In this document: positions 1 to 64,000 of the stretch, piece after piece
How positions within the stretch are numbered: position 1 is the first letter of the stretch
How the letters are laid out: each line of letters starts with the position of its first letter
Source: a virus
Length of the DNA stretch: 64,000 bases
Virus record (IMG/VR): IMGVR_UViG_3300020733_000013
Location: 1-64,000 of that record
Reading direction: 5' to 3' (one strand)
Program-made: the position numbers and the translations under genes
Notes under the pieces: generated by a model
Told to the model about the DNA's origin: nothing
Database searches by the model: none
What the model saw: the letters and a program-made list of their open reading frames with translations, nothing else

Positions 1-234
1 ACCTATTGGACTGAACATTACTACGGAAGCAAACGCAACATTACCACTATCAGTTGGAAGGGTAAGGGTGAAGTTGACACTAATGAAATTCGTAAATGGT
101 GTAAGAAGACATTTGGTAAGAGTGGCTACCGTGAAGATATTGAAGATAGTTACTGGGTAGATAATACAGAAGTTGGCGAAATCATGTTGTGCAAAGATGA
201 GTTTCTTACTATGTTTCTATTGAGGTGGACATGA
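1..234 (+). CDS. Small Trp-rich tandem-family protein, 5'-truncated
   Basis: The frame is open from the first base of the window to a TGA, so only the C-terminal 77 residues are seen and the start lies upstream. It is the first visible member of a tandem family running to about 1830. The shared signature is a W-C pair (IRKWCKKTFG), a Trp/Tyr-rich middle, and an ending of the form D/E-x-x-F-x-x-F-x-L-R-W (here FLLRWT). It overlaps the next gene by four bases (ATGA), suggesting translational coupling. No function is recognised; the family resemblance was made by eye. Confidence 0.7.
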   Translation, partial: TYWTEHYYGSKRNITTISWKGKGEVDTNEIRKWCKKTFGKSGYREDIEDSYWVDNTEVGEIMLCKDEFLTMFLLRWT

Positions 235-617
235 CAACATTACATGATCCTAATATAGCCAGTAATGTGACGGCTACGGCGCAGAAGATTCTCATGCCCA
301 TGATTAAACACCTTACACCTACATTACTGGCACATGGTATATTGGGTGTACAACCTATGACAGGGTCGGTGGGGCAAATCTTTACTATGCGGCACAGCTA
401 TACACCACAGTCCAAATACAAGTTCAGCCGTGCTAAGTGGTACGAAGCAGACCATCGCTACGAAGACTACGAGGAAGTTATAGCATGGTGTACTGAACAT
501 TTTGGCCCACGTCCTCGATATCCTGATGCTTGGACACGATGGGCTGATATTCACATTGATAAAATTCGATTCCGTGACGAAAAAGATTATGCTTGGTTTG
601 TATTACGCTGGTCATGA
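231..617 (+). CDS. Chimera: major-capsid (gp23) N-terminal fragment fused to tandem-family domain
   Basis: I start it at the ATG in the ATGA overlap with the upstream gene (128 aa); a GTG six bases earlier is in frame. The first ~60 residues contain MPMIKHLTPTLLAHGILGVQ followed by PMTGSVGQIFTMRHSYT. This closely resembles the conserved N-terminal region of T4-type major capsid protein gp23, which in T4 reads GVQPMNSPTGQVFALRAVYG. The second half (EVIAWCTEHFG ... DEKDYAWFVLRWS) belongs to the surrounding small-protein family. The remainder of the capsid protein is absent, so this is a fusion and not a capsid gene. It could be a recombination by-product or a protein that binds capsid partners through mimicry. 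The capsid similarity is seen in sequence; function is unknown. Confidence 0.75.
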   Translation: MTTLHDPNIASNVTATAQKILMPMIKHLTPTLLAHGILGVQPMTGSVGQIFTMRHSYTPQSKYKFSRAKWYEADHRYEDYEEVIAWCTEHFGPRPRYPDAWTRWADIHIDKIRFRDEKDYAWFVLRWS

Positions 618-889
618 AATATAATCTCAATAGAAGTATAGGCTGGAACTTAGATATGACCAACATGATAGTAACACAACGAATTTATAATGGCGCTGAT
701 TGTTATAATTGGACTGAATATTTTGCTATCATTCCTAGACGAACCGTATCAGGTAAACTAGTATTCTGGCAAAAAGCATATAAGCGTAGATACTGGGCGG
801 TGTGGGGTACTGGGTTTCATATGGAACCTGAAGTTGAATACGGGGATTTATTTGACGTATTGTTATATCCTTGTGTCAACGTTCTGTAA
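614..889 (+). CDS. Small Trp/Tyr-rich protein of the left-end array
   Basis: The start is the ATG overlapping the preceding stop (ATGA), giving 91 residues. It is rich in Trp and Tyr and carries YNWTEYFAIIPRR, which resembles YWTEHYYGSKRN at the start of the truncated first gene, so it may be a divergent array member. It lacks the terminal LRW motif of its neighbours. No Shine-Dalgarno sequence is visible; translation probably depends on coupling. Function unknown. Confidence 0.55.
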   Translation: MKYNLNRSIGWNLDMTNMIVTQRIYNGADCYNWTEYFAIIPRRTVSGKLVFWQKAYKRRYWAVWGTGFHMEPEVEYGDLFDVLLYPCVNVL

Positions 890-921
890 GGTTTGTGCGT
901 TATTAGTATACAGGAGTAGAT

Positions 922-1116
922 ATGACTTATTCTGAATGCCACAATAACGCACACTGGACGACCAAAACAGTTGGTCCTTTTTTGAGAAAAATGCATGATA
1001 AAGTTGAAAAGTGGTGCGATATCTATTTGGGCAACAATAACTATTGTAGCGACGGATACCATTATTCTTTCAAACATAAAAAGCATGCGGAAATGTTTGC
1101 TTTAAGATGGCTATAA
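922..1116 (+). CDS. Small tandem-family protein
   Basis: 64 residues, preceded by a good ribosome-binding site (caggag, about 6 bases before ATG). It contains the family hallmarks VEKWCDIYLG and a C-terminal KHAEMFALRWL. A central GPFLRKMH stretch resembles GPRLHYIH in the next gene, supporting common ancestry. It overlaps the next gene by ten bases. Function unknown. Confidence 0.65.
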   Translation: MTYSECHNNAHWTTKTVGPFLRKMHDKVEKWCDIYLGNNNYCSDGYHYSFKHKKHAEMFALRWL

Positions 1117-1334
1117 CAATTAAATTAGATGGTCCTTTATCTTCACAAGAAGAATTATGGCTCGCAAAAAACGTAGGACCTAGACTTCATTATATTCACA
1201 ACAGTGTTGGCGGAGAAGGTTGGATTGCCAAACGTCAACAATCTCAAAGTTACTCATATGAAAAACCTGAATGGGCATTGACATTGGAAGACGAACGTTT
1301 TGCAACTTTCTTTTTGTTGATGTTCCCGAAATGA
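1107..1334 (+). CDS. Small tandem-family protein
   Basis: 75 residues. N-terminal WLAKNVGPRLHYIHNSVGG aligns with the TVGPFLRKMHDKVE region of the preceding gene. The C-terminus, DERFATFFLLMFPK, is a diverged version of the family ending. The stop codon overlaps the next ATG (ATGA). No domain of known function is visible. Confidence 0.65.
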   Translation: MAITIKLDGPLSSQEELWLAKNVGPRLHYIHNSVGGEGWIAKRQQSQSYSYEKPEWALTLEDERFATFFLLMFPK

Positions 1335-1549
1335 TAGAGGTTAAACTTATAGACAAGATGCCCAATGAAATTATGGACATCGTTAGAGAACTTAGACAAC
1401 AGGGGTATACTCAAGGTAATGATTTTGATTTTGCGTACAATAAACCCAGATATGATGACTTGAGCCATGATGCAGTGTATAATAGACATACTGTGTTCAC
1501 ATTTTATAAAGAAAAATTAGCAACATGGTTTAGTCTAAGGTATGAATAA
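1331..1549 (+). CDS. Small tandem-family protein
   Basis: I choose the ATG at the ATGA overlap (72 aa) and not the ATG 60 bases upstream, which lies inside the preceding gene. The sequence starts MIEVKLIDKMPNEIMDIV and ends FYKEKLATWFSLRYE, matching the family C-terminal pattern. The stop TAA shares its last base with the next start (TAATG), consistent with a translationally coupled array. Confidence 0.65.
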   Translation: MIEVKLIDKMPNEIMDIVRELRQQGYTQGNDFDFAYNKPRYDDLSHDAVYNRHTVFTFYKEKLATWFSLRYE

Positions 1550-1830
1550 TGGCAATACAAAGTTTAGGAAGTAGCACAGGTACATTTGTACCATTGCAAC
1601 ATGTAACTCAACCTGATCGCACCTCTTACGAAACAACTAGTCGTGGTCGTATTACACATAAGATTGATTTGAATCATCAAAAGATTGATCCAAATGATTA
1701 TATCAAATGGTGTCGTAGAAATTTAGGTGAGCGTGGTGTAGCTTGGGACTTTTGGCTAGCTGGCAATGTGTTGTATATTGAAATCTGGGACGACAAAGCA
1801 AAGTTTATTTACGAAATGTGGAAGAATTAA
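1549..1830 (+). CDS. Last tandem-family protein of the left array
   Basis: 93 residues. The N-terminal ~45 residues (MAIQSLGSSTGTFVPLQH ...) have no counterpart in the shorter members. The C-terminal half returns to the family pattern: DYIKWCRRNLGERG, then a Trp-rich stretch, then DDKAKFIYEMWKN. As in the capsid-fragment chimera at 231-617, a variable N-terminus is attached to a conserved C-terminal module. Function unknown. Confidence 0.65.
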   Translation: MAIQSLGSSTGTFVPLQHVTQPDRTSYETTSRGRITHKIDLNHQKIDPNDYIKWCRRNLGERGVAWDFWLAGNVLYIEIWDDKAKFIYEMWKN

Positions 1831-1841
1831 GAGGGATACAG

Positions 1842-2390
1842 ATGGCAGCGGATATTATGATTGACATTGAGAGTTTGTCAACAGACCCTTACTGTGTTAT
1901 ACTTACAATTGGCGCAGTGCGCTTTGATCCAAAGGGCTCTGGCATCGCTGAGAGATTGGAACTCAGACCAACAATCGAAGAACAGACAGACATATACAAT
2001 AGAAAGATAAACGATGACACATTACGCTGGTGGAGTGAGCAATCACCCGCAGCCCAAGAAGAAGCATTGGGTGACAGAGATAGAATCTCTTTTAAAGAAT
2101 GCATGGAAAAACTTTACAAGTTTTGCTGGAATCGCCGTGCTGTGTGGAGTAACGGTGCTGCTTTTGACTGCGTGGTTATGGAAACAGCATGGAAACAACT
2201 TGACATGCAAATCCCCTGGCCTTTCTGGAGTGTGCGAGATACCCGTACTCTTTATGAAGTGGCAGGAGTCAGACTCAGTGATGGCGGGCATGTTACTTCT
2301 CACAAAGCAGTAGAAGATGCCGAACGACAAGCACTTGTAGTTCAACAAGCATATATGAAAATGATTAAAGCAGGATTAATGACACGATGA
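1842..2390 (+). CDS. dexA: DexA-like DEDDh 3'-5' exonuclease
   Basis: 182 residues from the ATG preceded by a purine-rich site (gaggg); an upstream in-frame ATG at 1818 lies in the previous gene. It belongs to the DnaQ-like 3'-5' exonuclease superfamily and resembles T4 DexA. The D-x-E motif is in DIMIDIESLS (D8, E10). DTLRWWSEQSP parallels STIEWWKNQSP of T4 DexA. The last metal-binding pair lies in SHKAVEDAERQ (about H154 and D159). T4 DexA degrades DNA 3'-5'. It shares an ATGA overlap with the sugar-nucleotide enzyme and lies two genes upstream of a DnaE-like fragment, so a proofreading-like partnership is conceivable but unproven. Confidence 0.85.
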   Translation: MAADIMIDIESLSTDPYCVILTIGAVRFDPKGSGIAERLELRPTIEEQTDIYNRKINDDTLRWWSEQSPAAQEEALGDRDRISFKECMEKLYKFCWNRRAVWSNGAAFDCVVMETAWKQLDMQIPWPFWSVRDTRTLYEVAGVRLSDGGHVTSHKAVEDAERQALVVQQAYMKMIKAGLMTR

Positions 2391-3178
2391 TTACATTACT
2401 AGGACACGGATATATTGGCGAACACATTGCAAAAGAGTTTGATGCTAGCGGTATCAACTTTAACTGGTTGCATCACACTGATACAATTCCAGAAGAAACA
2501 ACATTCATTGTTAATGCAACAGGATACACAGGTGTACCAAACGTTGATGCCTGTGAAAAAGAAAAACAACAAACTATCAACGGTAATGTTATCTTCCCAT
2601 TACAGTTAGAACAAAATAACATCAACACGCCTATACTACATATCTCAAGTGGATGCGTATATACCGGATATGAGAAAGAGTTCACAGAAAATGATGCTCC
2701 AAACTTTGACTTTAACAACGGTAGTTTTTATAGCGGTAGTAAAGCACTAGAGCAAAAACTACTTGAGCCATATATGCACAAGAGTTATTTGTTTAGAATT
2801 CGTATGCCTTTTGGTAACGAAAGTCATCCAAAGAACTTGTTTACTAAACTTGAAAAGTATGAAAGACTCATTGACTACCGTAATAGCATCAGTTACGTAC
2901 CTGATGTTGCTAAAGCAGTTCTCCACTTTATCTTGACCAGACCCGAGTGTGGAGTATATAATGTTTGTAATCCGGGTAGCGTCACAACTAAAGATATCAG
3001 TGATGCACTAGGATTGACTAAAGAATGGTTCACAGTGGATGAATTCAAAAACGCAGTAGTTGCACCAAGAAGCAATTGTGTATTGAATTCAGACAAACTA
3101 GAAAAAGTATTCCAAATGATTCCTGCAAAGATGGCAATGTTAATTGCAGTTAAAAAATACTATGAAGTTTCAGAGTGA
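2387..3178 (+). CDS. Extended SDR sugar-nucleotide epimerase/reductase-like protein
   Basis: 263 residues with a Rossmann nucleotide-binding motif at the N-terminus (GHGYIGEHI, residues 6-14). It has the SDR active-site pattern: Ser/Ser-Gly in HISSGCVYTGYE, then Tyr115-x-x-x-Lys119 (YSGSK). It resembles RmlD/NAD-dependent epimerase-dehydratase enzymes that act on nucleotide-linked sugars, probably with NAD(P). The length is a little short for the family (usually 280-340). Phages carry such enzymes to alter glycans or nucleotide sugars; the substrate cannot be read here. It starts inside the exonuclease stop codon and overlaps the next gene by 17 bases. Confidence 0.8.
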   Translation: MITLLGHGYIGEHIAKEFDASGINFNWLHHTDTIPEETTFIVNATGYTGVPNVDACEKEKQQTINGNVIFPLQLEQNNINTPILHISSGCVYTGYEKEFTENDAPNFDFNNGSFYSGSKALEQKLLEPYMHKSYLFRIRMPFGNESHPKNLFTKLEKYERLIDYRNSISYVPDVAKAVLHFILTRPECGVYNVCNPGSVTTKDISDALGLTKEWFTVDEFKNAVVAPRSNCVLNSDKLEKVFQMIPAKMAMLIAVKKYYEVSE

Positions 3179-3752
3179 CGTAGATATTGACTTTGGTAAT
3201 AGAGATAAAGTACTTGAGCACATCGAGTATACCTCTGCTGCCATGCGTAAAGTCAATCCTATTCGTAAACACGCTACTGGCATTTATGTTACTGACGTAC
3301 CATATGATAGTATAAATGACATGGCTAACTTAGATTATCAGGAAGCTGAAAAGCGCGGGTATGTTAAGTTAGACTTTTTGAATGTCCATGTTTACAACAA
3401 GGTACGTGACGAACAACATCTACGTGAACTAATGCGAGAACCTGATTGGGAGAAACTAAAGGATCAAGTATTCGTTGATAAACTTGTTCACTTGAGTAAT
3501 CATTATGCTAGTATGAAACGTATGCCTGAACCTATTGATAGCATACCTAGATTAGCAATGTTCCTTGCTGTGATTCGACCAGCTAAAAAACATTTGATTG
3601 GCTTACCCTGGCGTGAAGTAGCAAAAACTGTATGGGATAAAACTGATGGATACAGTTTCAAAAAGAGTCATAGTATTGCCTACGCACAGTTGGTAGTAGT
3701 ACACATGAACTTGTTAGAAGAATTAGGGGATGCGTTTTACGAGAGTGATTGA
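3162..3752 (+). CDS. C-terminal half of a split, abridged DNA polymerase III alpha (DnaE-like) protein
   Basis: 196 residues from the ATG at 3162 (a TTG at 3144 is possible). It begins almost directly with SDVDIDFGNRDKVLEHIEY. This matches the bacterial DnaE catalytic motif PDFDVDFCMEKRDQVIEHV, with the two active-site Asp at D8 and D10. In order follow RKHATGIYVTD (DnaE GKHAGGVVIAP), GYVKLDFL (GLVKFDFLGL), LAVIRPAK (ALFRPG) and GYSFKKSHSIAYAQL (GYGFNKSHSAAYAL). Most of the fingers is missing, as are the tau-binding and OB regions. I find no counterpart of the third catalytic Asp. The matching N-terminal half is at 43410-43916. Its 3' end overlaps a convergent gene by 30 bases. It may be a regulatory or degenerate polymerase-like protein; catalysis is doubtful. 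Confidence 0.75.
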   Translation: MKFQSDVDIDFGNRDKVLEHIEYTSAAMRKVNPIRKHATGIYVTDVPYDSINDMANLDYQEAEKRGYVKLDFLNVHVYNKVRDEQHLRELMREPDWEKLKDQVFVDKLVHLSNHYASMKRMPEPIDSIPRLAMFLAVIRPAKKHLIGLPWREVAKTVWDKTDGYSFKKSHSIAYAQLVVVHMNLLEELGDAFYESD

Positions 3753-4100
3753 TTTACGTTTGCTTTTGCGTTTTCCTAGCTCTAACATACTACAAATAGG
3801 ACCGTGTACAATTGTTAGGCTTTTGTTATTGAACGTTCGTAAATAGGGTTTGAAGTCATTCCAATCATGCTTCAAGAACATATTAATGGGGATCAATCTA
3901 TTTGATTCCCACCACCATATCTCACCTAGTTCTAAAAACTTTTCACGCATGATCTGGTCAATAATCGAACCATAATCATATATAGTGGTAACAACATCAT
4001 CACGGTTTTGTACGATTCCTACATAGTCTTGACCTGCATAGGAGCAAACAGTGATGAATGGGTGATTTTCTGACAGTTTCTTAAAAAATTCGTTGTGCAT
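3723..4100 (-). CDS. Conserved phage protein of unknown function
   Basis: 125 residues on the minus strand, started at the ATG (a TTG directly precedes it). It is convergent with the DnaE-like fragment and overlaps its 3' end by 30 bases. A late-type promoter GATAAATA lies just upstream on the minus strand. An inverted repeat around the start would cover the ribosome-binding region only in longer transcripts. The sequence has LGEIWWWESNRLIPINMF and a basic C-terminus (ELGKRKSKRKSITLVKR). No known domain is recognised. Confidence 0.65.
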   Translation of the reverse strand: MHNEFFKKLSENHPFITVCSYAGQDYVGIVQNRDDVVTTIYDYGSIIDQIMREKFLELGEIWWWESNRLIPINMFLKHDWNDFKPYLRTFNNKSLTIVHGPICSMLELGKRKSKRKSITLVKRIP

Positions 4101-4120
4101 CAAAATAATAGCTCTTGGTT

Positions 4121-4128
4121 TATTTATC
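4121..4128 (-). promoter_or_regulatory. Late promoter (GATAAATA) with RBS inverted repeat
   Basis: Minus-strand GATAAATA, matching the T4-like late consensus NATAAATA, 20 bases before the ATG at 4100. The predicted start is near 4115. A 6-bp repeat (4103-4108 and 4120-4125) encloses the RBS region; the upstream arm lies before the predicted transcript start. Confidence 0.6.
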
Positions 4129-4159
4129 TGGGCAATTTTACCATTATATTTAATTTCTT

Positions 4160-4167
4160 ACTAAATA
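4160..4167 (+). promoter_or_regulatory. Late-promoter variant (ACTAAATA)
   Basis: Variant of NATAAATA placed 19 bases upstream of the GTG start at 4186, followed by a strong Shine-Dalgarno sequence (aaaggag). Confidence 0.45.
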
Positions 4168-4185
4168 CATTAAAGGAGCCAATCT

Positions 4186-4956
4186 GTGTACTCAACGAGT
4201 GTTTATTATTATATACCAAGACAGGAAGTTGTCTTGTACACCGGCACTTCACCTAGGAGCTATCAGACCGTGTATTCAAAGAACCTAAAACTACATAAGG
4301 GTGTAGACAACAGAATCCAATTTAGATTCATCAACCAAGAACAGAAGCCCGTAGACGTATCTAGTGCAGTCTCAGGTTCTAATCAGATTACATTCCGTCT
4401 TATGGACTATCAAGCAAATACTATCTTATTGGAAACTGCACTTACCTCAATAGGTTTGGACCTTACTGGTATATTAGAATTGCAACTGATGGAAGGGCAA
4501 TTAGCTGGGTTTGATTCACAAAAATGCTATTACTCACTAGAGATTCCTGTAGGCAGTTTCAACCAACCTGTATTCACCGACAGTAATTCAGGAGCACGTG
4601 GTATAATGGAAATATGTGATAGTGTCTTACCTGCACATATGCCAAGTACCACAATAACTATTCCTAGCTTACCTGTTCCAGTTAACGGTGTCACTACTTT
4701 CCAATCTAGCGTATACGACAACACATACAACCCATCACTAACACTACAAACATATTTCACTAACTTTGTTGGTAACGTAACTGTACAAGGTTCAACCAGT
4801 CAAGATGTTGATTTCTATGATATCAACACAGTACAGTATGGTTCTAGTACACCATTTACTGACACTGACTATTATGTGATTGATGGGTTTCATCCTTTCA
4901 TTCGTTTGAATGTAGTATCTACACAGGGCACATTGGATAACATAATTGCCAGATAA
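4186..4956 (+). CDS. Virion structural protein (baseplate/fibre type)
   Basis: 256 residues starting at GTG, supported by aaaggag eight bases upstream. The N-terminal third (KLHKGVDNRIQFRFINQEQK ... ITFRLMD) looks like the beta-rich N-terminal domain of phage baseplate or fibre-attachment proteins, which often begin by describing a linear input fitted to a polynomial-like fold. The rest is Thr/Ser/Asn/Gly-rich beta sequence without enzymatic motifs. A late-type promoter precedes it. I infer a late virion protein from composition and promoter; the exact role is unknown. Confidence 0.6.
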   Translation: MYSTSVYYYIPRQEVVLYTGTSPRSYQTVYSKNLKLHKGVDNRIQFRFINQEQKPVDVSSAVSGSNQITFRLMDYQANTILLETALTSIGLDLTGILELQLMEGQLAGFDSQKCYYSLEIPVGSFNQPVFTDSNSGARGIMEICDSVLPAHMPSTTITIPSLPVPVNGVTTFQSSVYDNTYNPSLTLQTYFTNFVGNVTVQGSTSQDVDFYDINTVQYGSSTPFTDTDYYVIDGFHPFIRLNVVSTQGTLDNIIAR

Positions 4957-4957
4957 C

Positions 4958-4986
4958 TTGCTTTCTGATACATACTGTAATATAAT
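4958..4986 (+). promoter_or_regulatory. Sigma-70-type early promoter for primase/helicase
   Basis: TTGCTT, 17-bp spacer, TATAAT, immediately upstream of the primase gene. The same TTGCTT/17/TATAAT arrangement recurs at 43376. Confidence 0.8.
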
Positions 4987-4992
4987 TGTAGT

Positions 4993-5982
4993 ATGTTTGA
5001 TATCCTAAGCATCATACCCGGAAAAAAGAAAAAGACTTCAAGTGGTTGGACAAGTTTCAATGCCATCTGTTGTGGTCATCGCGGGCACAGAGCAGACCGT
5101 AGAAGTCGCGGTGGCTTAAAGTTTGATGGACAATATAAATGGGTCATGCATTGCTTCAATTGCGGCTTCAGTTGTAGTTTTCAATTAGGTAGACAAATAA
5201 ACTCAAAGACAAAAAACTTTTTGATTTGGTGTGGTATTGACGAGACACAAATACAAAAGTGGAGTTTAGAAAGTCTACAACACAAAGATTTATTAGATTT
5301 TACACAGCCCAAGAAACGTGAGAACATCAAGTTCAAAACTGATGAACTACCTGAAGGTAGCGAAAAGTTAGATAGCACAAAACTAACTCACAAAATCTAT
5401 TTGGATTATATTAGTAAGCGTGGGGTGGATATAAATAGTTACTCTTTTTACATAACGCCCAACGATACTACGATGAATGGGCGTAACAAGTATCGCATTA
5501 TAGTCCCATACACTTACAAAGGTAAGAACGTAGGACACACTAGCCGATACTTAGATAATAGAACTCCCAAATACATTAACCATCAACAACCGGGATATGT
5601 ATTCAACATAGACAAACAATCAGAAGATTGGCAAGTGTGTATAGTTACCGAAGGTATCTTTGATGCTCTTGCAATTGATGGTGTTGCAGTAATGCACGAT
5701 GATATCAGTTCAGAACAAGCTACATTATTGGCACAATTAAATAAACGAATCATTGTAGTTCCAGACCAAGATAAGACAGGACTAACAATGTGTGACCGTG
5801 CTTTAGAACTAGGATATAGCGTCAGCTTACCAAATTGGGAAGCAGGAGTTAAAGACGTAAACGATGCTGTAATCAAGTACGGCAAACTCCCCACTTTACT
5901 AAGTATCATTCAAAATGCTACAATGAGCAAAATAAAAGTAGAATTACAAAGGAAGAAAATTGGCAAAACAAACGGATTCTAA
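4993..5982 (+). CDS. 61: DNA primase (T4 gp61 type, DnaG family)
   Basis: 329 residues. It makes RNA primers for lagging-strand synthesis at the phage fork with the helicase encoded next. The N-terminus holds a zinc-binding domain (C26, C27, H29 and C54, C57 in MHCFNCGF). The middle holds a TOPRIM fold: VTEGIFDALAI (about residue 218, the catalytic Glu) and VVPDQDKTG (the metal-binding D-x-D). Size and domain order match T4 gp61. It has its own sigma-70 promoter and overlaps the helicase gene by 23 bases. Confidence 0.92.
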   Translation: MFDILSIIPGKKKKTSSGWTSFNAICCGHRGHRADRRSRGGLKFDGQYKWVMHCFNCGFSCSFQLGRQINSKTKNFLIWCGIDETQIQKWSLESLQHKDLLDFTQPKKRENIKFKTDELPEGSEKLDSTKLTHKIYLDYISKRGVDINSYSFYITPNDTTMNGRNKYRIIVPYTYKGKNVGHTSRYLDNRTPKYINHQQPGYVFNIDKQSEDWQVCIVTEGIFDALAIDGVAVMHDDISSEQATLLAQLNKRIIVVPDQDKTGLTMCDRALELGYSVSLPNWEAGVKDVNDAVIKYGKLPTLLSIIQNATMSKIKVELQRKKIGKTNGF

Positions 5983-7441
5983 GCATATTGATTATACACC
6001 AGAAGTACAGAAATTTTTTCTATCATTGATGTTGACCAACGCGGAATTATATACTCGTGTTATGAACATTATGAACAGTGAGAACTTTGACAAAAGTTTA
6101 AGACCTGTTGCAGAATTTTTCAAAGAACATACAGACAAATATAAGGTACTGCCTGAACCTGAACAGGTTAAAGCAATGACTGGTGTTGAAATTAAACCAA
6201 TTGAAAATGTCAATGAAGGCATACAAGAATGGTTTATGGATGCATTTGAGGCATTTACTAAGCGACAAGAATTAGAACGAGCAATTCTTAAAGCAGCCGA
6301 TTTGTTAGAGAAAGGTGACTTTGGTCCCGTTGAAAAACTAATCAAAGATGCAGTTCAAATCAGTTTACAAAAAGACATGGGTACAGATTATTTTCTTGAC
6401 CCTAAAGGTCGTATCAACAAATATTTTAATGCAGGTGGTCAGGTATCTACGGGCTGGCCTCAACTTGATAGATTGTTGTATGGTGGGTTCAGTCGTGGTG
6501 AACTAAACATATTTGCAGGTGGTAGTGGTTCAGGTAAATCATTGGTAATGATGAACTTGGCATTGAACTGGTTGTCAAAGGGTTTGAGTGGTGTTTATGT
6601 CTCACTTGAATTGAGTGAAGAATTAACCAGCTTGCGTACAGATGCTATGGCAACTAGCATGAGCACACGAGACATTCGCAAAGATATTGATACAACTGAA
6701 CTTAGAGTTAAGATGCTGGCTAAAAAGTCAGGCAACTATCAAGTCAAAGGATTACCTGCACAAAGTAACGTCAACGATATTCGTAGTTATTTAAAAGAAT
6801 ATCAGATACAGACAGGCAAGCGTGTTGACTTTGTTATGATTGACTATCTTGACTTGGTTATGCCGGTCAGTGTGAAAGTTAATCCTAACGATCAGTTTAT
6901 CAAAGACAAGTATGTTAGTGAGGAATTGCGTAACTTAGCAAAAGAGTTAGGGATTCTTATGGTAACTGCTAGTCAGTTGAATCGTACAGCGGTCGATGAG
7001 ATTGAGTTTGACCACAGTCACATTGCAGGTGGTATCAGTAAGATTAACACAGCAGATAATGTATTTGGTATCTTTACAAGTCGTAGTATGCGTGAGCGTG
7101 GTAAGTATCAGATTCAGTGTATGAAGTCACGTAGTAGTACAGGGGTTGGTCAAAAGATTGACTTGGAATACAATATCGAAACCATGCGAATTACTGATGA
7201 AGGCGGGGAAGATGGGGAAGGGGAAACTAGCTATAGACCTAATAATCCACAACCTAGTCCACACAATATTATGAGTCAATTAAAACCGCAAAGCACAGTT
7301 GTTCAGGAAAATGTAACAACTAACGATATTGTCCATCAGCAAATAGAACCAGCAGAAACATCTAGTGTTAAGAAATTAATGTCTAGTAGCGGAAACGCAA
7401 AATTAATGAGTCTACTTAATAAGCAGAAAAGCCAATTCTGA
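5960..7441 (+). CDS. 41: Replicative DNA helicase (T4 gp41 type, DnaB family)
   Basis: 493 residues, beginning at TTG because MAKQTDSK follows a clear aagga site and no in-frame ATG exists nearby. It has an N-terminal helical domain. A RecA-like ATPase follows, with Walker A GGSGSGKS near residue 187, Walker B VDFVMIDYLDL, and a downstream Gln/Arg region TASQLNRTA. It is a hexameric 5'-3' helicase loaded with primase at the replication fork. The last ~80 residues are a Pro/Gln/Ser-rich linker and tail. It overlaps the primase gene and is probably co-transcribed and coupled with it. Confidence 0.93.
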   Translation: MAKQTDSKHIDYTPEVQKFFLSLMLTNAELYTRVMNIMNSENFDKSLRPVAEFFKEHTDKYKVLPEPEQVKAMTGVEIKPIENVNEGIQEWFMDAFEAFTKRQELERAILKAADLLEKGDFGPVEKLIKDAVQISLQKDMGTDYFLDPKGRINKYFNAGGQVSTGWPQLDRLLYGGFSRGELNIFAGGSGSGKSLVMMNLALNWLSKGLSGVYVSLELSEELTSLRTDAMATSMSTRDIRKDIDTTELRVKMLAKKSGNYQVKGLPAQSNVNDIRSYLKEYQIQTGKRVDFVMIDYLDLVMPVSVKVNPNDQFIKDKYVSEELRNLAKELGILMVTASQLNRTAVDEIEFDHSHIAGGISKINTADNVFGIFTSRSMRERGKYQIQCMKSRSSTGVGQKIDLEYNIETMRITDEGGEDGEGETSYRPNNPQPSPHNIMSQLKPQSTVVQENVTTNDIVHQQIEPAETSSVKKLMSSSGNAKLMSLLNKQKSQF

Positions 7442-7447
7442 TAAATA
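7440..7447 (+). promoter_or_regulatory. Late promoter (GATAAATA)
   Basis: Matches NATAAATA, 20 bases before the gene at 7467. A 5-bp repeat (7450-7454 and 7460-7464) includes the start of the agga ribosome-binding site; the predicted transcript start near 7453 would disrupt the left arm. Confidence 0.65.
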
Positions 7448-7466
7448 ATAATAGGAAATCTATTTT

Positions 7467-7712
7467 ATGCAAAAGAAAACTCGCAGCCTCTTAGAGGAAT
7501 TAGAAGCGATTGGACAAAATCGTGACACTAAGCACATTATTGAGAGCCGTGCAAATAACATCATTACCAGCGCTATTAATTTGTTGGAAATGATTAACAA
7601 GCATTATGACTCAGAGAAAGCTGCCATCCTAGAACGCAAATTATTAAATGCTATCAAAGCACGAGATACTAGTAGATTTTCAAACAGTGTGAGGAAAACT
7701 GATGAAAATTAA
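7467..7712 (+). CDS. Small helical protein of unknown function
   Basis: 81 residues, predicted to be almost entirely alpha-helical and charged (LLEELEAIGQ ... ERKLLNAIKARD). It has its own late promoter and agga site. It overlaps the next gene, a probable head-interior protein, by 11 bases, so a virion or assembly role is likely. No family recognised. Confidence 0.7.
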   Translation: MQKKTRSLLEELEAIGQNRDTKHIIESRANNIITSAINLLEMINKHYDSEKAAILERKLLNAIKARDTSRFSNSVRKTDEN

Positions 7713-8268
7713 AGAAGTTATTATTGCTGAGGGCATATTGAGTAGTCTTGCTCAAGCTGCTTTTAAAAACAAGGGCTCAGGTGGCTATGGATATCAAAGC
7801 ATGGGCCCTAGCGGCGACTATGCCTACAAACATTTTATGCAGGGTTTTACTAAAGAACTTACTAATTTAATTCAAAGTTCAGAAACATCAGGAATGCCAG
7901 TTAATTTTCCTGCATATATCAATGCATACTTGACAAAATATCATTGGCATGCATCACAACAACAGCAACAAATATTGTTTAATATTGGATCACAATTACA
8001 AGCCTCTAGCAATCCTGGTATTTCCAAACAGTTAATCAATAAATTAGGTGCAGCATTGTGGCAAGTTGGGCATGAACAAATGCGTGACCCAAGAACTGGC
8101 AAAGTAATCAACATAAATCAAACCGACAATAGCCAAAGTAATGTGAGTTCTAACGTAATGGGGAACATGGCAAATCAGTTGACTGCTACTCCCGCAGCTC
8201 CTGTGCCACCTACTACACCTCGTCAAAGTCTAGCACAAAAAATGGCTGCAAGACGTGGCCAGGCCTAA
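7702..8268 (+). CDS. Probable head-interior protein with capsid-targeting-like N-terminus
   Basis: 188 residues. The N-terminus MKIKEVIIAEGILSS closely resembles the T4 capsid-targeting sequence (MKTYQEFIAEA), including an I-A-E/G site of the type cut by prohead protease gp21. The body is Gln/Ala-rich with no enzymatic motif. The C-terminus is low-complexity Pro/Thr followed by the basic RQSLAQKMAARRGQA. The targeting sequence and its cleavage are established for T4; applying them here is inference from motif similarity and late-gene context. Confidence 0.65.
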   Translation: MKIKEVIIAEGILSSLAQAAFKNKGSGGYGYQSMGPSGDYAYKHFMQGFTKELTNLIQSSETSGMPVNFPAYINAYLTKYHWHASQQQQQILFNIGSQLQASSNPGISKQLINKLGAALWQVGHEQMRDPRTGKVININQTDNSQSNVSSNVMGNMANQLTATPAAPVPPTTPRQSLAQKMAARRGQA

Positions 8269-8284
8269 CTTTTTTTGAGTTTGG

Positions 8285-8292
8285 CATAAATA
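8285..8292 (+). promoter_or_regulatory. Late promoter (CATAAATA) overlapping an RBS-proximal hairpin
   Basis: CATAAATA 44 bases before the gene at 8336. TAAATGT (8291-8297) pairs with ACATTTA (8317-8323), and GAATC (8300-8304) with GATTC (8310-8314), ending next to the aaagga site. The outer left arm lies just upstream of the predicted late start near 8298. Confidence 0.7.
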
Positions 8293-8335
8293 AATGTATG
8301 AATCTATATGATTCAAACATTTAAAGGAAAACAAA

Positions 8336-8785
8336 ATGGCATATTTTACACGTACCCATGGTGATTCAAAACCAGTATTTCAATCAGATACACTAGATCC
8401 AACATACACAAGCCCAGCAGCTTCTGGTACTCCAGTTAACATCGCTGGTCCACACTTAGAGTTCTTCACTATTGACTTAGGCGCATCAGCAACAGGTCAA
8501 TTGGGAACAGGTGGTGCAGTTGAAGCAGCTATCAAAACTATCCAACAATTGGCAACAGTTTACATGTACCAACTAGACTCAGATAAACTATCTGTAGCTA
8601 TGTATCCAGTTGGTGCTTGGGGCACAGCAGCAGACGGTACAGCAGGTTACAACTTGACAGCAGCTATCACTGCTTTAGGTACAGTTAACGGCTACGACTT
8701 GTCTGGCGCAGCAGTTCTAGGTAAAGCATCATCAGCTACAGCTGGTGACGGTTCAAACAATGGTTTCAAATTGATCCAATCTTAA
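8336..8785 (+). CDS. Abundant-type virion structural protein
   Basis: 149 residues, Ala/Gly/Thr-rich with few charged residues. It begins MAYFTRTHGDSKPVFQSD and lacks enzymatic motifs. It is a monocistronic unit: a late promoter and strong aaagga site in front, and a perfect 8-bp stem terminator behind. That isolation and the preference for common codons suggest a highly expressed late virion protein, perhaps a decoration or tail component. The family is not recognised. Confidence 0.65.
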   Translation: MAYFTRTHGDSKPVFQSDTLDPTYTSPAASGTPVNIAGPHLEFFTIDLGASATGQLGTGGAVEAAIKTIQQLATVYMYQLDSDKLSVAMYPVGAWGTAADGTAGYNLTAAITALGTVNGYDLSGAAVLGKASSATAGDGSNNGFKLIQS

Positions 8786-8807
8786 TCTAATCTTTAGATT
8801 AAAAACT

Positions 8808-8833
8808 AGCCCGAGATTTTCTCGGGCTTTTTT
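8808..8833 (+). terminator. Rho-independent terminator
   Basis: Perfect 8-bp stem AGCCCGAG / CTCGGGCT with a 5-base loop, followed by a T run. It isolates the structural gene at 8336 from the gene at 8851. Confidence 0.9.
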
Positions 8834-8838
8834 ACCGC

Positions 8839-8846
8839 TATAAATA
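8839..8846 (+). promoter_or_regulatory. Late promoter (TATAAATA) abutting the start codon
   Basis: Exact T4 late consensus ending five bases before ATG 8851. With T4 spacing the transcript would begin at or next to the start codon, giving a leaderless mRNA. Compare 42518 and 47150. Confidence 0.75.
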
Positions 8847-8850
8847 CGTA

Positions 8851-9297
8851 ATGAGATTAAGATGCTACACCCTATTTGACATTACCCCAACTGGTGTAAC
8901 ACTAAGACGTAAACCATCATTGATTGATAATGAAAATGACTGGGAAAGACAACGTAGAACGCAATGTAACTATGATACATTGATTCAAGTTATATCACTA
9001 CGTAGTCTTCCTGAAGATATCAGTACAGTCAAGAAAACTGACACATTATTCAAAGATAGTAAATTTGGATTCTTGTTTGAAGACGAAGAAAATCAACAAT
9101 GTTGGACGTTTGATTTTACTGTAGCACAAAAAAGTGTATTCAATGATGGATACACTGAATTAGGAGCATTGTACTATGATTGTAGCGGTGTACCCATGTT
9201 GAAAACAGACTCAGCTTGGGACAAACTTCCGTTATTCTTAGACATTACACCTGAATTAAGGAATATATATTTTGAAATACTCAAAGAAGATGAGTGA
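8851..9297 (+). CDS. Conserved phage protein of unknown function
   Basis: 148 residues beginning MRLRCYTLFDITPTG, mixed alpha/beta, acidic. A consensus late promoter abuts the start codon and there is no Shine-Dalgarno sequence, so expression may be from a leaderless late transcript. Its last codons overlap the next gene's start by eight bases. Function unknown. Confidence 0.7.
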   Translation: MRLRCYTLFDITPTGVTLRRKPSLIDNENDWERQRRTQCNYDTLIQVISLRSLPEDISTVKKTDTLFKDSKFGFLFEDEENQQCWTFDFTVAQKSVFNDGYTELGALYYDCSGVPMLKTDSAWDKLPLFLDITPELRNIYFEILKEDE

Positions 9298-9763
9298 AAA
9301 GGAAGTTTTCAAACGGTTTCAAAAACTGTTTGATAAAGCTGACCTATTAGAAATGAGCAAAGACATTATCTACGAAGATAATGGTAAATACATTTTGCTT
9401 GAAACATATGAGATTAGTAAATCAGACAAGGGATTTACATTACATAAAAATGGAGTACACATGGAACGTGTATTCTGTAACGCTAGAAATGCTATTGTGT
9501 ACGCTACACTAGACAAACGAAACAAAATCATGGATGCTAAAAAAGTGGTTGAGTTAGACCGTGTCTTAGAAGATAGCAACAACAGCATGGAATTGCACAA
9601 AAAATTAGCTGACCGAGCAAAAGACTTAGATACCAAAACCATCTATCTTGCTAAATTGCAGGAAGCTAAACTTAAAAAAGACCATATCAACGAACAGTTG
9701 GATGACTATATCATAGAAGTAAAAAAGTGGCAGAATGCTAGATTTGCTCAGGCCGCAAAATAA
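9290..9763 (+). CDS. Coiled-coil protein of unknown function
   Basis: 157 residues from the ATG preceded by aaagaag; a TTG at 9272 is the alternative. The C-terminal half is strongly alpha-helical and charged (about residues 95-157), suggesting coiled coil. It overlaps the upstream gene and is followed by a new late promoter. No family recognised; it is probably a late virion or assembly factor. Confidence 0.65.
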   Translation: MSEKEVFKRFQKLFDKADLLEMSKDIIYEDNGKYILLETYEISKSDKGFTLHKNGVHMERVFCNARNAIVYATLDKRNKIMDAKKVVELDRVLEDSNNSMELHKKLADRAKDLDTKTIYLAKLQEAKLKKDHINEQLDDYIIEVKKWQNARFAQAAK

Positions 9764-9773
9764 AATAAACTGT

Positions 9774-9781
9774 GATAAATA
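9774..9781 (+). promoter_or_regulatory. Late promoter (GATAAATA)
   Basis: NATAAATA match 27 bases upstream of the gene at 9808, with an agga ribosome-binding site between. Confidence 0.7.
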
Positions 9782-9807
9782 CAATATTAGTACTCTAGGA
9801 AAACACT

Positions 9808-10530
9808 ATGAAACTTAACGAATTTAACATGAAACCAACTCAAGTTGCTAAAAAAGCACTTAAAGAACATTTCAACACAAACCTAAATGTAGACAGTTTA
9901 AGTCTATACGACACTAAACGTATGCTTACAAAAGTCCGTGGTTTGATTAGCGAAATGCGTACTGGCCAAAAAGCTGTCACACGTGAATCTGATTCTTCTT
10001 ACATGAAAGCAGTATTCATGGAACAAGCATTGACACATCGCTATGGTGAGTTGAAGGCACTTCCAATGTACAATCAACGTATTGTGCTTGAGAACGAAGA
10101 AGTTGAAAAATCACAAGTTGTTTTAGCAGCACAAGAAATGGTCGACAGCCTACAAAAGATGGTTGAAGAAGTTTCTGATATGCTAGTTAAAGAACTACCA
10201 GCAGTTGTTGACGGTGTTAACAGTGAGTTTGGTACAAACGAAGGTGAAACATATAACCAACAAGTTTCCGAAGCATTGAGTTCATTACAAGCAGCATTGA
10301 CTCAAGCCCAAGGTTCAGTCAAATCAGCATTAGGATCAGTAACTGGTCAAGGTGGTGATATGGGTGCTGGCATGGATGACGGTATGGGAATGGATGACGA
10401 CATGAGCATGGATGACGGTGACATGGAAATGGACAGTGACGTTTCTGTTGAAGAACCTGAAATGGATGCTGAGCCAGAAGAAGAACCAGAAGAAGGTCCT
10501 ACTGGTAACGTCGGTAGAGCAACACGCTAA
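9808..10530 (+). CDS. Prohead core-like / head-interior protein with acidic tail
   Basis: 240 residues. It starts MKLNEFNMKPTQVAKK, an M-K-x-x-E-F N-terminus like the T4 capsid-targeting sequence, although no clear (I/L)xE site follows. The middle is helical (about residues 20-165). The last ~70 residues are extremely acidic, with runs of Met-Asp-Asp and Glu-Pro-Glu, recalling the acidic T4 prohead-core proteins (gp67/gp68). I infer a scaffold or core role; it could also be another internal protein. Confidence 0.6.
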   Translation: MKLNEFNMKPTQVAKKALKEHFNTNLNVDSLSLYDTKRMLTKVRGLISEMRTGQKAVTRESDSSYMKAVFMEQALTHRYGELKALPMYNQRIVLENEEVEKSQVVLAAQEMVDSLQKMVEEVSDMLVKELPAVVDGVNSEFGTNEGETYNQQVSEALSSLQAALTQAQGSVKSALGSVTGQGGDMGAGMDDGMGMDDDMSMDDGDMEMDSDVSVEEPEMDAEPEEEPEEGPTGNVGRATR

Positions 10531-10536
10531 TCACTT

Positions 10537-10878
10537 ATGAGACTCTACGAATTCGCAAACGATGATCCACTACGTGTAAAATTGACCGCTGTTGTTGGTC
10601 AAATTCAATCACGTATGGAACACACAGAAGAACCCATGTCTACTGACGAATTCCTAGATATATTAAAAAACAATGATATCTTTATTGACAAGAATGATTT
10701 GTTTGATATGGTAAAAGCAGAGCCATTGAAAAATATTGTTGCTAATGTCAGTAGTCATCAAATCACTTTTAAGGGTCAGCCGGGTGCTGACAATGATATA
10801 GGTGGCGAAGAAAGTCCTGATGAACTAGAAAAAACTCGACAGCAAATGGCGAGTAAGCAAGCAAAGAAACTAGCTTAA
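10537..10878 (+). CDS. Probable head-interior protein
   Basis: 113 residues, beginning six bases after the previous stop. The N-terminus MRLYEFANDD shares the M-[K/R]-x-x-E-F pattern of capsid-targeting-like sequences seen elsewhere in this window. The rest is helical and acidic with a basic C-terminus (MASKQAKKLA). No enzymatic motif is present. Together with the previous gene it forms a small late head-protein unit. Confidence 0.6.
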   Translation: MRLYEFANDDPLRVKLTAVVGQIQSRMEHTEEPMSTDEFLDILKNNDIFIDKNDLFDMVKAEPLKNIVANVSSHQITFKGQPGADNDIGGEESPDELEKTRQQMASKQAKKLA

Positions 10879-10887
10879 CCAATATGA

Positions 10888-10916
10888 TTGTACCACAGAG
10901 TAATTTGTAGTACAAT
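10888..10916 (+). promoter_or_regulatory. Sigma-70-type promoter for the RecB-like nuclease
   Basis: TTGTAC, 17-bp spacer, TACAAT, seven bases before the start at 10923. An early gene placed inside a late cluster. Confidence 0.65.
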
Positions 10917-10922
10917 TTCCAT

Positions 10923-11609
10923 ATGTACATACCAAATAAATATATTTACCAAGAAATACAAAGAGTTGAAACACCACAAGGACGAAGATACGCTACACCT
11001 GATGGTGAGAAACTTCCATCAGTAACTACGATTCTTTCAGCAACTACACCTAAAGAAAAACAAGAAGCATTACAGAATTGGCGCAATAGAGTTGGTCATC
11101 AAAAAGCGCAAGCAATTGTTACAGAAGCTGCAGGTCGAGGCACAAGAATGCACAAATTCTTGGAAGACTATATCAAAACAGGTATATTAAATGAATCAGG
11201 ATCAAACCCATATAGTATCCAAAGTCACAAAATGGCTGACTCAATTATCAGGCAGGGTCTATGTAATTGCACTGAGTTCTGGGGTACAGAAGTCCCACTT
11301 TACTTCCCTGCGGTCTATGCAGGAACAACTGATTTGGTCGGTGTCCATGATGGTAGTGAATCTATCATGGATCATAAGCAGACTAATAAACCCAAAAAAC
11401 GTGAGTGGATCGATGACTACTTCATCCAACTTGCGGCTTATGCAACTGCACATAATGAACTTCACGGAACAAAGATCCGCAAAGGAGTCATTTTTATGTG
11501 CGATCCAAATGCTATGTACCAAGAGTTTATAATTGAAGGTACTGAGTTTGACCAGTATCAACAAGAGTGGTATAAACGCCTAGAACAATACTACAGTCAG
11601 TTCGTTTGA
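10923..11609 (+). CDS. PD-(D/E)xK (RecB/Cas4-like) nuclease
   Basis: 228 residues. The pattern is that of RecB-like PD-(D/E)xK exonucleases in T4-like aquatic phages: helical GRGTRMHKFLEDY, then AGTTDLVGVHDG (Asp near 136), then IMDHKQT (Asp150, Lys152), then the Q-x-x-x-Y motif IQLAAYATAH. These bind metal and cut DNA; likely roles are recombination, end processing or host DNA breakdown. The start follows a sigma-70 promoter very closely, leaving little room for a leader, and no clear Shine-Dalgarno sequence is visible. Confidence 0.8.
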   Translation: MYIPNKYIYQEIQRVETPQGRRYATPDGEKLPSVTTILSATTPKEKQEALQNWRNRVGHQKAQAIVTEAAGRGTRMHKFLEDYIKTGILNESGSNPYSIQSHKMADSIIRQGLCNCTEFWGTEVPLYFPAVYAGTTDLVGVHDGSESIMDHKQTNKPKKREWIDDYFIQLAAYATAHNELHGTKIRKGVIFMCDPNAMYQEFIIEGTEFDQYQQEWYKRLEQYYSQFV

Positions 11610-11614
11610 TACGT

Positions 11615-11622
11615 GATAAATA
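11615..11622 (+). promoter_or_regulatory. Late promoter (GATAAATA) inside a 10-bp start-codon hairpin
   Basis: The perfect inverted repeat ATAGTATAAT (11620-11629) / ATTATACTAT (11636-11645) covers the start codon at 11644. Its left arm overlaps the promoter and lies mostly upstream of the predicted start near 11628. Confidence 0.8.
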
Positions 11623-11643
11623 GTATAATTAACGGATTATACT

Positions 11644-12990
11644 ATGGCAATCGTACAAATATCAAAGATTCAACACAGAACAGGCGCAAACGTTGACTTA
11701 CCTCAACTTGACGTAGGTGAGATCGGGTTCGCAAGTGATGAACGTAAAATTTATATAGGAAATGATCCTGTATTATATCCACCAGTAGGTGACGGAACAA
11801 CACAAACTGAAATCTTAACAGATTCAAGTACACTAAGTTTTAATCAGATTAACGGTACAAACAATACTGCTATCAGTCTTAATTCAACTGCCCCCGGTGA
11901 GTTGCTAGTTGCACAAGAAATCAATGGTGTGCTTACTTGGGTCAATGGTGGTAGCACGACAGGTGTTCCAATTGATTTAGGCAATGCATCTAACGTTAAA
12001 CTTGAAGGTGGGTTCAACGGTGCAGTACTACAATCAGACGGCATGGGTAATCTATCATGGGTTACTAATGGTGCTGTGCAATATGCAATCGCAGGTATCA
12101 CAAGTGCTGATACAGGCGTATTAACAACTACAACAACAAACTATATTCCAACTGGTGCTGCTGTAACAATTACAGGAATTACTGATTCAGGTGGCGCATC
12201 GTTCCAAACAGGTGGTGCCGGTGGTACTAACATGTATTATGTTAAACGTAATAATGATGGTTCATTGAGTTTGTATGAGGATAGCGGCTTGTCCTCACCA
12301 GTTGCAACTAACGGCTTCTTGTCTTATGTTGCTACTACTGGTACAATCACTGCAATGGTACAAGCATCAGGTGCAGCAAGTGCAGGCGGCTCAAATACAC
12401 AGATTCAATTTAATGATGGTGGTAGTACATTAAACGGAACAGGTAACTTAACATATAACAAAACAACAAACGTACTTACAATGTCAGGTAATATTGTTGT
12501 TGGAAATGTTGTTGGTAACAGTTATGGTTACTTCAATGGTCCAATAGGAAACACAACTCCTAATACAGGTAAGTTCACTAGCACTTTTGTTGGTAACACA
12601 ACTGCCAACGTTTTAGTAACAGGTGGCAATGTTTCTGCAACTGCTAATATCACAGCAGATATTATTCATGCCACACACAATGGTTCAGGAACTAACTTCC
12701 AAGTTGGTGATGATGCTTGGATTGGTGATATCAATACTACAAATACACTAGTCATCAAGGGTCAGCAAGACCCTACAACGGGCTATGTTGTATTTGGTAA
12801 CGCAGATACAACTAGCACATTAGGTCGTAGTGGTTCAGGTGCATTGACATACAACGGTGATTTTACTGCTAACGGTAACGTAACTGCCGGCAACATCCAC
12901 TTAGGTACTTGGTCAATCTTTGCAAATACTAACGGTATCTATGCAAACAACGGAACACATACGTTCAGCATTGGTTTGACCCAAATCTGA
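11644..12990 (+). CDS. Tail-fibre-like virion protein
   Basis: 448 residues. It begins MAIVQISKIQHRTG, a typical N-terminus of aquatic T4-like phage fibres and structural proteins. The rest is low-complexity Gly/Thr/Asn/Ser beta sequence with a fibre-like block (GGSNTQIQFNDGGSTL) and repeated NGNVTAGNI-type elements shared with the long fibres at 34655 and 59614. It is probably a receptor-binding or fibre component acting outside the particle. Its start codon is buried in an inverted repeat overlapping the late promoter. Confidence 0.75.
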   Translation: MAIVQISKIQHRTGANVDLPQLDVGEIGFASDERKIYIGNDPVLYPPVGDGTTQTEILTDSSTLSFNQINGTNNTAISLNSTAPGELLVAQEINGVLTWVNGGSTTGVPIDLGNASNVKLEGGFNGAVLQSDGMGNLSWVTNGAVQYAIAGITSADTGVLTTTTTNYIPTGAAVTITGITDSGGASFQTGGAGGTNMYYVKRNNDGSLSLYEDSGLSSPVATNGFLSYVATTGTITAMVQASGAASAGGSNTQIQFNDGGSTLNGTGNLTYNKTTNVLTMSGNIVVGNVVGNSYGYFNGPIGNTTPNTGKFTSTFVGNTTANVLVTGGNVSATANITADIIHATHNGSGTNFQVGDDAWIGDINTTNTLVIKGQQDPTTGYVVFGNADTTSTLGRSGSGALTYNGDFTANGNVTAGNIHLGTWSIFANTNGIYANNGTHTFSIGLTQI

Positions 12991-12996
12991 TAAATA
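12989..12996 (+). promoter_or_regulatory. Late promoter (GATAAATA) with long structured leader
   Basis: GATAAATA overlapping the stop codon of the upstream gene. It is followed by about 79 bases of leader carrying two hairpins before the gene at 13081. Confidence 0.7.
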
Positions 12997-13041
12997 CTTA
13001 ATACGCTCTTAATTCTGAGAGTTTATGCAGTACCCACTGCG

Positions 13042-13066
13042 TAGCGGCTAGAACCCGCTATTTTTT
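13042..13066 (+). terminator. Terminator or attenuator-like hairpin in a 5' leader
   Basis: TAGCGG / CCGCTA 6-bp stem with 7-base loop followed by TTTTTT. Directly upstream is a second hairpin, GCAGT / ACTGC (13027-13040). It lies between the late promoter at 12989 and the start at 13081, so it either ends upstream read-through or attenuates this gene. Confidence 0.6.
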
Positions 13067-13080
13067 ATAAGGAAAAACAA

Positions 13081-14307
13081 ATGGGACGTCCTCTAAACAA
13101 AAAGTGGTTCGGTAACGAAAACGTTAACGACTCAGGTGAAACACAAAGTAATTTAACTCCTGCATCTGGTGTACAGATTGAAGGTGAAGGTGTTGCTAGT
13201 GTTACAATTAATACTGCTGGTTCATATTCTGCAGGTTTGCCATCAGTAACATTCAGCGCACCTAACTTAGCTGGTGCCGGTGGTGTTACCGCTACTGGTG
13301 TAACACATGGTAAGGCATTATCAGCAGCTACTACTGCTAATGGTTCAGGATACAACTTTGGTGATGTATTGACTGTAGTAGGTGGAACTTCTACTACAGC
13401 AGCTACATTTACAGTTGCTTCAACATTGGTAGTATCAGCAGTTAAAAGTGCTGGCGGTACAGGTTATGCTGACGGTGACTTGTTAACATTCAGTACAGGT
13501 TTCTCACCATCATTAATCTTGCGTGTCAATCGTCCAGGTGGCGGTACAGGTTCACCGGACAATTTTACAATTACTCAAGCTGGTCGCCGTACTAGTGCTA
13601 ACCCAACTAACCCTGTGACTTATGATAGTCGCACAGGTTCAGGGTCAGGATGTACAGTTACTTTAGGTTTTGGTGTTTATAGTTTCAGTACTGTAGTACA
13701 AGAAGGTGATTATACTGCAATGCCAAGTAACCCTGTTAGCTTTACAGGTGGTAGTGGTACAGGAGCAGCAGCAACAGTACCGTTTGGTGTAAAAAGTGTT
13801 TATGTTACTGATCCAGGTTCTGGATACACAACAGTTGCAGATGCAGCAATTACATTCAGTGCAGGCGCCGCAGCAGCTACACCAGTATTGACAGTTGCAA
13901 GTGACACACCTTACAGTGCAGAAGCATTCCCAAGCATTATTGCTTATGGTGTTGCTACACTAGGTGGTACAAATCAGTATGCTGATATTATCAAACAAGA
14001 AAACACAACTCGTTACAAAATCAGAACAGGTGATGGCGTAGGTTATTGCAACTTGAAAACAACTGGCGTTGCAAGCGCAGTTGGTGAAATGACTATCAAA
14101 GCAACTGACAGTGCAGGTAAAACATACTATGTCAAGAAATTGACAGCACGTAGAGTAACATTAGTTCCATACGGTTCAAGTGGTTGGTTATTCCCATCTA
14201 CTACAGAATCAGATGGAACAGTTGTTTATCAATCTGCTCACTGGACAATGACAACTAGTGATCCTACATATAACAGTTCAACAACTGTTATTATCGAAAA
14301 CGCTTAA
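13081..14307 (+). CDS. Virion structural protein (GRPLNKKWFG family)
   Basis: 408 residues. It starts MGRPLNKKWFGNENV, a distinctive N-terminus of virion proteins in aquatic T4-like phages. The middle has repeated Gly/Ser/Thr-rich beta units of the kind GSGYxxGDxLTxxGG (e.g. GSGYNFGDVLTVVGG, GGTGYADGDLLTFSTG, DPGSGYTTVADAAITFSAG). The C-terminus (YYVKKLTARRVTLVPYGSSG) looks like a compact folded domain. I infer a tail or neck-associated structural protein. A terminator follows. Confidence 0.7.
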   Translation: MGRPLNKKWFGNENVNDSGETQSNLTPASGVQIEGEGVASVTINTAGSYSAGLPSVTFSAPNLAGAGGVTATGVTHGKALSAATTANGSGYNFGDVLTVVGGTSTTAATFTVASTLVVSAVKSAGGTGYADGDLLTFSTGFSPSLILRVNRPGGGTGSPDNFTITQAGRRTSANPTNPVTYDSRTGSGSGCTVTLGFGVYSFSTVVQEGDYTAMPSNPVSFTGGSGTGAAATVPFGVKSVYVTDPGSGYTTVADAAITFSAGAAAATPVLTVASDTPYSAEAFPSIIAYGVATLGGTNQYADIIKQENTTRYKIRTGDGVGYCNLKTTGVASAVGEMTIKATDSAGKTYYVKKLTARRVTLVPYGSSGWLFPSTTESDGTVVYQSAHWTMTTSDPTYNSSTTVIIENA

Positions 14308-14322
14308 TCTTTTAAGCACAAC

Positions 14323-14349
14323 AAAAAAGCCGCTTTATGCGGCTTTTTT
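14323..14349. terminator. Bidirectional rho-independent terminator
   Basis: AAAAAAGCCGC / GCGGCTTTTTT 11-bp stem with a 5-base loop between convergent genes. The stop codon of the minus-strand Nudix gene falls at the stem-loop boundary. Confidence 0.9.
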
Positions 14350-14754
14350 TACCAACTCATTTAATTTATCTTGTACAATGTCAAAGTTGATTGTATTGAA
14401 TAGTCCAGGATGCATTGGCTTAGGATAATGTTTAATATCTATCCAGCAGTATCCACAGTGTTCGTCATTGAGTGAGGGTAAAAATTCATCCTCTACTTTA
14501 CAAAAGAATGTATGATATACAAAACTATGATTGACGAATTTTTGAATAGGGATTAATTTAGGATTATTAGGGAAATAACTAAGTTCTTCACGGCATTCAC
14601 GTTCAATGCCTTCAAATAGTGATTCACCCTTTTCTACTTTGCCACCAGGAATTCCCCAGTTTCCTGGGTTCTTGTCATCGTTGCGTAGTAGATATAAGAA
14701 TCTGTTAGTAGAACTAGAGTAAAAGAATACTCCAGCTGCGGTATTTTCATTCAT
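14335..14754 (-). CDS. Nudix hydrolase
   Basis: 139 residues from the ATG that follows a late-like GATAAATC box; an ORF extension 25 codons upstream overlaps the previous gene and is unlikely. It contains a complete Nudix box, GGKVEKGESLFEGIERE followed by CREEL (pattern G-x5-E-x7-R-E-x2-E-E). Nudix enzymes hydrolyse nucleoside-diphosphate-linked compounds such as (d)NTPs, ADP-ribose, NADH or capped RNA; the substrate is not deducible here. T4 encodes a Nudix protein (NudE) with broad activity. It is convergent with the structural gene at 13081, sharing its terminator. Confidence 0.88.
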   Translation of the reverse strand: MNENTAAGVFFYSSSTNRFLYLLRNDDKNPGNWGIPGGKVEKGESLFEGIERECREELSYFPNNPKLIPIQKFVNHSFVYHTFFCKVEDEFLPSLNDEHCGYCWIDIKHYPKPMHPGLFNTINFDIVQDKLNELVKKAA

Positions 14755-14759
14755 ACTAT

Positions 14760-14767
14760 GATTTATC
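14760..14767 (-). promoter_or_regulatory. Possible late promoter (GATAAATC) for the Nudix gene
   Basis: Minus-strand GATAAATC, one mismatch from NATAAATA, overlapping the end of the upstream gp15-like gene. With T4 spacing the transcript would begin at or next to the ATG. Confidence 0.4.
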
Positions 14768-14771
14768 ACAG

Positions 14772-16145
14772 TTAGATGACGATAGAATAATCTCCCTGAT
14801 CGTAATAACCTTCGTATGCTTTCATCCATTCACCTTCAGCAAAACGATATTGAACACCTGATGTTAAGTTAGTAACATATTCAACAGGTCCATATGCAGT
14901 GCTATCAAATGCAACATGCCAATTTGTTCCGTCAAATTGAATAATGTCGTTTGCATTTGCGTATAAGTTACCCCATGCTGTACTAACTGATGAATGAGTT
15001 GGATCGCCAATCGCTTCAACTATCAAATAACGTTGACCATTTGCTGCGTTGGGTAATCCTATGCCCGGACCTTTGACCATTGGATTAATGATACTATCAA
15101 CTGCTGGTAGTGTATTCTGTGGTAGTGTATCGCCATCAATATTGAATATCAATAATCTATCATCATTTGGATTAAATGCAATAGTGCCTACAATTTCAGT
15201 ATCCATGTAAGGATTCTGTAACCAAATCTGACTGATACCAGGCTTGACCGTTCCATATACATTTAACACACTAGTCCAATATGGTCCGGTCGTATCTGGA
15301 TTAGGTGGTAAATCTAATGACGCAGCACCACTACTTAAATTCTCATTAGCTGGTAATATTTGTAAACTGTTACCTATCAACAACAGTTTGTATCCGTATG
15401 GTGTGATCTTCTGTCTTGTTCCGATCAATAAATGGTCGTCTTTCATGTCACTAATTGCATTACCTTGGAAGATACTTGCAATGATTTTGTGAATAACACC
15501 TAACTTCTTAACTTTAATACTAGAACTTAGCCAGATAGGCATTTGAAACTTCCAACTCATAATATCAATAGGATTACCTGAACCCATTGGAACTGTCCTA
15601 CTACTGAATGTTAGTCCATCTTGGTAAACAACACTTAAACTTGTCCAATCAATGAAGTTATCAGTACTTTGTATTTCCATTGCAGGATTAAACAATACAC
15701 CCAATTGTTCAATCAGTTCAAGTTTTTGATTGTAGTTTGTTGTCCAAAAATCTACATTGATTCTTAATGTGTAGGGCACTGGCATGATACGTTCTACTGT
15801 AAATGCCTGACCCTGTGTTGTTTCATAACTTTGTGTATCAACATTAAATGTACGTTGACGCACAGCTACCTTATCTAAGAAGTATGGATCTTGTGTACGT
15901 TTTTGATCGTATTCTAATCCGGTGATATAGTATGTAATTAATGGTGCGCTTGGCAAACTGCTTGCACTATTGTCAGCAATTACTGAACTTGCCATCCTGC
16001 TTGAGTCACCATATTGAATAGGTACACGAACAATGATATCGTTTCCCGCAGGATCTTTTCCTTTAGTAACATTCCAATCACTGAAAATACGTGCGAACTG
16101 TACTAAGAATCTGCGTATCTGCTGGTCGTAAAAATATTTTGCCAT
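14772..16145 (-). CDS. 15: gp15-like tail sheath stabiliser / tail terminator
   Basis: 457 residues. The N-terminal ~230 residues follow the T4 gp15 family: FYDQQIRRFLVQFARIF, then IIVRVPIQYGDSSRM, then APLITYYITGLEYDQKRTQ. In T4, gp15 caps the contracted-tail proximal end and joins tail to neck. T4 gp15 is 272 residues, so this carries an extra ~180-residue C-terminal region including DIIQFDGTNWHVAFDS, a display-like module seen in other virion proteins here. It lies one base beyond the gp14-like gene, in the same minus-strand transcript. Confidence 0.72.
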   Translation of the reverse strand: MAKYFYDQQIRRFLVQFARIFSDWNVTKGKDPAGNDIIVRVPIQYGDSSRMASSVIADNSASSLPSAPLITYYITGLEYDQKRTQDPYFLDKVAVRQRTFNVDTQSYETTQGQAFTVERIMPVPYTLRINVDFWTTNYNQKLELIEQLGVLFNPAMEIQSTDNFIDWTSLSVVYQDGLTFSSRTVPMGSGNPIDIMSWKFQMPIWLSSSIKVKKLGVIHKIIASIFQGNAISDMKDDHLLIGTRQKITPYGYKLLLIGNSLQILPANENLSSGAASLDLPPNPDTTGPYWTSVLNVYGTVKPGISQIWLQNPYMDTEIVGTIAFNPNDDRLLIFNIDGDTLPQNTLPAVDSIINPMVKGPGIGLPNAANGQRYLIVEAIGDPTHSSVSTAWGNLYANANDIIQFDGTNWHVAFDSTAYGPVEYVTNLTSGVQYRFAEGEWMKAYEGYYDQGDYSIVI

Positions 16146-16146
16146 G

Positions 16147-18033
16147 TTAATCCGTTACTATTTTGAATACTTCTGAGAGTGACTGTTGTTCTGGTACACT
16201 TGTACCATTTGTCAATACAGTCACGTTGCTGTTGTTAATGAATGAACCCAATTGAGATTGTGATTGGTTCGTTCCTGGTGTTGCTCTGATGTTTTCACTA
16301 ATTCTTACCCATAGTGTTCCATCATAACGATATAGTAAATTAGGTAGATAATCAGTGCGTAAGAAATAATCACCTATGTTTGCACTACTTGGGAATGCAA
16401 TACCTGATTTAACTGGTAATCCGTTTGGTGAAGTACCATCACCTGACAAGTATGCACCTAAATAACCAAATCCTTGTGGAGTTACACGTAAGATAAAGTT
16501 AAATCGTGGGTCACAGTCTGCTCTAAAGTCCATTACACTTGATACAGTACCGGTAAACTCGCCACTGATTGTGATAGTTGTACCTTGCGGGATAGCAACA
16601 GTGATAGGAGTGTCAACTGCAATATGATTGTTTACTAAGTCAACGTCAATAACTCTAGTAGGACTTACGAAAGGATTAACAGTTGCTCCTGCACTACTTA
16701 CAACATTTGCACTAACTTCACAACCAACCATGATTTGGTCACTGATATCGCTTAAACCAATAATCACTGAACCTAAATCAGATCCACTTGCATGGAATTC
16801 TTGTGTAGGCATTTGATCGGCTGTACTGAATGTGTTATCACTAGTACCATATGGTCCAGTAATATCACCCACTGCTTTTGCTGTTAATACTAAATTGCCA
16901 TCAACTTGACCCGAAGTACCACTACGTTCTGGTGCAAGTTTTGCTGTCTCTAAGTTTAGACTAATAAACTTACGTAATGCGTCAAAATCATCACCACCTA
17001 GTGTTTCTAAATCTTTTAATGCAGCAGCACCAATGCGTAATACTGGACTAGGATTTCTATATCCAGGTGTACTAATCATTTGCAAAGTAGGTCTAGTTGG
17101 GATAGGTACACCCGAGTTCGCTATAATGTTGACAGGTAATGCAGGTTGGCTATTTGCTGTAGGTACAACATATAATTGACTACGGTCATATCCTGTCTTA
17201 GGTAATAGTCTTGCTGCTTCTGCAATAGCTGCATCATTGATTGCAATGTTTTTATTATAGCGACCTAGTACATCACGTAGATTATCACTTGTACTTACAT
17301 CCCAATATGTTGTGTCAGTTGGTGCAACACCTGCAGGAACTGGTCCTGGTTGTTTTGGTGTATAAGTTTTGTCTCCGTAAGTCACTGTATATCCTGGTAC
17401 ATAAACTGCTGTGTTTTTCCAATCACCTAAGTAATTGTCTTGATTCATTGGCTGACTTAATATATTGCTAAATTCTTGACTGTCAACTAATGGTTCACAT
17501 TTAATACGCCATAAGTGCGGGAACCATGTTTGACTGAATCCTTCACTTGCAAAATTAGCATCAGTGATTTGATAATATCTACGCAATCCAATTGGAATTT
17601 GATCGTTCAATGGATGATAGTCAGTTAAGTGTGGTAATTCAAATACATCACCAACCATTAATTTACGTCCTATCACATCAATCATGTCGTTGTAATGTAC
17701 TGTGACAAAAATAATATCGTTTGTTAAAAATAATCCAAACTGACTTAAATCAAAATCTAAATTTTGTACGTTGTAATGTCCACGCAATCTATAAATTGAT
17801 GTGTCATATTTACGGTCACGATTTTCCAAGAACAATAAATCCTGAATTTTTGTAGGATCAGGTGTTGTTTGTTGGGGCTGTGTCAAATCTGCACTAGCAC
17901 CCTGATCTGTGATGCCCAGATATTTGTGAACATACATATCCGTTGCACCCACAGTAAACATTTCCTTGATACTTCTATCTAGGAATCTATAATCGTTTGA
18001 TTTATCTGAGCGATAAAGGCTGAGTCTGGGCAT
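16147..18033 (-). CDS. 14: gp14-like neck protein with extra domains
   Basis: 628 residues. The N-terminal ~210 residues resemble T4-type neck protein gp14: a conserved start region, DLSQFGLFLTNDIIFV, RKLMVGDVFELPHL, and a later YYQITDANFASEGFSQ. T4 gp14 has 256 residues, so most of this protein is additional. The extra part has beta-rich Gly/Thr/Val sequence and a C-terminal GDYFLRTDYLPNLLYRYDG-then-TLWVRI module. The adjacent gp15-like gene supports the neck assignment, as 14 and 15 are neighbours in T4. Assignment moderate. Confidence 0.6.
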   Translation of the reverse strand: MPRLSLYRSDKSNDYRFLDRSIKEMFTVGATDMYVHKYLGITDQGASADLTQPQQTTPDPTKIQDLLFLENRDRKYDTSIYRLRGHYNVQNLDFDLSQFGLFLTNDIIFVTVHYNDMIDVIGRKLMVGDVFELPHLTDYHPLNDQIPIGLRRYYQITDANFASEGFSQTWFPHLWRIKCEPLVDSQEFSNILSQPMNQDNYLGDWKNTAVYVPGYTVTYGDKTYTPKQPGPVPAGVAPTDTTYWDVSTSDNLRDVLGRYNKNIAINDAAIAEAARLLPKTGYDRSQLYVVPTANSQPALPVNIIANSGVPIPTRPTLQMISTPGYRNPSPVLRIGAAALKDLETLGGDDFDALRKFISLNLETAKLAPERSGTSGQVDGNLVLTAKAVGDITGPYGTSDNTFSTADQMPTQEFHASGSDLGSVIIGLSDISDQIMVGCEVSANVVSSAGATVNPFVSPTRVIDVDLVNNHIAVDTPITVAIPQGTTITISGEFTGTVSSVMDFRADCDPRFNFILRVTPQGFGYLGAYLSGDGTSPNGLPVKSGIAFPSSANIGDYFLRTDYLPNLLYRYDGTLWVRISENIRATPGTNQSQSQLGSFINNSNVTVLTNGTSVPEQQSLSEVFKIVTD

Positions 18034-18053
18034 ATCGTTATCCGTTTATCTAC

Positions 18054-18061
18054 TATTTAGT
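18054..18061 (-). promoter_or_regulatory. Late-promoter variant (ACTAAATA) for the neck genes
   Basis: Minus-strand variant of NATAAATA, predicted start near 18048, fifteen bases before the gp14-like start codon. It is back-to-back with the early promoter at 18075. Confidence 0.45.
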
Positions 18062-18074
18062 GCAAAAGTATTAC

Positions 18075-18103
18075 TTGACAGTAAATGGATTCTCATATAT
18101 AAT
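18075..18103 (+). promoter_or_regulatory. Perfect consensus sigma-70 promoter
   Basis: TTGACA, 17-bp spacer, TATAAT: exact consensus at both hexamers with ideal spacing. It drives the early operon from 18129 to about 20860 and fixes the first start codon downstream of about 18110. Confidence 0.92.
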
Positions 18104-18128
18104 TGATACATTGTTAACAGGAGCACAC

Positions 18129-19292
18129 ATGGCAACTCGCAAGCCGAAACTTACAGGCGATCACTTTGTTAAAGCACTGAATCCAAAACATGCTGATACA
18201 AAATATACAGGGGACGAACCTTTCTTCCCCATCCAACCACAGAGTGAAGACCGTACTATTGCACTTACCCGTGCTTTCACATGGTATCATCACTTCTATG
18301 CTAAAAAAGACGCAAAAGAACTGTTGTGTCAGTATTTAGAACTACATGACCGAACTGTTGGAGCAAAACAAATACGTAAGGTTCACGAAAGTGAATTTAT
18401 TATGACATTGTGCTGGCTTGCACGTATGAGTTTGCGTGGGCTTGAGTTGAGTGAGCATGAAGAATTAACACTTGAAAACGAAATTTCACGATTGACTAAG
18501 TTGGTCAACAAGCCTGAGGTCATTGAAAAAGAGGACATGGTTGTAGTGTCCAATCGCCCTAATGTGCAAGAAATTATGCGAGAAAAAGCACGAGAGGCAG
18601 CAGGTGAACTTGAAGGCATGTTTGACGAGTTTTACATTGACGGCAAGACCTCAATGAAAACAGTTGATGTTGTTGCAAAATACAATGTCATGTCACAGCA
18701 TATTCCAATTATCTTAGAAATCTGGAAAGCAAAAAAGGAAGAGTTTGAAATGTTGTCTGAAACTGACGACCGTGAACTCAAAGAATCCTATGGTAATCTA
18801 GGTAAAATTCAGTTGCGTAACATTCTTAAATTCATTGAGAATGTCATTGGTGATTTGAACAGTTATATCTCAATTAAGAAAGCAAGCAAGGCTCCGCGCA
18901 AACGCAAAGCAGTTCCTGTTGAGAAGATTGTTGCTAAACTCAAATACTTAAAGGAATTCAAAGATGCAGTCAATAAACTTGACCTCGTATCAGTACACCC
19001 TACTAAATTACACGGAGCTAGTGAAGCATGGGTTTACGACACAGCAAAGCGTAAACTTCACCACTATATCGCCGATGAATATTCAAAGAGTTTCACGGTC
19101 AAAGGCAACGCTTTACTTGGTTTTGACACAAATATTTCCGAAATCAAAACTCTTAGAAAGCCCGGTGAGCAAATTAAAGAAATCATGGGTTCTAAACCTG
19201 CCGCAAGAAAGTATTTCAAAGACATTAAAGCAGTCAGTGCGACTCCTAATGGCCGATTCAACGAGAATATGCTAATCCTGCGATGCTTTTGA
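18129..19292 (+). CDS. Early protein of unknown function
   Basis: 387 residues from the ATG with a good aacagga site; an in-frame ATG upstream at 18060 precedes the promoter and cannot be used. The sequence is largely helical and charged, with a basic stretch near the middle (KKASKAPRKRKAVPVEKI) suggesting nucleic-acid contact. It has no recognised catalytic motif. The strongest early promoter in the window drives it, so it is likely made in quantity soon after infection, perhaps in host takeover. Role is inferred from promoter only. Confidence 0.8.
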   Translation: MATRKPKLTGDHFVKALNPKHADTKYTGDEPFFPIQPQSEDRTIALTRAFTWYHHFYAKKDAKELLCQYLELHDRTVGAKQIRKVHESEFIMTLCWLARMSLRGLELSEHEELTLENEISRLTKLVNKPEVIEKEDMVVVSNRPNVQEIMREKAREAAGELEGMFDEFYIDGKTSMKTVDVVAKYNVMSQHIPIILEIWKAKKEEFEMLSETDDRELKESYGNLGKIQLRNILKFIENVIGDLNSYISIKKASKAPRKRKAVPVEKIVAKLKYLKEFKDAVNKLDLVSVHPTKLHGASEAWVYDTAKRKLHHYIADEYSKSFTVKGNALLGFDTNISEIKTLRKPGEQIKEIMGSKPAARKYFKDIKAVSATPNGRFNENMLILRCF

Positions 19293-19308
19293 TTGACAAG
19301 GTGTAATA

Positions 19309-19518
19309 ATGAACGAAGCTGAAAACACTTTTAGGACACTAAAGGAAGAACCACTACTTATTAAAAGTGTGTGGTGCTACTTAGGTTTACATAGGTGGAC
19401 TCAGTGGAGTAAGCCCATGAATCGTATTGAGGGCGCATACAATGTTGACTTGCAAACTAGGACCTGTAGTTGTTGCAATCAGTATAGTGTTAAAGTTTTG
19501 AGAAAGACATATAGATGA
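19309..19518 (+). CDS. Small early protein with possible zinc knuckle
   Basis: 69 residues in the early operon. The C-terminal half contains RTCSCCNQYSVKV, and a further Cys occurs in SVWCYLGLHRW, so a small zinc-binding fold is possible. An aagg-type site precedes the ATG and it overlaps the next gene by four bases (ATGA). No family recognised. Confidence 0.65.
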   Translation: MNEAENTFRTLKEEPLLIKSVWCYLGLHRWTQWSKPMNRIEGAYNVDLQTRTCSCCNQYSVKVLRKTYR

Positions 19519-19751
19519 ACGAACGAATTAAACAACTTGCTGAAAAGGCTAGAGAACAGGCTGAACTATTCAATAGTGTGAGAAATAAACTCACTGCCGA
19601 AGAGTGGGAAGAAATTTACAACGAAAAGTTCGCCGAGTTGATTGTGAAAGAATGTGCCGAACTTACTTTGGATTATAAGAACGACCAGTATTATCAAGGT
19701 TGGTTGGATTATAGGGACGAGATTAAACAACATTTCGGAGTTGAAGAATGA
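19515..19751 (+). CDS. HFGVEE-family small early protein (copy 1)
   Basis: 78 residues. It has the hallmark layout of a small family repeated in aquatic phages: MNERIKQLAEKA at the N-terminus, EKFAELIVKECAELT in the middle, and the C-terminus IKQHFGVEE. Three consecutive genes share this tail, joined by ATGA overlaps. The DNA at its 3' end is a 33-bp exact repeat shared with the next gene. Function unknown; the family is helical and acidic. Confidence 0.75.
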   Translation: MNERIKQLAEKAREQAELFNSVRNKLTAEEWEEIYNEKFAELIVKECAELTLDYKNDQYYQGWLDYRDEIKQHFGVEE

Positions 19752-19753
19752 AC
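19721..19753 (+). repeat. 33-bp direct repeat, copy A
   Basis: Starts gattaaacaacatttcggag and runs across the ATGA gene junction. It is identical to 19984-20016 and encodes IKQHFGVEE, the stop and the next start codon. Confidence 0.95.
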
Positions 19754-20014
19754 GATGTTAACAAATTTCGACAACTTGCTGAACAGGACAAACCTTACCT
19801 GGACAAAGAGTTCAAAGAACTTGTTGAAAAAGTAGGTTTAATAGCTCCAGCTGATTTTGCAGGTGACGGTCATTATTATACAGGTGACGGTACACGAATT
19901 TATCTTGACCGTCGTTTGCAAATGTTTGCTAAAGAGTTGGTAGAACAAACTCGCCAGCAAACTGCTAAAGAATCTGTTAAACAGATTAAACAACATTTCG
20001 GAGTTGAAGAATGA
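19748..20014 (+). CDS. HFGVEE-family small early protein (copy 2)
   Basis: 88 residues, starting in the ATGA overlap. The middle (about residues 20-55) differs from copy 1, with GDGHYYTGDGTRIYLDRR. The N-terminal KFRQLAEQ and C-terminal IKQHFGVEE are shared. This is a mosaic of conserved ends around a variable core, as expected if new members arise by recombination between the terminal repeats. Confidence 0.72.
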   Translation: MNDVNKFRQLAEQDKPYLDKEFKELVEKVGLIAPADFAGDGHYYTGDGTRIYLDRRLQMFAKELVEQTRQQTAKESVKQIKQHFGVEE

Positions 20015-20016
20015 AC
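19984..20016 (+). repeat. 33-bp direct repeat, copy B
   Basis: Identical to 19721-19753, again spanning a gene junction. A diverged third copy (acattttggagttgaagaat) occurs near 20192-20211. Confidence 0.95.
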
Positions 20017-20214
20017 AACCGAATTCGAGAATTGCTGACTGAGACCAAACCTTACGGTGTTGGCATTGGGTTGATTTGTATGAATGAAATTGAAAAGTTC
20101 GCTGAGTTATTGATTCGTGAATGTGCTGAGGTTGCCGATAATGCTGATGCCACTAGAGAAAAATGGCAAAGTATTGGCAAATTTGTAAAAGAACATTTTG
20201 GAGTTGAAGAATGA
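20011..20214 (+). CDS. HFGVEE-family small early protein (copy 3)
   Basis: 67 residues. MNNRIRELLTETKPYG, EIEKFAELLIRECAEVADNA and the C-terminal VKEHFGVEE match the family. It starts and ends in ATGA overlaps. Function unknown. Confidence 0.74.
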   Translation: MNNRIRELLTETKPYGVGIGLICMNEIEKFAELLIRECAEVADNADATREKWQSIGKFVKEHFGVEE

Positions 20215-20426
20215 TTGATCCTAGATCACAGGAAGAAAAATTAGCAAGAATGGATGAGTTGATGAAGCCAATTGAGCAACAACTTATGATGTGTGATGAC
20301 TATAAAGACCAGTTAATGATGGCTAGTTCTATGATGGTCACTGCTTGCGATTTATTTACTCAACATATGGGTACAGAAGGTGCGAAAGAAATGTTTACAA
20401 TTTTTATGGAGAGAAATTTCAAATGA
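20211..20426 (+). CDS. Small Met-rich early protein
   Basis: 71 residues, Met-rich (LMMCDDYKDQLMMASSMMV), helical. It starts at the ATGA overlap with the third HFGVEE gene and ends overlapping the MazG-like gene by four bases. It does not carry the HFGVEE tail. Function unknown. Confidence 0.7.
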   Translation: MIDPRSQEEKLARMDELMKPIEQQLMMCDDYKDQLMMASSMMVTACDLFTQHMGTEGAKEMFTIFMERNFK

Positions 20427-20860
20427 CAAATCAAGTTGATTTAACAAAATATCAGGGGTTCGTTGAGGCAGTTACTAGTCAGGCTAGTAATGACTTAACA
20501 ACATTTATGAATCGCTTAGATTACCTAGATGGTAACTATGTTGAAAACGAGGGTCATGGACCTGATATCAATGTCCCGTTGCTTATCACTGCATGTATGG
20601 GTCTTGCCGCAGAAAGTGGCGAGTTCATTGAAGTGCCCAAGAAAATCATTTTTCAGGGTAAACCACTGACTGAGGCCGAAGTCTTCCATATGATTAGGGA
20701 GTTAGGAGATGTGATGTGGTATTGGATTAATGCTTGTCGGGCTCTTAACGTAGATCCAAATGATGTTATTCAAGAAAATATCAAAAAACTTGAAGCTAGA
20801 TATCCAGGCGGTTCATTTGACGCTACTTACTCGGAAAATCGCAAAGAGGGTGATATTTAA
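20423..20860 (+). CDS. MazG-like nucleotide pyrophosphohydrolase
   Basis: 145 residues from the ATG at the ATGA overlap; a longer reading frame upstream lies in the previous gene. It has the MazG/dUTPase-like metal-binding pattern AAESGEFIE followed by IRELGDVMWYWINA (E-x-x-E ... E-x-x-D) in all-alpha context. Such enzymes hydrolyse nucleoside triphosphates, and MazG homologues are common in aquatic T4-like phages. The target nucleotide is not readable. It ends the early operon; a terminator follows directly. Confidence 0.85.
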   Translation: MTNQVDLTKYQGFVEAVTSQASNDLTTFMNRLDYLDGNYVENEGHGPDINVPLLITACMGLAAESGEFIEVPKKIIFQGKPLTEAEVFHMIRELGDVMWYWINACRALNVDPNDVIQENIKKLEARYPGGSFDATYSENRKEGDI

Positions 20861-20864
20861 TTAA

Positions 20865-20890
20865 AACGGGCCACAGTGCCCGTTTATTAT
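20865..20890 (+). terminator. Rho-independent terminator of the early operon
   Basis: AACGGGC / GCCCGTT 7-bp stem, 6-base loop, then TATTATT. The tail is T-rich but interrupted. Confidence 0.75.
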
Positions 20891-21353
20891 TAGTTTATAG
20901 GTGTCCCAGTACCTTGAAATATGGCTATAACCCGTCCTAACCACAGTGACGGTAGAGTGATGACGACTAACATCTAATTTATAGGACTACCCATTTGGAT
21001 GCCTAAACGCCTTGCCACTGCAAGTAACGTTTCCTATATCTTAACGGTTGTGATGTAGTAATACACTTTAAGAATGCCAAAAGATAGTAATTGCGATAGA
21101 TACTTTTGGGCTGGATAACACTTCCCGATGAATCATGTGTTATCATAACAGCGAATGCAGCAAATTCCCTTTATGGGTTAGTGAGACATAGACAATCCTC
21201 CACTGTAATATTTGAATTCATCGTCGCCTAAGTTCCTCAAGAATGTTTTGGTGTGGTAGGTTTATATCTACTCGCCATTGCCTAAGAATATTATTCTAAG
21301 TCCTAAACAAATATCCCATAGAAATTTTAGATATATAACCCACTTGGATTTCA
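20891..21353. other. About 460-bp non-coding region with serial stem-loops
   Basis: No open reading frame of useful length on either strand. Several local stems occur in order: CCGTC/GACGG (20932/20948), CTTGC/GCAAG (21011/21020), CCAAAAG/CTTTTGG (21077/21103), GATAACAC/GTGTTATC (21114/21137), GTAG/CTAC (21256/21268) and AGAAT/ATTCT (21085-21097 plus 200, i.e. 21285/21293). The two longest are adjacent. It might encode a structured RNA, or be a decayed gene or origin-type region. No tRNA, tmRNA or group I intron signature was recognised. Confidence 0.45.
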
Positions 21354-21361
21354 GATAAATA
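21354..21361 (+). promoter_or_regulatory. Late promoter (GATAAATA) with RBS stem-loop
   Basis: TGTAT (21363-21367) and ATACA (21375-21379) flank the ggag site. The predicted late start near 21367 falls at the end of the left arm. Confidence 0.7.
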
Positions 21362-21379
21362 ATGTATCCGGAGAATACA

Positions 21380-22141
21380 ATGGCAGATTATACCTTAGAC
21401 GAATTAAAAGAACAATTATTTCAGAATATTCGTTATCGTATGGGTGAGGGTATCATTGATTTAGAAATTGATCCTCAACATTGCGAAGCAGCATATCAAT
21501 ATGCAATTAAAATTTACCGTCAACGAGCACAAAATTCCACAAAGGAATCTTATACATTGTTGACAATGACCACCCACACAAATACATATACACTACCCAA
21601 GGACTTTCAAAATGTCCGTCAAGTATTCCGTAGAACCGTTGGGTTAGAAACAGGCCCAGCAGCTAGTAGTTTTGATCCGTTCAGTAGTGCTATCTTAAAC
21701 ACCTACTTGTTAAACTATAACTATGCCGGTGGTTTAGCAACGTATGACTTTTATGCAGGATACATTGAAATGGCTGCACGTATGTTTGGTGGCTATGTTA
21801 TCTTTACATTCAACAAAGTAACCAAAGAACTTAAAGTTGTACGTGACATTAAAGCTGACGGTGAGCAGATACTTATTTGGGGTGACTTAGCTAGACCCGA
21901 AGAAGAATTGTTACTTGATCCAGGATCAGGTATTTGGATTGGTGACTTTACATTAGCTACATTAAAACTAGTTATTGGTGAAGCACGTGAGAAGTTTTTA
22001 ACAATTGCAGGCCCAGGTGGAGGAACCACACTAAATGGTACCGCATTAAAAGCAGAAGGTCTTGCACAACAAAATCAATTGATTGATGAGTTGAAACGTT
22101 ATGTTGACGGTTCAGAACCACTAACTTGGATAATCGGATAA
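21380..22141 (+). CDS. 13: gp13-like neck / head-completion protein
   Basis: 253 residues from the ATG with ggag upstream; the ATG at 21362 lies before the predicted late transcript start and was rejected. The N-terminal layout (DELKEQLFQNIRYRMGEGII, a short acidic turn, AAYQYAIKIYRQRAQ, then TYTLPKDFQNVRQVFR) resembles T4-type neck protein gp13. In T4, gp13 and gp14 close the filled head before tail joining. The gp14/gp15-like genes lie nearby on the other strand, which supports the call. Moderate confidence because similarity is by pattern. Confidence 0.58.
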   Translation: MADYTLDELKEQLFQNIRYRMGEGIIDLEIDPQHCEAAYQYAIKIYRQRAQNSTKESYTLLTMTTHTNTYTLPKDFQNVRQVFRRTVGLETGPAASSFDPFSSAILNTYLLNYNYAGGLATYDFYAGYIEMAARMFGGYVIFTFNKVTKELKVVRDIKADGEQILIWGDLARPEEELLLDPGSGIWIGDFTLATLKLVIGEAREKFLTIAGPGGGTTLNGTALKAEGLAQQNQLIDELKRYVDGSEPLTWIIG

Positions 22142-22142
22142 T

Positions 22143-23330
22143 ATGAGAGCAAGTGAGTTCATTGTTGAGTATAAGCAATATCCTCTGGAAGAGTTTGAGG
22201 GTATCAATATGAAACTTAAAGTAGACAACCATGAGTTGATTCTGCAGGCTCTTGACGACTGGGGTAACAAAGTACTAGGTCATGTTAGAATGAACATAGG
22301 CGATGGTAGTGAACTAGACCCTCAAGATTTACAAGTTGACGAACGTTATAGAGGTCAGGGCATAGCAAAGGTAATGTATGATTACCTTAAGTCTAAAGGT
22401 TATGAAATACATCGTAGTCCTGACCAAACAGATGACGGTAAACATTTTTGGGACAAGAACCGCGGTGAAGAAGGTAATGTTTGGGAAGATGTTTTCGGTT
22501 CAAAAGCACCAAAGAAATTTGAACCTCTGGAAGAGTTTGAGGAAAATAATCTAAAACTAGAACCCGAACCGTATGAAGGTTGGACTGGCGAAGGTATTAT
22601 TATTCGTGCGTATTTGAGTGACAAAGAAGTAGGGCATGTAATCTTTGAACCTACAGAAGATGATGAAACACAATGGTATGCAGTTGATGTTGAAGTAGAT
22701 GACAACTATCAGCGTAAAGGTATTGCTACATCTATGTATAACTTGGCTAAGAATATTGCTAAAAAGCGTGGTATAATTATTGTTCGTAGTCATGCACAAA
22801 GTCAAGCCGGTCAAGGTCTTTGGCAAGATAAAAAAGTTTGGGAAGATGTACCTAAACCTGGACCAAGTTCAGGAGCGCCAAAGCAATTTGGACCTGACGC
22901 AAAGATAGAAACTCGCCAAATGACTGTAAAGCAATTAATCTCGTCAGTACCAGGCTTGCCCTACTACAACAATGTAGTTGATGATTGGGATGCTAAGGAC
23001 TATAGTTGGGGAGTTACTAAGAAGGTAATAGAATACGCAACTTATCTAAAAGAACATCCAGAGAGTTTGTCAAAGTTGCCACCCATAATAGTATTGAACG
23101 GCAAGTTTGAAGATGGCGCACATAGAGTGTCTGCTATATGGTTGCTACAACAAAGAATGGATCCTAAAAATCCACTGTGGTCAAATGCCAAACTAAATGT
23201 TCAATTCGTTACTCAAAATATCAACGAATCATTTCTAATATTGGTGAGAAAAATGGTTTCTTTGGTAAGAAACACACAGATGAACAACGACAAAGAAAAA
23301 GAACCGAAAAACTTTTATCCCCTAAAATAA
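22143..23330 (+). CDS. Double GNAT acetyltransferase with ParB-like domain and capsid-targeting-like start
   Basis: 395 residues. The N-terminus MRASEFIVEYKQ resembles a capsid-targeting sequence with an I-V-E cleavage site. Two GNAT acetyltransferase domains follow, each with the acetyl-CoA loop R/Q-x-x-G-x-A: VDERYRGQGIAKVMYDY (about residues 60-76) and VDDNYQRKGIATSMYNL (about 180-200). After these comes a ParB/sulfiredoxin-like motif, PPIIVLNGKFEDGAHRVSAI (about 318-337). The last ~25 residues read out of frame into a homing-endonuclease remnant, so the natural C-terminus was probably truncated. If packaged, it could modify host proteins on entry, as T4 Alt does by ADP-ribosylation; that is inference. 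Confidence 0.72.
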   Translation: MRASEFIVEYKQYPLEEFEGINMKLKVDNHELILQALDDWGNKVLGHVRMNIGDGSELDPQDLQVDERYRGQGIAKVMYDYLKSKGYEIHRSPDQTDDGKHFWDKNRGEEGNVWEDVFGSKAPKKFEPLEEFEENNLKLEPEPYEGWTGEGIIIRAYLSDKEVGHVIFEPTEDDETQWYAVDVEVDDNYQRKGIATSMYNLAKNIAKKRGIIIVRSHAQSQAGQGLWQDKKVWEDVPKPGPSSGAPKQFGPDAKIETRQMTVKQLISSVPGLPYYNNVVDDWDAKDYSWGVTKKVIEYATYLKEHPESLSKLPPIIVLNGKFEDGAHRVSAIWLLQQRMDPKNPLWSNAKLNVQFVTQNINESFLILVRKMVSLVRNTQMNNDKEKEPKNFYPLK

Positions 23331-23419
23331 AATGTTATCATTGTAGCAAAGAAATTGACAGCATGAACTATGCTAGATGGCATGGGGATAAATGTAAAAA
23401 TAAAAAGGAAAATATATGA
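23232..23419 (+). pseudogene. Remnant of a homing endonuclease (NUMOD3 plus zinc finger)
   Basis: In the frame overlapping the end of the GNAT gene the sequence reads IISNIGEKNGFFGKKHTDEQ and then a Cys/His cluster CYHCSKEIDSMNYARWHGDK followed by CK. The first resembles the NUMOD3 DNA-binding motif (NPFFGKKHTEE) and the second the C-terminal zinc-binding tail of phage GIY-YIG/HNH homing endonucleases. The catalytic domain is missing, so this is a remnant. Upstream in-frame sequence from 23177 belongs to the GNAT gene in another frame. Confidence 0.75.
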
Positions 23420-24060
23420 TTGTCGGTGTGTGTGGTTTCATCGGTAGTGGTAAAGATACGATTGCAGACTATCTTTGCACACATCATAAGTTTAAGCGAA
23501 TTAGTTTTGCAGCCAGTCTTAAAGATGCAGTAGCAGCAATCTTTGGTTGGGACAGAGAATTACTAGAGGGAACGACAAAAAGCAGTCGTCAATGGCGTGA
23601 ACAAGTAGATCCTTGGTGGAGTGAACGATTAGGTAAAGATATCACACCCCGTTGGATACTACAATATTGGGGCACAGAAGTCTGTCGTCAAGGCTTTCAC
23701 GATGATATTTGGGTAGCAAGCGTAGAGAATAAACTACGCCAAGCAAAGGATGATATTGTCATCACCGACTGTCGTTTTGCTAACGAGATTAAAGCTATCA
23801 AAGATGCAGGTGGCATCACAGTACGAGTATCTAGGGGAGACGAACCTGAATGGTACAGTGCAGCAGTTGAATACAACAAGGGACCAAACGGTAATCCCAT
23901 GTGGGCACTGAGCAAAGCTAAACTAGACAAACTAAAAGTACATGCTAGTGAGTATTCTAGTGTTGGATTAAAGTATGATTATTACCTAGACAACAATGGA
24001 ACAATTGATGAACTACACAATCATATTAGTCAACTGTTAGATCACCACGACGCCACGTAA
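23416..24060 (+). CDS. 1: Deoxynucleoside monophosphate kinase (T4 gp1 role)
   Basis: 214 residues with aaaaagga upstream. The P-loop GFIGSGKDT is at residues 7-15. The lid/base-binding region includes WREQVDPWWSERLG and ILQYWGTEVCRQGF, followed by DIVITDCRFANE, all typical of phage dNMP kinases. It phosphorylates dNMPs, including host-DNA breakdown products, to dNDPs. It sits between a homing-endonuclease remnant and an HNH endonuclease gene, whose 3' end it overlaps by 35 bases. Confidence 0.88.
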   Translation: MIVGVCGFIGSGKDTIADYLCTHHKFKRISFAASLKDAVAAIFGWDRELLEGTTKSSRQWREQVDPWWSERLGKDITPRWILQYWGTEVCRQGFHDDIWVASVENKLRQAKDDIVITDCRFANEIKAIKDAGGITVRVSRGDEPEWYSAAVEYNKGPNGNPMWALSKAKLDKLKVHASEYSSVGLKYDYYLDNNGTIDELHNHISQLLDHHDAT

Positions 24061-24382
24061 TTTCCTTACGTTTCACTACCTCTACACAGTTTAAACAAAC
24101 AGTTCTTAGATTACTAGCACTAATATTCTCTAAGTTCCCGTCAATATGAAATACTGTTAGTTGACTGGTGAACAAACTTTTAAAGCCACATACATCACAT
24201 GTGGTTTTTTTCTTGTATGTACCACTTTGCCAATTTGGCTTTCTTGGTTTAAGTTTCTTTTTCTTTCTACCACATTCATCACACGTGCTACGATAGTGTG
24301 TAATGTCATTGCGTTTATAGTTAACAGCGCAAAAGTTTTTGTTGCATTTAGAACAGATAGGTCTCATGTGATATTTATGCAA
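24026..24382 (-). CDS. HNH homing endonuclease
   Basis: 118 residues; a second Met lies five codons in. Three CxxC-type pairs occur: PICSKCNKNF, TCDECGRKKKK and TCDVCGFKS, with the HNH core QLTVFHIDGNLENISASNLR then TVCLNC. It ends in KRKEITWRRGDL. This zinc-supported HNH family is common as free-standing endonucleases in T4-like phages and promotes its own spread into nearby loci. It converges on the dNMP kinase gene. Likely intact. Confidence 0.88.
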   Translation of the reverse strand: MHKYHMRPICSKCNKNFCAVNYKRNDITHYRSTCDECGRKKKKLKPRKPNWQSGTYKKKTTCDVCGFKSLFTSQLTVFHIDGNLENISASNLRTVCLNCVEVVKRKEITWRRGDLTVD

Positions 24383-24426
24383 GAAACCTTCGAAGGCACG
24401 CTTATTGAGTCTTTTTAGAAAATTTC

Positions 24427-24434
24427 GCTAAATA
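24427..24434 (+). promoter_or_regulatory. Late-promoter variant (GCTAAATA) for tail sheath
   Basis: Variant of NATAAATA 60 bases before the sheath start. The leader holds a small AGGG/CCCT hairpin (24447-24460) and a strong aaagga site. Confidence 0.5.
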
Positions 24435-24486
24435 TCTATACGAACTAGGGCGTTAACCCTCACAATCATAACTAAAGGAAAACAAA

Positions 24487-27400
24487 ATGGCATTAAATTC
24501 ACCAGGCGTACAAGTAACGATTATTGACCAAAGTCAATACTTACCTGCAGCCTCAAATTCAGTTCCTCTAATCTTATTGGCAACTGCACAGAACAAAGCA
24601 GACCCGACAGGAACAGCAGTAGCCGCAGCGACAACAGCCGCTAACGCAGGAAAATTATATCAATTAACAAGTCAACGTGACTTGGCAACACTATACGGAA
24701 ACCCATTCTTCTATAAAACTTCTACCGGTACACCAATTCATGGTTACGAGTTAAACGAATATGGATTGTTAGCAGCATGGTCATTGTTAGGTGTTACAAA
24801 CGCTTGCTATGTATTACGTGCTGATATCGACTTGTCAAGTCTAGTTGGTACATTAAGTCGTCCAGACGGTGCACCAGCAGACGGAACATATTGGTTAGAC
24901 ACAACAAACAGTTCATGGGGTATCTATGAATTTAATGCTACAACTGGTCAGTTTGTTCTAAAAACTCCTACTATCTTTGATAAAGGTATTTCAGAAGTTG
25001 GAACAAATGGTTACCCATATGACACATTAGGTAACATCGGTGATTACGCAGTTGTTCCAAATATGTTAACAAGTTTACCAATCGGTAAGAGCACATATTT
25101 CTATAAAAATAGATTTAATGCATGGGTAGAAATTGGTAGTGCAGCATGGCAAAGTTCATTGTTCACAGTATTGGGAACAAAATCAACTCCAACTCCAGCG
25201 ATCACTGCAAACAGTGATAGTTTCTCTATTACTTACAATTCATTTGTAGTTACTATTGCTCCAACACAAGCAACAGTTGATAACATTGTTACACAAATTA
25301 ATAATGCAGGTATCGCTGAATTGTCTGCTACAAATGTTAACGGTAAGTTAGGAATTAGTATATCTTCATACAGAACAAATGCATCAGTTGCACTAGCTGA
25401 TGTATCAGGTACATTGTTAGAAAAATTAGGTATCACACCTGGAACATATTATGCACCTGACATTGTTTACGGTGACAGTGCAAGTATGCCACTATGGTCA
25501 TCAAGTCAACAGTATCCACACCCAACAGGTTCTGTTTGGATTAAAACAAGCACAGCAGGTAATGGGTTAGATTTGATTGTAAACAAATATTCAGCAGCAA
25601 ATGCAGGATGGTCATCAGTCAATACTCCAGCATATACAAGTGCAGATGCAGCAAATGCAGACCTTGATAGTGTTGGTGGTAAAAATATCCCAGCAGGAAG
25701 CTTAATTGCCCTATACCAAACACGCAGAGGTTCATTAAGTCCTGTAGTTATCTATGAAAGACTAGCATCAGGTGCAACACTAATTACAGGTGGAACAAGT
25801 AATATTACTATCCCTTCAGGAAAAGTCATTACAGTTGCAGTAAGCCAACCCGGAACATTGACAGATGTTGTCTATTCATTTACAACTTCTGGTGGTGATT
25901 TATCATCATTCATCACAGATTGGACACACGCTAATATTGTTTACACTTCTATAACAGAAACGACTGATGGATCTGTACAATTGAGCCATGCATTAGGTGG
26001 TGAGATTTATGTTCACGATTATCAACCATCCGGTGGTAGTGGTGCAGGACAATCTGCAGGTGTATTGTCAGCATTAGGTTTAACTCCAGAAATGAGTATG
26101 AATGTTACTTATGACAAACCTTTCTTATACACAACAACTGTAACAAGCACATCAAATTCAAACAATGGCGGAAGTGCAACTGGTTCTGTTACATTGAATG
26201 TAACTTCATCAGGATTATACTATAGCATCATCAGTACTAACAGCACTGCAACTACTGGTTTTCAAGCAGGTGATACAGTTACATTCAGCGGTGCAGTATT
26301 AGGTGGCACAACACCAGCAAATGATTTAGTATTGAATGTGTTAACAGTTGATGGATCAGGTAAGATTCTTACTTTAGCATATGCTTCAGGTACACCAAGA
26401 GTTAACTATCTAACACACTTGTCAAACTGGGTAATGTTAGATTACACTGCTAACGAAGGTGCTCCAGCAGCATTACCACTCAACAGTACAAATTGGTACT
26501 ATAGCACTGCTACTGAAGTTGACATTATGGTTCAACAAGGTGGTGCTTGGAAAGGTTACGGAAACGTAGCATATGATAGTAATGGTCATCCAGCACATAC
26601 TGGTTCTAACATGACAGACCCAGCAGGTGTAATTATGAGTGCAACAGCTCCAACTACACAAAGTGATGGAACAACAGCAGTTGCATATGGTGACTTATGG
26701 TTAGACACGAGTGACCTAGAAAACTATCCACTAATCTATCGTTGGCAGTCAGTTAACGGTTACGACCAATGGGTCTTAATCAACAATGCAGATCACCATT
26801 CAAGTTCTGGTATTGTATTCGCTGACGCACGTTGGGGCAAAAATAGTAACGTTGACCCAGTCAACGATCCTATCCCAACAATTGCGGGTCTAATGACAAG
26901 TAACTATGTTGACTTAGACGCCCCTAATCCAGCACTATATCCACAAGGTATTTTGTTGTTTAACACACGCCGTTCAGGTTATAACGTTAAGAAGTTTACA
27001 ACAAATTACTTTACAGCTAAGAATTTCCAAACAGGTAGCTTACCACTAGTAAGTTACACATGGGTAACAGAAGGTGGGTTGAAAGAAGACGGTTCAGCAT
27101 ACATGGGTCGTAAAGCACAACGTAATCTAGTTGTACAAGCGATGAAAGCAGCACTTGATACTAACGTAACAATCCGTGAAGAAGATAACTTCTTTAACTT
27201 GATTAGTTGCCCAGGATATCCTGAATTGCAACCAGATATGGTTACATTGAACAATGACCGTAACAATACAGCTTACATCATTGGTGACACACCATTGCGC
27301 TTGAAAGACCAAGCAACTGACATTACTAACTGGGCTAATAACACAGTTGGTGCTACAGAGTCAGGTGAAGATGGTTGGGTAACACGTGATGAATATTTGG

Positions 27401-28047
27401 GTGTATTCTACCCAAGTGGCATCACAACAGATTTGTCAGGCGCCCCTGCAGTTGTCCCAGCAAGTCACATGATGTTGCGTACATTCTTACGTAATGACAC
27501 AATCGCTTATCCTTGGTTAGCAGCAGCCGGTACACGCCGTGGTACAATTGACAATGCTACAAACATTGGATACCTAGATGCAGCAACAGGTGAGTTTGTA
27601 ACTGTTAAGAACCGTATGGCAATACGTGATGTATTATATACAAATCAAATCAACCCAATGGCATACTTCACTGGAATTGGTTTGTTGAACTATGGTAATA
27701 AGAGTTCATTTGCTTCACAGTCAGCATTAGATAGAACAAACGTAGGTCGCTTAGTCGCTTACATTCGTCAACAACTACAAATTGCTGCTCGTCCATTCGT
27801 ATTTGAACCAAACGATGCATTAACACGTAGTCAATTGGCAGGTGTGATTCAATCATTATTTGTCGATTTAGTTGCGAAACGTGGTCTATATGATTACATT
27901 GTAGTTTGTGATGAATCAAACAACTATGCAGCACGTATTGATAGAAATGAATTATGGGTAGACGTTGCAATTGAGCCAGTAAAAGCGGCTGAGTTCATCT
28001 ACATCCCGGTTCGTATTGTTAATACAGGATCACTAGCAGCAGCATAA
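24487..28047 (+). CDS. 18: Contractile tail sheath protein (gp18), enlarged
   Basis: 1186 residues against 659 in T4. The start MALNSPGVQVTIIDQSQY and the conserved C-terminal region identify the gp18 family. That region runs VKKFTTNYFTAKNFQTGSLP, then PYPWLAAAGTRRG-like IAYPWLAAAGTRRG, then RTNVGRLVAYIRQQLQ and the final WVDVAIEPVKAAEFIYIPVR. The sheath contracts to drive the tube through the envelope. The extra ~500 residues lie between roughly residues 110 and 790. They include beta modules such as GTYWLDTTNSSWGIYEF and YGDLWLDTSDLENYPLIYRW, probably surface-exposed. A strong terminator follows. Confidence 0.93.
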   Translation: MALNSPGVQVTIIDQSQYLPAASNSVPLILLATAQNKADPTGTAVAAATTAANAGKLYQLTSQRDLATLYGNPFFYKTSTGTPIHGYELNEYGLLAAWSLLGVTNACYVLRADIDLSSLVGTLSRPDGAPADGTYWLDTTNSSWGIYEFNATTGQFVLKTPTIFDKGISEVGTNGYPYDTLGNIGDYAVVPNMLTSLPIGKSTYFYKNRFNAWVEIGSAAWQSSLFTVLGTKSTPTPAITANSDSFSITYNSFVVTIAPTQATVDNIVTQINNAGIAELSATNVNGKLGISISSYRTNASVALADVSGTLLEKLGITPGTYYAPDIVYGDSASMPLWSSSQQYPHPTGSVWIKTSTAGNGLDLIVNKYSAANAGWSSVNTPAYTSADAANADLDSVGGKNIPAGSLIALYQTRRGSLSPVVIYERLASGATLITGGTSNITIPSGKVITVAVSQPGTLTDVVYSFTTSGGDLSSFITDWTHANIVYTSITETTDGSVQLSHALGGEIYVHDYQPSGGSGAGQSAGVLSALGLTPEMSMNVTYDKPFLYTTTVTSTSNSNNGGSATGSVTLNVTSSGLYYSIISTNSTATTGFQAGDTVTFSGAVLGGTTPANDLVLNVLTVDGSGKILTLAYASGTPRVNYLTHLSNWVMLDYTANEGAPAALPLNSTNWYYSTATEVDIMVQQGGAWKGYGNVAYDSNGHPAHTGSNMTDPAGVIMSATAPTTQSDGTTAVAYGDLWLDTSDLENYPLIYRWQSVNGYDQWVLINNADHHSSSGIVFADARWGKNSNVDPVNDPIPTIAGLMTSNYVDLDAPNPALYPQGILLFNTRRSGYNVKKFTTNYFTAKNFQTGSLPLVSYTWVTEGGLKEDGSAYMGRKAQRNLVVQAMKAALDTNVTIREEDNFFNLISCPGYPELQPDMVTLNNDRNNTAYIIGDTPLRLKDQATDITNWANNTVGATESGEDGWVTRDEYLGVFYPSGITTDLSGAPAVVPASHMMLRTFLRNDTIAYPWLAAAGTRRGTIDNATNIGYLDAATGEFVTVKNRMAIRDVLYTNQINPMAYFTGIGLLNYGNKSSFASQSALDRTNVGRLVAYIRQQLQIAARPFVFEPNDALTRSQLAGVIQSLFVDLVAKRGLYDYIVVCDESNNYAARIDRNELWVDVAIEPVKAAEFIYIPVRIVNTGSLAAA

Positions 28048-28048
28048 T

Positions 28049-28074
28049 AAATGGCGCGGAGACGCGCCATTTTA
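28049..28074 (+). terminator. Rho-independent terminator after the sheath gene
   Basis: ATGGCGCG / CGCGCCAT 8-bp stem with GAGA loop, extended by A/T pairs and followed by TTTT. Confidence 0.88.
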
Positions 28075-28077
28075 TAA

Positions 28078-28085
28078 GATAAATA
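28078..28085 (+). promoter_or_regulatory. Late promoter (GATAAATA) with RBS stem-loop
   Basis: AATAT (28087-28091) and ATATT (28098-28102) flank the aggag site of the tube gene. The predicted late start is near 28091, at the end of the left arm. Confidence 0.7.
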
Positions 28086-28104
28086 AAATATAGGAGAATA
28101 TTAT

Positions 28105-28740
28105 ATGGCAACAGCCTCACAATCACTGTTCAATATGACCGTAGGAGCTGACAATGCACCAGCTTCACAGGGCTTGTTGATGCCAAAATTGCAGTTCCGT
28201 TTCAGAGCATTGTTCTTAAACTTCGGCGTTGGTGGTTCTACACAAGAATTGACAAAACAAGTTATTGACATTGCACGTCCAAACGTAAGTTTTACGGAAA
28301 TTCCAATTGATGTGTACAACAGTAAAATGTATCTAGCAGGTAAGCATGAGTGGACAACTACTACTGTTAACTTGCGTGACGATGCATCTGGTAGCGTAAG
28401 CAAACTAGTAGGTCAACAACTACAGAAACAAATGGACTTTGTTGAACAAGCTAGTGCTGCAAGTGGACAAGACTATAAGTTCCAAATCAATTATGAAGTA
28501 TTAGACGGTGGTAACGGTGTGTTACAACCTAATGTCTTAGAAACATGGGAACTTTATGGTTGCTTCATTCAAGCTGCAAACTACAATAACATGAACTATT
28601 CAACAAACGAACCAGCAACAGTTAGTTTGACAATTCGTTATGATAACGCAATTCAAGCTCCACTTGGTTCAGGTATTGGTACAAGTGTTGGTCGTGCTTT
28701 TGGTGGCTCATCAGTTACTGGTATCGGCAGAAACGGATAA
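28105..28740 (+). CDS. 19: Tail tube protein (gp19)
   Basis: 211 residues, beta-rich, of the size expected for T4-type tube protein gp19 in aquatic phages (about 200). It has the order expected of the family: conserved N-terminal region with MPKLQFRFRALFLNFG, central NLRDDASGSVSKLVGQQLQK, and late WELYGCFIQAANYNNMNYST. It forms the rigid inner tube of the contractile tail. Its place directly after the sheath gene matches the T4 order 18-19. Confidence 0.88.
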   Translation: MATASQSLFNMTVGADNAPASQGLLMPKLQFRFRALFLNFGVGGSTQELTKQVIDIARPNVSFTEIPIDVYNSKMYLAGKHEWTTTTVNLRDDASGSVSKLVGQQLQKQMDFVEQASAASGQDYKFQINYEVLDGGNGVLQPNVLETWELYGCFIQAANYNNMNYSTNEPATVSLTIRYDNAIQAPLGSGIGTSVGRAFGGSSVTGIGRNG

Positions 28741-28743
28741 TAA

Positions 28744-29904
28744 ATGTCTGGATTCTTTCAGAATCTTTTATCTGATGCCGCAAAAGGCTTCTTTGGGACA
28801 ACTTACTTGCGTGATTATCAACATGCAAGTAAGACCTTTAGAACCAATGGTTACGCATACTCACCAAAACTCAAGTTCTTATTTCATGTCTATTTTGAAA
28901 TCAACGAACAATATATTTCATCAACCAAAGATTGGCCAGCAGACCATAACTTTGGTTTGTTAGTAAAGTCAATTCAATTACCTAAATATTCATTTGATCT
29001 ATCAGTATTAAATCAATACAACCGTAAACGTATCGTTCAGACCAAGATCAAATATGACCCTGTACAGATCACATTCCATGATGATAACGCAAGTTTGATT
29101 CGTAAATTGTGGTATACATACTACACTTACCATTATAAAGATGGTACATACACAGACCAATCTGAACAAAAGGCTGCTGCACAATCAGGCGGCGCATCAT
29201 CTCCTAACATAAATCTAAATGATCGTACTATCTATAAAAACAACTTAGAAGGTCAGTTAGATTGGGGCTATATAGGTGAAGGTCAATTGCCACCTTCAAT
29301 TACAGCCGGTGTCGAAAGCGGCACAAATAAGATTCCATTCTTTAAAGCTATTAACATTTATGGCTTTAATCAACACAATTTTGCTTTGTATAGATTGATT
29401 AACCCTGTTATTGAAAGTTTTGGTCATGATACTTATGACTATAGTAACAACAATAGCGGTATGGAAAATCAAATGACCATTCAATACGAAACGGTAAAGT
29501 ATTATGAAGGTGCATTAGATGGCAAGACTCCTGGTAGCACGGTGAAGAACTTTGGAGATCCTGCACATTATGACACTACTCCTAGCCCAATCGCACAACC
29601 AGGTAGTAATAGTACTATTATGGGTCAAGGCGGCTTAGTTGATGCTGCCGGTGGTATTATGAATGACTTAGCACAAGGTCACTGGGCTGACGCTATTCAA
29701 AAAGCAGGTGTTGCGGCTAACACATTTAAGAATCCTGCAAATATATTAAATATTGCTAAGGGTGAAGTATTAAGCGGAGTCACTAGTGATATTAACGGAA
29801 CTGCAACTAGAAATAATTTGTTTAGTTTCCCAATAGATCAGGCTAGTGGTGCAATCAACAAGGTAAAATCTGCGCTTAATAGTGGTCCTAAAGTAGGAAA
29901 CTAA
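28744..29904 (+). CDS. Tail-tube-like / tube-initiator structural protein
   Basis: 386 residues starting three bases after the tube gene. The N-terminal ~230 residues (YSPKLKFLFHVYFEINEQ, LLVKSIQLPKYSFDLSVLNQ, YDPVQITFHDDNASLIRKLW) look like the gp19/gp54 fold: a tube-domain relative that receives or starts the tube at the baseplate. The C-terminal 120 residues are Gly/Ala/Asn-rich and probably flexible. The call rests on fold-like pattern and position; it could be another tube-associated virion protein. Confidence 0.65.
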   Translation: MSGFFQNLLSDAAKGFFGTTYLRDYQHASKTFRTNGYAYSPKLKFLFHVYFEINEQYISSTKDWPADHNFGLLVKSIQLPKYSFDLSVLNQYNRKRIVQTKIKYDPVQITFHDDNASLIRKLWYTYYTYHYKDGTYTDQSEQKAAAQSGGASSPNINLNDRTIYKNNLEGQLDWGYIGEGQLPPSITAGVESGTNKIPFFKAINIYGFNQHNFALYRLINPVIESFGHDTYDYSNNNSGMENQMTIQYETVKYYEGALDGKTPGSTVKNFGDPAHYDTTPSPIAQPGSNSTIMGQGGLVDAAGGIMNDLAQGHWADAIQKAGVAANTFKNPANILNIAKGEVLSGVTSDINGTATRNNLFSFPIDQASGAINKVKSALNSGPKVGN

Positions 29905-29908
29905 TACC

Positions 29909-30271
29909 ATGGCACAAATTATTGACGCACCACAATCTAATTTAGATAAAACAGTTAGAGTATTTGATTCATTCTATAATATTGATATCAATATTCCAAT
30001 GGATCAATATGATATTGTTCGTTCATACTTTGTTAAAACATGTTCAAGTCTTGATGTTGCAGATAACTTTACCGAATTATTGTTTAGGATATCAGCACTA
30101 ACAAACCAAGATGTTATGCTATTGTTAGATAGTTTGCAAGGCACAACAAAGATTCAAATGAATGGATTACTTGCTTATTATCTAAACAGTATTAGAAGTA
30201 AAACAACACTATATGGGATTAGCAACACACCACAACCTAATCCAAGTGTACAACGAAACGTGGTAATCTAA
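29909..30271 (+). CDS. Small virion structural protein
   Basis: 120 residues. VRVFDSFYNIDINIPMDQYD and the helical SYFVKTCSSLDVADNF region match a conserved protein that lies between tube and gp4 genes in aquatic T4-like phages. Its stop shares a base with the gp4 start (TAATG). Probably a late tail or head component; exact role unknown. Confidence 0.65.
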   Translation: MAQIIDAPQSNLDKTVRVFDSFYNIDINIPMDQYDIVRSYFVKTCSSLDVADNFTELLFRISALTNQDVMLLLDSLQGTTKIQMNGLLAYYLNSIRSKTTLYGISNTPQPNPSVQRNVVI

Positions 30272-30723
30272 TGGCTAAGTGGGCACAAGGAATTTATGTA
30301 GTTCAAAACCCTGAAAAGTATATTGGTAAGGGTAGACCTAAGTATCGTAGTGGTTGGGAATTTACGTTTATGCAATTTTGTGACAACAACAAAAATGTAT
30401 TGAAATGGGCAAGTGAACCACTATTCATTCCTTATCGTAGCCCATTAGATGGTAAGATGCACAATTATGTTCCTGACTTTTTGGTAGTCTATCAAAATCG
30501 TCATGGTAATCAAATTGCTGAAATGGTTGAGATTAAACCAAAGAAACAAAGTCTAATTGAAAGTCGTGTTGCTAATGCTAGAGATAGAGCAGTAGTGGCA
30601 GTCAATCATGCTAAGTGGGGTGCTGCAATGGCATACTGTAAACAAGCTGGACTTACTTTTAGAGTCATCACGGAATCCGATTTATTTTACAGCGGCAAAG
30701 CGGATTATAAGAAAAAACACTAA
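30271..30723 (+). CDS. 4: Head completion protein gp4
   Basis: 150 residues, very close to T4 gp4: NPEKYIGKGRPKYRSGWEFT, FMQFCDNNKNVLKWASEP, PYRSPLDGKMHNYVPDFLV, then MVEIKPKKQ. In T4, gp4 (also called gp50/65) is required for head completion before tail joining. It has a PD-(D/E)xK nuclease-like core, visible here as WE ... PDF ... EIKPKKQ. Length matches T4 (150). Confidence 0.93.
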   Translation: MAKWAQGIYVVQNPEKYIGKGRPKYRSGWEFTFMQFCDNNKNVLKWASEPLFIPYRSPLDGKMHNYVPDFLVVYQNRHGNQIAEMVEIKPKKQSLIESRVANARDRAVVAVNHAKWGAAMAYCKQAGLTFRVITESDLFYSGKADYKKKH

Positions 30724-30769
30724 GTATCTCTTGGGACAGAGTAAATTACATTTTGGAAAATAGAAACCG

Positions 30770-30777
30770 AATAAATA
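30770..30777 (+). promoter_or_regulatory. Late promoter (AATAAATA) with RBS stem-loop
   Basis: CTACTAT (30778-30784) and ATAGTAG (30791-30797) form a 7-bp stem whose loop holds the agg site of the gene at 30799. The predicted late start near 30783 lies inside the left arm. Confidence 0.75.
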
Positions 30778-30798
30778 CTACTATTATAGGATAGTAGA

Positions 30799-31287
30799 AT
30801 GACCAAGAAATTAAGTGAACTTTTTGACCTACCCCCTTCTGATGATAATGTCAATGAAGAATTGATAGAAGCGGAACAGGTTCAAGAAGTTACACAAGAA
30901 GCATATTCAAATTTAGAAAAAATTGAGAATGCACTACCACAAGTTCGTGGATTAGAGGCCAGTGACACTGAGATGGATACACTTGCACAATTAGCAACGG
31001 AAAGCTACAAAGACTTAATGGACTTGGGAATGCAAGTTGATAGCCGTTTTGCTAGTGAAATATTCAACAGTGCTGGAACTATGTTAGGTCATGCTATCAC
31101 GGCAAAGACCGCAAAGATTAACAAGAAACTTAAGATGCTAGATTTGCAACTTAAGAAAGCAGCACTTGACCAAAAAGTTGCAGCAAAAACTGAAGAAATT
31201 GAGAATGTACCTGTTGGAGAAGGTAGCTTAGTAGACCGTAATGAACTACTGAAAACTATTCTGGCAAGTAAAAAACAAGACAAGTGA
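30799..31287 (+). CDS. 16: Terminase small subunit (gp16)
   Basis: 162 residues, helical, acidic N-terminus followed by a long helical region (EAYSNLEKIENALPQVRGLE ... ESYKDLMDLGMQVDSRFASE ... KTAKINKKLKMLDLQLKKAA). This is the pattern of gp16-type small terminases in aquatic T4-like phages, which form rings that regulate DNA packaging by gp17. The large subunit gene does not follow, unlike T4, and must be elsewhere in the genome. Confidence 0.75.
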   Translation: MTKKLSELFDLPPSDDNVNEELIEAEQVQEVTQEAYSNLEKIENALPQVRGLEASDTEMDTLAQLATESYKDLMDLGMQVDSRFASEIFNSAGTMLGHAITAKTAKINKKLKMLDLQLKKAALDQKVAAKTEEIENVPVGEGSLVDRNELLKTILASKKQDK

Positions 31288-31293
31288 TAAATA
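31286..31293 (+). promoter_or_regulatory. Late promoter (GATAAATA) with RBS stem-loop
   Basis: TTAAT (31295-31299) and ATTAA (31306-31310) flank the agga site of the gene at 31314. The predicted late start is near 31299. Confidence 0.68.
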
Positions 31294-31313
31294 ATTAATA
31301 CAGGAATTAAACA

Positions 31314-31931
31314 ATGAAAAGCCTACGTCATTATCTAATGGAAAGTGTCAGAACATATCGTTACACGATTAAAATCGCTGGCGATGTCGATAAGAATTTT
31401 ATCGACTTGTTCACACACAATCTTACAAAATTCGATCCAGTAAAGATTGAAGACTCAAAAACTACTCCAGTTCAAAAAGATCCATATGGATTTCCTGACC
31501 TACAGAATGAATCTATTACGATTATTAAAGCAGAGTTCAAGTACCCTGCAACTGAACCAATGATTCAGCAAATTGCACAATTGTTAGGTAAGAACATCAA
31601 TACTGTACGTGTATTAACTACAGATTATGATGACAGTATCAACAGTGAAGCAGACAAATATGCTAATCAAATGGATGCAGAAGAAAAACAAGCATTACTA
31701 AACACTGAAACATTAGAAGATAATGGTAAAGAAGCAAGCAAAGAATATGCAAATCAATACTTAGATAAGGTTGTTCCTAAGAAGCCAAGTATTGATATTC
31801 CTTATGCAGGCAAACAAACTCCTACTCAACCTAACAAGAGTAAAGAAGGAATCAACACAACTAGTGCTATGGGCAACGGTCGTGTTACAATGCCAGCAAA
31901 ACCACAAACAGGCTCTAGAAAGGCAGGATGA
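31314..31931 (+). CDS. Probable head-interior protein
   Basis: 205 residues. The N-terminus MKSLRHYLMESVRTYRY is short, basic and hydrophobic with an L-M-E/S site resembling gp21-type (I/L)xE cleavage. The first half is mixed alpha/beta (YRYTIKIAGDVDKNFIDLF, ITIIKAEFKYPA). The second half is charged, helical and then Pro/Thr/Lys-rich. It lies beside the small terminase. I infer a core or internal protein; no exact homologue is named. Confidence 0.6.
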   Translation: MKSLRHYLMESVRTYRYTIKIAGDVDKNFIDLFTHNLTKFDPVKIEDSKTTPVQKDPYGFPDLQNESITIIKAEFKYPATEPMIQQIAQLLGKNINTVRVLTTDYDDSINSEADKYANQMDAEEKQALLNTETLEDNGKEASKEYANQYLDKVVPKKPSIDIPYAGKQTPTQPNKSKEGINTTSAMGNGRVTMPAKPQTGSRKAG

Positions 31932-32170
31932 TGGTGGATTTTACTACTAGTCAATTGTCATGGATAGTAGTTGGTGCATGTGGCATTGGTGGTACTGGTT
32001 ACCTCTCAATGAATGCCAATATCAACGATCTAAATACTAAGACAACAGTTATTCAAGTTAAAGCAGAAAATGCAGAATCAAAAATGAATGACATGGGTAA
32101 ACAATTAGATAGAATTGAACAAGCGTTAGCAGTATTGCAAGAAACGCAAAATAGAAAAGGATCAAAATAA
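31928..32170 (+). CDS. Small membrane-anchored coiled-coil protein
   Basis: 80 residues from the ATG at the ATGA overlap. An N-terminal hydrophobic segment (LSWIVVGACGIGGTGYLSMN) is followed by a heptad-like helix (INDLNTKTTVIQVKAENAES ... LDRIEQALAVLQE). This is one membrane segment plus coiled coil. It may be a lysis accessory (small holin or spanin-like) or an anchor for head proteins. The next ATG overlaps its stop by one base. Confidence 0.62.
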   Translation: MMVDFTTSQLSWIVVGACGIGGTGYLSMNANINDLNTKTTVIQVKAENAESKMNDMGKQLDRIEQALAVLQETQNRKGSK

Positions 32171-34554
32171 TGGATTTTAAAAGCCTATTACAGTCATTCG
32201 ACACATTGAGCGAAGCTGAAACAAAAGATACAAAGACTGGTAGAGTCCATAAAGGTGACTATGGTAATAGTTACGATGCAGGCGAAGACCATGAAGTTAA
32301 AAGTGCTACTGCTCCTAAAAAGGGACGTGGTCGTCCTAAGAAAGGCAGTGGCGATTCTGGCGAAGTCAAATCATACGATACTAAATCAATTGGTAATGTG
32401 TTTGGTGCTGGTTCAAAGCCAAACAAGTCAGTTGGAACAGTTTCTAAAAAGCATTCATTAAAAGAATATATTGAAAGTGTTGAATCTAGTAAACAACTAG
32501 ATGAAGCAGTTATTGCTCCTACTCAACCAACAAATGGTATGGGTGGAAAACAAACTAGTTCTGGTAACCCACAACAAGATGCACAAAAAAATGCAGCAAT
32601 TAGCAACAATGCTAGAACAGCAATTAGTAAGTTAAGCAATGCTGGAATTAGTATTCCTAACAAATCACAAGCTGCAAATACAGCAATGAAGGCAGCGATA
32701 CAACCAAATGCTCAACCAACTCCGCAAGACAAAGATGCTGAAATGAATTTAGCAGCACAAGTAAATAATTTACTTTCAAAAGCTCCTGAAAGTCAAGTTG
32801 ACCAATTTACAAACGTTATTAAACAAATGACAAAATCTGCGGCTCCATCAGGATTATCAGAAGAAGCAGTTGAAGAGGGCAAAGACGAAGGCAAGCCAGG
32901 TAAGAACTTTGCTAAGATTGCCAAGTCAGCAGGTGCACATTATGGTTCAAAAGCTGCTGGCGAACGTGTAGCAGGTGCAGTTCGTGCTAAGTTAATGAAA
33001 CAAGGTAAACTTGAAGAATCTGCCGAAGAAAAATCATACACATGTGTACATGCTAAAAAAGGTAAATGTGAAGTAACTGCTACCACGAGCTATGATGCGG
33101 CTAAAAAGGCAGCAGCTAAATGGAAACTCAACAGCACATCTGGAATTGATGCACACTTAAACACAACAAAAGTTGCAGTAGATGAAGCAGCTAAGCCAGA
33201 CTTCTTAGACATGGACAAAGACGGTAACAAGAAAGAAAGTTTCAAGAAAGCCGTAAATGATAAAAAGTCTAAAAAGAAAGTAGCTGAAAGCCGCATTCAC
33301 GAAGATTCAGATTATACATATGAAACGGTTGCTAAAGTATTGGCACGTGAGAAGCCAGGATTGAATACTAGTTCAGATGATTTTTCAAGTGCAGTTTACC
33401 ATGAACTAATTGCTATTGGTATGACTCCAAAATCAGCACATAACTTAATGAGTTTCAATGAAGACTTTTTGAGTGATGTAGCAACATCATATGAGCACTA
33501 TCAAACAAACCCATCATTAGATGAAGGTGCAACTGAAGATTTTGCACAAAAAGCTCCTGGAATCAAGCCAAGCAAAGTTGTTCAAGTTCCAGCAAAACAA
33601 GAACCTACTCCATGGAAAGTAGATCCAATTAACGCGGCTACAGATAGAGCATACAATTTTATCTCTAACTTACGCAAAGACAAAACATTTGAAAGTGACG
33701 ATATGAAAGACGTACAATTTGAAAGCTGGGAAAAACAGCTAAACGGTTTATTGAATGAAGGTATCACAGTATCAACAAGTACTGGTCAGCAAGGTGCTCC
33801 TGATTCAGTAAGCATCAATGCAACTGATGCAGACGCAGAACAACTATTGTCAGTACTACGTACTGCTGGTGTTGGCGTATTTGGTGGCAACGAAAAACCA
33901 GAAATTGGTTACGGTGTAGCGCAAGGTGGTGAAGAAGAACCAACAGGTACAGGTACAGAACCAGAAGCAGCTCCGGAAGTAGTTGGTGACGAAGGCGACA
34001 TGTTAGCATTGATTAAGAAAATGGCTGGTATGGGTGATGAAGGTTCATCACACGGTGGTGACTATGAAGATGAAGAAAGTTCAGAAGAATCACAAGATGG
34101 TACATTAGAACCAGCTAGTGCAGATGACGAAGAATCTGATGACGAGGAAGAAGAACAAACTGATGAAGGTAATGCTTTCACTGGTAAATTGAAAGACACA
34201 CCAAAAGGTGGAGAATTCAAAATGGGTGATAAAGAGTACAAAGACACAAGTTCTATTGAAGAAAACGAAGAAATGTGTGATGAATGCGGTTACACTATGA
34301 ACGAGTGTGAATGTGAACATGAACACGGTGACGAAGACCAAGTTGAAGAATGCTGGGCTAACGATGCAGGTGGTGACGCTGAAGGTGGTACAGAATTGAT
34401 GAAACTAAAAGCATTGTTGAGCATGGGCAATGACTTGCACAAAATGAAACGTAGTCAGTCTGTTGGTAATCCAACAAAAGTCACAATGGAAGATACATTG
34501 ATGAAAAACTCAACAGAAATGTTGACTGACTGGAAAAAGTTAAGCGGAATCTAA
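32170..34554 (+). CDS. Large head-interior protein with AT-hook, Ca-loop and Cys cluster
   Basis: 794 residues, low in hydrophobic core. N-terminus MDFKSLLQSFDTLSEAETK has an L-S-E/A site like those cut by the prohead protease. An AT-hook-like DNA-binding motif occurs at about residues 50-60 (KKGRGRPKKGSG). An EF-hand-like DMDKDGNKKE loop lies near 345. Late in the protein come long acidic Glu/Asp runs and a Cys cluster, CDECGYTMNECECEHEH (about 702-718). Low-complexity Gln/Asn/Ala stretches fill between. I infer a packaged DNA-associated protein. It ends at a strong terminator. Confidence 0.65.
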   Translation: MDFKSLLQSFDTLSEAETKDTKTGRVHKGDYGNSYDAGEDHEVKSATAPKKGRGRPKKGSGDSGEVKSYDTKSIGNVFGAGSKPNKSVGTVSKKHSLKEYIESVESSKQLDEAVIAPTQPTNGMGGKQTSSGNPQQDAQKNAAISNNARTAISKLSNAGISIPNKSQAANTAMKAAIQPNAQPTPQDKDAEMNLAAQVNNLLSKAPESQVDQFTNVIKQMTKSAAPSGLSEEAVEEGKDEGKPGKNFAKIAKSAGAHYGSKAAGERVAGAVRAKLMKQGKLEESAEEKSYTCVHAKKGKCEVTATTSYDAAKKAAAKWKLNSTSGIDAHLNTTKVAVDEAAKPDFLDMDKDGNKKESFKKAVNDKKSKKKVAESRIHEDSDYTYETVAKVLAREKPGLNTSSDDFSSAVYHELIAIGMTPKSAHNLMSFNEDFLSDVATSYEHYQTNPSLDEGATEDFAQKAPGIKPSKVVQVPAKQEPTPWKVDPINAATDRAYNFISNLRKDKTFESDDMKDVQFESWEKQLNGLLNEGITVSTSTGQQGAPDSVSINATDADAEQLLSVLRTAGVGVFGGNEKPEIGYGVAQGGEEEPTGTGTEPEAAPEVVGDEGDMLALIKKMAGMGDEGSSHGGDYEDEESSEESQDGTLEPASADDEESDDEEEEQTDEGNAFTGKLKDTPKGGEFKMGDKEYKDTSSIEENEEMCDECGYTMNECECEHEHGDEDQVEECWANDAGGDAEGGTELMKLKALLSMGNDLHKMKRSQSVGNPTKVTMEDTLMKNSTEMLTDWKKLSGI

Positions 34555-34575
34555 AAACAAAAAATCCGCATTTTG

Positions 34576-34604
34576 AATAGCCCGCTAGTCGGGCTATTTT
34601 TTTG
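34576..34604 (+). terminator. Rho-independent terminator
   Basis: AATAGCCCG / CGGGCTATT 9-bp stem with 5-base loop followed by a T run, closing the head-protein cluster. Confidence 0.9.
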
Positions 34605-34626
34605 GGTTGCATAGACCTTTGTAAAC

Positions 34627-34634
34627 GATAAATA
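34627..34634 (+). promoter_or_regulatory. Late promoter (GATAAATA) for the long fibre
   Basis: NATAAATA match 21 bases before the gene at 34655, with an aaggtg site between. No clear RBS inverted repeat here. Confidence 0.7.
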
Positions 34635-34654
34635 CGTAATAAGGTGAACTAAAT

Positions 34655-37600
34655 ATGGCACAACAGATTATTGACTTTGGAGCATTTCCAAACGATCCAA
34701 CAGCAGATCCAATTAGAGATGCATTCGCAAAGGTACAAAACAATTTTACAGACTTATACTCAACTGTTTTAAGTACGGGTGTTACCGCAGTTGATGTAGG
34801 TGAAGGTCTATCACAAAACAGAAATACTGGTAACATCATTATCAATACTAATTTTCCTAGTATTACTATTCGCACAGGCCCTGGATTATTAGTTGGTATT
34901 ACAAACCCAACAAGCAATAGCACAACTATTTCATCATACAATACACCTTTTACAATTGCATTAGACCAAACAATTAACACAAGTAATGCACAGTTTTCAA
35001 ACACCACTACAGGTAATCTATTAGTCACTAACTTTGTTCAAGGTGACTTTGTGCCATCTGGTAACATGGTCCACAGTTTAGGAACACCTACCAATCGTTG
35101 GAAAGACTTATGGATTAGTGGTAATACCATTAATGCCGGAGACGCTCAAATTAAGAGTAATGGAGCTAATGTTCTTCTACCAAATACTACTATTAGCGGA
35201 ACATTGGATGTAGGTACTGTTACTGCCACATACATGAGTGGTACATTAACATCAAGTAGTCAACCAAATATTACTAGTGTCGGTGTTCTTGATAATTTAT
35301 CAGTATCAGGTGATATTAGTTCAGGTAATTTGTCAGTATCAGGTGACCTACAAGCAGCAGCATTAACTGTTACTGGACAATTCAGTGCAGGTACTATTAC
35401 AGGTAATATTGTATTACCACCCGGTGCTACAATTCAAGCTCCTGGTTCAGACACACAATTATTGTTTAACAGTGGTGGCAACACTGCTGCCGCAACAGGT
35501 GTCACGTTTAATCAGTCATCTGGTTTATTAAGTATTGCTGGTAACGTTGCTGGTGGTAATTTAGTAACAGGCGGTCTATTAAGTGTAAGTGGACAGGCAA
35601 ACTTACAAGGTGGAGTGATTGCACCAAGTGCTAACGTAACTGGAACAATGAACGTTGGTATTATGATTACACCAAACATTACAGGTTTGAACGGTTTATT
35701 AACTGTTACTGGTAATGCAAGTATTGGAAACATCACTGCTGTGAGTAGTATCACCGGTGGTGTCATTTCTATGAGTGGTGATATTAGTGGTGCAAACTTA
35801 GTAGGTAGCGGAGCATTACAAATTACAGGTGTTGCAAACGCAGGCGCACTAACAACACCAGGAACATTAAATGTTACCGGAACAAGTAACTTAGGCAACA
35901 CAGTTATCAATGGTACATTAACTGGTCCATCAAATATTATTACAGTTAACGGAAACTTAACTGGTGCAACATTAATTTCTTCTAACATCATTAACATTAC
36001 TGCTAATGCAAACTTAGGTAATGTTATCACACCGGGTATTGTTCGTGCAAGTAGTTCAATCACTGGTTTGTCATTTGTATCAAATACAACAATCACTGCA
36101 AGCAACACTATTACTGGTGGTAACTTGTTTACTGCTGGAACATTGACAGCAGGTGATACTACTGTTAATAACCATACAGTAAACGGTACATTGACTGCTA
36201 ACAGTACAATGATTGTTAATGGCACATTGACCGCTTACAATATATTGACGGCAAACTCAGGACTAAACACATTTGGTACATTAACAGCTAATGGTCCTGC
36301 ATACTTCAATAACTCATTCACTACAAACGGAACATTCAACGCTAACGGTGCTTTTGTTGCATACAGTACGTTAACAGCTAATGGTGCATTCACTGCTAAT
36401 AGTACTATCCAAGCTAATGGACAGATTTCTAGTAATGCAAACATATCTGGTGCAAACTTAACTACTGGTGGTATATTATTTGCCAATGGACAAATCACAA
36501 GTAATGCAAACATTAACGGTGTTAACTTAATTACAAACGGTGTTGTTCGTGCATCAAGCCATGTTATCACTAGCGGAAACGTATACACTAACGGATTGAC
36601 TGCTAACTCAGATATTAACGTAAATAATGGTTCAAACTTAACAGCACAGGGTGCTATTAGAGCTATTGCAGCATTGCGTGGTGGTACTGTTTATTCAGAT
36701 GGTATATTGAATGCAACAGGTGGTATCACTGGTGCTACAATGACATCCAATGGTGCAATATCAGCACTTGGATTAGTAACAGCAAACGCTGGTATGAATA
36801 TTCCAAATGGTATATTAAGTGTTGCTAACGATGCAAACGTATTAGGTAACCATAGTGTTTATGGAACATTACTTGCTAATGCCGTATTCAATAGTGTAGG
36901 TCCATTGAATTCATACGGTGGATTAACTGCTAACAGTACAGTATTGATTACTGCAAATGGAACATTCACTGCGAATGGACCAGCATACTTCAATAACGCA
37001 TTTACAACAAATGGTTCATTCACTGCAAATAATGCATTAACTGCTAATGGTACACTAACAGCTAATGGAACAGCTACATTCAATAATACGTTTCAAGCAT
37101 ACGGTGCAATGCAAGCAAATAGCACATTCACTGCTAATGGACAAATCACTAGTAACGCAAACGTTCAAGGCGCTAACTTGTATACAGGTGGTAGACTAAC
37201 TGTATTGCAAAATGCAAACATTGGTAACATTGGTACAACAAACATTGTTGCAACTGGTAATGCAAACGTTAATGGTGCGTTGTTTGCAAATGGTAACATC
37301 CAAGGTGCTAACTTATCCGCAAATGGCAACATATTTGTTTCAGGCAACAGTAATATTACAGGTAATAGTGTAATGTATGGTTACCATACAGTAACTGGTA
37401 ACATCACTGGTGGTAATTTAATAACATTAGGTACTGCCAACGTAGGTAGTTTACAAACAACAGGTAACATTACAAGTGGTAACATAACTGTTGGTGGAAA
37501 TATTGGTGTAACTAATATTCTTGGATCGGGAAATATCCAAGGTGCTAACATTATTACTGGTGGTTTAGTAAATGCCGTTGGTACCATAACCGGTGCAAGT

Positions 37601-38848
37601 TTTATCACTGCGGGTACATTGAATGCAAACGGAGCAGTTGTATCTAATGCAAACGTGAGTGGTGCAAACTTAACAACCAATGGTTTGGTAAGTTCAAATA
37701 CACTAGTAACAAGTAATAATGCAACTATTGGTGGAAATTTAAGTGGAGCAAACTTAACAACAAGTGGTTTGGTAAGTTCAAATACATTAACTACTACAAA
37801 CAATGCAACAATTGGTGGAAATCACTTAGTATTAGTCAATAGTAGAACAGTTGGAAATCAAAACGTAGGTGTTGCTATCACTACTACTGCCGCAGCAAAC
37901 GTGGGTGGGGTAAGAACTATTAGTTTCGCAGATCAAGGATATATTCCTTTTGCTAGTGGAACAACAATTTATGTTTCTGGAGTTGTGCCAAGTGGATACA
38001 ACGGAACTTACACAGTTCAAACAGGAACAAGTTCAAGTGTAAGTTATACCGGTGGCACTGGTACTGGTTCTCAAACTGGTGCAGGTCAAGTTACAAATAA
38101 TAGTTCACTGACAGTCGTTGGGAACATTTCATCAGGTAACATTACAGTAGGTGGAAATATTGTTGCAGGTAATGTTAATGGTAATATTTTCAAAGCAACG
38201 AACTTGTTGGGCGAGGGTGGTAATTTAAGCAACATCAATGCATCAAACGTTGTTGGTGTAGTTAGTACTGCAAATTTTGCAAGTTTTTCAACCAACGCAA
38301 CTTTTGCAAGTAATGCAACTTTTGCAACTAATGCAAGTAATGCAGCTTTTGCAACTAATGCAGGTAATGCAACAACAGTTCTTGGATCAACACAAACTAA
38401 TATTACAACAGTTGGTACACTAACTGGATTGTCAGTTAGTGGTGCATTTAACGGTAGCAACATCACTGCAACAGGTAATATTGGTGGTACAAATATTACT
38501 GCTAGTGGATTTGTTGTCAGAAGTTCAACATCAGGATTGACTGCAACAGGAACAACACAAGGTACAGCACTTGTATTAACAACGCAGATTAATGTGATTA
38601 CAACATCAGTTTATGGTACTAATGATTCAGTAAGATTACCAACAATCACACCTGGTATTACTGCATTGATTATCAATGCATCTAGTGCAAACATTAGAGT
38701 ATGGCCTACACCAAGTACAGTTATTGATAGTTTAGGTACTACTGGTTCACCGCAAGCGTTTATAGTTGGACCCGGAGTAAAAATTGAATTCGTTGCAACA
38801 TCATTGTCACAATGGTATTCATTAGTTGGATATGCAGTATACAGTTAA
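34655..38848 (+). CDS. Long tail-fibre protein with NGTLTANG repeats
   Basis: 1397 residues. The N-terminus (IIDFGAFPNDPTADPIRDAF then AKVQNNFTDLY) resembles the attachment segment found in T4-like fibres and gp10-type wedge proteins. Most of the rest is beta-helix-like repeats of 6-8 residues built on Thr-Ala-Asn-Gly (e.g. FGTLTANGPAYFNNSFTTNG, recurring later as NGTFTANGPAYFNNAFTTNG). There is an ATFASNATFATNASNAAFAT stretch near residues 1210-1230. The C-terminal ~90 residues form a non-repetitive domain. Probably an adsorption fibre; repeats imply expansion and contraction by recombination. Confidence 0.8.
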   Translation: MAQQIIDFGAFPNDPTADPIRDAFAKVQNNFTDLYSTVLSTGVTAVDVGEGLSQNRNTGNIIINTNFPSITIRTGPGLLVGITNPTSNSTTISSYNTPFTIALDQTINTSNAQFSNTTTGNLLVTNFVQGDFVPSGNMVHSLGTPTNRWKDLWISGNTINAGDAQIKSNGANVLLPNTTISGTLDVGTVTATYMSGTLTSSSQPNITSVGVLDNLSVSGDISSGNLSVSGDLQAAALTVTGQFSAGTITGNIVLPPGATIQAPGSDTQLLFNSGGNTAAATGVTFNQSSGLLSIAGNVAGGNLVTGGLLSVSGQANLQGGVIAPSANVTGTMNVGIMITPNITGLNGLLTVTGNASIGNITAVSSITGGVISMSGDISGANLVGSGALQITGVANAGALTTPGTLNVTGTSNLGNTVINGTLTGPSNIITVNGNLTGATLISSNIINITANANLGNVITPGIVRASSSITGLSFVSNTTITASNTITGGNLFTAGTLTAGDTTVNNHTVNGTLTANSTMIVNGTLTAYNILTANSGLNTFGTLTANGPAYFNNSFTTNGTFNANGAFVAYSTLTANGAFTANSTIQANGQISSNANISGANLTTGGILFANGQITSNANINGVNLITNGVVRASSHVITSGNVYTNGLTANSDINVNNGSNLTAQGAIRAIAALRGGTVYSDGILNATGGITGATMTSNGAISALGLVTANAGMNIPNGILSVANDANVLGNHSVYGTLLANAVFNSVGPLNSYGGLTANSTVLITANGTFTANGPAYFNNAFTTNGSFTANNALTANGTLTANGTATFNNTFQAYGAMQANSTFTANGQITSNANVQGANLYTGGRLTVLQNANIGNIGTTNIVATGNANVNGALFANGNIQGANLSANGNIFVSGNSNITGNSVMYGYHTVTGNITGGNLITLGTANVGSLQTTGNITSGNITVGGNIGVTNILGSGNIQGANIITGGLVNAVGTITGASFITAGTLNANGAVVSNANVSGANLTTNGLVSSNTLVTSNNATIGGNLSGANLTTSGLVSSNTLTTTNNATIGGNHLVLVNSRTVGNQNVGVAITTTAAANVGGVRTISFADQGYIPFASGTTIYVSGVVPSGYNGTYTVQTGTSSSVSYTGGTGTGSQTGAGQVTNNSSLTVVGNISSGNITVGGNIVAGNVNGNIFKATNLLGEGGNLSNINASNVVGVVSTANFASFSTNATFASNATFATNASNAAFATNAGNATTVLGSTQTNITTVGTLTGLSVSGAFNGSNITATGNIGGTNITASGFVVRSSTSGLTATGTTQGTALVLTTQINVITTSVYGTNDSVRLPTITPGITALIINASSANIRVWPTPSTVIDSLGTTGSPQAFIVGPGVKIEFVATSLSQWYSLVGYAVYS

Positions 38849-38857
38849 GGAGAAAAC

Positions 38858-39478
38858 ATGATTACTTTAGAGATATTACAAAAACTTTGTCCAAAGACAA
38901 AAGTACAGACGTTGCAATTATATGCGACACCCATGCATGAAGTAGCTCAATACTACAACATGTATGACAACATGAAACGTGCAGCAGCGTTTGCAGCGCA
39001 AACAGCACACGAATCAGGTGGTTTTAATTTTGTGAAAGAGAACTTAAACTATTCAGCAGATGGCCTGCAAAAAATATTTCACAAATACTTCTCAGATGCA
39101 GGAGTAGCACAAGAATATGCAAAAAAACCTGAAAAGATTGCTAACCGTGTTTATGCTAATCGTATGGGCAATGGCCCTGAAGAATCAGGTGACGGATATC
39201 GTTTCTGTGGTCGTGGGCTTATTCAATTGACAGGTCGCACAAACTACACTAAGTTTGCACAAGATTTGGGTATCAGCGTTGACGATTGTGTAGCATATAT
39301 GGAAACACCAGAAGGTGCCGTATCTAGTGCAGGTTGGTTTTGGGACAATAACAACTTGAATCAATATTGTGATGGTGATGATTTTGTTACATTGACAAAA
39401 CGTATCAATGGTGGAACTATTGGAATCGAAGATAGACAACAACACTACACATTAGCATTGCAATTGTTACAAGGATAA
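38858..39478 (+). CDS. Endolysin, glycoside hydrolase family 19 (chitinase-like)
   Basis: 206 residues. The GH19 signature includes AAAFAAQTAHESGGF with the probable catalytic Glu at 52, then LNYSADGLQKIF, then YRFCGRGLIQLTGRTNYTKF and the C-terminal LTKRINGG. GH19 endolysins in phages cut peptidoglycan glycan strands for lysis. No signal peptide or membrane segment is seen, so export would rely on the holin (candidate at 48345). It sits between fibre genes with a ggag site and no obvious promoter of its own. Confidence 0.9.
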   Translation: MITLEILQKLCPKTKVQTLQLYATPMHEVAQYYNMYDNMKRAAAFAAQTAHESGGFNFVKENLNYSADGLQKIFHKYFSDAGVAQEYAKKPEKIANRVYANRMGNGPEESGDGYRFCGRGLIQLTGRTNYTKFAQDLGISVDDCVAYMETPEGAVSSAGWFWDNNNLNQYCDGDDFVTLTKRINGGTIGIEDRQQHYTLALQLLQG

Positions 39479-39479
39479 T

Positions 39480-41642
39480 ATGAGTCTACCAGTTTGGCAA
39501 ACACCCGCAGGTGCCTTAGGAACACATCCAACACAAGATGTAGTTAATATTCAACTATACGCTACTCCTGTATTTCCTGGCACACTTATAACCTACGCTT
39601 TCTTAAGTGGTGAATTGCCTATTGGTATAAGTTTAAGTACTATTGGAACAATTTCAGGAACTATTGGTAATGTAACATCTGAAACAGTTTATAACTTCAC
39701 AGTAAGAGCAACGGATGAATATGGAAGTTTCAGAGACAGAAGTTTTTCACTAACCGTTGTTCAAGCAAACAGTCCAAAATTTACTACACCGAGCGGAGTG
39801 ATACTGGTATCATACGATAGCACATACATTGACTATACCATTCAGTATTATAATCCTGATCCAACTAATGTCGTTACAGTAACTCAATCAAGTGGATTAT
39901 TACCTGATGGTTTGTACCTAACAAGTGATGGGCATATCAAAGGGTATGCATTACCACCATTTACAGTTGACCGTAGCCCAGCAGAAACTACATTCACTTT
40001 TACTTTGCAAATTCATAGTGCATTAGGATCAGATGTTTCTTCCTACTCAATTACTATCATTAACCAGATATTAGTAAACTCATATAACTCACGCAGCCCT
40101 GTTATATTGAATAGTCAACCAATGGTTGAGCCAGTATCATCTGACCCATACTATGCTTATTATACTTCAAATAATGTAATTCCATTCACTAGAGGTAATG
40201 AACAATTTTCATTCAAAATTTTAGGACATGACTTTGATGGTTCAGGTGTATCTTATTTGTTTGGAGCACTTCCTCAAGGGTTAACAGGTGATAGTGTTAC
40301 TGGTTGGATTACTGGTTCTCCTGTAATGTTAGCTGAGAGTATCAATCAATTTACGTTTGATGTAACTGTTGTAAAATTATCAAACTCATCTATTACAAGC
40401 GGAAAAGAATCTTTTAGCGTAGTGATATCAAACAATATTCCTGAAGATATCATTTGGAATACTGATAGTAACTTGGGAACTATTTTGAATGGACAACAAA
40501 GTCTGTTAACGTTAAGTGCAACGTCAGCTAAATTTTTAGAATACTACCTAGTTGAAGGTTCATTGCCGCCTAATTTGGGTTTATTGCCAACTGGCGAAAT
40601 TATTGGAAGAGTCTCGTATCAACCAGAGTCAACATATGTTTTAGATGGAACACAAACTACGTTTAGTTTTACCGTTCGTGCATTTAGTCCTGAATTTACC
40701 TTATTACAATCATATAAAAATTTTACTATAACAGTAGATCATTACTTTGATAAACCTACAGAAAATATTTATTTGAAAGCAGCACCTGCATTTTCAGGAA
40801 GACAAATCATTCAATCATTATTGACAAACGAATCATTGATACCTTCACAATACTTGTTTAGACCTAATGATCCTAACTTTGGTAAAGCAAAAGATGTTAG
40901 ATATGTTCATGCTTATGGGATGACTCCTAGTAAAGCAGAAGCATATATTAATGCAATTTCTCAAAATCACTATAATAGAAAACTAATATTAGGCCCATTA
41001 CAAACTGCGGTGGCAAGTGATACAAATGGAAACATCATTTACGAAGTAGTTTATAGTCCAATCATTGATGACCTAATTAAGAGTGACAATACAACACTAC
41101 CACAAACTGTTGTAGTAGAGCAAACAATTTCGTTGCAAGAAGGTCCTTGGACCGTATCAAATAATGACATTTATACCAGCTATACATACAATGCTGATGG
41201 TTATTACTATACTAGTTTAACTCCGGGATATGTAGATAAACTATATCCGGGTAGTTTAATTAATATGCGTAATCAGGTTACAAGTGTGATAAGTCAGAAT
41301 ACGGATAAAAAACTGTTACCATTATGGATGACAACACAGCAAACAGGCATCAGTACTTTGGGGTTTGTTCAAGCATGGGTAGTTTGTTATACGTTACCAG
41401 GATACTCAACACCAATCAAAAATAATATTGAAGCTAATTGGGGACATACATTAAACGAAATAGACTTTAGTGTAGATAGATACTTGATTGATAAGAGTGC
41501 CACTTACAACTATAACGTCAATCTAGCCAAACCACAATGGGTAGAGATTCCAGGAGATCAACCTCCACCTAACCCAAGTGATGAATATGATTTAACAATA
41601 TTGTTCCCTAGAAAAACAATATTGCCAAAAAACATTGATTAA
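39480..41642 (+). CDS. Virion protein with putative Ig-like (He_PIG) repeats
   Basis: 720 residues starting MSLPVWQTPAGALG. Four Ig-like repeats of He_PIG/cadherin-like type are visible from the recurring L-P-x-G-[IL]-x-L-x-x-x-G-x-I-x-G pattern: GELPIGISLSTIGTISGTIG, LLPDGLYLTSDGHIKGY, GALPQGLTGDSVTGWITGSP, SLPPNLGLLPTGEIIGRV. The C-terminal ~280 residues are a different, Tyr-rich domain. Such repeats bind surface carbohydrate or extend fibres. It follows the endolysin by one base. Late virion protein, probably fibre or baseplate. Confidence 0.75.
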   Translation: MSLPVWQTPAGALGTHPTQDVVNIQLYATPVFPGTLITYAFLSGELPIGISLSTIGTISGTIGNVTSETVYNFTVRATDEYGSFRDRSFSLTVVQANSPKFTTPSGVILVSYDSTYIDYTIQYYNPDPTNVVTVTQSSGLLPDGLYLTSDGHIKGYALPPFTVDRSPAETTFTFTLQIHSALGSDVSSYSITIINQILVNSYNSRSPVILNSQPMVEPVSSDPYYAYYTSNNVIPFTRGNEQFSFKILGHDFDGSGVSYLFGALPQGLTGDSVTGWITGSPVMLAESINQFTFDVTVVKLSNSSITSGKESFSVVISNNIPEDIIWNTDSNLGTILNGQQSLLTLSATSAKFLEYYLVEGSLPPNLGLLPTGEIIGRVSYQPESTYVLDGTQTTFSFTVRAFSPEFTLLQSYKNFTITVDHYFDKPTENIYLKAAPAFSGRQIIQSLLTNESLIPSQYLFRPNDPNFGKAKDVRYVHAYGMTPSKAEAYINAISQNHYNRKLILGPLQTAVASDTNGNIIYEVVYSPIIDDLIKSDNTTLPQTVVVEQTISLQEGPWTVSNNDIYTSYTYNADGYYYTSLTPGYVDKLYPGSLINMRNQVTSVISQNTDKKLLPLWMTTQQTGISTLGFVQAWVVCYTLPGYSTPIKNNIEANWGHTLNEIDFSVDRYLIDKSATYNYNVNLAKPQWVEIPGDQPPPNPSDEYDLTILFPRKTILPKNID

Positions 41643-41645
41643 ATA
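41638..41645 (+). promoter_or_regulatory. Possible late-promoter variant (ATTAAATA)
   Basis: Variant of NATAAATA at the end of the previous gene, 18 bases before the start at 41663; weak call. Confidence 0.35.
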
Positions 41646-41662
41646 ATGTATGGAAACAAAAC

Positions 41663-42493
41663 ATGAGTAATATTAACACAAACGCAATCAACACCGCTTA
41701 CCCTGTAGCCGGAGCTAACAATAGCAGCCAAGGTTTCAGAGACAACTTTACCAGCATTAAAAACAATTTGGATACTGCTGGTACTGAAATATCAGACTTA
41801 CAATCAAAAGTTGTTGTTAAAGCAGCACTAAACGGTACTTCATTGAACAATGATATGGGTAATACTCTTATCAGTAATGCAGCAGTTCAAGGTTTTCGCT
41901 CACCTACATTCCCATTAGGTACTAGCATTCCTAGCACAATCATTATTGATGTAACAAAGGGTGATGTGCAATATGGTACAATCGTTCAAAACACAACGAT
42001 TCAGTTTGCAGGATGGGCACCAACTGGTACACAAAGTAATGTCCAAGTTAAGTTTACCATTGCAAACAGTCAAGCAGTTATCACTTTCCCAAATACAACG
42101 TTTGACAGTAGTGCCAATATTTCAAGTGGCATGACGACAACTGCAAGATTGTTAGAAAACTACGGTAGTAATGGTGCACCCGGAACTAATGCAGTTTACA
42201 CAAATTATGTTTCTGTACCTTACGGTGCAACTGAATTGTCTTATAATTTCAGTACAGTCAATTGCGGTAATACAGTAGATGTTGCCCCCATTAGCAGAAG
42301 TAGAGCAGCGTCATATATTGATACCATCAATAACACACAAGCATCTGCTAGATTTGGTACAGGTGGTTACGGTCAACCCGGAGATGGTCCTGGTAAAATT
42401 TATGTTGACAATACGGGCATTCTTTATGTTTGTGTTGGCGCATATACAGGTAGCTCTGAAATCTGGGGTAAAGTAACACTAAGCGGATTCTAA
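41663..42493 (+). CDS. Fibre-associated virion protein
   Basis: 276 residues. The N-terminus (INTAYPVAGANNSSQGFRDN then FTSIKNNLDTAGTEI) matches a conserved attachment segment of fibre proteins in aquatic T4-like phages, partly coiled coil. A beta-rich body follows. The C-terminus, GKIYVDNTGILYVCVGAYTG then SSEIWGKVTL, is one of the display-like modules shared with sheath and neck proteins in this window. Confidence 0.7.
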   Translation: MSNINTNAINTAYPVAGANNSSQGFRDNFTSIKNNLDTAGTEISDLQSKVVVKAALNGTSLNNDMGNTLISNAAVQGFRSPTFPLGTSIPSTIIIDVTKGDVQYGTIVQNTTIQFAGWAPTGTQSNVQVKFTIANSQAVITFPNTTFDSSANISSGMTTTARLLENYGSNGAPGTNAVYTNYVSVPYGATELSYNFSTVNCGNTVDVAPISRSRAASYIDTINNTQASARFGTGGYGQPGDGPGKIYVDNTGILYVCVGAYTGSSEIWGKVTLSGF

Positions 42494-42517
42494 AATAAAT
42501 CTGTAGCCAGTCTACGA

Positions 42518-42525
42518 TATAAATA
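42518..42525 (+). promoter_or_regulatory. Late promoter (TATAAATA) predicted to give leaderless mRNA
   Basis: Exact T4 late consensus; with T4 spacing +1 falls on the A of the ATG at 42531. No Shine-Dalgarno sequence is present. Confidence 0.75.
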
Positions 42526-42530
42526 TTTTC

Positions 42531-42767
42531 ATGCAACATCCATTCATTAGTGACCTGTCCGACAAAAGTTTAGAAGATTTAGAAAAAACTATTTCTGACC
42601 TTACTAAAAAATTAACCTTTGTATACCGTATGCAGAATCAACCCATGATTCAACAGATGCATATGGTACTTGAAAGCTACAAGACAGAGTATGCTAAAAG
42701 AATGGATGATATGTACAAGAAACAAAATCTTGGCAGCAAAATTCAAGTATCAAAAGACAACGAATGA
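42531..42767 (+). CDS. Small helical protein of unknown function
   Basis: 78 residues, charged and helical (LEDLEKTISDLTKKLTFVYR, ESYKTEYAKRMDDMYKK), probably coiled coil. The exact late promoter places the transcript start at its ATG. It overlaps the next gene by four bases (ATGA). Function unknown; possibly an assembly chaperone. Confidence 0.7.
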   Translation: MQHPFISDLSDKSLEDLEKTISDLTKKLTFVYRMQNQPMIQQMHMVLESYKTEYAKRMDDMYKKQNLGSKIQVSKDNE

Positions 42768-43372
42768 CAGCACGAATCCAAACTGGCTTCACATTTACAA
42801 CTGGCGTACATTTCAATAATAAGTTCTACATGAACAACTATGATTTGGATGTTACCTTCATGGTTGAAAGTGAAATCATCCACGAACAAAACATAGCATT
42901 AGAACGTATCAGATACTTTTTGGAGTATGTAATCTCTAACGCAATATTCATTAACCAAGTTGAAGAAGTTGCAATTAACAAATACATTGACGCTGGTATT
43001 CGTTTATGTACATTGCCCGAAGAACCCTATGACCAAATCATTGGTATCATGTTGTTAACCAAAATGAATGCGTTGACTGAGGGTAGATTGGTTGTTTCCG
43101 ACATTGCAATTAGTTCAACTATGAGCGAAGGTGTAAGTTGCTTGTACAGCATGGAAGAAAACTTAGGACCATTTGCCGATAAGGGCTGGTGGAACAGTAG
43201 CCAGATAGATATCAATGATATCAAACCAAAAAACAAGAAAATTGTCAAACTCAATACTACCAAAAACGTTTGGGAAGAACTTAGTTTGGGTTATCTAAAA
43301 CTAGACGAAGATATCCCATCTGATGTTCAAAACATTGTGTTTGCCACTTTTGATACTAAAACGGACAAATAA
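42764..43372 (+). CDS. Conserved phage protein of unknown function
   Basis: 202 residues, mixed alpha/beta, with no low-complexity sequence: IQTGFTFTTGVHFNNKFYMN, FMVESEIIHEQNIALERIRY, IGIMLLTKMNALTEGRL. It looks like a folded cytoplasmic enzyme or regulator. It is translationally coupled to the small helical protein upstream and ends just before an early promoter. No family recognised. Confidence 0.7.
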   Translation: MTARIQTGFTFTTGVHFNNKFYMNNYDLDVTFMVESEIIHEQNIALERIRYFLEYVISNAIFINQVEEVAINKYIDAGIRLCTLPEEPYDQIIGIMLLTKMNALTEGRLVVSDIAISSTMSEGVSCLYSMEENLGPFADKGWWNSSQIDINDIKPKNKKIVKLNTTKNVWEELSLGYLKLDEDIPSDVQNIVFATFDTKTDK

Positions 43373-43375
43373 CTA

Positions 43376-43404
43376 TTGCTTTCTGTCAATACATAAGTTA
43401 TAAT
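43376..43404 (+). promoter_or_regulatory. Sigma-70-type early promoter
   Basis: TTGCTT, 17-bp spacer, TATAAT, five bases before the ATG at 43410. Same hexamers and spacing as the primase promoter. It probably drives the operon 43410-46186. The leader is very short, so the first gene may be translated from a near-leaderless mRNA. Confidence 0.82.
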
Positions 43405-43409
43405 AGTTT

Positions 43410-43916
43410 ATGCATTCTGACAAATATGGCTTACAAGTTTTAAACGAATCTGATCTATGTGATTACTACTTACGTAATCCAGATCAGGTATTGAAACATG
43501 CCATTGTTGAAAAACAAATCACATTCCCTAGCGATTTAGATTTAGAAAATATCCCAGAATTATTAGAGTACGCACCACTTGATATTACTATTGACGAGTT
43601 TGACAGTATCTATCAAAACACATGGTACATGCCAGATGAATACAAGAATTTTGATATTGTCAAATATGTACTAGACTTGTGCAAAACAGACCAAGAACTG
43701 CAAAGAGTGGGTGACGAGTTATTGAAGTTTCAGGAACGAGACTTGTTTGTATTACTGTGCTACTGTAAATATTTGGTAGACACAATGCGTAAACATAATA
43801 TCGTTTGGGGAGTGGGTAGAGGATCAAGCGTGTCTAGTTATGTATTGTACCTGATAGGGGTACACCGCATAAATAGCATATTCTATGATTTAGACATAGA
43901 TGAATTTTTAAAATAG
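43410..43916 (+). CDS. N-terminal half of a split, abridged DNA polymerase III alpha (DnaE-like) protein
   Basis: 168 residues. The C-terminal part (ELLKFQERDLFVLLCYCKYL, NIVWGVGRGSSVSSYVLYLI, then GVHRINSIFYDLDIDEFLK) matches the DnaE palm segment before the catalytic Asp pair: E. coli GPGRGSGAGSLVAYAL ... LDPLEFDLLFERFLNPER. The G-R-G-S-S nucleotide-binding motif is at 136-140. The gene stops exactly where DnaE would continue into PDFDVDF, and the gene at 3162 begins exactly there. There is no PHP domain and no intein or split-intein motif at the break. It heads an early operon with the clamp loader. The protein pair may form a heterodimer. Confidence 0.78.
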   Translation: MHSDKYGLQVLNESDLCDYYLRNPDQVLKHAIVEKQITFPSDLDLENIPELLEYAPLDITIDEFDSIYQNTWYMPDEYKNFDIVKYVLDLCKTDQELQRVGDELLKFQERDLFVLLCYCKYLVDTMRKHNIVWGVGRGSSVSSYVLYLIGVHRINSIFYDLDIDEFLK

Positions 43917-43926
43917 GAGTAAGTAT

Positions 43927-44259
43927 ATGCCAGCATATCGTTCAGCGATGGGTAAAATGATTGACATGAATTCAATGGTCACACAAAATGAAAAAACACG
44001 TGCAGTTGGAAACATGAATGTAAACGCACGTGGTGATGTTTTGGATAGTAACAATAATGTTACCCAAGATAACAACAAGCGTATCAGAGCAGGTTATCAA
44101 CGTACAGTTAACCCACAAGCAAAAGCAGCAGCACAATATCACAGCGATAACCAATCTTCTTCATTAGTACCAGACGAAGTTGAAGAATTATCACCCGAAG
44201 AACAGCAATTTGAGCAAGAAGATGCCCAAGAAGTTATCGTAAAGAAATCAAAAAAGTAA
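43927..44259 (+). CDS. Small conserved protein of unknown function
   Basis: 110 residues beginning MPAYRSAMGKMIDMNSMVTQ with a NMNVNARGDVLDSNNNVTQ stretch, then a Gln/Glu-rich acidic region and a basic tip (VIVKKSKK). An agga site precedes it. It is probably largely disordered. It lies in the early operon between the DnaE-like half and the cochaperonin; function unknown. Confidence 0.65.
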   Translation: MPAYRSAMGKMIDMNSMVTQNEKTRAVGNMNVNARGDVLDSNNNVTQDNNKRIRAGYQRTVNPQAKAAAQYHSDNQSSSLVPDEVEELSPEEQQFEQEDAQEVIVKKSKK

Positions 44260-44260
44260 C

Positions 44261-44635
44261 ATGACAAAACTAGCATTTGAACCACATAAGATTGAAAAAG
44301 ACAAGTTCCATCCTGTTAAAGATTGGATCGTTGTTACTGATATGAAGTTTGAAGAACGCAGGACTCGTGGTGGGATTATCTTACCCGGTGATGATGCTAA
44401 GAGTTCTGGAATCAGACCACGTTGGTGTAAAATTTACAAATTTGGCTCTGATTATAATGGTGATTTACAAGAAGGTGACTGGATTTTGGTAAGTCATGGT
44501 CGTTGGACTCGTGGTATCGACATTGAAGACGAAGAGGGTAAAAAGACATTGCGTAGAGTGGATCCTAATGATATACTACTTGCATCGGATGAGCCGATGG
44601 ATGACGAAACAATATCAGATAAGGTATCAGGATGA
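44261..44635 (+). CDS. 31: Cochaperonin (T4 gp31 / GroES-like)
   Basis: 124 residues with GroES-like order: HPVKDWIVVTDMKFEERRTR, then GGIILPGDDAK (roof/mobile-loop region), then PRWCKIYKFGSDYNGDLQEG then DWILVSHGRWTRG, and a final VDPNDILLA. T4 gp31 replaces GroES on host GroEL to fold the capsid protein. Early placement fits that role. Sequence similarity is moderate but the layout is clear. It overlaps the next gene by four bases. Confidence 0.75.
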   Translation: MTKLAFEPHKIEKDKFHPVKDWIVVTDMKFEERRTRGGIILPGDDAKSSGIRPRWCKIYKFGSDYNGDLQEGDWILVSHGRWTRGIDIEDEEGKKTLRRVDPNDILLASDEPMDDETISDKVSG

Positions 44636-45006
44636 AATGGTTTTTTAATTGGATGTTTAATGGCTTACACCAAGCTCAACAACAAAAACGGGAAGAAGAA
44701 GATTCGGTTGATAGAGAACAACGCAAAGCAGCAAGCGGTATAAGTATTGGTCTAGTAAGTCCAAAACCCTCAAGACGTTTTACTACTGCAGGTCAAAAGG
44801 TTAACCCCGATGACACTAGTGTAAATTTAAATGCAAACCCAATGCATTTTAAAATCTACCCAGCAACAGGTGGACACATTGTGGAATACATGTACTACAA
44901 TGAAAAGAAAGATACACACGATCAGGCACTACATCTTATCCCGAGTGATCTTGACTTAGGTACAGAACTTGCTAAAATTATGACTTTGGAAGCATTGAAA
45001 CGATGA
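44632..45006 (+). CDS. Conserved early protein of unknown function
   Basis: 124 residues. The first ~45 residues are charged and amphipathic (MKWFFNWMFNGLHQAQQQK); the rest is a compact alpha/beta segment (FKIYPATGGHIVEYMYYNEK then DTHDQALHLIPSDLDLGTEL). ATGA overlaps on both sides couple it to the cochaperonin and the clamp loader. Function unknown. Confidence 0.65.
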   Translation: MKWFFNWMFNGLHQAQQQKREEEDSVDREQRKAASGISIGLVSPKPSRRFTTAGQKVNPDDTSVNLNANPMHFKIYPATGGHIVEYMYYNEKKDTHDQALHLIPSDLDLGTELAKIMTLEALKR

Positions 45007-45929
45007 AAAACGAATTATGGGTCGAGAAGTATCGTCCTAAAACAGTAGAAGACTATGTGTTTGTGGATCAACGTCAAAAAGATCAGGTACAAGGTTGGAT
45101 CAATGATGGAATGATTCCGCACTTGTTAATGAGCGGTGACCCCGGTACTGGTAAAACAACACTAGCCAAAGTTCTAATCAACGAACTTAAAATTGAACAA
45201 TGGGATATACTAGAGATTAACGCAAGTCGTGATAACAGTGTTAACATGGTTCGCAATAAGATTCTAGGATTCGCACAAACAATGCCCTTTGGCAAGTTTA
45301 AGATTGTGTTACTAGACGAAGCAGACTATTTGACAGCAGAAGGTCAAGCAGCATTGCGTAGTGATATGGAAGCGTATGCACAAACTGTACGTTTCATTCT
45401 AACTTGTAACTACCCATATAAAATCATTCCAGCATTGAAAAGTCGATGCCATGAGTTTCACATTACTAAAACAGACCGTGACGAGTTTACAGCACGTGCA
45501 GCAACTGTATTGGTTACTGAAAATATTGAACTTGATTTAGATGTGTTAGACAGCTATGTTGCAGCAACATATCCTGACTTACGTAAATGTTTGAATCAAT
45601 TACAAGTCAATAGCAGTAGCGGTAAACTATTGCCACCATCAACACAAGGTGGTGACGAAGATGGGTTATTGGTTGAGATTACTGGATTGTTTAAGAGTGG
45701 TAAAACACTTGAAGGCAGACAACAACTAATGCAATATCTAAGTTTGTATCCTACCCGATTGGAAGATATCTATCGTTGGATGTATAACAATTTAGAATTG
45801 TGGGGAACTACGCAAGACACACGTGATGCGAGTATTTTGATTATTCGTAACGGTCTTGCAAACTTAAGTCTAGTGGGAATCCCAGAGATTAACCTAGCAG
45901 CAACATTAATTGAATTGACAAATATATGA
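45003..45929 (+). CDS. 44: Sliding clamp loader ATPase (gp44)
   Basis: 308 residues, AAA+ fold. Walker A GDPGTGKTT near residues 45-53, Walker B FKIVLLDEADYL, and the SRC arginine-finger motif ALKSRCHEF. The N-terminal LWVEKYRPKTVEDYV is typical of replication factor C-like loaders. With gp62 it loads the gp45 clamp onto primer-template junctions. The gene after it is not recognisably gp62. Confidence 0.94.
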   Translation: MKNELWVEKYRPKTVEDYVFVDQRQKDQVQGWINDGMIPHLLMSGDPGTGKTTLAKVLINELKIEQWDILEINASRDNSVNMVRNKILGFAQTMPFGKFKIVLLDEADYLTAEGQAALRSDMEAYAQTVRFILTCNYPYKIIPALKSRCHEFHITKTDRDEFTARAATVLVTENIELDLDVLDSYVAATYPDLRKCLNQLQVNSSSGKLLPPSTQGGDEDGLLVEITGLFKSGKTLEGRQQLMQYLSLYPTRLEDIYRWMYNNLELWGTTQDTRDASILIIRNGLANLSLVGIPEINLAATLIELTNI

Positions 45930-46186
45930 TGAGATATCTTTTAATCACTTACGTCAGAAAAGCAAATGGTCAGATTGACGAACAAGTAGGTGTATCACGT
46001 AACTTAAAAACAAGAGACATTCAAACTTGCAATGTCATTTTGGATTATGCAAACAGGAAAGTTGATAAGTGTTTTATTGAGGGTAAGGTATTAGACCGTG
46101 ACTGGGAAAAACTTCACGGATACTATCAACAAATTTATCCTGCTATTATTGAACGATTAGAGCACGAAGCTAGTCAACAAAAGTAA
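45926..46186 (+). CDS. Small conserved protein downstream of the clamp loader
   Basis: 86 residues, coupled to gp44 by an ATGA overlap. The sequence (YLLITYVRKANGQIDEQVGV, TRDIQTCNVILDYANRKV, IEGKVLDRDWEKLHGYYQQI) matches a conserved small protein found beside gp44 in aquatic T4-like phages. It is not similar to gp62. Function unknown; it may assist the replication complex. A shared bidirectional terminator follows. Confidence 0.7.
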   Translation: MMRYLLITYVRKANGQIDEQVGVSRNLKTRDIQTCNVILDYANRKVDKCFIEGKVLDRDWEKLHGYYQQIYPAIIERLEHEASQQK

Positions 46187-46213
46187 AAAGGGGCTGAAAA
46201 GCCCCTTTTGTTT
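46186..46213. terminator. Bidirectional rho-independent terminator
   Basis: AAAAGGGGC / GCCCCTTTT 9-bp stem with TGAAAA loop between the clamp-loader operon and the convergent PhoH gene. Confidence 0.92.
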
Positions 46214-46994
46214 AACTGTACAATTTAAGTACGTGTTCGATGATCCTGTGTCTCTGTACATCTTTGATATCAAAGTGGCACATTTGTAGACCAGGAATCA
46301 CCCCCTTTCCCAACCTATTTTGTAAGTCTAGTAGCCCGTTGTCGGCTGATTTTCTATCGGCTTGTTCAATGTCGCCAGTAATTACAATCTTACTGCCAAC
46401 GCCAATTCTAGTCATAATCATTTTCAGTTGACTAGGAGTTGCATTTTGTGCTTCATCAAGTACAATGTAGCTGTGCTTAAAGTTTCGACCTCGACAGAAT
46501 GCTAGGGGTGCGATTTCCACTATCTGTTCTTCTAGCATGTGGGCGATTTCACTTGCCGCATAATACTCTCTTAAAACATCTAATAATGGTCTAGTCCAAG
46601 GTTCCATCTTTTGATTTAAGTCGCCCGGTAAGAAACCATGTTTCTCATCATCAACTCCCACTGCTGGACGTGTCAAAATAATACGGTCAACTTCACCTGC
46701 TTTCAATGCTTTGATAGCGGCTTGCATAGCTAAGTAAGTTTTACCTGTTCCTGCTGGTCCACCTACAACGACAATATCTACGTTTTCGTTAAGTAGTGCG
46801 AGGATGTATTTTTCTTGATTGACGGACTTGGGCACTAACGTGATAGGCTTTCTATCTAGTTTGATTCGTGCTTGGTCGAAATTGATTGTTTTAGATTCCT
46901 TTGTATAATATGTCTGTGTGTCATGCTTTTTGCTATGTGAATAGCGTGTGTCTTGCTCTTGTTGACGCAATGCGCCAGTTTTTCTCTTGCTCAA
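46212..46994 (-). CDS. phoH: PhoH-like ATPase
   Basis: 260 residues starting at TTG, with aggag eight bases upstream; the nearby ATG is in another frame. Walker A is GGPAGTGKTYLA, Walker B is YIVLDEAQNATPSQ, and the region GVDDEKHGFLPGDLNQKM is characteristic of PhoH. PhoH-like proteins are common in aquatic T4-like phages; they are P-loop ATPases linked to phosphate stress or RNA metabolism, with function in phage still open. No clear promoter is seen in the upstream divergent region. Confidence 0.92.
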   Translation of the reverse strand: MSKRKTGALRQQEQDTRYSHSKKHDTQTYYTKESKTINFDQARIKLDRKPITLVPKSVNQEKYILALLNENVDIVVVGGPAGTGKTYLAMQAAIKALKAGEVDRIILTRPAVGVDDEKHGFLPGDLNQKMEPWTRPLLDVLREYYAASEIAHMLEEQIVEIAPLAFCRGRNFKHSYIVLDEAQNATPSQLKMIMTRIGVGSKIVITGDIEQADRKSADNGLLDLQNRLGKGVIPGLQMCHFDIKDVQRHRIIEHVLKLYS

Positions 46995-47162
46995 ATTGCA
47001 TTCTCCTGTTGAGGTTGAGTTCTCATAAAACTCAAAGATATTTAAAGGTATAATGCTGCGTGATAGTAGTGTACTTTAAAAAGAGATTTTTTTGATAAAT
47101 ATTAGGCTAACCCCTAAATTTCTTTTAGGCTCATTATCATTGCAACGATGATAAATAATACT
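46995..47162. other. Divergent intergenic region with two inverted repeats
   Basis: 168 bp between PhoH (minus) and the gene at 47163. It contains CCTAAA/TTTAGG (near 47113-47129), a 7-bp repeat TTATCAT/ATGATAA (47134-47140 and 47148-47154) that spans the late promoter, and an isolated TATAAT on the plus strand at 47049 without a matching -35. Confidence 0.5.
47150..47157 (+). promoter_or_regulatory. Late promoter (GATAAATA) predicted to give leaderless mRNA
   Basis: With T4 spacing +1 falls on the A of the ATG at 47163. No Shine-Dalgarno sequence precedes that ATG; the in-frame ATG at 47148 lies within the promoter itself. Confidence 0.72.
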
Positions 47163-47804
47163 ATGAGCAATCCAACAGACGAATTTTTTGATAGCGTAGA
47201 CTATCCTAGTATCATTGATAACATCAAGGGAATTTACACCAGTGATGGTATGATGAGCACCCTAATGGACTTTGAACGTGTATTAGATGAAGCAGATTTG
47301 TATGCTTTCCGTAACTGGGACTTAGGTGAATTAGTATCCGGTCCTAGAGTACGTAGATATGACGTTGCATGTATGTTTATGTATCCATTAAAACGTATGC
47401 CAGACCCAACTGGGGCTAAACGTCTATTAAAATTGGGTTGTGACGTTAAGTTTAAAAAGACAAAAATCAAAGTACCTATCAAAATTGAAGGTCCGGGCGA
47501 CTATAAACCAGGAACTCACTATCCAAAAATGACTGAACGTGATATTTGGTTAGTGTTAATTGAAATGCCAAAAGAACTAATGAACGATATTCGTGAAGGT
47601 TCTATCGACTTGGCTGAACAAACAATTGATTTAGAGGACTTGGATAAAGCCTACGAACAAGACCTAGATAAAGAAAGTACTGAGGATCAAGATGATAATG
47701 CATCATCGGGTCAAATGCCAGGAATGGATCAAGGTCTAGGTGGTGGTATGAGTCCAGGTGGTTTAGGTGGTCCTGCTCCAATGCAAGGTCCAGGGGGCAT
47801 GTAA
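47163..47804 (+). CDS. Conserved late protein with Gly/Met/Pro-rich tail
   Basis: 213 residues from the ATG predicted to be the 5' end of the late transcript. The N-terminal ~150 residues are a folded domain conserved in aquatic T4-like phages (DNIKGIYTSDGMMSTLMDFE, ALMDERVLDEADLYAFRNW-type segment, TERDIWLVLIEMPKELMND). The tail is acidic and then Gly/Met/Pro-rich (GQMPGMDQGLGGGMSPGGLG). Its stop overlaps the next start by one base. Likely a virion or assembly protein; role unknown. Confidence 0.7.
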   Translation: MSNPTDEFFDSVDYPSIIDNIKGIYTSDGMMSTLMDFERVLDEADLYAFRNWDLGELVSGPRVRRYDVACMFMYPLKRMPDPTGAKRLLKLGCDVKFKKTKIKVPIKIEGPGDYKPGTHYPKMTERDIWLVLIEMPKELMNDIREGSIDLAEQTIDLEDLDKAYEQDLDKESTEDQDDNASSGQMPGMDQGLGGGMSPGGLGGPAPMQGPGGM

Positions 47805-48343
47805 TGAATAAAGTTCTTAATGAAGGTTTTGACTATCACGACTTAGTGGATCAAGTTATCCCAGAAATCTCAATTGACGAGTACGCAGCTAAAATGGGTA
47901 CCAACGATGAGATTGTTACACTTACATTTACAACAAAAGGCAAGCAACAAGCTAGTGATTTGGTTGACTGGCTAGAACGCGGATACGACTTTGTATTAGA
48001 TGCTGAAGTCAGTGAAGGTGAAGTTTCACCAGGTAAGTATTTAGTATTTGTAGAAATGAATCGTAGAACAAGTGTGCCAGAACGTATTTGTGAAATGGTT
48101 GAAGACATGAAAACATTAACAGATTTAGACAGTGACAAATGGTCTGTTAAGATTGAAGATAAAGAATACAAAGCTGACAAAGAAATTCTAAAGCAACATA
48201 TTATTTTAAGCCCGCAAAAATATCGTGAACTCAAAGAAACAGACTTAAATGAAATGCGTCAACGTGCTGGATTAGAAACACATAAGATATACTCTAACCC
48301 AGACAAAATTTTAAAAGATTACTTAGCAAAGGCAGGATTATAA
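47804..48343 (+). CDS. Conserved late protein, possible head-interior protein
   Basis: 179 residues. The N-terminus MNKVLNEGFDYHDLVDQV includes an L-N-E/G site like those cut by T4 prohead protease. The rest is alpha/beta (VTLTFTTKGKQQASDLVDWL, YLVFVEMNRRTSVPERICEM) with a helical C-terminus. It is coupled to the gene before by TAATG. Assignment to the head interior is inference from the N-terminus; function unknown. Confidence 0.6.
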   Translation: MNKVLNEGFDYHDLVDQVIPEISIDEYAAKMGTNDEIVTLTFTTKGKQQASDLVDWLERGYDFVLDAEVSEGEVSPGKYLVFVEMNRRTSVPERICEMVEDMKTLTDLDSDKWSVKIEDKEYKADKEILKQHIILSPQKYRELKETDLNEMRQRAGLETHKIYSNPDKILKDYLAKAGL

Positions 48344-48344
48344 A

Positions 48345-49082
48345 ATGGCAACATTACTAGCACAGAAGTCAGGTACAACTGACAATGCGATAGCAAAGAG
48401 TGACGACCACCATGATGCATTAGCAAGTGATCCTACAGTTAGTGCATTCCCATCAGGAAGTGCATTCGGCTCAACAACACCAGCTGCATCTACAGCAGCA
48501 AGCACAAGTTCATTCGGAGGGTCTTCAAGTGGATTCGGATCAACAACAAGTACAAGTTCAGCAGGAGGCTTTGGCAGCTCCTCAGGTTTCGGTTCAACAA
48601 CGTCCAACTCTTTCGGAGCATCAACGTCAGCAACAGCAGGCGGTTTCGGAGCTTCAACTGGATTTGGAGCAGCTTCAACTGGATCAACAGGTTTCGGCGC
48701 GTCAGGCGGGATGAGTGGTGGAATGCAACAAAGTTCTTTCCAATCAGTTCAAAATCAAGGAGAATCATTGAAGTCAGGCGGCGGCGCAATGAGTGAAGGT
48801 GGAGAATCTACAGTCAAGCTAGACAAAGATGCCACTGACTGGATTAACAAAAAGATGCGCCCAATGATGGGTTGGATCTACATGTTGACATGCACTTGCG
48901 ACTTTGTATTGTTCCCAATCTTATGGTCAGTATTACAAGCAATGACACATGGTAATGTAACTAGTCAATGGCAACCATTGACACTACAAGGTGCTGGATT
49001 GTATCACATCGCAATGGGTGCAGTTCTAGGTATCGCAGCTTACGGTCGTACAAAAGAAAAGGTAGCCGGCGTAGCTTCATAA
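48345..49082 (+). CDS. Holin with FG-repeat disordered N-terminal region
   Basis: 245 residues. Residues ~35-125 are Ser/Thr/Gly/Ala-rich with about nine Phe-Gly dipeptides at 8-14-residue spacing (SAFGST, SSFGGS, SGFGST, GGFGSS, NSFGAS, TGFGAS). This resembles nucleoporin FG repeats and lacks predicted structure. The C-terminal ~75 residues (MRPMMGWIYMLTCTCDFVLF, then PILWSVLQAM, then LTLQGAGLYHIAMGAVLGIA) look like the three-transmembrane holin family of gene-transfer agents and phages. Holins form membrane lesions that free endolysin, here probably the GH19 enzyme. The FG extension is unusual. Confidence 0.75.
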   Translation: MATLLAQKSGTTDNAIAKSDDHHDALASDPTVSAFPSGSAFGSTTPAASTAASTSSFGGSSSGFGSTTSTSSAGGFGSSSGFGSTTSNSFGASTSATAGGFGASTGFGAASTGSTGFGASGGMSGGMQQSSFQSVQNQGESLKSGGGAMSEGGESTVKLDKDATDWINKKMRPMMGWIYMLTCTCDFVLFPILWSVLQAMTHGNVTSQWQPLTLQGAGLYHIAMGAVLGIAAYGRTKEKVAGVAS

Positions 49083-49085
49083 ATA

Positions 49086-49114
49086 TTGACGAATAGCACC
49101 TAACGTGCTATACT
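49086..49114 (+). promoter_or_regulatory. Sigma-70-type early promoter for the DnaJ/ClpA operon
   Basis: TTGACG, 17-bp spacer, TATACT, ten bases before the DnaJ-like start codon. Confidence 0.78.
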
Positions 49115-49123
49115 AATAATATT

Positions 49124-49951
49124 ATGAGTGACTATTATCAAACCCTCGGGGTAGCAAAAAACGCTACCCCTGAAGACATTAAAAAAGCATATCGCAGAAT
49201 GGCTGGCATTCACCATCCAGACAAGGGTGGTGATACTGCACAGTTTCAAAAGATTCAAGAGGCATACGAAACCCTCTCTGATCCACAAAAACGTCAACAA
49301 TACGATAATCCAAATCCATTTGGTCATGGTCAAATGCCTGGTGGATTCCCCGGTGGAATGCATGGCTTTCCCGGTGGATTCAGTTTCCAAATGGGTGGAT
49401 TTGGTATGGACGACATTTTTGGACAAATGTTTGGTCATCCAGGACAACGCGGTAGACCACAACAACCTAGCTATCGTACTATAGTTTGGTTAACACTTGA
49501 ACAAGCATACAATGGCGAAGAGCAAATGTTAAACTTCCAAACACCTGGATTAGGTCAACAAACGGTTAAACTGTCAGTGCCCAAAGGCATAGATGATGGA
49601 GCAACACTGCGTTATGATAACCTAATCAAAGACAGTATCTTAATCGCTGAATTTAGAATTCAACCACATGCTAAGTTCCAACGTGATGGTATGAATCTAC
49701 ATTCGGTACATGATATCAGTGTACTAGATTTGATTGTGGGTACAACCATTAAGTTTAAAACTATTTCGGGTAAAGAACTTGATGTTACAGTAAAACCAGT
49801 AACACAACCCGGTAGTTCACTACGCATTGCCGGCGAAGGTATGATAAATGACAGGGGAGCAGGTGACCAATTTATATTGTTGAAACCATTTATTCCTGAT
49901 AGAATTGACTCTCGTATAACTGATAGCATTTTGCAATCAAAACAAAAGTAA
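49124..49951 (+). CDS. dnaJ: DnaJ-like cochaperone (type II, CbpA-like)
   Basis: 275 residues. J domain at the N-terminus (MSDYYQTLGVAKNATPEDIK, with HPD at 31-33), then a Gly/Phe-rich linker (GGFPGGMHGFPGGFSFQMGG), then two beta-rich client-binding domains. The zinc-finger domain of DnaJ is missing, making it type II. J proteins recruit Hsp70 (host DnaK) to substrates. It is followed 22 bases later by a ClpA-like unfoldase. Early expression is indicated by the upstream promoter. Confidence 0.93.
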   Translation: MSDYYQTLGVAKNATPEDIKKAYRRMAGIHHPDKGGDTAQFQKIQEAYETLSDPQKRQQYDNPNPFGHGQMPGGFPGGMHGFPGGFSFQMGGFGMDDIFGQMFGHPGQRGRPQQPSYRTIVWLTLEQAYNGEEQMLNFQTPGLGQQTVKLSVPKGIDDGATLRYDNLIKDSILIAEFRIQPHAKFQRDGMNLHSVHDISVLDLIVGTTIKFKTISGKELDVTVKPVTQPGSSLRIAGEGMINDRGAGDQFILLKPFIPDRIDSRITDSILQSKQK

Positions 49952-49973
49952 ATACCATTTTAAGGAAGCACTA

Positions 49974-52244
49974 ATGCACCCAGAAATCGAAGCCATCATT
50001 GAACATGCAATTGAATTGGCTAAGTCAAAAAGCCATCAATATTGTACAGTAGAGCACTTGTTACTAAGCCTAGTATCACATGCTCCCTTTAAGAAAGTGT
50101 TAGACTCTTATGGAGTTGACACTGAAATGATGACTAAGGAAATTGACGTATACTTAAATGGGTTACAAGCAATTACAGTAACACTAGGTCCCGGACAAGA
50201 GATTCAACCACGTAAAACAAATAGTTTGGAACGTGTTACAAACCGTGCAGTAGCACAAACATTGTTCTTGGGTCGTAAACAAGTTACAACTATTGACCTT
50301 TACTTGAGCATTTCAAGCGAAGCAAATAGTCATGCACATTATTTCTTGTTGAAATATGGCATTGAGAAAAGTCAATTTGTACCTTACTGGCAAAAGAATT
50401 ACAAGAACGAAGGTGCTCTTGTACGATTAAGCAACGAACAAGCAGACGAAATCTTAGAAGAATACACAACAAACTTGACTGATTTGGCTCGTCAGCATAA
50501 ACTAGAACCAATGATCGGTCGTAGCCAAGAAGTTGATGACATTGTAAACGTATTGGCTAAACGTTTCAAAAGCAACGTGTTACTAGTTGGTGATCCAGGT
50601 GTAGGTAAAACTGCTATTGTCGAAGGTATGGCTCAAATGATTGCAGAAGGTAACGTGCCTGAGTTCTTAGTTGGTCACGAAGTTTACAGCTTGGAAATCG
50701 GTAGCTTACTTGCTGGTAGTAAATATCGCGGTGACTTTGAAGAAAAGGTCAAAGCAGTCATTGAAGCACTTAACACCAAGAAACAAACTATCTTGTTTAT
50801 TGACGAAGCACATACAATGCAAGGTGCAGGTTCAAGTTCTCAAAGTGGTCCAGACTTTGCAAACATGATTAAGCCTGCAATTACAAAAGGTACATTGAAA
50901 GTTATTGCAAGTACTACTTGGGAAGAGTACTATGAGAGTTTTGAGAAGGATCGTGCATTAATGCGTAGATTCTATCGTGTCTCAGTAGATGAACCAAATC
51001 GTGATTCAACAGTTCGCATTTTAAGTGGCTTAAGTGGTCGTTTGGATGACTTCCATAGTGTTAAGATCACACCCGAAGCGGTTGAAGCAGCAGTTGACAG
51101 TGCTACACGTTACATGCATGACCGTAAAAATCCTGATAAATCTATTGACTTATTAGATGCAGCTTGTGCTAAACAACGTGTATTAGGTAACAAAGACGCA
51201 CAAATCACTAAAGAATTGATTTACGAGCAAGTTGAACGTATCTCTGGAGTACCAGCAGATAAACTCAGTAACGACAACAACGAACGTATCACAAACCTTG
51301 AGTCTAATATCAAAGACAAATTGTACGGTCAAGAGGAATCAGTTAGTAAAGTACTTGACCGTATATATGTCTCGTTTGCAGGTATCGGTAGTCAAACTAA
51401 ACCACTTGCAAGTTTCTTATTCTTGGGCCCAACTGGTACAGGTAAGACTGAACTGGCTAAGCAATTGAGCAAGAACTTAGATATGCCATTACTCAAATAT
51501 GATATGAGCGAGTATTCAGAGAAGTTCAATGTTAGTTCATTGCTTGGTGCGCCTCCTGGATATGTTGGTTATGGTGAAAGTAGCTTAGGTGGTGGTAAAC
51601 TTATCAATGACTTGAGTAAGAATCCACATGCTATTCTATTGTTTGATGAAGTTGAAAAAGCTCACCCAGATATCTTTAACATTTTCTTGCAATTACTTGA
51701 CGAAGGTCGTGTAACAGGAACTAATGGTAAAGAAGTCAATGCTAAAAACTGTATAATTATCATGACCAGTAACTTGGGTAGTAGTGACAGCGAACGTGCA
51801 GTAATTGGTTTTGGTAGTACTGAACGTACGGGTGATGATGAAAAAGCATTGAAGGACTTCTTCAAGCCTGAATTCAGAAACCGTATTGACTTGATTACTA
51901 AGTTCAACAAACTTGACAATCTTGCAATTAAGAAAGTGGTTATCAAGTTTACTGACGAGTTAAAGAAAGCATTGAAGGATACACAAGATATCGTGTTGAC
52001 TTTAACAGAACCAGTAGTTGATTACTTAGCAGAACAGGGCTACGATAGTAAGATGGGCGCACGTCCTCTTGCACGTAAAATTGATGAACTAATTCGTGTT
52101 CCATTGAGTAAGAAGATTCTTTTTGAACGTATTAGAAGTGCAAATATTACTGTAGTGATGAATGACGGTAAAGTTGATTTTGAAGTACATCAAAAAATGA
52201 TTGCAGAAGTAGGCGAAGATGGCATTATTAAAATCAGCAACTAA
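49974..52244 (+). CDS. clpA: ClpA-like AAA+ unfoldase
   Basis: 756 residues, almost exactly ClpA length (758). It has a double-Clp N domain and a first AAA+ module with GDPGVGKT (about 206-213) and TILFIDEAHTM. There is no ClpB middle domain. The second AAA+ module has GPTGTGKTE (from about 485) and LLFDEVEKAHPD. Downstream lies ERAVIGFGS near residue 611, at the place of the IGL/IGF loop that docks ClpA/ClpX onto ClpP. This suggests it can use host ClpP. T4 itself has no such gene. Confidence 0.9.
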   Translation: MHPEIEAIIEHAIELAKSKSHQYCTVEHLLLSLVSHAPFKKVLDSYGVDTEMMTKEIDVYLNGLQAITVTLGPGQEIQPRKTNSLERVTNRAVAQTLFLGRKQVTTIDLYLSISSEANSHAHYFLLKYGIEKSQFVPYWQKNYKNEGALVRLSNEQADEILEEYTTNLTDLARQHKLEPMIGRSQEVDDIVNVLAKRFKSNVLLVGDPGVGKTAIVEGMAQMIAEGNVPEFLVGHEVYSLEIGSLLAGSKYRGDFEEKVKAVIEALNTKKQTILFIDEAHTMQGAGSSSQSGPDFANMIKPAITKGTLKVIASTTWEEYYESFEKDRALMRRFYRVSVDEPNRDSTVRILSGLSGRLDDFHSVKITPEAVEAAVDSATRYMHDRKNPDKSIDLLDAACAKQRVLGNKDAQITKELIYEQVERISGVPADKLSNDNNERITNLESNIKDKLYGQEESVSKVLDRIYVSFAGIGSQTKPLASFLFLGPTGTGKTELAKQLSKNLDMPLLKYDMSEYSEKFNVSSLLGAPPGYVGYGESSLGGGKLINDLSKNPHAILLFDEVEKAHPDIFNIFLQLLDEGRVTGTNGKEVNAKNCIIIMTSNLGSSDSERAVIGFGSTERTGDDEKALKDFFKPEFRNRIDLITKFNKLDNLAIKKVVIKFTDELKKALKDTQDIVLTLTEPVVDYLAEQGYDSKMGARPLARKIDELIRVPLSKKILFERIRSANITVVMNDGKVDFEVHQKMIAEVGEDGIIKISN

Positions 52245-52938
52245 TTCACCGGGTGTTGACCTGCAAGAGTATCGTGACGAGTTGTACTATAGTCAATATC
52301 AGTACCGTTGCAGGATCACAATACCTCACTTTCGTAGAGCACAATACTATTCACCAGATGAATTTGAACAAATGGTATTAGGCAATAGTAAAAAATTCAT
52401 TAGGTTAAAACAGGATGAAAGAGATACTCTTGCTCAACACTTACCTAGCATCAAAAAAGTATTGCAGTATAGAATTGACAGTAAAAAGAACAAGTCTAGC
52501 AAAGTTCGCGGTGAATATGATACTATCTCTGTATTCAGCAATGACCTACAATCACTACATGATAATTTTGATAACCTAACAGATGCGTGTGTTGACTTCA
52601 CTGAGGTTATCACTACCGGGTATTCGGGGGTCAAAACTTTTGCAAATGAACCTAAACACAAGTATAGAATTTATTTCAAAAGCAAACGAATCCCAGAAGA
52701 CTTCAAAGATGGATTGAAGAAAATCTTAACTACTAACACACAATTGAGACCAAGTCCTGCTCTTAAAATGTGGTTAGATCAGAAAGAAGATAGTCAATGG
52801 TACTGGAATTTCCGTTACATGTCTAGCAGTTACTTTATTGACTATAATGACGAGAGTTATCTTAGCTATTTGGCACTAATGTATGACGGTATGCTGGGTA
52901 GAAAGTACAAATTGGAAAAGCGAGCCGATATCGTCTGA
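52219..52938 (+). CDS. Conserved protein of unknown function coupled to ClpA-like gene
   Basis: 239 residues; its start overlaps the ClpA-like gene by 26 bases. Basic, helical, with conserved-looking YRCRITIPHFRRAQYYSPDE, CVDFTEVITTGYSGVKTF and WYWNFRYMSSSYFIDYNDES. The overlap suggests it is made together with the unfoldase and could be an adaptor, but this is inference. No family recognised. Confidence 0.68.
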   Translation: MALLKSATNSPGVDLQEYRDELYYSQYQYRCRITIPHFRRAQYYSPDEFEQMVLGNSKKFIRLKQDERDTLAQHLPSIKKVLQYRIDSKKNKSSKVRGEYDTISVFSNDLQSLHDNFDNLTDACVDFTEVITTGYSGVKTFANEPKHKYRIYFKSKRIPEDFKDGLKKILTTNTQLRPSPALKMWLDQKEDSQWYWNFRYMSSSYFIDYNDESYLSYLALMYDGMLGRKYKLEKRADIV

Positions 52939-52942
52939 GCAT

Positions 52943-52950
52943 GATAAATA
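52943..52950 (+). promoter_or_regulatory. Late promoter (GATAAATA) within a 9-bp RBS hairpin
   Basis: TAAATACTC (52945-52953) and GAGTATTTA (52962-52970) pair perfectly, enclosing or overlapping the ggag site (52961-52964). The predicted late start near 52956 lies after the left arm, so only read-through RNA from the DnaJ/ClpA operon would fold. Confidence 0.82.
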
Positions 52951-52972
52951 CTCTATTAATGGAGTATTTACC

Positions 52973-53134
52973 ATGGCAAAGATTATTGAGAACGTACTAG
53001 TTGTTAAAGTCAGCAAACTAGTAAAAGAGGGAGCGGATGAGAATCTGATTCCACAAGACACCCAACAAGCATTAGAACAAGTCGCCCAAGAATTATTGGG
53101 TGATTCCGTCATTGTAGAAGTGGAACGAGCATAA
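52973..53134 (+). CDS. Small late protein of unknown function
   Basis: 53 residues from the ATG with ggag upstream; a longer upstream reading frame lies before the late transcript start. Sequence MAKIIENVLVVKVSKLVKEG ... VAQELLGDSVIVEVERA looks like a compact beta-alpha fold. It shares a base with the next start (TAATG). Its RBS is inside a perfect 9-bp repeat overlapping the late promoter. Confidence 0.68.
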   Translation: MAKIIENVLVVKVSKLVKEGADENLIPQDTQQALEQVAQELLGDSVIVEVERA

Positions 53135-53472
53135 TGGCACAAAGTTCAGCATATCAATTGTTGCCACAAACAGCATACAAACAAGTTTCACAAGTGATTG
53201 GTGATAAAGTTCCTGCCGCCGCATATTATATCAAGCAAAACAATATGCAGACATTCACATGGAATCTTACAACATTTACCGGTCTATTACAAATTCAAGC
53301 AACACTAGCAGATAATCCAGGCAATGGTGACTGGTTCACTATCTATAACCTATCAGGTAATCAATTAACTCAAACTAGCTTTACTAATATATCTGGTAAC
53401 TTTGTTTGGGTTCGTGCTGTAATCAATAACTTTGGTTTTGGTGTTGTTCAAAGTGTTAAGGTTAGCTATTAA
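53134..53472 (+). CDS. Small virion structural protein (jelly-roll-like)
   Basis: 112 residues, beta-rich: YYIKQNNMQTFTWNLTTFTG, LLQIQATLADNPGNGDWFTI, NFVWVRAVINNFGFGVVQSV. The pattern matches small beta-sandwich virion proteins of aquatic T4-like phages. No catalytic motif. It is coupled on both sides by TAATG overlaps, so it is translated with the multi-enzyme gene that follows. Confidence 0.65.
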   Translation: MAQSSAYQLLPQTAYKQVSQVIGDKVPAAAYYIKQNNMQTFTWNLTTFTGLLQIQATLADNPGNGDWFTIYNLSGNQLTQTSFTNISGNFVWVRAVINNFGFGVVQSVKVSY

Positions 53473-56400
53473 TGAAAATTGCCGCACTATTAGAAAGTAA
53501 ACAACCATTGATGGAAGGTGGTAATTTAAGTGTGGGCAAACATGAAGCAGAACACTTAGATTTGAAAGTTACAAAACGTAGCTACATGGTTCCCAAACTC
53601 AATGAACTATTAAACGCAATCAATAAAGCATTCAATGTAAAACACAAGGCTCCATTATGGAGTAGTGAATTATTGTCAAGCGGTAAGTTTTTGAGTGGTA
53701 GTAGTTTACATTTCTTTGATGTTGCGGGTATCAGTGATGATACATTCTTTGCTAAGAAGCCAACTGTAGGTGATATTGATACCATGGTTGACAAACGTTT
53801 GGAATTCATTTTACAAGAATTCTTAACAAGTGCAACAAATAAACAAATTGGTCCTGCAAAATTGCTAGGATTTCAAAAAGGTAACGAACAATATTCTGCA
53901 TTGTTTGAGTTACAAGACCCACCCGTAAAAGTACAAATTGACTTTGAATTTGTTTCTTTTGAGAATGGAATGCCTAGCGACTGGGCAAGATTTAGTCATA
54001 GCAGTTCATGGGATGATATCCAACAAGGTGTTAAGGGTGTATTTCATAAGTGGTTGATTCAATCATTGACTACACTAACCAACAAGCAATTCCTGTTACG
54101 TAAAATGATCGGTCGTGGTGCAATGCGTAAAGAAGAGGACATCCCTACAACAGACAACATGTATAGTTTTGCCGTGTCTAGTAAAGAAGGTGGCGGATTA
54201 CGTGCTAAGTACGAACCAGTATTAAATCCTAACACAAACAAACCATTAGTGATTAAGGGTTTGCCTGTAATGAAAGCAGCACCTGCAGCTGGATACGAAC
54301 AAAACATTGGTAAGATTTTTTCAACTATACTAGGCAAACGTCTTGACCCTAAACAAATGCAAGCTATCTCTAATAACTTCTGGTCATTCACTGGGTTAGT
54401 ACAGTTGATGGGTAAGATATTATCACCAGAAGATAAACAAACAGTATTGCTCGGTTTCTTAAACAAAACAATCGGTAAAGGTAGTCAAGGTCTTTACAAG
54501 AACAATCCAGAAAAAGATATCAGTGAAAAAACAACAGCAATCAATTATCTAGTTAAAACATTAGGACTACAATTGCCACCTGAGTTCAATCAAATGATGG
54601 CTGACTATAGAAAAAACTATAAGATGACTGAACTATCAGAAGCAGGTCCTAACTATAAGCGTCAAGGTATCCCACACATTTACAAGCCTGGCTCAACAGT
54701 TGAATTGAAAGATAATGAGTTCATTGAGTTATGTAAAGAAATCATGGCTGATGGTGGTAAACTTGAAGGTGTACCAATCAACTTGAAAGTTGATGGTGCA
54801 GGCATCAGATTTGGTAAAGACCAAAATGGTCGTCCATTCTTTATGACAAGTAAAGTTACAGAACCTAAATACATTGAGAATTTTGGTGACTTTGAAAAGT
54901 ATGGTCGTAGTGTTGGACAAGACGAAGAACGATTGAACTTTACTAAGCAATATGACAATGCATTAAAGACAATATTGACTGCTCCATTTATGAAAGTTAT
55001 CCCTAGTGATACTATCGTACAAGCAGAAATGATGTATACTCCAATGGCTCAACAAGAGAATGGCGGCTTGAAGTTTGTTAACATCCCTTATGATCCTAAA
55101 AAGTTGGGTAAAGAGATGACTCTTGTACCATTCATGTTCAAACAGTTTAGCACTGGACAAGTTCGTCCTGACAGTCAAAAGATTAAAGAAGCACTATTAA
55201 AAACAAGCAATAGTAAAATTAAAATGGTTAACAACAACTTGCAACATAAAGGTATTGATGTTGCTAAGATTGTTAGTCCTATTGTTAAAAACGCAGATAC
55301 ATTAAGTGCTGCGGTTGCTACTCGTGGAACAAATCCTACAAAAGAAAAAGCAAAAGCTATCTTGTCTCAAGCTAGACAACAACTAAGCAATGCTATTATC
55401 AATGGACCTATTCCAGGTAAAGATCAATTGGGTGACATGATTGAAGGTCTTGTTATCAATATGCCTAGTGGTTTACTAGCTAAAGTAACAAGCACAGACA
55501 TGGCAAACAAGATGGCTACTAAAATGGCTGCTCGTCAACCAGTCAAAGGTAATCAACGCCCTGCTGTAGTTGCTGTGGGCAGTGCGATTGGGCATGTAGG
55601 ACATCAACAATTATTCAACCATGCAATCGCTCTAGCAAAACAAGTTGGTGGTCAACCTTACATGTTTATAGGACCTGCAGAAGGTAAAGATGATCCTATT
55701 CCACCAAGTGTTAAAGTTGAAACATGGCATAAGTTATACCCACAACTAGCGAGTAACATATCAACTGTTAGTCATGAGGGCGGTACATTACTACAGAAAA
55801 TCAAACATGAGTTGATTAATCCTCAACCAGGTAAACCACCAAGATATGATACAATTTATATTGTTGTTGGTAGTGATAGACATGACATGGCTGAAAGTTG
55901 GAGCAAATCTCTAATGAAAGCAGTTAACAAGTTCCCTGGATATGAAGGTGTTAAAGTTGTTCCACATGTAACGTCACGTGATAAGAATGAAGGTGGTACA
56001 GGTATAAGCGGAACATTACTACGTAGTGTTTTATCAGACAAAACAAAAACTCCAGAACAGCAATTTGAAGTTTGGAATCATGCTTACAATAGTGGTAACT
56101 ATGGTGCTCAGAAACTACCGGCAGAGTGGATTCAGCACTTAATGAATATTGCTCGTAAGGGTATGGGAATGCAAACTATGAATGAGTCAAGAATCTTTAA
56201 TCCAAAGTCATTAGTTAATGTATATTATGTTTCCCCTAATGGCAATCGTCATAAGTTAGCAAAAAGCATTCCGTATGATTTAGTTGAGAAACTATTACAT
56301 GCATTGAAAGTTAAAAAGAACATTGACATTCACATGGATGATGTTGAAGTTCGTCCTGCTGATCCCTCACAATATACAGTGAGCACCAGTCAGTTTGATG

Positions 56401-57623
56401 AAGGTTCAGAAGAAGCATTACAATATGCAACTAAAGCACATGCTGGGCAAACTCGTTCAGGTGGTGATCCATATATCAGTCACCCAGTTCGTGTAGCTAA
56501 TCATATCAAGCAATTTAAAAAATCACATAACCTAGATGCATTAATTAGTGCAGCATACTTACATGATACAATTGAAGATACTGACACAACACAAGAAATC
56601 TTACACGATTTGTTTGGCGGATTAGTTGCTAGTCTTGTAATGGAACTTACAAGCGATCCAGAACAAATTAAAAAGATAGGTAAGGCTCAATATCTAGCAC
56701 ACAAAATGGCTGCAATGAGTAGCTATGCACTAGTTATCAAACTTGCTGATAGATTAGATAATGTCAAAGATATCACTACTGCTAAGACTCCTGAATGGAG
56801 ACACAAATATGCAACTGAAACTAATCACATCTTAGATTACATTGAAAAGCATCGTGCTTTGTCAGGTACCCATACTAAATTGATTGATATGATTCGTGCT
56901 AAGTTGGCTGAGATTGACCAACCACAGCAAGATGTGGCGGAAGGCAAGAACATGCCAGACTTAGAACATGTTGGCGAAAGAGTAGTATCTGTTATGGATG
57001 CTGAACGCAGACTTGCCCATGGAGATAGAATATTTGCGTTCCACGAAATGGATGAAGAGCCGTTTGAGATTCACAATGTCGGTGAGTTGGCAGGATATGA
57101 TACTGAACAGTTATTGGCAGTACCACAAAGTGTAGCGGAAGAAGCAGACGAACAAAAAAGCTCAAATGTCTTTCAATCTATGGGTAGTCAATTAATTGCT
57201 ATGGGTAATGATGCTGATAAAATTAAAAGGCATGACCCATCAGTTATTGAAAAAGCAATTGATGCTAAATTAGAAAAAATCAATGATCCAAAACTTACAC
57301 ATGTTACGAAATCCTTTTTGAGTAAAGTTGTTAAGTTCAATAGAAGTAATCCAAAAACAATGGCAGCAATATTTGGATTTACCTTCTCTATTATTGCTAG
57401 AGTATCAATGCAATTTAGTCATAATATGGGACTTAGTCCAACACAAGCAACATTACTAATAGAAGCATTATTGCCTACATTGGGTAATTTCTTGGGTTAC
57501 ATTGTCAATGGGTTTAGTGTAAAAGACAGTGTACAAGCTGGATTGATTGCTGGAACAATTGGCGTCGGCGGCACCTTGGCTGCAAGCGGTGCATTGTCTG
57601 AAGATTATTTAGACGAAAAATAA
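53472..57623 (+). CDS. Multi-domain enzyme: nucleotidyltransferase, ligase-like, NMNAT-like, RelA/SpoT HD hydrolase, membrane tail
   Basis: 1383 residues. N-terminus MKIAALLESKQPLMEGGNL resembles a capsid-targeting sequence with L-L-E/S and L-M-E/G sites. Domains follow in order. A nucleotidyltransferase-like GSSLHFF ... VGDIDTMVD (about 74-106). A ligase/adenylyltransferase fold with NLKVDGAGIRFG (Lys439), VQAEMM and EGLVINMPSGLLAKV. An HxGH nucleotidyltransferase resembling NMN adenylyltransferase, with GHVGH near 706 and ISGTLLR near 845. A RelA/SpoT-type HD hydrolase with HPVRVA (about 1004) and HDTIEDT (about 1031). The last ~90 residues contain hydrophobic membrane-like segments. Motifs are seen; injection and substrates are inference. 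Confidence 0.78.
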   Translation: MKIAALLESKQPLMEGGNLSVGKHEAEHLDLKVTKRSYMVPKLNELLNAINKAFNVKHKAPLWSSELLSSGKFLSGSSLHFFDVAGISDDTFFAKKPTVGDIDTMVDKRLEFILQEFLTSATNKQIGPAKLLGFQKGNEQYSALFELQDPPVKVQIDFEFVSFENGMPSDWARFSHSSSWDDIQQGVKGVFHKWLIQSLTTLTNKQFLLRKMIGRGAMRKEEDIPTTDNMYSFAVSSKEGGGLRAKYEPVLNPNTNKPLVIKGLPVMKAAPAAGYEQNIGKIFSTILGKRLDPKQMQAISNNFWSFTGLVQLMGKILSPEDKQTVLLGFLNKTIGKGSQGLYKNNPEKDISEKTTAINYLVKTLGLQLPPEFNQMMADYRKNYKMTELSEAGPNYKRQGIPHIYKPGSTVELKDNEFIELCKEIMADGGKLEGVPINLKVDGAGIRFGKDQNGRPFFMTSKVTEPKYIENFGDFEKYGRSVGQDEERLNFTKQYDNALKTILTAPFMKVIPSDTIVQAEMMYTPMAQQENGGLKFVNIPYDPKKLGKEMTLVPFMFKQFSTGQVRPDSQKIKEALLKTSNSKIKMVNNNLQHKGIDVAKIVSPIVKNADTLSAAVATRGTNPTKEKAKAILSQARQQLSNAIINGPIPGKDQLGDMIEGLVINMPSGLLAKVTSTDMANKMATKMAARQPVKGNQRPAVVAVGSAIGHVGHQQLFNHAIALAKQVGGQPYMFIGPAEGKDDPIPPSVKVETWHKLYPQLASNISTVSHEGGTLLQKIKHELINPQPGKPPRYDTIYIVVGSDRHDMAESWSKSLMKAVNKFPGYEGVKVVPHVTSRDKNEGGTGISGTLLRSVLSDKTKTPEQQFEVWNHAYNSGNYGAQKLPAEWIQHLMNIARKGMGMQTMNESRIFNPKSLVNVYYVSPNGNRHKLAKSIPYDLVEKLLHALKVKKNIDIHMDDVEVRPADPSQYTVSTSQFDEGSEEALQYATKAHAGQTRSGGDPYISHPVRVANHIKQFKKSHNLDALISAAYLHDTIEDTDTTQEILHDLFGGLVASLVMELTSDPEQIKKIGKAQYLAHKMAAMSSYALVIKLADRLDNVKDITTAKTPEWRHKYATETNHILDYIEKHRALSGTHTKLIDMIRAKLAEIDQPQQDVAEGKNMPDLEHVGERVVSVMDAERRLAHGDRIFAFHEMDEEPFEIHNVGELAGYDTEQLLAVPQSVAEEADEQKSSNVFQSMGSQLIAMGNDADKIKRHDPSVIEKAIDAKLEKINDPKLTHVTKSFLSKVVKFNRSNPKTMAAIFGFTFSIIARVSMQFSHNMGLSPTQATLLIEALLPTLGNFLGYIVNGFSVKDSVQAGLIAGTIGVGGTLAASGALSEDYLDEK

Positions 57624-57631
57624 TTTGACCC

Positions 57632-57668
57632 CCTCTTTATTGTGTAAATATCTTTATCTTTAAAGAGG
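57632..57668 (+). promoter_or_regulatory. 8-bp inverted repeat over late promoter and RBS
   Basis: CCTCTTTA (57632-57639) and TAAAGAGG (57661-57668) bracket the late-promoter variant TGTAAATA (57643-57650). The right arm contains the agagg ribosome-binding site of the gene at 57674. Transcripts starting near 57656 would lack the left arm. Confidence 0.7.
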
Positions 57669-57673
57669 ACCTT

Positions 57674-58651
57674 ATGGCAACAAAGAAAACAACTACAACT
57701 GCTACACCAGCAGTTAAGACAACTAAAGCTCCTGCAAAAGCTAAAGCAGAAGCAAAAACAGTACCAGTCGAAAAGGTACAAGAAATTGCTGAACAAGCAC
57801 AACAAGAACAAAAACCCGCAGATGGTCAAGTTCAAGTTAACGTAGATTTTCTACGCACAACTAAAGTACATATTGCTATGCCATGTTATGGTGGTATGTT
57901 GACTGAATCTACATTCATGTCATTCATCAAGTGGGCAAATACTGCTCGTCAATTGGGTATTGATTGGACATTAGAAACAATGGTCAATGAGTCACTTATC
58001 AGTCGTGCTCGTAACACACTAACAGCAAAGTTCTTAGAACAAGAAGGTGCAACACACTTGTTCTTTGTTGATGCAGATATTGGTTGGGAACCATGGCATT
58101 TGTTAGTTCTATTGAACCGTGATGTTGATGTTATCGGTGGATTGTACCCAATGAAAACAATGCCAATCAAATGGGTTGTTAATGGATTTGAAGGTGCAGA
58201 AGAAGGTACAGATGGCTTACAAGAAGTAAGTAAAGCAGGTACAGGTTTCTTGTTGATGAAACGTCATGTATTTGAGAAAATGAACAGTCACCCAGCTGTT
58301 AAACCATACAAAAATGATATCGGTTTAGATCCAAAATATGACCAACACTTGAAAACATACTTTGACACAGCAGTTCGTCAAGGTCGTTACTACAGTGAAG
58401 ACTGGACATTCTGTGAAAACTGGCGTGATATTGGTGGTAAAGTTTGGGTTGACAAACGTGTATTATTGCGTCATAGTGGTTCATATGTATTCTGCATGGA
58501 AAATCAGAACTATTTGATGGATACAATTGGTCCTATGTATGTTCAACAACAGCAACAAGTAGCACAACAGCAACAAGCACCAGCAGTTGCTACCCCTGTG
58601 GCTACACAAAACAAAGCTCCTGTAAAGAAAGCAGCAACACGTAAGAAGTAA
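57674..58651 (+). CDS. Glycosyltransferase-like protein with histone-H1-like tails
   Basis: 325 residues. The core (about 55-285) starts VHIAMPCYGGMLTESTFMSF and has VNESLISRARNTLTAKFLEQ, then HLFFVDADIGWEPWHLL, a D-x-D-type metal/nucleotide site near 133. This is the GT-A glycosyltransferase pattern of phage proteins. The N-terminal ~50 residues (Lys/Ala/Thr/Pro-rich, PAKAKAEAKT) and C-terminal ~20 (APVKKAATRKK) resemble histone H1-type basic tails. Possible roles are glycosylating phage proteins, host receptor or DNA; the tails suggest nucleic acid contact. Acceptor unknown. Confidence 0.72.
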   Translation: MATKKTTTTATPAVKTTKAPAKAKAEAKTVPVEKVQEIAEQAQQEQKPADGQVQVNVDFLRTTKVHIAMPCYGGMLTESTFMSFIKWANTARQLGIDWTLETMVNESLISRARNTLTAKFLEQEGATHLFFVDADIGWEPWHLLVLLNRDVDVIGGLYPMKTMPIKWVVNGFEGAEEGTDGLQEVSKAGTGFLLMKRHVFEKMNSHPAVKPYKNDIGLDPKYDQHLKTYFDTAVRQGRYYSEDWTFCENWRDIGGKVWVDKRVLLRHSGSYVFCMENQNYLMDTIGPMYVQQQQQVAQQQQAPAVATPVATQNKAPVKKAATRKK

Positions 58652-58672
58652 AATCTTACAACTCCCCACTAC

Positions 58673-58699
58673 AAGGCTATCTATATGGTAGCCTTTTTT
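58673..58699 (+). terminator. Rho-independent terminator
   Basis: AAGGCTA / TAGCCTT 7-bp stem with a 9-base loop followed by TTTT, directly before the next late promoter. Confidence 0.85.
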
Positions 58700-58707
58700 C
58701 ATAAATA
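58700..58707 (+). promoter_or_regulatory. Late promoter (CATAAATA)
   Basis: NATAAATA match 25 bases before the gene at 58732. No clear Shine-Dalgarno sequence lies between. Confidence 0.68.
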
Positions 58708-58731
58708 CTCTATACAACCCGTAAACCAAAG

Positions 58732-59610
58732 ATGAACCTAAAAGAATTTGACGAATTTAAACTTGGGGATGCTGTACATTTCCATGACGAACTTAACCCT
58801 GCAATCTTCAACGGGGAACATATGAAGCCACAGGTTCGTGAACAATTATTAACTATTGCAGACGATTTTCTGTCACATTTGGGTATTGATAACCTAGACA
58901 TTGACGATATTACTATCAGCGGTAGTTCAGCAGCATATAGCTATACAAAGCATTCAGACATTGACCTACATATTCTTGTAGATATGAACAAGTTCAGTGA
59001 TGACGACATTTACCGTGAGTTATTTGACGCTAAAAAAGTCATATATAATGACCAACATGACATTAAAATCAATGGATTTGAAGTTGAATTGTATGTACAA
59101 GATACAAATCAGCCCGTAATTAGTTTGGGTGAATATAGTGTATTAAACGACAAATGGATCAAATTGCCACGTAAACGCAGGGCGCATTTTGACCAAGCAG
59201 CTACACAATTAAAATATAGAAAACTTTATAAATTAGCAGAGTTTGCTTACAAGTCTAACAACGTTCACAAAATTGAAAACGTGTTAAGAACCATTAAAAA
59301 ATATCGTCAAGCTGGATTAGATAAAGCCGGTGAGTTCAGCCCAGAAAACTTAGCATATAAAGCACTACGTACAAACAAAGTGATTGACAAGTTGTATAAA
59401 AAGGTTGATGAACTACACAGCAAAGAATTAAGTATCCCTGAAGATATGTATGAATGTTCAGGATATATACCAAGCGAAAAAGAAAAGAATGATCCTCGTT
59501 TTAGTCGTGCGTTAAGTGTAGATGTAGGACCTAATGCGATTAAGAAAAATGCAAAAGCGTTTGGGTTTAAGGTTAGTAGAGCGGGTATTCCCCCGTTGTT
59601 AAGGAAATAA
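58732..59610 (+). CDS. Nucleotidyltransferase-fold protein with capsid-targeting-like start
   Basis: 292 residues. N-terminus MNLKEFDEFKLGD shows the M-x-x-x-E-F pattern. A pol-beta-type nucleotidyltransferase motif is clear: ISGSSAAYSYTKHSDIDLHI followed by LVD (G64, S65, then D78/D80 and D86). A third acidic strand is probably KINGFEVELYV. Such folds transfer nucleotides to proteins, RNA or small molecules; substrates are unknown. The C-terminal ~120 residues are helical and basic. It could act in the host after injection, by analogy with T4 Alt; that is inference. Confidence 0.7.
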   Translation: MNLKEFDEFKLGDAVHFHDELNPAIFNGEHMKPQVREQLLTIADDFLSHLGIDNLDIDDITISGSSAAYSYTKHSDIDLHILVDMNKFSDDDIYRELFDAKKVIYNDQHDIKINGFEVELYVQDTNQPVISLGEYSVLNDKWIKLPRKRRAHFDQAATQLKYRKLYKLAEFAYKSNNVHKIENVLRTIKKYRQAGLDKAGEFSPENLAYKALRTNKVIDKLYKKVDELHSKELSIPEDMYECSGYIPSEKEKNDPRFSRALSVDVGPNAIKKNAKAFGFKVSRAGIPPLLRK

Positions 59611-59613
59611 AGA

Positions 59614-62600
59614 ATGGCAATATATAATAAGAATCCGCCAGCAGTTGATGCATCAGCAGCCCCAGAATTGAGTGGTGTAGTTCATCACGTTAATCCTCCT
59701 ACCGAGCTAGTTAGCAATCGTATTGACACAACATACCTAGATAGAACAACAGAAATTATCAATAATCCGGGTGGGAATAATAATCAAATACAATATGCTT
59801 ATGGTGGACAGTTCAAGGGTGATAATGGTTTTGTATTTGATCCAAACACCAAGTCAGTATATCTACGTGGTAACTTAAACTTAGGTGGATACTTAAAGGG
59901 TAAAATCTATACTAACCCATTTAACTTTCATTTGACAGGTGGTGTTGCTGATTCTGTATTGACAACCGATGGCACTGGAAACTTGTCATGGGGTAACGTA
60001 CAGACTATTCTAAATTATGGCAACGCAAACGTTGCATCATACTTAGCAAGTTATAGTGGTAACTCAACTGCCAATAATTCTCAGATAAACAATTTATCAA
60101 TAACAAATAGTTTATCAATCAATGGTGGCGGCACACTATCATTAGATGTTAGCCAACTACAATTAGCAGGTGGAACAAACGGACAATATCTAAAAACATA
60201 TGGTAATGGTACCGTTGCTTGGTCAACCGATATTGATTTAGAACAAACTAATGTAACATTAACTGGATCAACTATCTCATTAGATAGTGCAGGTAATAGT
60301 GGTGTTTGGGGTGGAAGTATCCCTAATGCAAATGTAATAGGTGGATTTGTAAACAATGATGGTTCCAATAACGCATTAATGACATTTAGCACCAATGGTT
60401 CAAATGTAATGTCTATTAACGTAGATGGTAGTATTTTTGCGGGAGGGGCATTTGATACATTAGATAATTTAGACTCGGCAAGTAGTGGTTGGGTCGTTGC
60501 AGGTAATGGTCTTGCACTAACTAATAATGGAAGCAGAATCAAGTTCCATGACGGTACTACACAATATACAGCATATCCAGGTGTTGATGCAGTTATCAGT
60601 GAGAGTGATCCTGGCTTAGGCGATGGGCGTGTTTGGTTTAACAGTGTTGAAGGTCGTGCTTTTATAAAGTATAGTGGACAGTGGGTAGATATGAACCCAC
60701 AAATTGCACCTAATCCTGATTTAAATGCAAACTCAATTACATTTGAAGACGGTAGTGTATTAACTACGGGTAATATTCAGGGTAGTTCTTATAGTAATAG
60801 CAACGTAGCAAGTTATTTACCAACGTACACTGGTAATATTTCTGCAAACAATGTATTGTTATCAAGTACATTAGTTACTAGTTCAATTCAAGGTAATACG
60901 GGTCTTGTTATCAATTCAACTGATACAATGAACATGTTGGTTAATAATGTGAGTGGTATCGAAGTGACCGGTGGCTCAGTTGGTATATATGCTCAAAATA
61001 TATTGTCGTTACAATTCGATGGAGCCAACGCAGATTTTAGAAATCAACATGTTAATAATGTCAACTCACTTAATGTAAATGGAAACATTACAGGAAACTA
61101 CATTATTGGTAATGGTAGTCAACTAACAGATATAATTACATCTAATTTAACAAACACTACTCAAACGTTTGTACTTAACAATGATGGGTCGTTTGGTGTA
61201 AAAGATAGTGGTAGTGCGACTAACTTCAACCTTGACCAAACAACACCTAATATTGATTTAAGAACAAGTCATGGTACTGGTTTCTTTACATCAGCTTCTA
61301 CTATTACATTTAGAACCAATGGAGTTAAAAATTGGATTTTTGACGGTAGTGGTAACTTAAGTACTCAAGGTAGTATTAATCTTGGCGCAACACATGGTAA
61401 CATTGTTGTAGGTGATGCAACTCCTACAGGTTCGCCCGGCTTAAGTGCGTCTAGCAGTCTAACACTTACTGCAAACAGAGAAGGAACATCTACATGGATG
61501 GTCTTTGGTGCTGACGGTAACTTATCTTTACCCGGCAATTTGTCTTATGTTGGATCTGATTCTGCAAATATCATTGGATTTAACTCAGCTAATTTTGCAG
61601 GTAATTTAAGTGCTTCTAATATATATACCAACAACTATTATCTAGCTAACGGTGATCCATTACCGTTAGTATCAGGATCAAGTAATGTTACAACGACTGG
61701 TAATGTTACTGCAGGTAATGTAATTGCAGGTAACTTCAGTGGTAATGGTAGTCAATTGACACATATCAGTGGTGCAAACGTTGTTGGCACAGTAGCTAAT
61801 GCAAACTATGCTGTTTATTCAGGTACTGCTTATAGTGTGTCAGGAAGTAATGTCTCTGGTACAGTCGCTTTAGCAAGTCATGCCACTGTTGCTGATTCAG
61901 CAAATAGTGTATCAGGAAGCAATGTATCTGGTCCAGTAGCATTCGCAACAGTTGCTAATAGTGTAGCCGCTGCTAACGTATCTGGATTAGGTAACGTATC
62001 ATTAATTAATAAAGACGGTAATGCGAGCAATGTATTATATGGAAATGGTGTATTTGCTGCACCTGCACCAAGCTCTAGTTATAGTAACAGCAATGTAACA
62101 ACACTATTATCAAGTTTTGGTAGCAACACACTAGTAACAACAGGTAACGTAACCGCAGGATATTTCATTGGTAACGGTAGTCAATTAACTGGATTACCTG
62201 CAAGTTACGCAAATAGCAATGTTGCAACATACTTACCAACTTATACAGGTACATTACCAAACGTAGGGTCTATAACTGCTAATGGTGCTATTACTTCAAA
62301 TAATACAATCACTGGCGCTAATATAATTGCTAACGGAAATGTTACTGTCAACACACTATTGTTATATGGATCAAATGCTACACTATCCACTACAAATGGT
62401 AGTTCTGTACAGTTTGCTGGCAGAGTCAACTTTAACAATACTGGAACAAGTTTTGTTGCTAGCGGAAACGCCAACGTAAACGGTAGTTTAATAGTTGGAT
62501 CTAGTGTATCACTAAGCGGTAATCTTACATTGACTAATTCAGGATATATTACAACTACTAGCGGAACAAATGGTAACGTAAACATTGATCCTGATGGTAC

Positions 62601-63174
62601 AGGTAACGTAAACGTAACCGGTAATGTAATTATTAGCGGCTCAGTGACTGGTGGTGGAATTAGACAAACTACTGCAACATCAGCACCAAGTAGTCCTACT
62701 GTCGGCGACCAATGGTACAATAGTTCAACTGATGTATTGTATCAATATGTTAATGATGGTGTAAGTAGTTATTGGTTAGACATTGCAGGTCCAGGATACA
62801 GTAATCCACAAACCATTACCAAAGTATCTAATTTTGTAAATGCAGGTACATTTGTCACACTAGACAATATCAAAGCTACAGTAACAACAAGTGGTAATCG
62901 TGGATTAAGTTTATCCGGAGTATCGAGTTCGTTTACTGCTACAATAGGTGCTACTTATGCTGTAAGCGGTGGCACAGGTGGCTCAAGCACCAATGGTACA
63001 ACATCTATCACTACCACTCCTTCAACTGCTGCCTTTGGTTGGAACTTTACAGGTAATGGTGATATATCAACATACATTGTCACTGACACAACAAATAATA
63101 GAGCCTATCGCATTACATTGCAAATAGGCGGTGGCTACAACAATAACATGATTACAATTGAGAGGTTAATCTAA
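59614..63174 (+). CDS. Large tail-fibre protein
   Basis: 1186 residues starting three bases after the nucleotidyltransferase. N-terminal MAIYNKNPPAVDASAAPELS then fibre blocks shared with the long fibre at 34655 and the protein at 11644 (NNPGGNNNQIQYAYGGQFKG, VLTTDGTGNLSWGN, SNSNVASYLPTYTGN repeats). Gly/Ser/Thr/Asn-rich beta repeats fill the middle. Near residue 1030 there is a display-like module (GDQWYNSSTDVLYQYVNDG then VSSYWLDIAG), and the final ~130 residues are a compact domain. Stop and next start overlap (TAATG). Probably receptor-binding. Confidence 0.78.
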   Translation: MAIYNKNPPAVDASAAPELSGVVHHVNPPTELVSNRIDTTYLDRTTEIINNPGGNNNQIQYAYGGQFKGDNGFVFDPNTKSVYLRGNLNLGGYLKGKIYTNPFNFHLTGGVADSVLTTDGTGNLSWGNVQTILNYGNANVASYLASYSGNSTANNSQINNLSITNSLSINGGGTLSLDVSQLQLAGGTNGQYLKTYGNGTVAWSTDIDLEQTNVTLTGSTISLDSAGNSGVWGGSIPNANVIGGFVNNDGSNNALMTFSTNGSNVMSINVDGSIFAGGAFDTLDNLDSASSGWVVAGNGLALTNNGSRIKFHDGTTQYTAYPGVDAVISESDPGLGDGRVWFNSVEGRAFIKYSGQWVDMNPQIAPNPDLNANSITFEDGSVLTTGNIQGSSYSNSNVASYLPTYTGNISANNVLLSSTLVTSSIQGNTGLVINSTDTMNMLVNNVSGIEVTGGSVGIYAQNILSLQFDGANADFRNQHVNNVNSLNVNGNITGNYIIGNGSQLTDIITSNLTNTTQTFVLNNDGSFGVKDSGSATNFNLDQTTPNIDLRTSHGTGFFTSASTITFRTNGVKNWIFDGSGNLSTQGSINLGATHGNIVVGDATPTGSPGLSASSSLTLTANREGTSTWMVFGADGNLSLPGNLSYVGSDSANIIGFNSANFAGNLSASNIYTNNYYLANGDPLPLVSGSSNVTTTGNVTAGNVIAGNFSGNGSQLTHISGANVVGTVANANYAVYSGTAYSVSGSNVSGTVALASHATVADSANSVSGSNVSGPVAFATVANSVAAANVSGLGNVSLINKDGNASNVLYGNGVFAAPAPSSSYSNSNVTTLLSSFGSNTLVTTGNVTAGYFIGNGSQLTGLPASYANSNVATYLPTYTGTLPNVGSITANGAITSNNTITGANIIANGNVTVNTLLLYGSNATLSTTNGSSVQFAGRVNFNNTGTSFVASGNANVNGSLIVGSSVSLSGNLTLTNSGYITTTSGTNGNVNIDPDGTGNVNVTGNVIISGSVTGGGIRQTTATSAPSSPTVGDQWYNSSTDVLYQYVNDGVSSYWLDIAGPGYSNPQTITKVSNFVNAGTFVTLDNIKATVTTSGNRGLSLSGVSSSFTATIGATYAVSGGTGGSSTNGTTSITTTPSTAAFGWNFTGNGDISTYIVTDTTNNRAYRITLQIGGGYNNNMITIERLI

Positions 63175-64000
63175 TGAGTTTTCCAGCAAGTCCAACAAAT
63201 GGGCAATTAGTAACAATTAACAATATCACTTATCAGTGGAATAGTACTAGTAATACTTGGACTCGTTCAAGCCCCACAACCGGGTACTTATCAGATTATA
63301 TTCAAGTAGTTGATTCTACTGATAACAGTGGTATGACTACAAATAGTGTCATGGTCTTTGATACTGTATTAAGTGGTTCAGGCATACCATATAATACAAG
63401 CACAGGTGTGTTTACATTAACCGGTGGCAAAACTTATGAATTGTATGCAAGTCTTAACTGGTCAGGTTTTAGTGACGCATCAGGTGGATGGATGGCATAT
63501 CAATGGGTAGATGCAACTGCAGGTACTGGGCTAATACCTAACAACGGTGCTATTGCACTAGCAGAACCTATCAATCGCAACACTAACGAAACTATTCAAC
63601 CCGGTGTAAAGGTACTTTATACACCTACAACAAATCAAACAGTTAAACTTATGGTAACTGGGTCTAGTGGCACTGCTACTACTCGTGGTAACTTTGGTTG
63701 TTACGCAACCATAATGCAAATTGGCGGTAGCAGTTTAATGTCTAATGTTACTATCGGCGGTGGAGCTGCTAGTACAAGCACAACTACAGGTGCAGTGATT
63801 GTTAACGGTGGCGCAGGTATATCAGGCAATACAAACATTGGTGGTAATATTATCACAGTCGGTACAATCACATCTGTTGGTAATGTAAACAGTACTGCGT
63901 TTGCTGTAGGCAACGGAGCTGTTGGAAATGTTGCATTAGGATTTTTCCCAACAGCAGGAACAGCAGCAATGATGGCTATTCGTGATTATTCTACTGTTAA
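63174..64000 (+). CDS. Fibre-type virion protein, truncated by the window end
   Basis: Open from the ATG sharing a base with the previous stop to the end of the window (275 codons, no stop). It starts MSFPASPTNGQLVTINNITY then QWNSTSNTWTR, an N-terminal module typical of fibre proteins in this phage group. A beta domain with YELYASLNWSGFSDASGGW follows, then Gly/Thr/Asn-rich repeats (TIGGGAAS, TGAVIVNGGAGISGNTNIGG). It continues the fibre cluster. Confidence 0.75.
   Translation, partial: MSFPASPTNGQLVTINNITYQWNSTSNTWTRSSPTTGYLSDYIQVVDSTDNSGMTTNSVMVFDTVLSGSGIPYNTSTGVFTLTGGKTYELYASLNWSGFSDASGGWMAYQWVDATAGTGLIPNNGAIALAEPINRNTNETIQPGVKVLYTPTTNQTVKLMVTGSSGTATTRGNFGCYATIMQIGGSSLMSNVTIGGGAASTSTTTGAVIVNGGAGISGNTNIGGNIITVGTITSVGNVNSTAFAVGNGAVGNVALGFFPTAGTAAMMAIRDYSTV

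What the first reader, a model, noticed from the sequence alone, without database searches (positions are those of the whole stretch)
7702..7750. A family of capsid-targeting-like N-termini marks about nine proteins
Seen: MKIKEVIIAE|G (7702), MRASEFIVE|Y (22143), MKSLRHYLME|S (31314), MDFKSLL...LSE|A (32170), MNKVLNE|G (47804), MKIAALLE|S (53472), plus MKLNEF (9808), MRLYEF (10537) and MNLKEF (58732). Known: T4 internal proteins are sent into the prohead by MKTYQEFIAE|A-type leaders cut by gp21 at (I/L)xE. Inference: these proteins, including enzymes, are packaged and probably injected.
Basis: partly seen in the sequence, partly recalled or inferred. Interest (0 to 1): 0.8.

Follow-up and report, generated by a model that had tools for sequence, protein, structure and literature searches.

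The report
Capsid-packaged, protease-cut phage effector cassettes
A group of uncultured giant phages appears to tag many unrelated proteins with a short start peptide that sends them into the virus head, and to string some of them into long chains punctuated by cut sites of the head protease, so that enzymes could be swapped as cassettes, packed, cut apart and possibly injected into the host.

Summary
The window is part of a RaK2/Atu_ph07/PA5oct-like jumbo myovirus (75.9-kb fragment). All nine N-termini exist as read. Six carry an (I/L/V)xE site near the start. In the window alone this is marginal (6 vs 2 expected, p=0.01). Comparison makes it convincing: MR(A)xEF(I/L)xE starts 90 ORFs of at least 20 families in relatives (reversed-pattern control 0), with silent codons varying. 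Leaders of 31314, 32170, 47804 and 53472 are conserved; leaderless homologues of 53472 begin exactly after the predicted cut. MRLYEF and MNLKEF lack a site; MKLNEF has one only at E20. Every relative record with a full gp23 also has a gp21-type protease, and the gp22 scaffold is saturated with the same site. The larger finding: related ORFs, including window 53472-57623, are mosaics of enzyme modules separated by such sites, often a DNA repeat CAAGGTGTGGCGGAAGGC (QGVAE|G), in frame in 254 of 255 cases. A close relative carries a clean 561-bp two-module insertion exactly at VAE|G. Tat and Sec-like signals sit directly after these sites. Packaging is inferred (several homologues are virion proteins of PA5oct or RaK2); cleavage and injection are untested.

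The parts
22143..22169 (+). Leader MRASEFIVE| of a protein with two GNAT domains and a ParB-like module
   Evidence: Same leader form in 90 ORFs of relatives; relative G001:82862 MRAKEFIYE
31314..31343 (+). Leader MKSLRHYLME|S
   Evidence: (I/L)xE|S kept in seven relatives; PA5oct homologue MS-positive
32170..32214 (+). Leader MDFKSLLQSFDTLSE|A of a 794-aa, site-rich protein (7 further internal sites vs 2.8 expected)
   Evidence: LSE|A kept in relatives; internal sites
47804..47824 (+). Leader MNKVLNE|G
   Evidence: (I/L)NE|(G/A) or LSE|G / LLE|G in nearly all relatives; RaK2 homologue annotated virion protein
53472..53516 (+). Leader MKIAALLESKQPLME|GGN (second possible cut after E8)
   Evidence: Leaderless homologues begin MGGN; CP220 MKLSELMFILE|GGN
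7702..7731 (+). Candidate leader MKIKEVIIAE|G
   Evidence: Motif only; no relatives; syntenic PA5oct gene MS-positive
9808..9867 (+). Candidate longer leader MKLNEFNMKPTQVAKKALKE|H
   Evidence: (A/V)L(K/N/R)E conserved near residue 20; PA5oct homologue MS-positive
54633..54644 (+). Internal predicted cut LSE390|A between module 1 and the ligase-like module 2
   Evidence: Coincides with a junction between separate genes in Xanthomonas phage X1
56178..56189 (+). Internal predicted cut MNE905|S, start of the alarmone-hydrolase-like module
   Evidence: low-confidence gap in the model
56187..56942 (+). Module residues 906-1157 with an HD domain similar to MESH1/RelA/SpoT hydrolases
56925..56945 (+). 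Cassette repeat CAGCAAGATGTGGCGGAAGGC (QQDVAE1157|G)
   Evidence: Empty site of the 561-bp two-module insertion found in L004
22827..23231 (+). ParB-like module ending at INE362|S, found in over 20 other architectures

Best explanation
The N-termini are capsid-targeting leaders of the T4 internal-protein type. During prohead assembly they bring their proteins into the core, where a gp21-type S77 protease cuts after (I/L/V)xE. In this uncultured jumbo-phage clade the principle is extended: whole enzyme modules (acetyltransferase, ParB-like, kinase-like, nucleotidase, methyltransferase, alarmone-hydrolase-like, GH19 lysin) are strung behind one leader and separated by the same cut site, often encoded by a short in-frame DNA repeat at which modules are gained and lost. 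Cutting would release separate proteins in the head; some would then expose Tat or Sec signal peptides at their new N-terminus. They would be ejected with the DNA, plausibly as early anti-host or anti-defence effectors. Shown by sequence: leaders, sites, repeats, module insertion, the protease in relatives. Inferred: packaging, cleavage, injection, effector role.
For: Leader enrichment and variety of carriers. Silent-site variation shows selection on the peptide. T4 leaders match. Peptidase_S77 and full-length gp23 occur together in 10 of 24 relative records, neither in the other 14. The gp22-like scaffold has 11-14 sites against 1.4-2 expected, T4 gp22 10 against 2.3. Predicted gp23 cut LLAE|SSAG. 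Leaderless homologues start at the predicted cut. Internal sites in leader proteins 123 against 58 shuffled; other proteins 762 against 644 (the leader set includes the scaffold). Repeat in GVAE frame 254/255. Clean two-module insertion. Module shuffling. Tat motifs 4/4 within 3-7 aa after GVAE, where 4.5% of positions lie within 10 aa of such a site or leader. PA5oct virion MS of homologues.
Against: No mass-spectrometric N-terminus exists for this clade. The record itself lacks gp21 and an intact gp23, as a fragment may. The residue after the cut in MRxxEF leaders is A/G/S in only 29 of 90. PA5oct's homologue of 31314 has lost the E, and its homologue of 47804 was not detected in virions. 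MRxxEF..E is absent from the four isolates examined. Enrichment of (ILV)xE(AGS) starts among PA5oct virion proteins is modest (6/93 vs 5/305, p=0.02), and the homologue test is not significant (5/6 vs 56/122, p=0.08). Some predicted sites lie inside folds, e.g. DMIE658|GLV.
Confidence: 0.74

Rival explanations
1. The GVAEG element is a selfish or recombinogenic DNA repeat that merely tolerates being translated; the peptide is a neutral linker and nothing is cut there.
For: The DNA is nearly identical at silent positions across phages, and modules are gained and lost at it. The scan pattern itself selected for identical DNA.
Against: 254 of 255 sites lie in the same open frame and none was seen outside a long ORF. 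The peptide equals the scaffold cut motif (LVAE|G, FVAE|S in gp22). Silent variants keep GVAE. Tat motifs follow it directly. The leaders themselves vary silently.
Confidence: 0.12
2. The shared starts are inherited gene-start pieces (duplicated upstream and start regions, or N-terminal stability tags) without a targeting role.
For: Several leader genes lie side by side (e.g. G001 121024-123442, G003 90969-95216), as after duplication. Half of the carriers have an unusual residue after the E.
Against: At least 20 sequence-unrelated families carry the leader, its codons vary silently, it matches the proven T4 leader, and leaderless homologues begin at the predicted cut.
Confidence: 0.08
3. The leaders are targeting signals, but the proteins act inside the head as scaffold or core and are not injected effectors.
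For: 32170, 47804 and 9808 look structural (site-rich, conserved, 'head and packaging' PHROGs for 47804 and 9808), and T4 core proteins are cut the same way.
Against: Many carriers have enzyme domains with no head role known, and some have export signals behind the cut.
Confidence: 0.2

Closest known systems
Phage T4 internal proteins IPI-IPIII with capsid-targeting sequence, cut by gp21
   Same: About 10-residue N-terminal leader ending (I/L)xE, shared by otherwise unrelated proteins (PMC12373910: Ip1-3 share only the leader); S77 protease and gp22/gp23 homologues in the same phage clade.
   Different: Here many more carriers, many with enzyme folds, with repeated internal sites and multi-module ORFs; leader form MRAxEF(I/L)xE.
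Polyvalent proteins of phages and conjugative elements (Iyer et al. 2017, PMC5512222)
   Same: Multi-domain effector proteins (ParB-like, ART and others) thought to enter the host with the DNA; compared by their authors to polyproteins.
   Different: There release is ascribed to embedded peptidase domains; here repeated sites for a head protease acting in trans, a T4-type leader, and an in-frame DNA repeat as exchange point.
Giant phage SPN3US/phiKZ ejection proteins with propeptides cut by their prohead protease
   Same: Packaged, ejected proteins processed after an xxE motif (PMC5694885, PMC10052503).
   Different: Mostly long propeptides and one mature product each; motif AxE or SxE; no cassette repeat described there.
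Pseudomonas phage PA5oct / Klebsiella phage RaK2 virion proteins
   Same: Homologous or syntenic genes, several detected in virions.
   Different: The MRxxEF..E leader was not found in these isolates; the GVAEG repeat was not searched there.

Membership tests
T4-type capsid-targeting (CTS) internal proteins | Short N-terminal leader ending in (I/L/V)xE shared by otherwise unrelated proteins | tested here: met
   met by 22143, 31314, 32170, 47804, 53472; not by 10537 and 58732.
T4-type capsid-targeting (CTS) internal proteins | gp21-like S77 protease encoded by the same phage | tested here: inconclusive
   Present in all 10 relative records that hold a full-length gp23; not found in this 75.9-kb fragment.
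T4-type capsid-targeting (CTS) internal proteins | Protein present in the virion head | tested here: inconclusive
   Homologues or syntenic counterparts of 31314, 9808, 7702 and 32170 are MS-positive in PA5oct; that of 47804 is MS-negative there but annotated a virion protein in RaK2. No data for this clade.
T4-type capsid-targeting (CTS) internal proteins | Leader removed by the protease and protein injected | not testable with these tools
   Needs semi-tryptic virion proteomics and ejection assays.
Polyvalent proteins | Several effector-type domains in one polypeptide, exchanged between proteins | tested here: met
Polyvalent proteins | Embedded peptidase domain thought to release the parts (in many members) | tested here: not met
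   No peptidase domain in 53472, 22143 or 32170 by Pfam and PHROGs; release would be in trans.

The most novel reading that the evidence does not exclude
These phages run an exchangeable cassette system for injected effectors: capsid-targeted polyproteins whose modules are added, dropped and shuffled at an in-frame 18-bp repeat that doubles as the head-protease cut site, so every inserted module is automatically released, packaged and delivered, some with a Tat or Sec signal for onward export to the periplasm.
Probability: 0.55. Interest if true: 0.88.

Novelty: new variant of a known kind. Interest (0 to 1): 0.78.

Why it matters
It would give a sequence rule for spotting injected proteins in giant phages, whose early weapons are mostly unknown, and turn dozens of 'hypothetical' ORFs into testable candidate effectors. 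It would also show a bacterial-virus polyprotein strategy in which the cut site and the recombination site are one element, and supply natural leaders and cut sites for loading proteins into phage heads.

Tried and rejected
Loose counting of (ILVFM)xE starts in the window: not significant. Own-record search for gp21: none, a fragment. Enrichment of leaders in PA5oct MS-positive proteins: weak; pattern D was drawn after seeing the list and is discounted. Homologue test MS+ vs MS-: p=0.08. AlphaFold model of residues 640-1383 of 53472 from four sequences: mean pLDDT 47, uninformative except a low-confidence gap at the MNE905 site. GVAEG repeat in the bacterial genome collection (257 billion bases): 98 hits scattered over phyla; my estimate of chance for such a pattern is about 30 or more, so these were taken as background and not examined further. 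No paper found on the repeat. 7702 gave no relatives. Close DNA relatives of two cassette-phage stretches among isolated phages: none. 10537 and 58732 rejected as leaders. Site DMIE658|GLV in 53472 judged a false positive: it lies in a block conserved in its relatives.

Full report
WHAT IS THERE. The window is bases 1-64000 of a 75,890-base linear virus record. Gene content is that of a far-T4 jumbo myovirus: sheath, tube, neck and head-closure proteins, primase and helicase, split DNA polymerase, lysis genes. The 628-aa protein at 16147-18033(-) matches Agrobacterium phage Atu_ph07 and PA5oct at 45-48% identity over about half its length. Thirty-two window ORFs have PA5oct homologues, largely in the same order. 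The nine N-termini of the finding are real ORF starts.

CHANCE. In the record alone the strict motif at starts gives 6 against 2.0 expected (p=0.01), while looser motifs are weak or not significant. The window by itself would not settle the matter.

LEADERS IN RELATIVES. I retrieved four long relatives (G001-G004, 230-364 kb). M(K/R)xxEF(ILVF)xE starts 23 of 1458 ORFs (this record included), with about 0.04 expected after shuffling and 1 of 7648 internal methionines (the pattern was chosen after looking). A DNA form of the pattern in 20 further records gave 24 hits and 0 for the reversed pattern. Across all loci there are 90 such ORFs in at least 20 BLAST-separate families; residue 3 is Ala in 78, residue 7 is I/L/V in 89, and the codons for A, E and F vary silently. 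The T4 record gives MKTYQEFIAE|A (ipII, ipIII), MKTFKEFTSTTTPVSTITE|A (ipI) and MAKINELLRE|S (gp24).

LEADER BY LEADER. 31314: (I/L)xE|S in seven relatives. 47804: (I/L)NE|(G/A), or LSE|G and LLE|G, in nearly all. 32170: LSE|A in its relatives. 9808: a site at (A/V)L(K/N/R)E near residue 20. 10537 and 58732: conserved starts without a site. 53472: homologues in Vibrio phage phiKT1024 and Xanthomonas phage X1 begin MGGN, exactly where E15|GGN would leave the mature end, and Campylobacter phage CP220 has a leader MKLSELMFILE|GGN. 7702 has no relatives.

THE PROTEASE. Peptidase_S77 and a full-length gp23 occur together in 10 of 24 relative records and neither occurs in the other 14 (G001 and G018 also show short extra gp23 matches). 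The gp22-like scaffold holds 11-14 (ILV)xE(AGS) sites against 1.4-2.0 expected, as T4 gp22 does (10 vs 2.3), and gp23 has LLAE|SSAG where T4 has FLTE|AEIG. The cut motif is therefore the clade's own, not only borrowed from T4.

POLYPROTEIN CASSETTES. Leader proteins have twice the expected number of internal sites (123 vs 58, the scaffold included; other proteins 762 vs 644). Many contain QGVAEG, encoded by CAAGGTGTGGCGGAAGGC. A capped scan of viral contigs gave 120 stretches and more, with 255 core sites; GVAE is the longest open frame at 254 of them, in ORFs of median 630 aa. Many of those ORFs start with leaders such as MRAQEFITE, MKINEIISE or MRINEILVE. The repeat is short: conservation fades beyond about 20 bases. 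Modules recur at different places in different ORFs. The clearest comparison is the window's 53472 protein with L004: DNA is 97% identical to the left and 99% to the right of QQDVAE|G, and L004 carries exactly 561 bp more, an acetyltransferase module and a small module, each ending VAE. L005, 99.8% identical on the left, carries a third version. The ParB-like module of window 22143 appears 76-93% identical in over 20 architectures behind different leaders and ends at NINE|S. In X1, parts of 53472 are separate genes, one of whose junctions falls at LSE390|A.

SIGNALS EXPOSED BY CUTTING. All four RRxFL Tat motifs in 164 such proteins lie 3-7 residues after GVAE, although only 4.5% of positions lie within 10 residues of such a site or a leader. 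A further one follows a leader directly (MRATEFISEDISRRGFLGG). More than half of 23 hydrophobic segments begin 2-8 residues after an xE|G-type site. Such signals normally need a free N-terminus, so this is independent support for cutting.

VIRION EVIDENCE. The PA5oct record marks proteins seen by ESI-MS/MS. Homologues of 31314 and 9808 are marked; syntenic counterparts of 7702, 32170 and 10537 are marked; that of 47804 is not, but its RaK2 homologue is annotated as a virion structural protein. Mature parts of MRxxEF proteins of the clade hit three PA5oct proteins, all marked. These tests are supportive but statistically weak.

MODULE FUNCTIONS. GNAT, GH19, NT5C nucleotidase, methyltransferase, Tat signal, kinase-like (phrog_15752) and an HD domain close to MESH1/RelA/SpoT hydrolases. 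An early anti-host or anti-defence role is inference, by analogy with T4 internal proteins (PMC12373910).

VERDICT. Best reading: T4-type capsid-targeting leaders extended into head-protease-cut, exchangeable effector polyproteins. Packaging, cleavage and injection remain to be shown.

Noticed in passing
window 225-617 (+): A 130-aa ORF whose residues 12-59 are 48% identical to gp23 residues 51-97, just after the predicted mature N-terminus, fused to a small W-rich domain; similar gp23 fragments occur in G001 (13507, 200850). Orphan capsid-protein pieces, purpose unknown.
   Followed up: partly
G000:74235-75890 (same record, beyond the window): ORF MKINETF... running off the contig end with three QGVAE|G repeats at 75418, 75610 and 75796, related to a family that starts with leaders in other phages.
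   Followed up: yes
window 34528-34551 and gp22 of G001-G004: The 794-aa protein ends DWKKLSGI and the gp22-like scaffold ends DIKRLAGL: a possible shared C-terminal head-assembly tag.
   Followed up: no
window 3162-3752 and 43410-43916: Two separate short ORFs matching DNA polymerase families (phrog_11778, phrog_11127) lie 40 kb apart: a split polymerase.
   Followed up: no
G002:36199, G004:107972, G001:23358, G003:220717: A further family (starts such as MPTNTETLNRQLYQLL) with 6-11 internal (ILV)xE(AGS) sites against about 2-3 expected, without a typical leader: another candidate protease-cut head protein.
   Followed up: partly

Follow-up and report, generated by a model that had tools for sequence, protein, structure and literature searches.

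A conserved start-codon hairpin that overlaps a putative late promoter in a large group of myoviruses resembles the translational hairpins of T4 late genes

Introduction

The late promoter of phage T4 is described in a passage of PMC2988020 as an 8-bp box with its first base at -13, and by this numbering a late transcript would start 6 nt after the box. A lock-and-release mechanism is documented for the T4 genes e, soc, 49, I-TevI to I-TevIII and segB and for mobE of Aeh1, and the effect at e is given as 100-fold (Uzan and Miller, PMC3014915; Edgell et al., PMC2988022). In gene 49, e and soc a late promoter box is found in or beside the left arm of a hairpin whose right arm covers the start region, and late RNA lacks the left arm.

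Here we describe a similar arrangement in a virus record of 75,890 bases, of which the first 64 kb were analyzed (hereafter the window, meaning that whole stretch of 64,000 nucleotides). The window belongs to a myovirus, with genes for tail sheath, tail tube, head closure, endolysin and clamp loader, and PA5oct and Atu_ph07 are among the cultured phages that its tail sheath matches best. A literature search limited to titles and abstracts, covering few subscription journals, returned no statement of leaderless late genes in T4-like phages, of such hairpins in jumbo phages, or of hairpin capture by homing endonucleases. What is new in this work is the depth of conservation, a SegE-like GIY-YIG gene that carries the leader of a tail gene, and late AUGs at the predicted transcript start. 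In a large myovirus group, most of it uncultivated, lasting selection appears to keep at a single gene junction a control device known from a few T4 genes, and dozens of natural variants are available for testing how hairpins block ribosomes.

Results and discussion

The hairpin and its T4 counterparts

Only 34 bases separate a presumed early exonuclease gene from a tail-fibre-like gene with an Mtd_N domain, and they contain the box GATAAATA and a 10-bp inverted repeat (Table 1). The perfect arms enclose the loop TAACGG; with an added U.G pair the stem reaches 11 bp and the loop shrinks to 4. The PA5oct protein at the position of the Mtd_N gene is annotated as 'structural protein, ESI-MS/MS'. 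The first-pass annotation of this DNA had reported a perfect 10-bp hairpin with a 6-base loop, a left arm that begins inside GATAAATA and a right arm over the A and U of the AUG; its sequence and coordinates were correct, the last three bases of the box being the start of the left arm and the right arm ending on the U. It had also called the hairpin unlikely by chance and the longest of a series. Length alone is weak evidence against chance, because perfect hairpins of 10 bp or more (loops of 3-12) occur five times in the window and 0-4 times in 20 dinucleotide shuffles. Placement does argue against chance, since the box-to-AUG stem score at this site was equaled in 0 of 500 shuffles (P about 0.002). 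The hairpin is not strictly the longest, as the one at 52943 also reaches 11 bp when folded and has an outer extension besides.

Table 1. Coordinates of the features discussed, as positions in the window.
Feature	Position	Strand	Basis or remark
Sigma-70-like promoter, TTGTAC-17 nt-TACAAT	10888..10916	+	8/12 match by eye; 6 nt before exonuclease ATG
Exonuclease, PD-(D/E)XK type, presumed early	10923..11609	+	phrog_298, E 4e-57
GATAAATA, T4-type late promoter box	11615..11622	+	-13 to -6 by T4 numbering (passage of PMC2988020)
Left arm ATAGTATAAT	11620-11629	+	inverted-repeat search and folding; 11630 adds the U.G pair
Predicted late transcription start	11628	+	6 nt past box; T4 numbering and AUG peak 4-5 nt after box
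Right arm ATTATACTAT	11636-11645	+	holds A and U of AUG 11644-11646
Tail-fibre-like structural protein with Mtd_N N-terminal domain; gene under the hairpin	11644..12990	+	PF18454, E 2e-6
Second hairpin, AATAAATA box	30770..30801; arms 30778-30785 / 30790-30797; ATG 30799	+	only partly conserved
Third hairpin, GATAAATA box	52943..52975; arms 52947-52955 / 52960-52968 over GGAG; ATG 52973	+	folding

For comparison, two T4 leaders, those of gene 49 and I-TevII, were taken from the record of that phage and folded. In gene 49 the left arm contains AATAAATA, and the last base of the right arm is the U of the AUG, as in the window. Gene 49, e and soc share with the window a late box in or adjoining the left arm, a right arm over the start region, and late RNA without the left arm, which for the window is predicted. 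The window differs from these three in belonging to another phage group, in carrying a tail-fibre-like gene after an exonuclease, in lacking a clear Shine-Dalgarno sequence, in a stem that, in nearly all relatives, has its first pairs at the final ATA of the box, and in being known from sequence alone. The leaders of I-TevI, I-TevII, I-TevIII, segB and mobE, all homing endonuclease genes of T4-like phages, show the same lock and release, but the locked gene in the window is a structural gene and not an endonuclease. We place the window element with the T4-type translational hairpins released by a late promoter.

Very likely, the hairpin works in cis as an RNA lock on translation, and the late promoter opens it. 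RNA from upstream, whether made early from the sigma-70-like promoter of the exonuclease or from a late promoter at 9774, would contain both arms and would fold the AUG and its surroundings into the 11-bp stem, leaving the tail gene untranslated. Late transcription from GATAAATA would begin at about 11628; since the box overlaps the left arm, this RNA is predicted to lose its 5' arm, down to the last one or two bases, and would stay unfolded and be translated. The start assumed here follows from T4 numbering and from the spacing of late AUGs described below. Predicted folding is consistent with both states. The read-through RNA gave -16.8 kcal/mol (z -3.2) with the AUG paired in the 11-bp stem, and RNA starting at 11628 gave -1.5 kcal/mol, no better than shuffles and essentially unfolded there. 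Shine-Dalgarno sequences in the leader are weak or in the loop, and none is strong. Rfam curated models gave no match to positions 11400-11900 up to E 1. An outer stem, in which the end of the exonuclease gene pairs with codons 4-8 of the tail gene, was also predicted in the window. Its mean duplex energy over 65 leaders was -6.61, only just below that of swapped pairs (-6.09, sd 0.20, lowest of 40 at -6.60), and we do not claim it as conserved.

The late promoter

Late boxes were located with the pattern NATAAATA, which has 23 sites on both strands of the window, 20 of them with an ATG within 70 nt. When an ATG within 60 nt was specified, 43 sites were found in the window and stretches of one relative, compared with 2-7 for three scrambled patterns. 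This excess makes the GATAAATA box a credible late promoter, in agreement with the first-pass annotation, which had proposed one here. A gp55-like late sigma (phrog_234) was found in five of six related records and was not found in the 75.9-kb record of the window, which may be a fragment. A search of the records with a gp33 model, for which there was no positive control, gave no match.

The distance from box to AUG points to the position of the transcript start. Among 91 AUGs in three records, 19 were exactly 4 or 5 nt after a NATAAATA box, and a separate second peak was at 18-22 nt. On the simplest reading, AUGs 4-5 nt past the box sit at the transcript start, and this spacing suggests leaderless late mRNAs. 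Such AUGs were observed in the window at 42518, 47150 and 8839, and in relatives at L105/L514, L414, L419, L424, L427, L519, L527, L530, L533, L543 and L547. Late and sigma-70-like promoters also occur side by side: at 49078-49126 of the window, CATAAATA is followed by TTGACG-17-TATACT and a hairpin ahead of a DnaJ-like gene (recognized by eye in the translation).

Conservation of the stem in relatives

Two scans with the exonuclease as query, from which the best 80 of 476 and the best 80 of at least 599 matches were kept, yielded 160 loci; the scans share contigs, so the loci are not all independent. Eight of the 161 entries (window included) were lost, five cut by a contig end, one before the stop, and two related records (L160 and L161) without a late box. 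The 153 usable entries gave 68 distinct 45-mers. The stem is kept with at most one mismatch in 64 of these 68 distinct leaders between exonuclease and Mtd_N gene, with about a dozen arm sequences, a count for which ten short-stem rows were read one by one. It has 9-12 contiguous pairs in 58 leaders and one mismatch in six (L056, L099, L104, L138, L148 and L152). The four leaders without the stem are L068, L105 and L134, the last two of which have no room for it, and L143, in which a hairpin spares the AUG. A separate scan with the Mtd_N protein gave 80 loci, 79 with the exonuclease upstream, and a stem of at least 8 bp was present in 78 of the 79; at the 80th the stem is present and the upstream sequence is too short to show an exonuclease. 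Counted by distinct leader of the Mtd_N gene, 29 of 30 had a stem of at least 8 bp.

The left arms differ greatly among relatives, and each is accompanied by its complement. Besides ATAGTATAAT they include ATAGTTTAAT, ATAGTATATTC, ATAATATATC, ATAAGTGTAA and ATAAGTATGA, and further variants are ATAAGTTAAT, ATAAGTGATAAT, ATAATTGTGAT, ATAAATGTACT and ATAGATTTAATA. A MAFFT alignment of the leaders shifts the two main stem families by one column, and pairs were therefore counted on arms anchored at both ends. The four leaders without the structure were dropped, which raises the percentage; with the window included, the count covered 65 rows, among which 47 arm pairs were distinct. In these, 82% of variable pairs were formed, compared with a mean of 50% and a maximum of 60% in 1000 swaps of whole right arms, and 25-52% after sliding the arms by 1-3 nt. 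Double-change cells numbered 130, against at most 72 in controls. On the exonuclease tree, much of this co-change proves to be the replacement of one entire stem family by another. For most of pairs 4-8 the slid controls came close to the observed co-change, and pairs 7, 9 and 10 alone gave more than every one of their controls. These comparisons indicate that complementarity is conserved and not sequence, and that the stem is maintained by compensatory change, partly through blockwise exchange. The earlier annotation had named arms that diverge in relatives without compensation as evidence against its reading of the hairpin. The opposite was found, and the covariation supports that reading.

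The same comparisons bear on three other roles for the repeat. As an inverted repeat that overlaps a promoter, it might be bound as a DNA palindrome by a repressor or nucleoid protein. Such binding would hold the sequence constant, however, and here the arms differ greatly in sequence and the spacers in length, with complementarity preserved, which makes this role most improbable. The hairpin also lies a few nucleotides past the exonuclease stop codon, where a terminator or stabilizer at the 3' end of the exonuclease mRNA could be placed. Yet it was not among the sites of an intrinsic terminator scan, and its A+T-rich stem is followed by GGCAAT and not by a U tract. Moreover, the stem in relatives usually runs from the last ATA of the box to the UAU of UAUG, and these are matched in all 47 distinct arm pairs; a 3' element has no need of an outer end fixed on the AUG, and we give this role equally little credence. 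Since the late start in this phage group is a prediction, the hairpin might instead be retained in late RNA as a translational operator bound by a protein. A conserved loop sequence was sought in the leaders and not found, and the AUGs of other genes 4-5 nt after the box fit a start site that removes the left arm; an operator is accordingly unlikely to a degree only slightly less marked. A lock on translation remains the reading that we prefer.

Most other late genes lack the hairpin

Of the 20 box sites tested in the window, three (11615, 30770 and 52943) had a stem with P<=0.01, although a second run of the test gave P 0.023 for 30770. The 52943 site counts in this test and was filtered out of the later survey of late sites in three records. 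The gene at 30799 had a stem of at least 8 bp in 15 of 40 distinct leaders; 11 had a shorter stem, in eight the AUG was too close, and six had no box. For the gene starting at 52973, which encodes 53 aa, 29 of 48 distinct leaders had the stem, six had a shorter one and 13 had no box; among 18 loci without the box, 12 have a different upstream gene. In the window the gene upstream of it (52219-52938) encodes 239 aa and has no PHROG match, and by single-linkage clustering its relatives precede the 53-aa gene in 67 of 80 loci.

The tail-tube gene, which also follows GATAAATA, served as a control. It has an open AGGAGA leader, and a stem of at least 8 bp was found in 0 of 40 distinct boxed leaders. 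In stretches of a 260-kb relative around GATAAATA sites, only the Mtd_N gene among 18 leadered late sites had a stem with P<0.02, and at a second site the stem was long but not significant (P 0.199). Among 31 leadered late sites of a 364-kb relative, four had a stem with P<0.02, including those of the Mtd_N gene and the 53-aa gene; another of the stemmed genes starts like a GIY-YIG-like ORF found in L068. Because the tail tube and most late sites have no stem, the lock appears to be a rare feature kept at particular genes and not a side effect of the promoter.

Source of the upstream RNA

The first-pass annotation had described the upstream gene as an early nuclease with a sigma-70 promoter. 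Strong promoters of this kind are present in relatives, in which 30 of 100 distinct 60-mers before the exonuclease score 11-12 of 12 for sigma-70 (0.15% of shuffles do so) and 20 of 100 hold a perfect TTGACA/TATAAT pair; the window's own match is only 8/12. TTGACA-17-TATAAT occurs at the homologous position in many relatives, and PA5oct likewise has such a promoter. These data make host RNA polymerase the probable source of the nuclease mRNA, and we infer read-through from the nuclease gene into the tail gene. In most high-scoring relatives the -10 box is 5-8 nt ahead of the exonuclease AUG, and early exonuclease mRNA would thus be nearly leaderless. In the window (10888-10916) and its close relatives L001-L017, this promoter is also an inverted repeat, ATTGTACTAC...GTAGTACAAT, over -35 and -10; paired changes in it occur in L009 and L017, and it is perhaps an operator.

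A structural gene and a late box at 9774 are just upstream of the exonuclease. With the exonuclease among structural genes and a weak early promoter in the window, the upstream RNA may be largely late. The lock could in that case serve mainly to keep upstream late transcripts of the 9774 operon from being translated into tail protein, leaving the gene's own promoter in sole control of the protein level. Hairpins that persist at loci with no visible sigma-70 promoter before the exonuclease are in line with such insulation, whereas the many relatives with perfect early promoters, and the lack of a hairpin at most other late genes, are not. We regard this as possible but doubtful as the main role. 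Nevertheless, insulation from all upstream RNA is a serious alternative to timing alone, because late transcripts from 9774 would also run through. Both of these are uses of a lock on translation of upstream RNA. The nearest of the cultured relatives examined, PA5oct, carries the promoters and no strong hairpin, which shows that the arrangement can exist without one. It was the only one of ten records examined, among 954 exonuclease-matching phage records, with an annotated structural gene directly after the exonuclease.

Homing endonuclease and leaderless variants

The junction bears on how homing endonuclease genes get late timing. The leader GATAAATAGTATGATAAAGCGAAGATCATACTATG was present in L073, L077, L078, L082 and L083 (L073 and L082 being one contig), and it starts a GIY-YIG gene in L073, L077 and L078, those in which the next gene was read; the gene in L073 matches SegE_GIY-YIG (PF19835). 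In L084 the identical leader directly starts the Mtd_N gene. Identity starts 2 nt before the box and stops at the G of the AUG; the exonuclease and Mtd_N sequences on either side are 81% and 79% identical. Behind the GIY-YIG gene, the displaced Mtd_N gene is preceded by a box and by a strong GAGGAG leader that lacks the junction hairpin. The simplest account is that the GIY-YIG gene inserted at the start codon and took over the promoter and hairpin; an exchange of leaders is an admissible alternative.

In a 367-kb record (L105/L514), the same tail gene is found behind TATAAATACTATTATGG; its AUG, 4-5 nt past the box, would make the late mRNA leaderless instead of providing it with a hairpin lock. 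This may indicate two interchangeable devices for late-only expression, a hairpin opened by starting in its left arm and a leaderless mRNA, with takeover of the lock by an endonuclease gene; we put this forward tentatively, as a scheme with the chances against it. If it is true, homing endonuclease genes would acquire late-only timing by entering a locked gene at its start codon. Two further loci have an inserted ORF at this junction. In L080 a GIY-YIG-like ORF was recognized by eye (a KWYIGKD motif, not a Pfam match), and the displaced gene has no box close by. In L068 hairpins are present at both the inserted ORF and the Mtd_N gene.

Follow-up and report, generated by a model that had tools for sequence, protein, structure and literature searches.

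The window, a 64-kb stretch of a 75.9-kb IMG/VR phage record, codes for tail sheath, tail tube, neck, helicase, DnaJ, ClpA-like and other proteins. Judged by the neck and tail-tube proteins, its nearest cultured relatives are the jumbo myoviruses Atu_ph07, PA5oct, XaC1, 121Q and RaK2, all at less than 50% identity. The gene under study encodes a conserved 53-aa protein without a PHROG match (Table 1). A preliminary description placed it directly downstream of dnaJ and clpA; the gene order agrees, but the 239-aa gene intervenes. The dnaJ-clpA operon is presumably early, and no plus-strand terminator was found in 48000-53600. On the other side of the 53-aa gene, a 1383-aa ORF (53472-57623, +) appears by eye to join nucleotidyltransferase-like and HD (ppGpp-hydrolase-like) stretches. 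A 168-aa ORF at 43410-43916 (+) carries a piece of a bacterial DNA polymerase III alpha domain (PF07733, E 4e-8); it is unexpectedly short for such a polymerase, which is also unexpected in a T4-like phage.

Table 1. Positions of the features considered in the window.
Feature	Position	Strand	Remark
Late promoter + 13-pair hairpin (8291-8323), before 149-aa gene	8286-8338	+	p=0.005
Late promoter + 11-bp hairpin (11620-11645), into ATG of 448-aa gene	11616-11646	+	p=0.005
Structured non-coding RNA, ~430 nt	about 20866-21291	+	between MazG gene and neck gene
Neck-gene late promoter (21355), degenerate hairpin	21349-21382	+	-3.9 kcal/mol in the window; strong in relatives
Tail-tube late promoter, no hairpin	28079-28107	+	negative control; after terminator-like repeat
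Late promoter + 8-bp hairpin (30778-30797), before 162-aa gene	30771-30801	+	p=0.02
205-aa gene late promoter	31287-31316	+	negative case; directly behind gene; no hairpin, no terminator
Candidate sigma70 promoter TTGACG-N17-TATACT	49086-49114	+	ahead of dnaJ; such matches near chance frequency
dnaJ	49124-49951	+	probable source of read-through RNA, with clpA
clpA	49974-52244	+	probable source of read-through RNA, with dnaJ
239-aa gene	52219-52938	+	overlaps clpA; stop 4 nt ahead of promoter box
Late promoter box GATAAATA, gp55-type, -13 to -6	52943-52950	+	+1 at 52956 predicted from T4 box rule
Left arm TAAATACTC	52945-52953	+	overlaps promoter box; wholly upstream of predicted +1
SD GGAG	52961-52964	+	ATG of 53-aa gene at 52973
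Right arm GAGTATTTA	52962-52970	+	covers most of SD plus SD-ATG spacer
Gene for 53-aa conserved protein, putatively gated	52973-53134	+	relatives encoded by 250 IMG/VR stretches

Read from the letters, 52943-52975 holds an inverted repeat, TAAATACTC/GAGTATTTA, which flanks TATTAATG and surrounds the GGAG site; the perfect 9-bp repeat originally described is real. The stem folded by RNAfold at 52945-52970 comprises 11 pairs and a 4-nt loop, the left arm gaining 52954-52955. In T4, the late box occupies positions -13 to -6 (PMC1524935). With the box of the 53-aa gene in that position, +1 would be 52956, and the left arm would therefore be excluded from the late transcript, as the preliminary description had it.

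When the flanks were shuffled with ATAAATA and ATG held fixed, 5 of 20,000 shuffles reached the folding energy of this leader, and 78 of 20,000 contained any perfect 9-bp repeat. Opening the SD is predicted to cost 11.2 kcal/mol in read-through RNA vs. 2.3 kcal/mol in late RNA. The SD is thus paired in the predicted long transcript, and the 5' arm is absent from the predicted late one if +1 follows the T4 rule. Shuffling and folding of long against late RNA, both named as checks when the repeat was first described, bore the repeat out. The 23 copies of ATAAATA in the window correspond to chance level (24.2 expected); nine of them sit 18-46 nt ahead of an SD+ATG start, the top value of all 21 motif permutations (runner-up, 5 of 17).

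The element is conserved at this gene. Using the 53-aa protein as sole query, we collected 80 loci with 50 different leaders, 36 with ATAAATA; of these 36, 31 surpass 95% of shuffles in folding energy (median -11.6 vs. -3.1). It was also kept in all six loci found via the 239-aa neighbor, whose identity ranged from 38 to 93%. Five leaders forming a sub-lineage (L236, L239, L279, L285 and L287) carry a CTAAATA-type promoter, a motif reported for late promoters of phage Aeh1 (PMC1524935), and have a strong intrinsic terminator just upstream without a promoter-SD hairpin; the fold flagged at L239 probably uses part of its terminator. A pattern search with the repeat itself matched at least 120 stretches, compared to 30 in all for a scrambled repeat of equal composition. 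With redundancy removed, the matches listed comprised 71 real and 23 scrambled repeats. The end of the repeat adjoins the ATG of an ORF of 50 or more codons in 57 of the real and 5 of the scrambled ones, and 52 of those 57, with ORFs of 53 to 558 codons, are preceded by the A of ATAAATA.

Similar repeats had been described at other late promoters of the window and called systematic, and about half of that list proved trivial or promoterless. The repeats at 8291, 11620 and 30778 exceed shuffled sequences, but the short ones at 21363-21379 (p=0.27), 28087-28102 (p=0.24) and 31295-31310 (p=1.0) are no better than shuffles, and folding gave no stem at 4103-4125. A real 8-bp repeat covers the SD at 57632-57668, but the box there is TGTAAATA instead of NATAAATA. 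At 8291 the SD lies just outside the stem and its opening cost is unchanged (0.3 to 0.4), so gating is doubtful there. For the hairpin at 11620-11645, the predicted cost of opening the ATG drops from 3.5 kcal/mol in the long RNA to 1.1 kcal/mol in the late RNA; the 448-aa gene behind it has an N-terminal Mtd_N domain, and its upstream neighbor is an exonuclease gene. No hairpin was found at the 7441 start, behind the helicase gene. The ATAAATA at 12990 is directly followed by a freshwater-2 RNA (13006-13083, +; RF02980, 65.8 bits), a member of an Rfam cis-regulatory family.

Across relatives, leaders were compared by gene class at loci for which the tail-tube or the 239-aa protein was the sole criterion of choice. 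Neck leaders (n = 31) had a median folding energy of -14.4 kcal/mol vs. -2.6 kcal/mol in shuffles. Their typical arms are CTCCAGATA..TATCTGGAG, with the SD within the right arm, and variants read CTCCTGATA..TATCAGGAG, CTCCGTATA..TATACGGAG and CCCCAGATA..TATCTGGGG. The fold was significant in 58% of 36 orthologous leaders of the 162-aa gene and in 26% of leaders of the 120-aa gene. The corresponding values were 3% of 36 leaders for the 205-aa gene (median distance from the upstream stop, 8 nt), 0 of 48 for the tail tube (terminator upstream in 21 of 47) and 4% for a fibre-like 1397-aa gene. Since these last three genes have equally good promoters and almost no hairpins, the promoter alone does not create them. 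The repeats are therefore systematic as a gene-specific trait of this phage group, but do not belong to every late promoter, three late genes being consistently without one.

Evidence for conserved pairing comes from the neck gene, the left arm of the 53-aa leaders being too uniform for a test of compensatory change. A gap-free alignment of the neck leaders has 86.8% of its cells paired, and 6 of 12 pairs change on both sides. There are 22 cells with two-sided changes vs. 8.6 in shuffles (0 of 500 shuffles reach 22), and sliding the partner arm lowers pairing to 27-49%. Pairing at this gene has thus been kept by compensatory change. This fixed-register count superseded a test by swapping whole partner arms, which was weak because placement of the right arm could shift freely. 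Tree-based contrasts point nearly all in the same direction and are too few for significance.

The presence of the hairpin also varies with what lies upstream. Among 215 late-promoter starts, 4 have both a hairpin and an upstream terminator, 75 a hairpin alone and 38 a terminator alone; terminators thus accompany 4 of 79 starts with a hairpin vs. 38 of 136 without (Fisher, 2.5e-5, uncorrected for kinship). At the neck gene, the hairpin is strong (at most -8 kcal/mol) in 23 of 24 leaders whose upstream gene ends within 24 nt, and weak in all seven leaders, the window included, with ~390-540 nt of non-coding sequence in between. A 300-nt scan found no terminator before the neck gene; the window's repeat after MazG (~20866-20883) is nearly 490 nt upstream and beyond the range of that scan.

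The intervening sequence looks like an undescribed family of structured RNA. RNAalifold on 40 non-redundant copies gave 44 pairs, 31 of them with two-sided changes, and 96.9% of cells paired; against Rfam 15 there was no match at E<=0.7 except one chance-level hit. Its 19-mer core GAGACATAGACAATCCTCC occurs in 64 IMG/VR stretches, 53 of them with a neck gene at most 1.5 kb downstream. The neck hairpin is weak in 22 of 23 non-redundant loci bearing this RNA; the sole strong one (L354) has an extra ORF between the RNA and the neck promoter. On the neck tree the insert state flips about six times, and the hairpin follows in all three supported contrasts, which are too few for significance. A hairpin that protects the gene from read-through out of an adjacent one should produce just such a pattern.

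Several cultured phages show the same arrangement. A long neck-leader hairpin over a TATAAATA or CTAAATA box was found in XaC1, XbC2, GAP32, Serratia BF and Munch (-18 to -25 kcal/mol, p=0.005), and a hairpin AGCACCTC..GAGGTGCT in 121Q and RaK2. The arms in these jumbo phages are unrelated in sequence to those of the window's clade, but the design is the same. The annotated neck start lies inside the hairpin in 121Q (L325, 335) and RaK2 (L326, 341), where the true ATG is probably a few codons downstream, behind a GAGGTG SD. Vibrio 2.275.O has a weaker neck-leader hairpin, SCTP-2 is ambiguous, and none was found in Atu_ph07 or PA5oct. In a 49-kb stretch of XaC1 (L333), four late leaders carry a hairpin (neck, 38101, sheath and 41928; p 0.01-0.02), the neck gene sitting behind a long run of non-structural genes. 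The XaC1 tube leader has none (p 0.14) and is preceded by a terminator-like repeat.

Of eight large uncultured relatives, seven had a match to a gp55-type sigma (phrog_12791) at E ~1e-70. XaC1 and Munch gave E values of 1e-137 or lower, and T4 itself one of 7e-8. These relatives, XaC1 and Munch provide the evidence that a gp55-type late sigma is used; no gp55 homologue was found in the 75.9 kb of the window's own, incomplete record. PF09111, tried as a late-sigma family, gave no matches, whereas phrog_12791 and phrog_234 did.

We propose, with a probability of about 0.8, that the inverted repeat acts as an RNA hairpin in a promoter-of-origin translational gate of the T4 e/soc/I-TevI kind. Transcripts entering from the dnaJ-clpA-239-aa unit would carry both arms, fold and bury the GGAG, and the 53-aa protein would not be made from them. 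Transcripts from the gp55-type promoter would begin near 52956, past the left arm, and, being unable to fold, would be translated. The gate would be reused at the neck and 162-aa genes in this clade and at four late genes in the XaC1 stretch, chiefly where neither a terminator nor a non-coding RNA parts the promoter from the upstream gene. The preliminary description had envisaged the timing switch of T4. Its core, a hairpin blocking the RBS on read-through RNA and late RNA starting past the left arm, draws strong support from the conservation, the covariation at the neck gene, the G-U excess and the terminator/RNA pattern, but the timing is our and its inference. The 162-aa hairpin gene (30799) has other late genes ahead of it, an arrangement that a gate for timing only would not explain; shielding from any transcript that arrives from upstream is at least as likely a purpose as an early/late timer. 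The 205-aa gene, directly behind another gene and without a terminator yet lacking a hairpin, stands as an exception to the gate, and the hairpin-less 7441 start behind the helicase gene likewise tells against it.

The hairpin might instead act on transcription or RNA stability by ending or attenuating the upstream message or protecting its 3' end, with burial of the SD incidental. Its position right behind the upstream stop codon and its near exclusivity with classical terminators would fit this, as would a T-run between neck stem and ATG in XaC1, GAP32, XbC2, BF, Munch and 121Q. However, the G+C-rich stem and U-run of an intrinsic terminator were not found at 52971, where CCATG comes after the stem. 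A T-run of at least 4 after the SD occurs in just 6 of 30 neck and 0 of 29 162-aa leaders, and a terminator would not need the SD in the right arm, where it lies in the neck, 53-aa and most jumbo leaders. We therefore consider this explanation improbable. Termination may nevertheless add to the gate in jumbo phages with a T-run after the stem, some of whose necks do have the form of a terminator.

Far less probable still is a DNA palindrome serving as a dimeric-regulator site or cruciform over the late promoter. The repeat does overlap the promoter box, and T4 I-TevI represses its own gene by binding at such a position (PMC2988022). Yet genes and phages share no common arm sequence beyond the promoter, loop length varies, the SD is always included, and an operator would be indifferent to an upstream terminator or RNA insert. 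Interior mismatches comprise 21 G-U and 8 A-C, an excess which weakly favors sense-strand RNA over a DNA site. Chance or composition, with TAAATA and A/T-rich leaders pairing easily, holds for the short repeats at 21363, 28087 and 31295. At 52944 and at the neck gene of relatives it is refuted, and as an overall account it is similarly remote: the three hairpin-less gene classes have the same promoters and SDs and show no excess, scrambled repeats are seldom start-adjacent among the matches listed, and few shuffles reach the folding energy at 52943-52975. Least probable are facing or duplicated late promoters with the palindrome as a consequence, for although the right-arm TATTTA reads TAAATA on the minus strand and the divergent 4/53 region of T4 has facing boxes of that kind, the preceding A is missing from the right arm at 52970 (GGTAAATA), the right arm is no box in L006 (GAGTATTTTTC) or in others (GAGTGTTT), and the neck arms have no second box.

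The translational gate that we favor has close counterparts. Hairpin-sequestered RBSs relieved by a late promoter are described for T4 e, soc, 49, I-TevI, I-TevII and segB and for Aeh1 mobE (PMC3014915, PMC2988022), and the e and I-TevI gates were tested experimentally. In the freely accessible literature, the cases that we found concern single genes of T4 and Aeromonas phages, and no systematic survey came up. Applied to T4, our test recovered e, soc and I-TevII, missed I-TevIII and gave no signal at 18, 19, 20, 22, 34 and t; genes 49 and I-TevI were not in the tested list. The T4 gated genes and the window have in common a late box in or next to the left arm, an SD in the right arm and late transcripts without the left arm (predicted here); a position behind early or middle genes may be shared as well. 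Unlike in T4, the genes concerned are those for the neck, 53-aa and 162-aa proteins and, in XaC1, the sheath; the lineage is distant, and the putative gate, predicted here from sequence, persists across hosts, its presence and that of a terminator or RNA insert being mutually exclusive. For CBB, a gp55-like sigma and ATAAATA before structural genes have been reported, the motif also for GAP32 (PMC5259590). The text of that study does not mention a "hairpin"; to its predicted late promoters, the present analysis adds pairing with the RBS, the GAP32 neck gene included.

The T4 gate is apparently widely conserved at several late genes in a large group of T4-like phages and exchangeable with a transcription terminator. 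Its mechanism is already known from T4, where a handful of genes are known to have it; what is new is its putative members in a distant, abundant lineage and, if this holds, that particular genes keep it while its arms are rewritten and that it trades places with terminators or an RNA insert. In a broader proposal, which we think could equally prove right or wrong, late genes right behind another gene in T4-like and jumbo phages would evolve an RBS-hiding hairpin that spans their own promoter; once a terminator or non-coding RNA provided the separation, the hairpin would be lost. This would amount to a repeatedly evolved code in which the start site licenses translation, insulating the gene from any upstream transcript, not just early ones. 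In the phages compared here, which infect many hosts, the hairpin persists at the neck gene and at some other late genes, its arms rewritten and its pairing kept, and it alternates with terminators and an RNA insert. This yields a testable rule for telling from sequence where a late gene has to be protected against read-through, and for predicting wrongly annotated late starts, as at the neck genes of 121Q and RaK2.

Follow-up and report, generated by a model that had tools for sequence, protein, structure and literature searches.

In phage T4, the enzyme Alt, a packaged host-modifying protein, and the internal proteins bear a short N-terminal leader ending in LxE and are delivered into the cell along with the DNA; the head protease gp21 cleaves after L/I-x-E and strips such capsid-targeting leaders (PMC9026906). 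Another type of protein predicted to be injected is the polyvalent protein (Iyer et al. 2017, PMC5512222), which is large, joins unrelated enzyme domains in variable module order and often comprises a zincin or other peptidase module, a common theme though not a universal one, the zincin being the predicted processor. In jumbo phages, repair systems composed of an RlaP nucleotidyltransferase and an RNA ligase were reported (Burroughs and Aravind 2016, via PMC7824862), where the Pol-beta nucleotidyltransferase always has an RNA-ligase-type enzyme as its partner. In cyanophages, the HxGH protein T4-GC190, called a "cytidyltransferase" and having T4-GC71 as a neighbour, is found beside a KWDG ligase-like protein (PMC3037559). 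Finally, MESH1 and the small alarmone hydrolases are HD_4 enzymes that retain every metal-binding motif residue and lack a synthetase domain. The locus described below has features in common with each of these systems, and no description of its domain combination, or of head-protease polyproteins, was found in the literature searched; the nucleotidyltransferase-ligase-HxGH core was likewise not found in the accessible part of PMC5512222.

The window, i.e., the whole stretch of 64,000 nucleotides analysed (positions 1 to 64,000 of record IMGVR_UViG_3300020733_000013), belongs to a 75,890-base IMG/VR virus fragment carrying myophage genes, namely tail sheath, tail tube, clamp loader, DnaB-type helicase, endolysin, ClpA/B-type ATPase and DnaJ. 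An ORF starting with ATG (53472..57623, on the + strand like all its features below) encodes a product of 1383 residues, a predicted precursor. The motifs that the first-pass annotation of this DNA had read in it are all present, i.e., GDID (residues 100-103), KVDG (439-442), EGLVI (658-662), AKV (670-672), HVGH (708-711), ISGT (845-848), HPVRVA (1004-1009) and HDTIEDT (1031-1037), together with LADRLDN (1091-1097). Alignments of 45, 38 and 32 diverse relatives show little or no variation at the catalytic positions, and this near-invariance, together with the match of the HD part to HD_4 and MESH1, indicates that the motifs are not due to chance. The enzyme folds with intact catalytic residues proposed by that annotation were borne out by AlphaFold and Foldseek, Pfam and conservation. 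PADLOC returned no NTase or ligase match, and a host search via a genome collection found none, its single match being a phage-looking contig in an Anaerolineae MAG, on which ribonucleotide-reductase-like genes adjoin the trio of domains described below. As regards the surroundings of the ORF, DnaJ-type and ClpA/B-type genes are located directly upstream of the trio (49124-52244) and are kept in three related loci (L001, L003 and L004), while a second, different nucleotidyltransferase-like gene lies two genes downstream (58732-59610; GSS..SDIDLHIL, phrog_36119), a domain resembling its product being present as cargo inside locus L082.

The first domain (NT; residues 16-390, 53517..54641) has GGN as N-terminus and was modelled by AlphaFold with a pLDDT of 92.6. 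Its motif residues are GS (76-77), GDID (100-103) and QIDFE (155-159), and G76, S77, D101, D103, D157 and E159 are invariant in the NT alignment (GS, GDxD, QxDxE). Foldseek matched the model to DNA polymerase beta and other Pol-beta nucleotidyltransferases with a probability up to 0.99 and an E-value of 4.6e-3, none being below 0.001. Based on this model, NT belongs to the Pol-beta nucleotidyltransferase superfamily, with hG[GS]...DxD and a third acidic residue in a Pol-beta fold. Fold prediction was needed because profiles built from the NT and LIG alignments (LIG being the second domain) retrieved nothing credible among the sequences of solved structures; neither domain has a confident match in Pfam. 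With E-values up to 0.1 allowed, the RlaP profile (PF10127) recognised none of the 45 NTases, and it had no match in 20 records either, so that RlaP membership was dropped. A Pol-beta NTase next to a KxDG RNA ligase follows the logic of the RlaP repair systems (PMC7824862), and NT is therefore likened to an RNA-end repair set rather than filed in that family. MenT4 and JHP933 also appear among the weak Foldseek matches, and Pol-beta-type toxins are known to act by nucleotide transfer, with host proteins or intact tRNA as acceptors. NT could then act in this way on the host, the other domains being further takeover enzymes, and T4 Alt offers an example of a packaged host-modifying enzyme (PMC9026906); such a role is nonetheless rather unlikely, the constant pairing with a catalytically intact ligase fitting repair better than damage.

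This ligase (LIG; residues 391-697, 54642..55562) was modelled with a pLDDT of 94.2, and K439, D441, G442, E519, E658, G659 and K671 are invariant in its alignment. RNA ligases came first in Foldseek, namely the archaeal 5d1o (E-value 8e-5), Naegleria, T4 Rnl2 and Rnl1, and viral RNA ligases were the best fold matches in a second structure library. With motif I KxDG and motifs III, IV and V in a ligase fold, the modelled domain is an RNA-ligase-type covalent nucleotidyltransferase. DNA ligases, which have this fold in common, are also among the matches, and a ligase packaged in the head would meet phage DNA first; in some relatives, moreover, a gene judged nuclease-like by eye stands between or near NT and the ligase (L009 4783-5787, L010 8946-9758, L184 7048-8364 and L015 3240-3980). 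Ligase and NTase might as such mend ends or nicks of the injected phage DNA and not RNA, a proposal to which we give a low probability, RNA ligases being the best matches in both libraries.

The third domain (HxGH; residues 698-905, 55563..56186) is adenylyltransferase-like, of the NMNAT/cytidylyltransferase superfamily, and matches phrog_3041, a cytidyltransferase family, at 2e-14. The window protein exhibits HVGH at 708-711 and GISGTLLR at 844-851, HxGH being nearly invariant among relatives, and both NMNAT motifs, i.e., HxGH and ISxTxxR, are thus present. The first-pass annotation called this domain NMNAT-like, which holds for the motifs, while the window protein matches no NMNAT-specific model. 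A NAD restoration kit could be envisaged, where HxGH would be a true NMN adenylyltransferase acting after a NAD-depleting defence, the HD hydrolase described below would remove alarmones and the ligase would use the pool. Phage NAD synthesis systems are indeed known (PMC7824862; NARP1, PMC12774641), and the HxGH homologue of Xanthomonas phage X1 weakly matches archaeal-type NMNAT models (2e-8, below the cut-off). Against this, the FAD_syn model matches 19 of 32 HxGH members and FAD synthetase or general cytidylyltransferase models match many, no nicotinamide phosphoribosyltransferase-like partner was noticed beside HxGH, and a supply of NAD leaves the constant companionship of NTase and ligase unexplained. 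The kit as a whole consequently appears improbable, and NAD rebuilding by the HxGH domain itself is possible but not favoured.

Searching with the N-terminal domain yielded 156 relatives, 80 of which were kept. With iterative profiles, NT-LIG-HxGH was found in one ORF and in that order in 72 cases (45 non-redundant at 80%), a number that is no measure of abundance as the loci were picked by similarity to this very family. The annotation had known of no phage protein with such an order; the literature search agrees, but NT-LIG-HxGH turns out to be common in uncultured phages. On sequence grounds, the conserved unit is this trio. It is also encountered in pieces: in Xanthomonas phage X1, neighbouring genes encode NT, an intervening product, LIG and HxGH; in Vibrio phage phiKT1024, NT is followed farther on by a protein of 484 residues whose first half is ligase-like, with KTDG, and whose second half resembles an adenylyltransferase; and locus L045 has an NT gene and a LIG-HxGH gene. 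In Campylobacter phages, NT carries a leader, the mature start predicted for phage CP220 being GGNTTT after FILE. The stand-alone NTs of the Vibrio and Xanthomonas phages begin exactly with M-GGN, which is what one would see if the active enzyme starts at GGN. A divergent second trio, trio B (NTb, LIGb and NMNb), was found at 70 loci, and NTb adjoins LIGb in 72/72 loci examined, be it as three genes, two genes or one; the NTb protein had no match in cultured phages. Where LIGb is a gene start, it typically resembles MKITELLSE/AA..GRKYQHIED (the slash marking a predicted cut) and [LIVF]xE is present in 26 of 29 distinct separate starts, and LIGb fused behind NTb has [ILV]xE/A at the same point in 8/8 distinct linkers. 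Similarly, several separate NMNb genes have MFLRNIFE/A or MLLNQLFE/A immediately ahead of the domain, and xE sites of the type seen at these gene starts are also present in the linkers of fused LIGb-NMNb chains. In split relatives, new gene starts usually bear an LxE leader at the same point.

The leader of the window protein (residues 1-15, MKIAALLE/SKQPLME, 53472..53516) has predicted cuts after E8 and E15, and [LIV]xE directly precedes GGN in 44/44 leader-bearing non-redundant relatives, in line with the capsid-targeting-like N-terminus recognised in the first-pass annotation. The leader sites LLE and LME it had pointed out are part of a larger LxE set at the domain joints, which it had overlooked, with cuts predicted after LSE390 (54633..54641), MNE905 (56178..56186; less canonical, with M at P3), VAE1157 (56934..56942) and VAE1223 (57132..57140). 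Sites were counted in the 45 fused proteins non-redundant at 80% with composition shuffles as control, which preserve composition and not relatedness, related sequences not being independent events. The NT-LIG linker has [LIV]xE in 45/45 (shuffles: mean 15, maximum 24) and the LIG-HxGH linker in 0/45, while the stretch after HxGH, a fixed 45 residues that may extend into cargo, has it in 42/45 (mean 23.5, maximum 32). The C-terminal regions contain 75 copies of [LIV]xE[GAS], where shuffles give 30 (maximum 44), and 13 of VAE[GAS], where shuffles give 0.8. Inside domains, [LIV]xE is rarer than in domain shuffles; LxE is also found inside domains of the window protein, which means that cutting must depend on exposure. 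From the placement of the sites, the predicted mature products are NT, LIG-HxGH and cargo, and the NT / LIG-HxGH split is also where the genes are divided in phiKT1024 and L045. We therefore regard cleavage of the precursor at its joints as likely. The protein might instead be an ordinary intracellular multi-enzyme, neither packaged nor cut, in which LxE is a by-product of acidic, alanine-rich linkers: the motif is short and found within domains too, and multidomain phage enzymes exist. Yet linker composition cannot account for a site in all 45 NT-LIG linkers when shuffles reach 24 at most, and this view explains neither the 0/45 in the LIG-HxGH linker nor the leaders reappearing at gene splits; it is the least probable of the readings considered.

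The same joints are met when near-identical genomes are compared. The DNA of the window and that of locus L003 are 81.5% identical up to 53473, in the start codon, from where the whole trio is swapped for trio B; identity resumes (97%) at 56193, 6 bases past the predicted cut MNE905/S, and this position is the recombination junction of the window with both L003 and L004. At VAE1157/G, L003 has about 560 extra bases encoding a GNAT-like module with VAEG on both sides, and L004 has another sequence, differing from the L003 insert. A similar GNAT sequence is found as a stand-alone window gene (22143-23330) with a leader-like start, MRASEFIVE/Y, and two GNAT-like repeats. As judged from these alignments, the trio is replaced as one unit, and different cargo is exchanged at or close to the predicted sites.

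In the window, the cargo module (residues 906-1157, 56187..56942) contains a MESH1/SpoT-type HD hydrolase at about 981-1137, with matches to Pfam HD_4 (7e-17) and to human MESH1 (PDB 3nr1; 1e-15 to 1e-16). All the metal-binding motif residues are present, namely H1004, H1031, D1032 and D1093, and the RelA/SpoT synthetase domain is absent, the spoT_relA model being matched by the HD part only. As in MESH1 and other small alarmone hydrolases, this composition suggests with good probability an active alarmone or NADPH hydrolase; unlike them, the predicted enzyme is a module of a phage precursor. Few of the loci have HD: besides the window, L021, L022 and L034 carry it, as do the trio-B loci L003, L004 and L112, and in L001 it has a gene of its own. 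Present in a small minority of relatives, it is an optional module, one of many interchangeable C-terminal cargoes, the others including phage lysozyme, GP88, amidoligase and another HD type. The last module (residues 1224-1383, 57141..57620) ends in LSEDYLDEK and has related segments in L016 and L023. It is moderately hydrophobic, and the membrane-like segments reported earlier are not supported, the Kyte-Doolittle mean never exceeding 1.6 over any 19 residues; true membrane helices, without support from hydropathy, were discarded. Of note, a small module CWKGY..GTK..NCV (or KCV) recurs in many cargo regions and in cyanophage genes adjoining the ligase-HxGH pair (C-termini of L029, L031, L037, L054 and L141; L012-L014).

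As for the head itself, a gp21-type protease is encoded in 7 of 20 relative records and gp23 in 8 (one partial), every record with the protease also having gp23, and the gp23 of relatives has YL[AS]E/SATAG near the N-terminus. The window's own record, a fragment, contains no protease and only a gp23 piece. The piece is found in a short ORF (225-617), where about 59 residues resemble the gp23 start and precede a small domain ending in ..FVLRW; comparable F.LRW/F.LRY tails close the neighbouring short ORFs at 1-234, 922-1116 and 1271-1549, and record G012 has a short gp23 piece too. Published virion proteomics detected T4-GC190, a homologue of the third domain, in cyanophage S-SM1 (PMC3037559) and a cytidylyltransferase in S-CREM2 (PMC10665884), and the GC190 gene of P-HM1 was recovered by the HxGH profile. 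The cyanophage genes differ from the window protein in being separate, and the first of the neighbouring genes does not encode a GGN-type NTase. On comparative grounds, packaging of the precursor in the head is probable. The earlier proposal of a single head-packaged protein thus stands with regard to packaging, as we infer it, and less so with regard to "single," the mature form probably being several proteins cut from a precursor. Capsid-targeting-like starts are also seen in other window genes, i.e., MKSLRHYLME/S (31314-31931) and MKIKEVIIAE/G (7702-8268), these two and 22143-23330 being candidates for further packaged proteins. A 794-aa protein (32170-34554) starts with MDFKSLLQSFDTLSE/A, has many LxE sites in disordered-looking acidic sequence and is perhaps another head precursor.

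Taken together, the window protein is quite plausibly a polyprotein that a T4-like myophage packages and its head protease matures, combining an RNA-repair-like set with variable cargo. Domains, catalytic residues, site placement and modular exchange come from sequence and structure prediction and form the basis on which we infer packaging, cleavage, injection and substrates. The N-terminal leader would route the precursor to the prohead core, as such leaders do for T4 Alt and the internal proteins. Cutting behind [LIV]xE at the joints, the gp21-type protease would then release the NTase, with GGN as its start, a ligase-HxGH protein and the cargo, here the HD hydrolase and a small C-terminal protein. 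While T4 internal proteins lose end pieces, the window protein has sites between several enzyme domains and one precursor would thus give several enzymes. It also differs from polyvalent proteins (PMC5512222) in having head-protease sites and no peptidase module: Pfam detects no peptidase domain in it and the HEAEH string at residue 24 is inside the NT N-terminus; a HELVH motif is present in relative L035. The cut enzymes would enter the cell together with the DNA, as packaged T4 enzymes do (PMC9026906). There, NTase, RNA-ligase-type enzyme and HxGH enzyme most likely act jointly on broken nucleic-acid ends, and we regard such a cooperation as quite likely. These ends are probably those of RNA cut by defence nucleases, though for RNA as the substrate our confidence stays somewhat short of even. 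The NTase would restore nucleotides, the ligase would seal, and the HxGH enzyme would make an adenylylated product that contributes to end repair or to NAD supply, its candidate substrates being NMN, another nucleotide or a nucleic-acid end. For the HD cargo, the most likely role is hydrolysis of (p)ppGpp-like alarmones or of NADPH. With respect to the RlaP systems (PMC7824862), the window family departs by an NTase without RlaP match, an added HxGH enzyme, and leaders with a precursor form.

Beyond this locus, it may tentatively be proposed that a true polyprotein strategy supplies tailed phages with the enzymes of the start of infection. A single precursor, loaded into the head and cut at its joints by the head protease, would yield a new type of RNA-repair set (Pol-beta NTase plus RNA ligase-HxGH) and exchangeable cargo, new cargo being acquired through recombination at or close to the protease sites. 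Catalytic folds are here proposed for two protein families outside Pfam recognition, and a context is offered for the unexplained "cytidyltransferase" of cyanophage virions. The LxE joints would offer a sequence-based guide to other injected effectors of uncultured phages, any module between two sites being a candidate. If true, phage heads would carry a matured multi-enzyme kit active before any phage gene expression, which could counter, for instance, RNA-cutting or alarmone-based defence.
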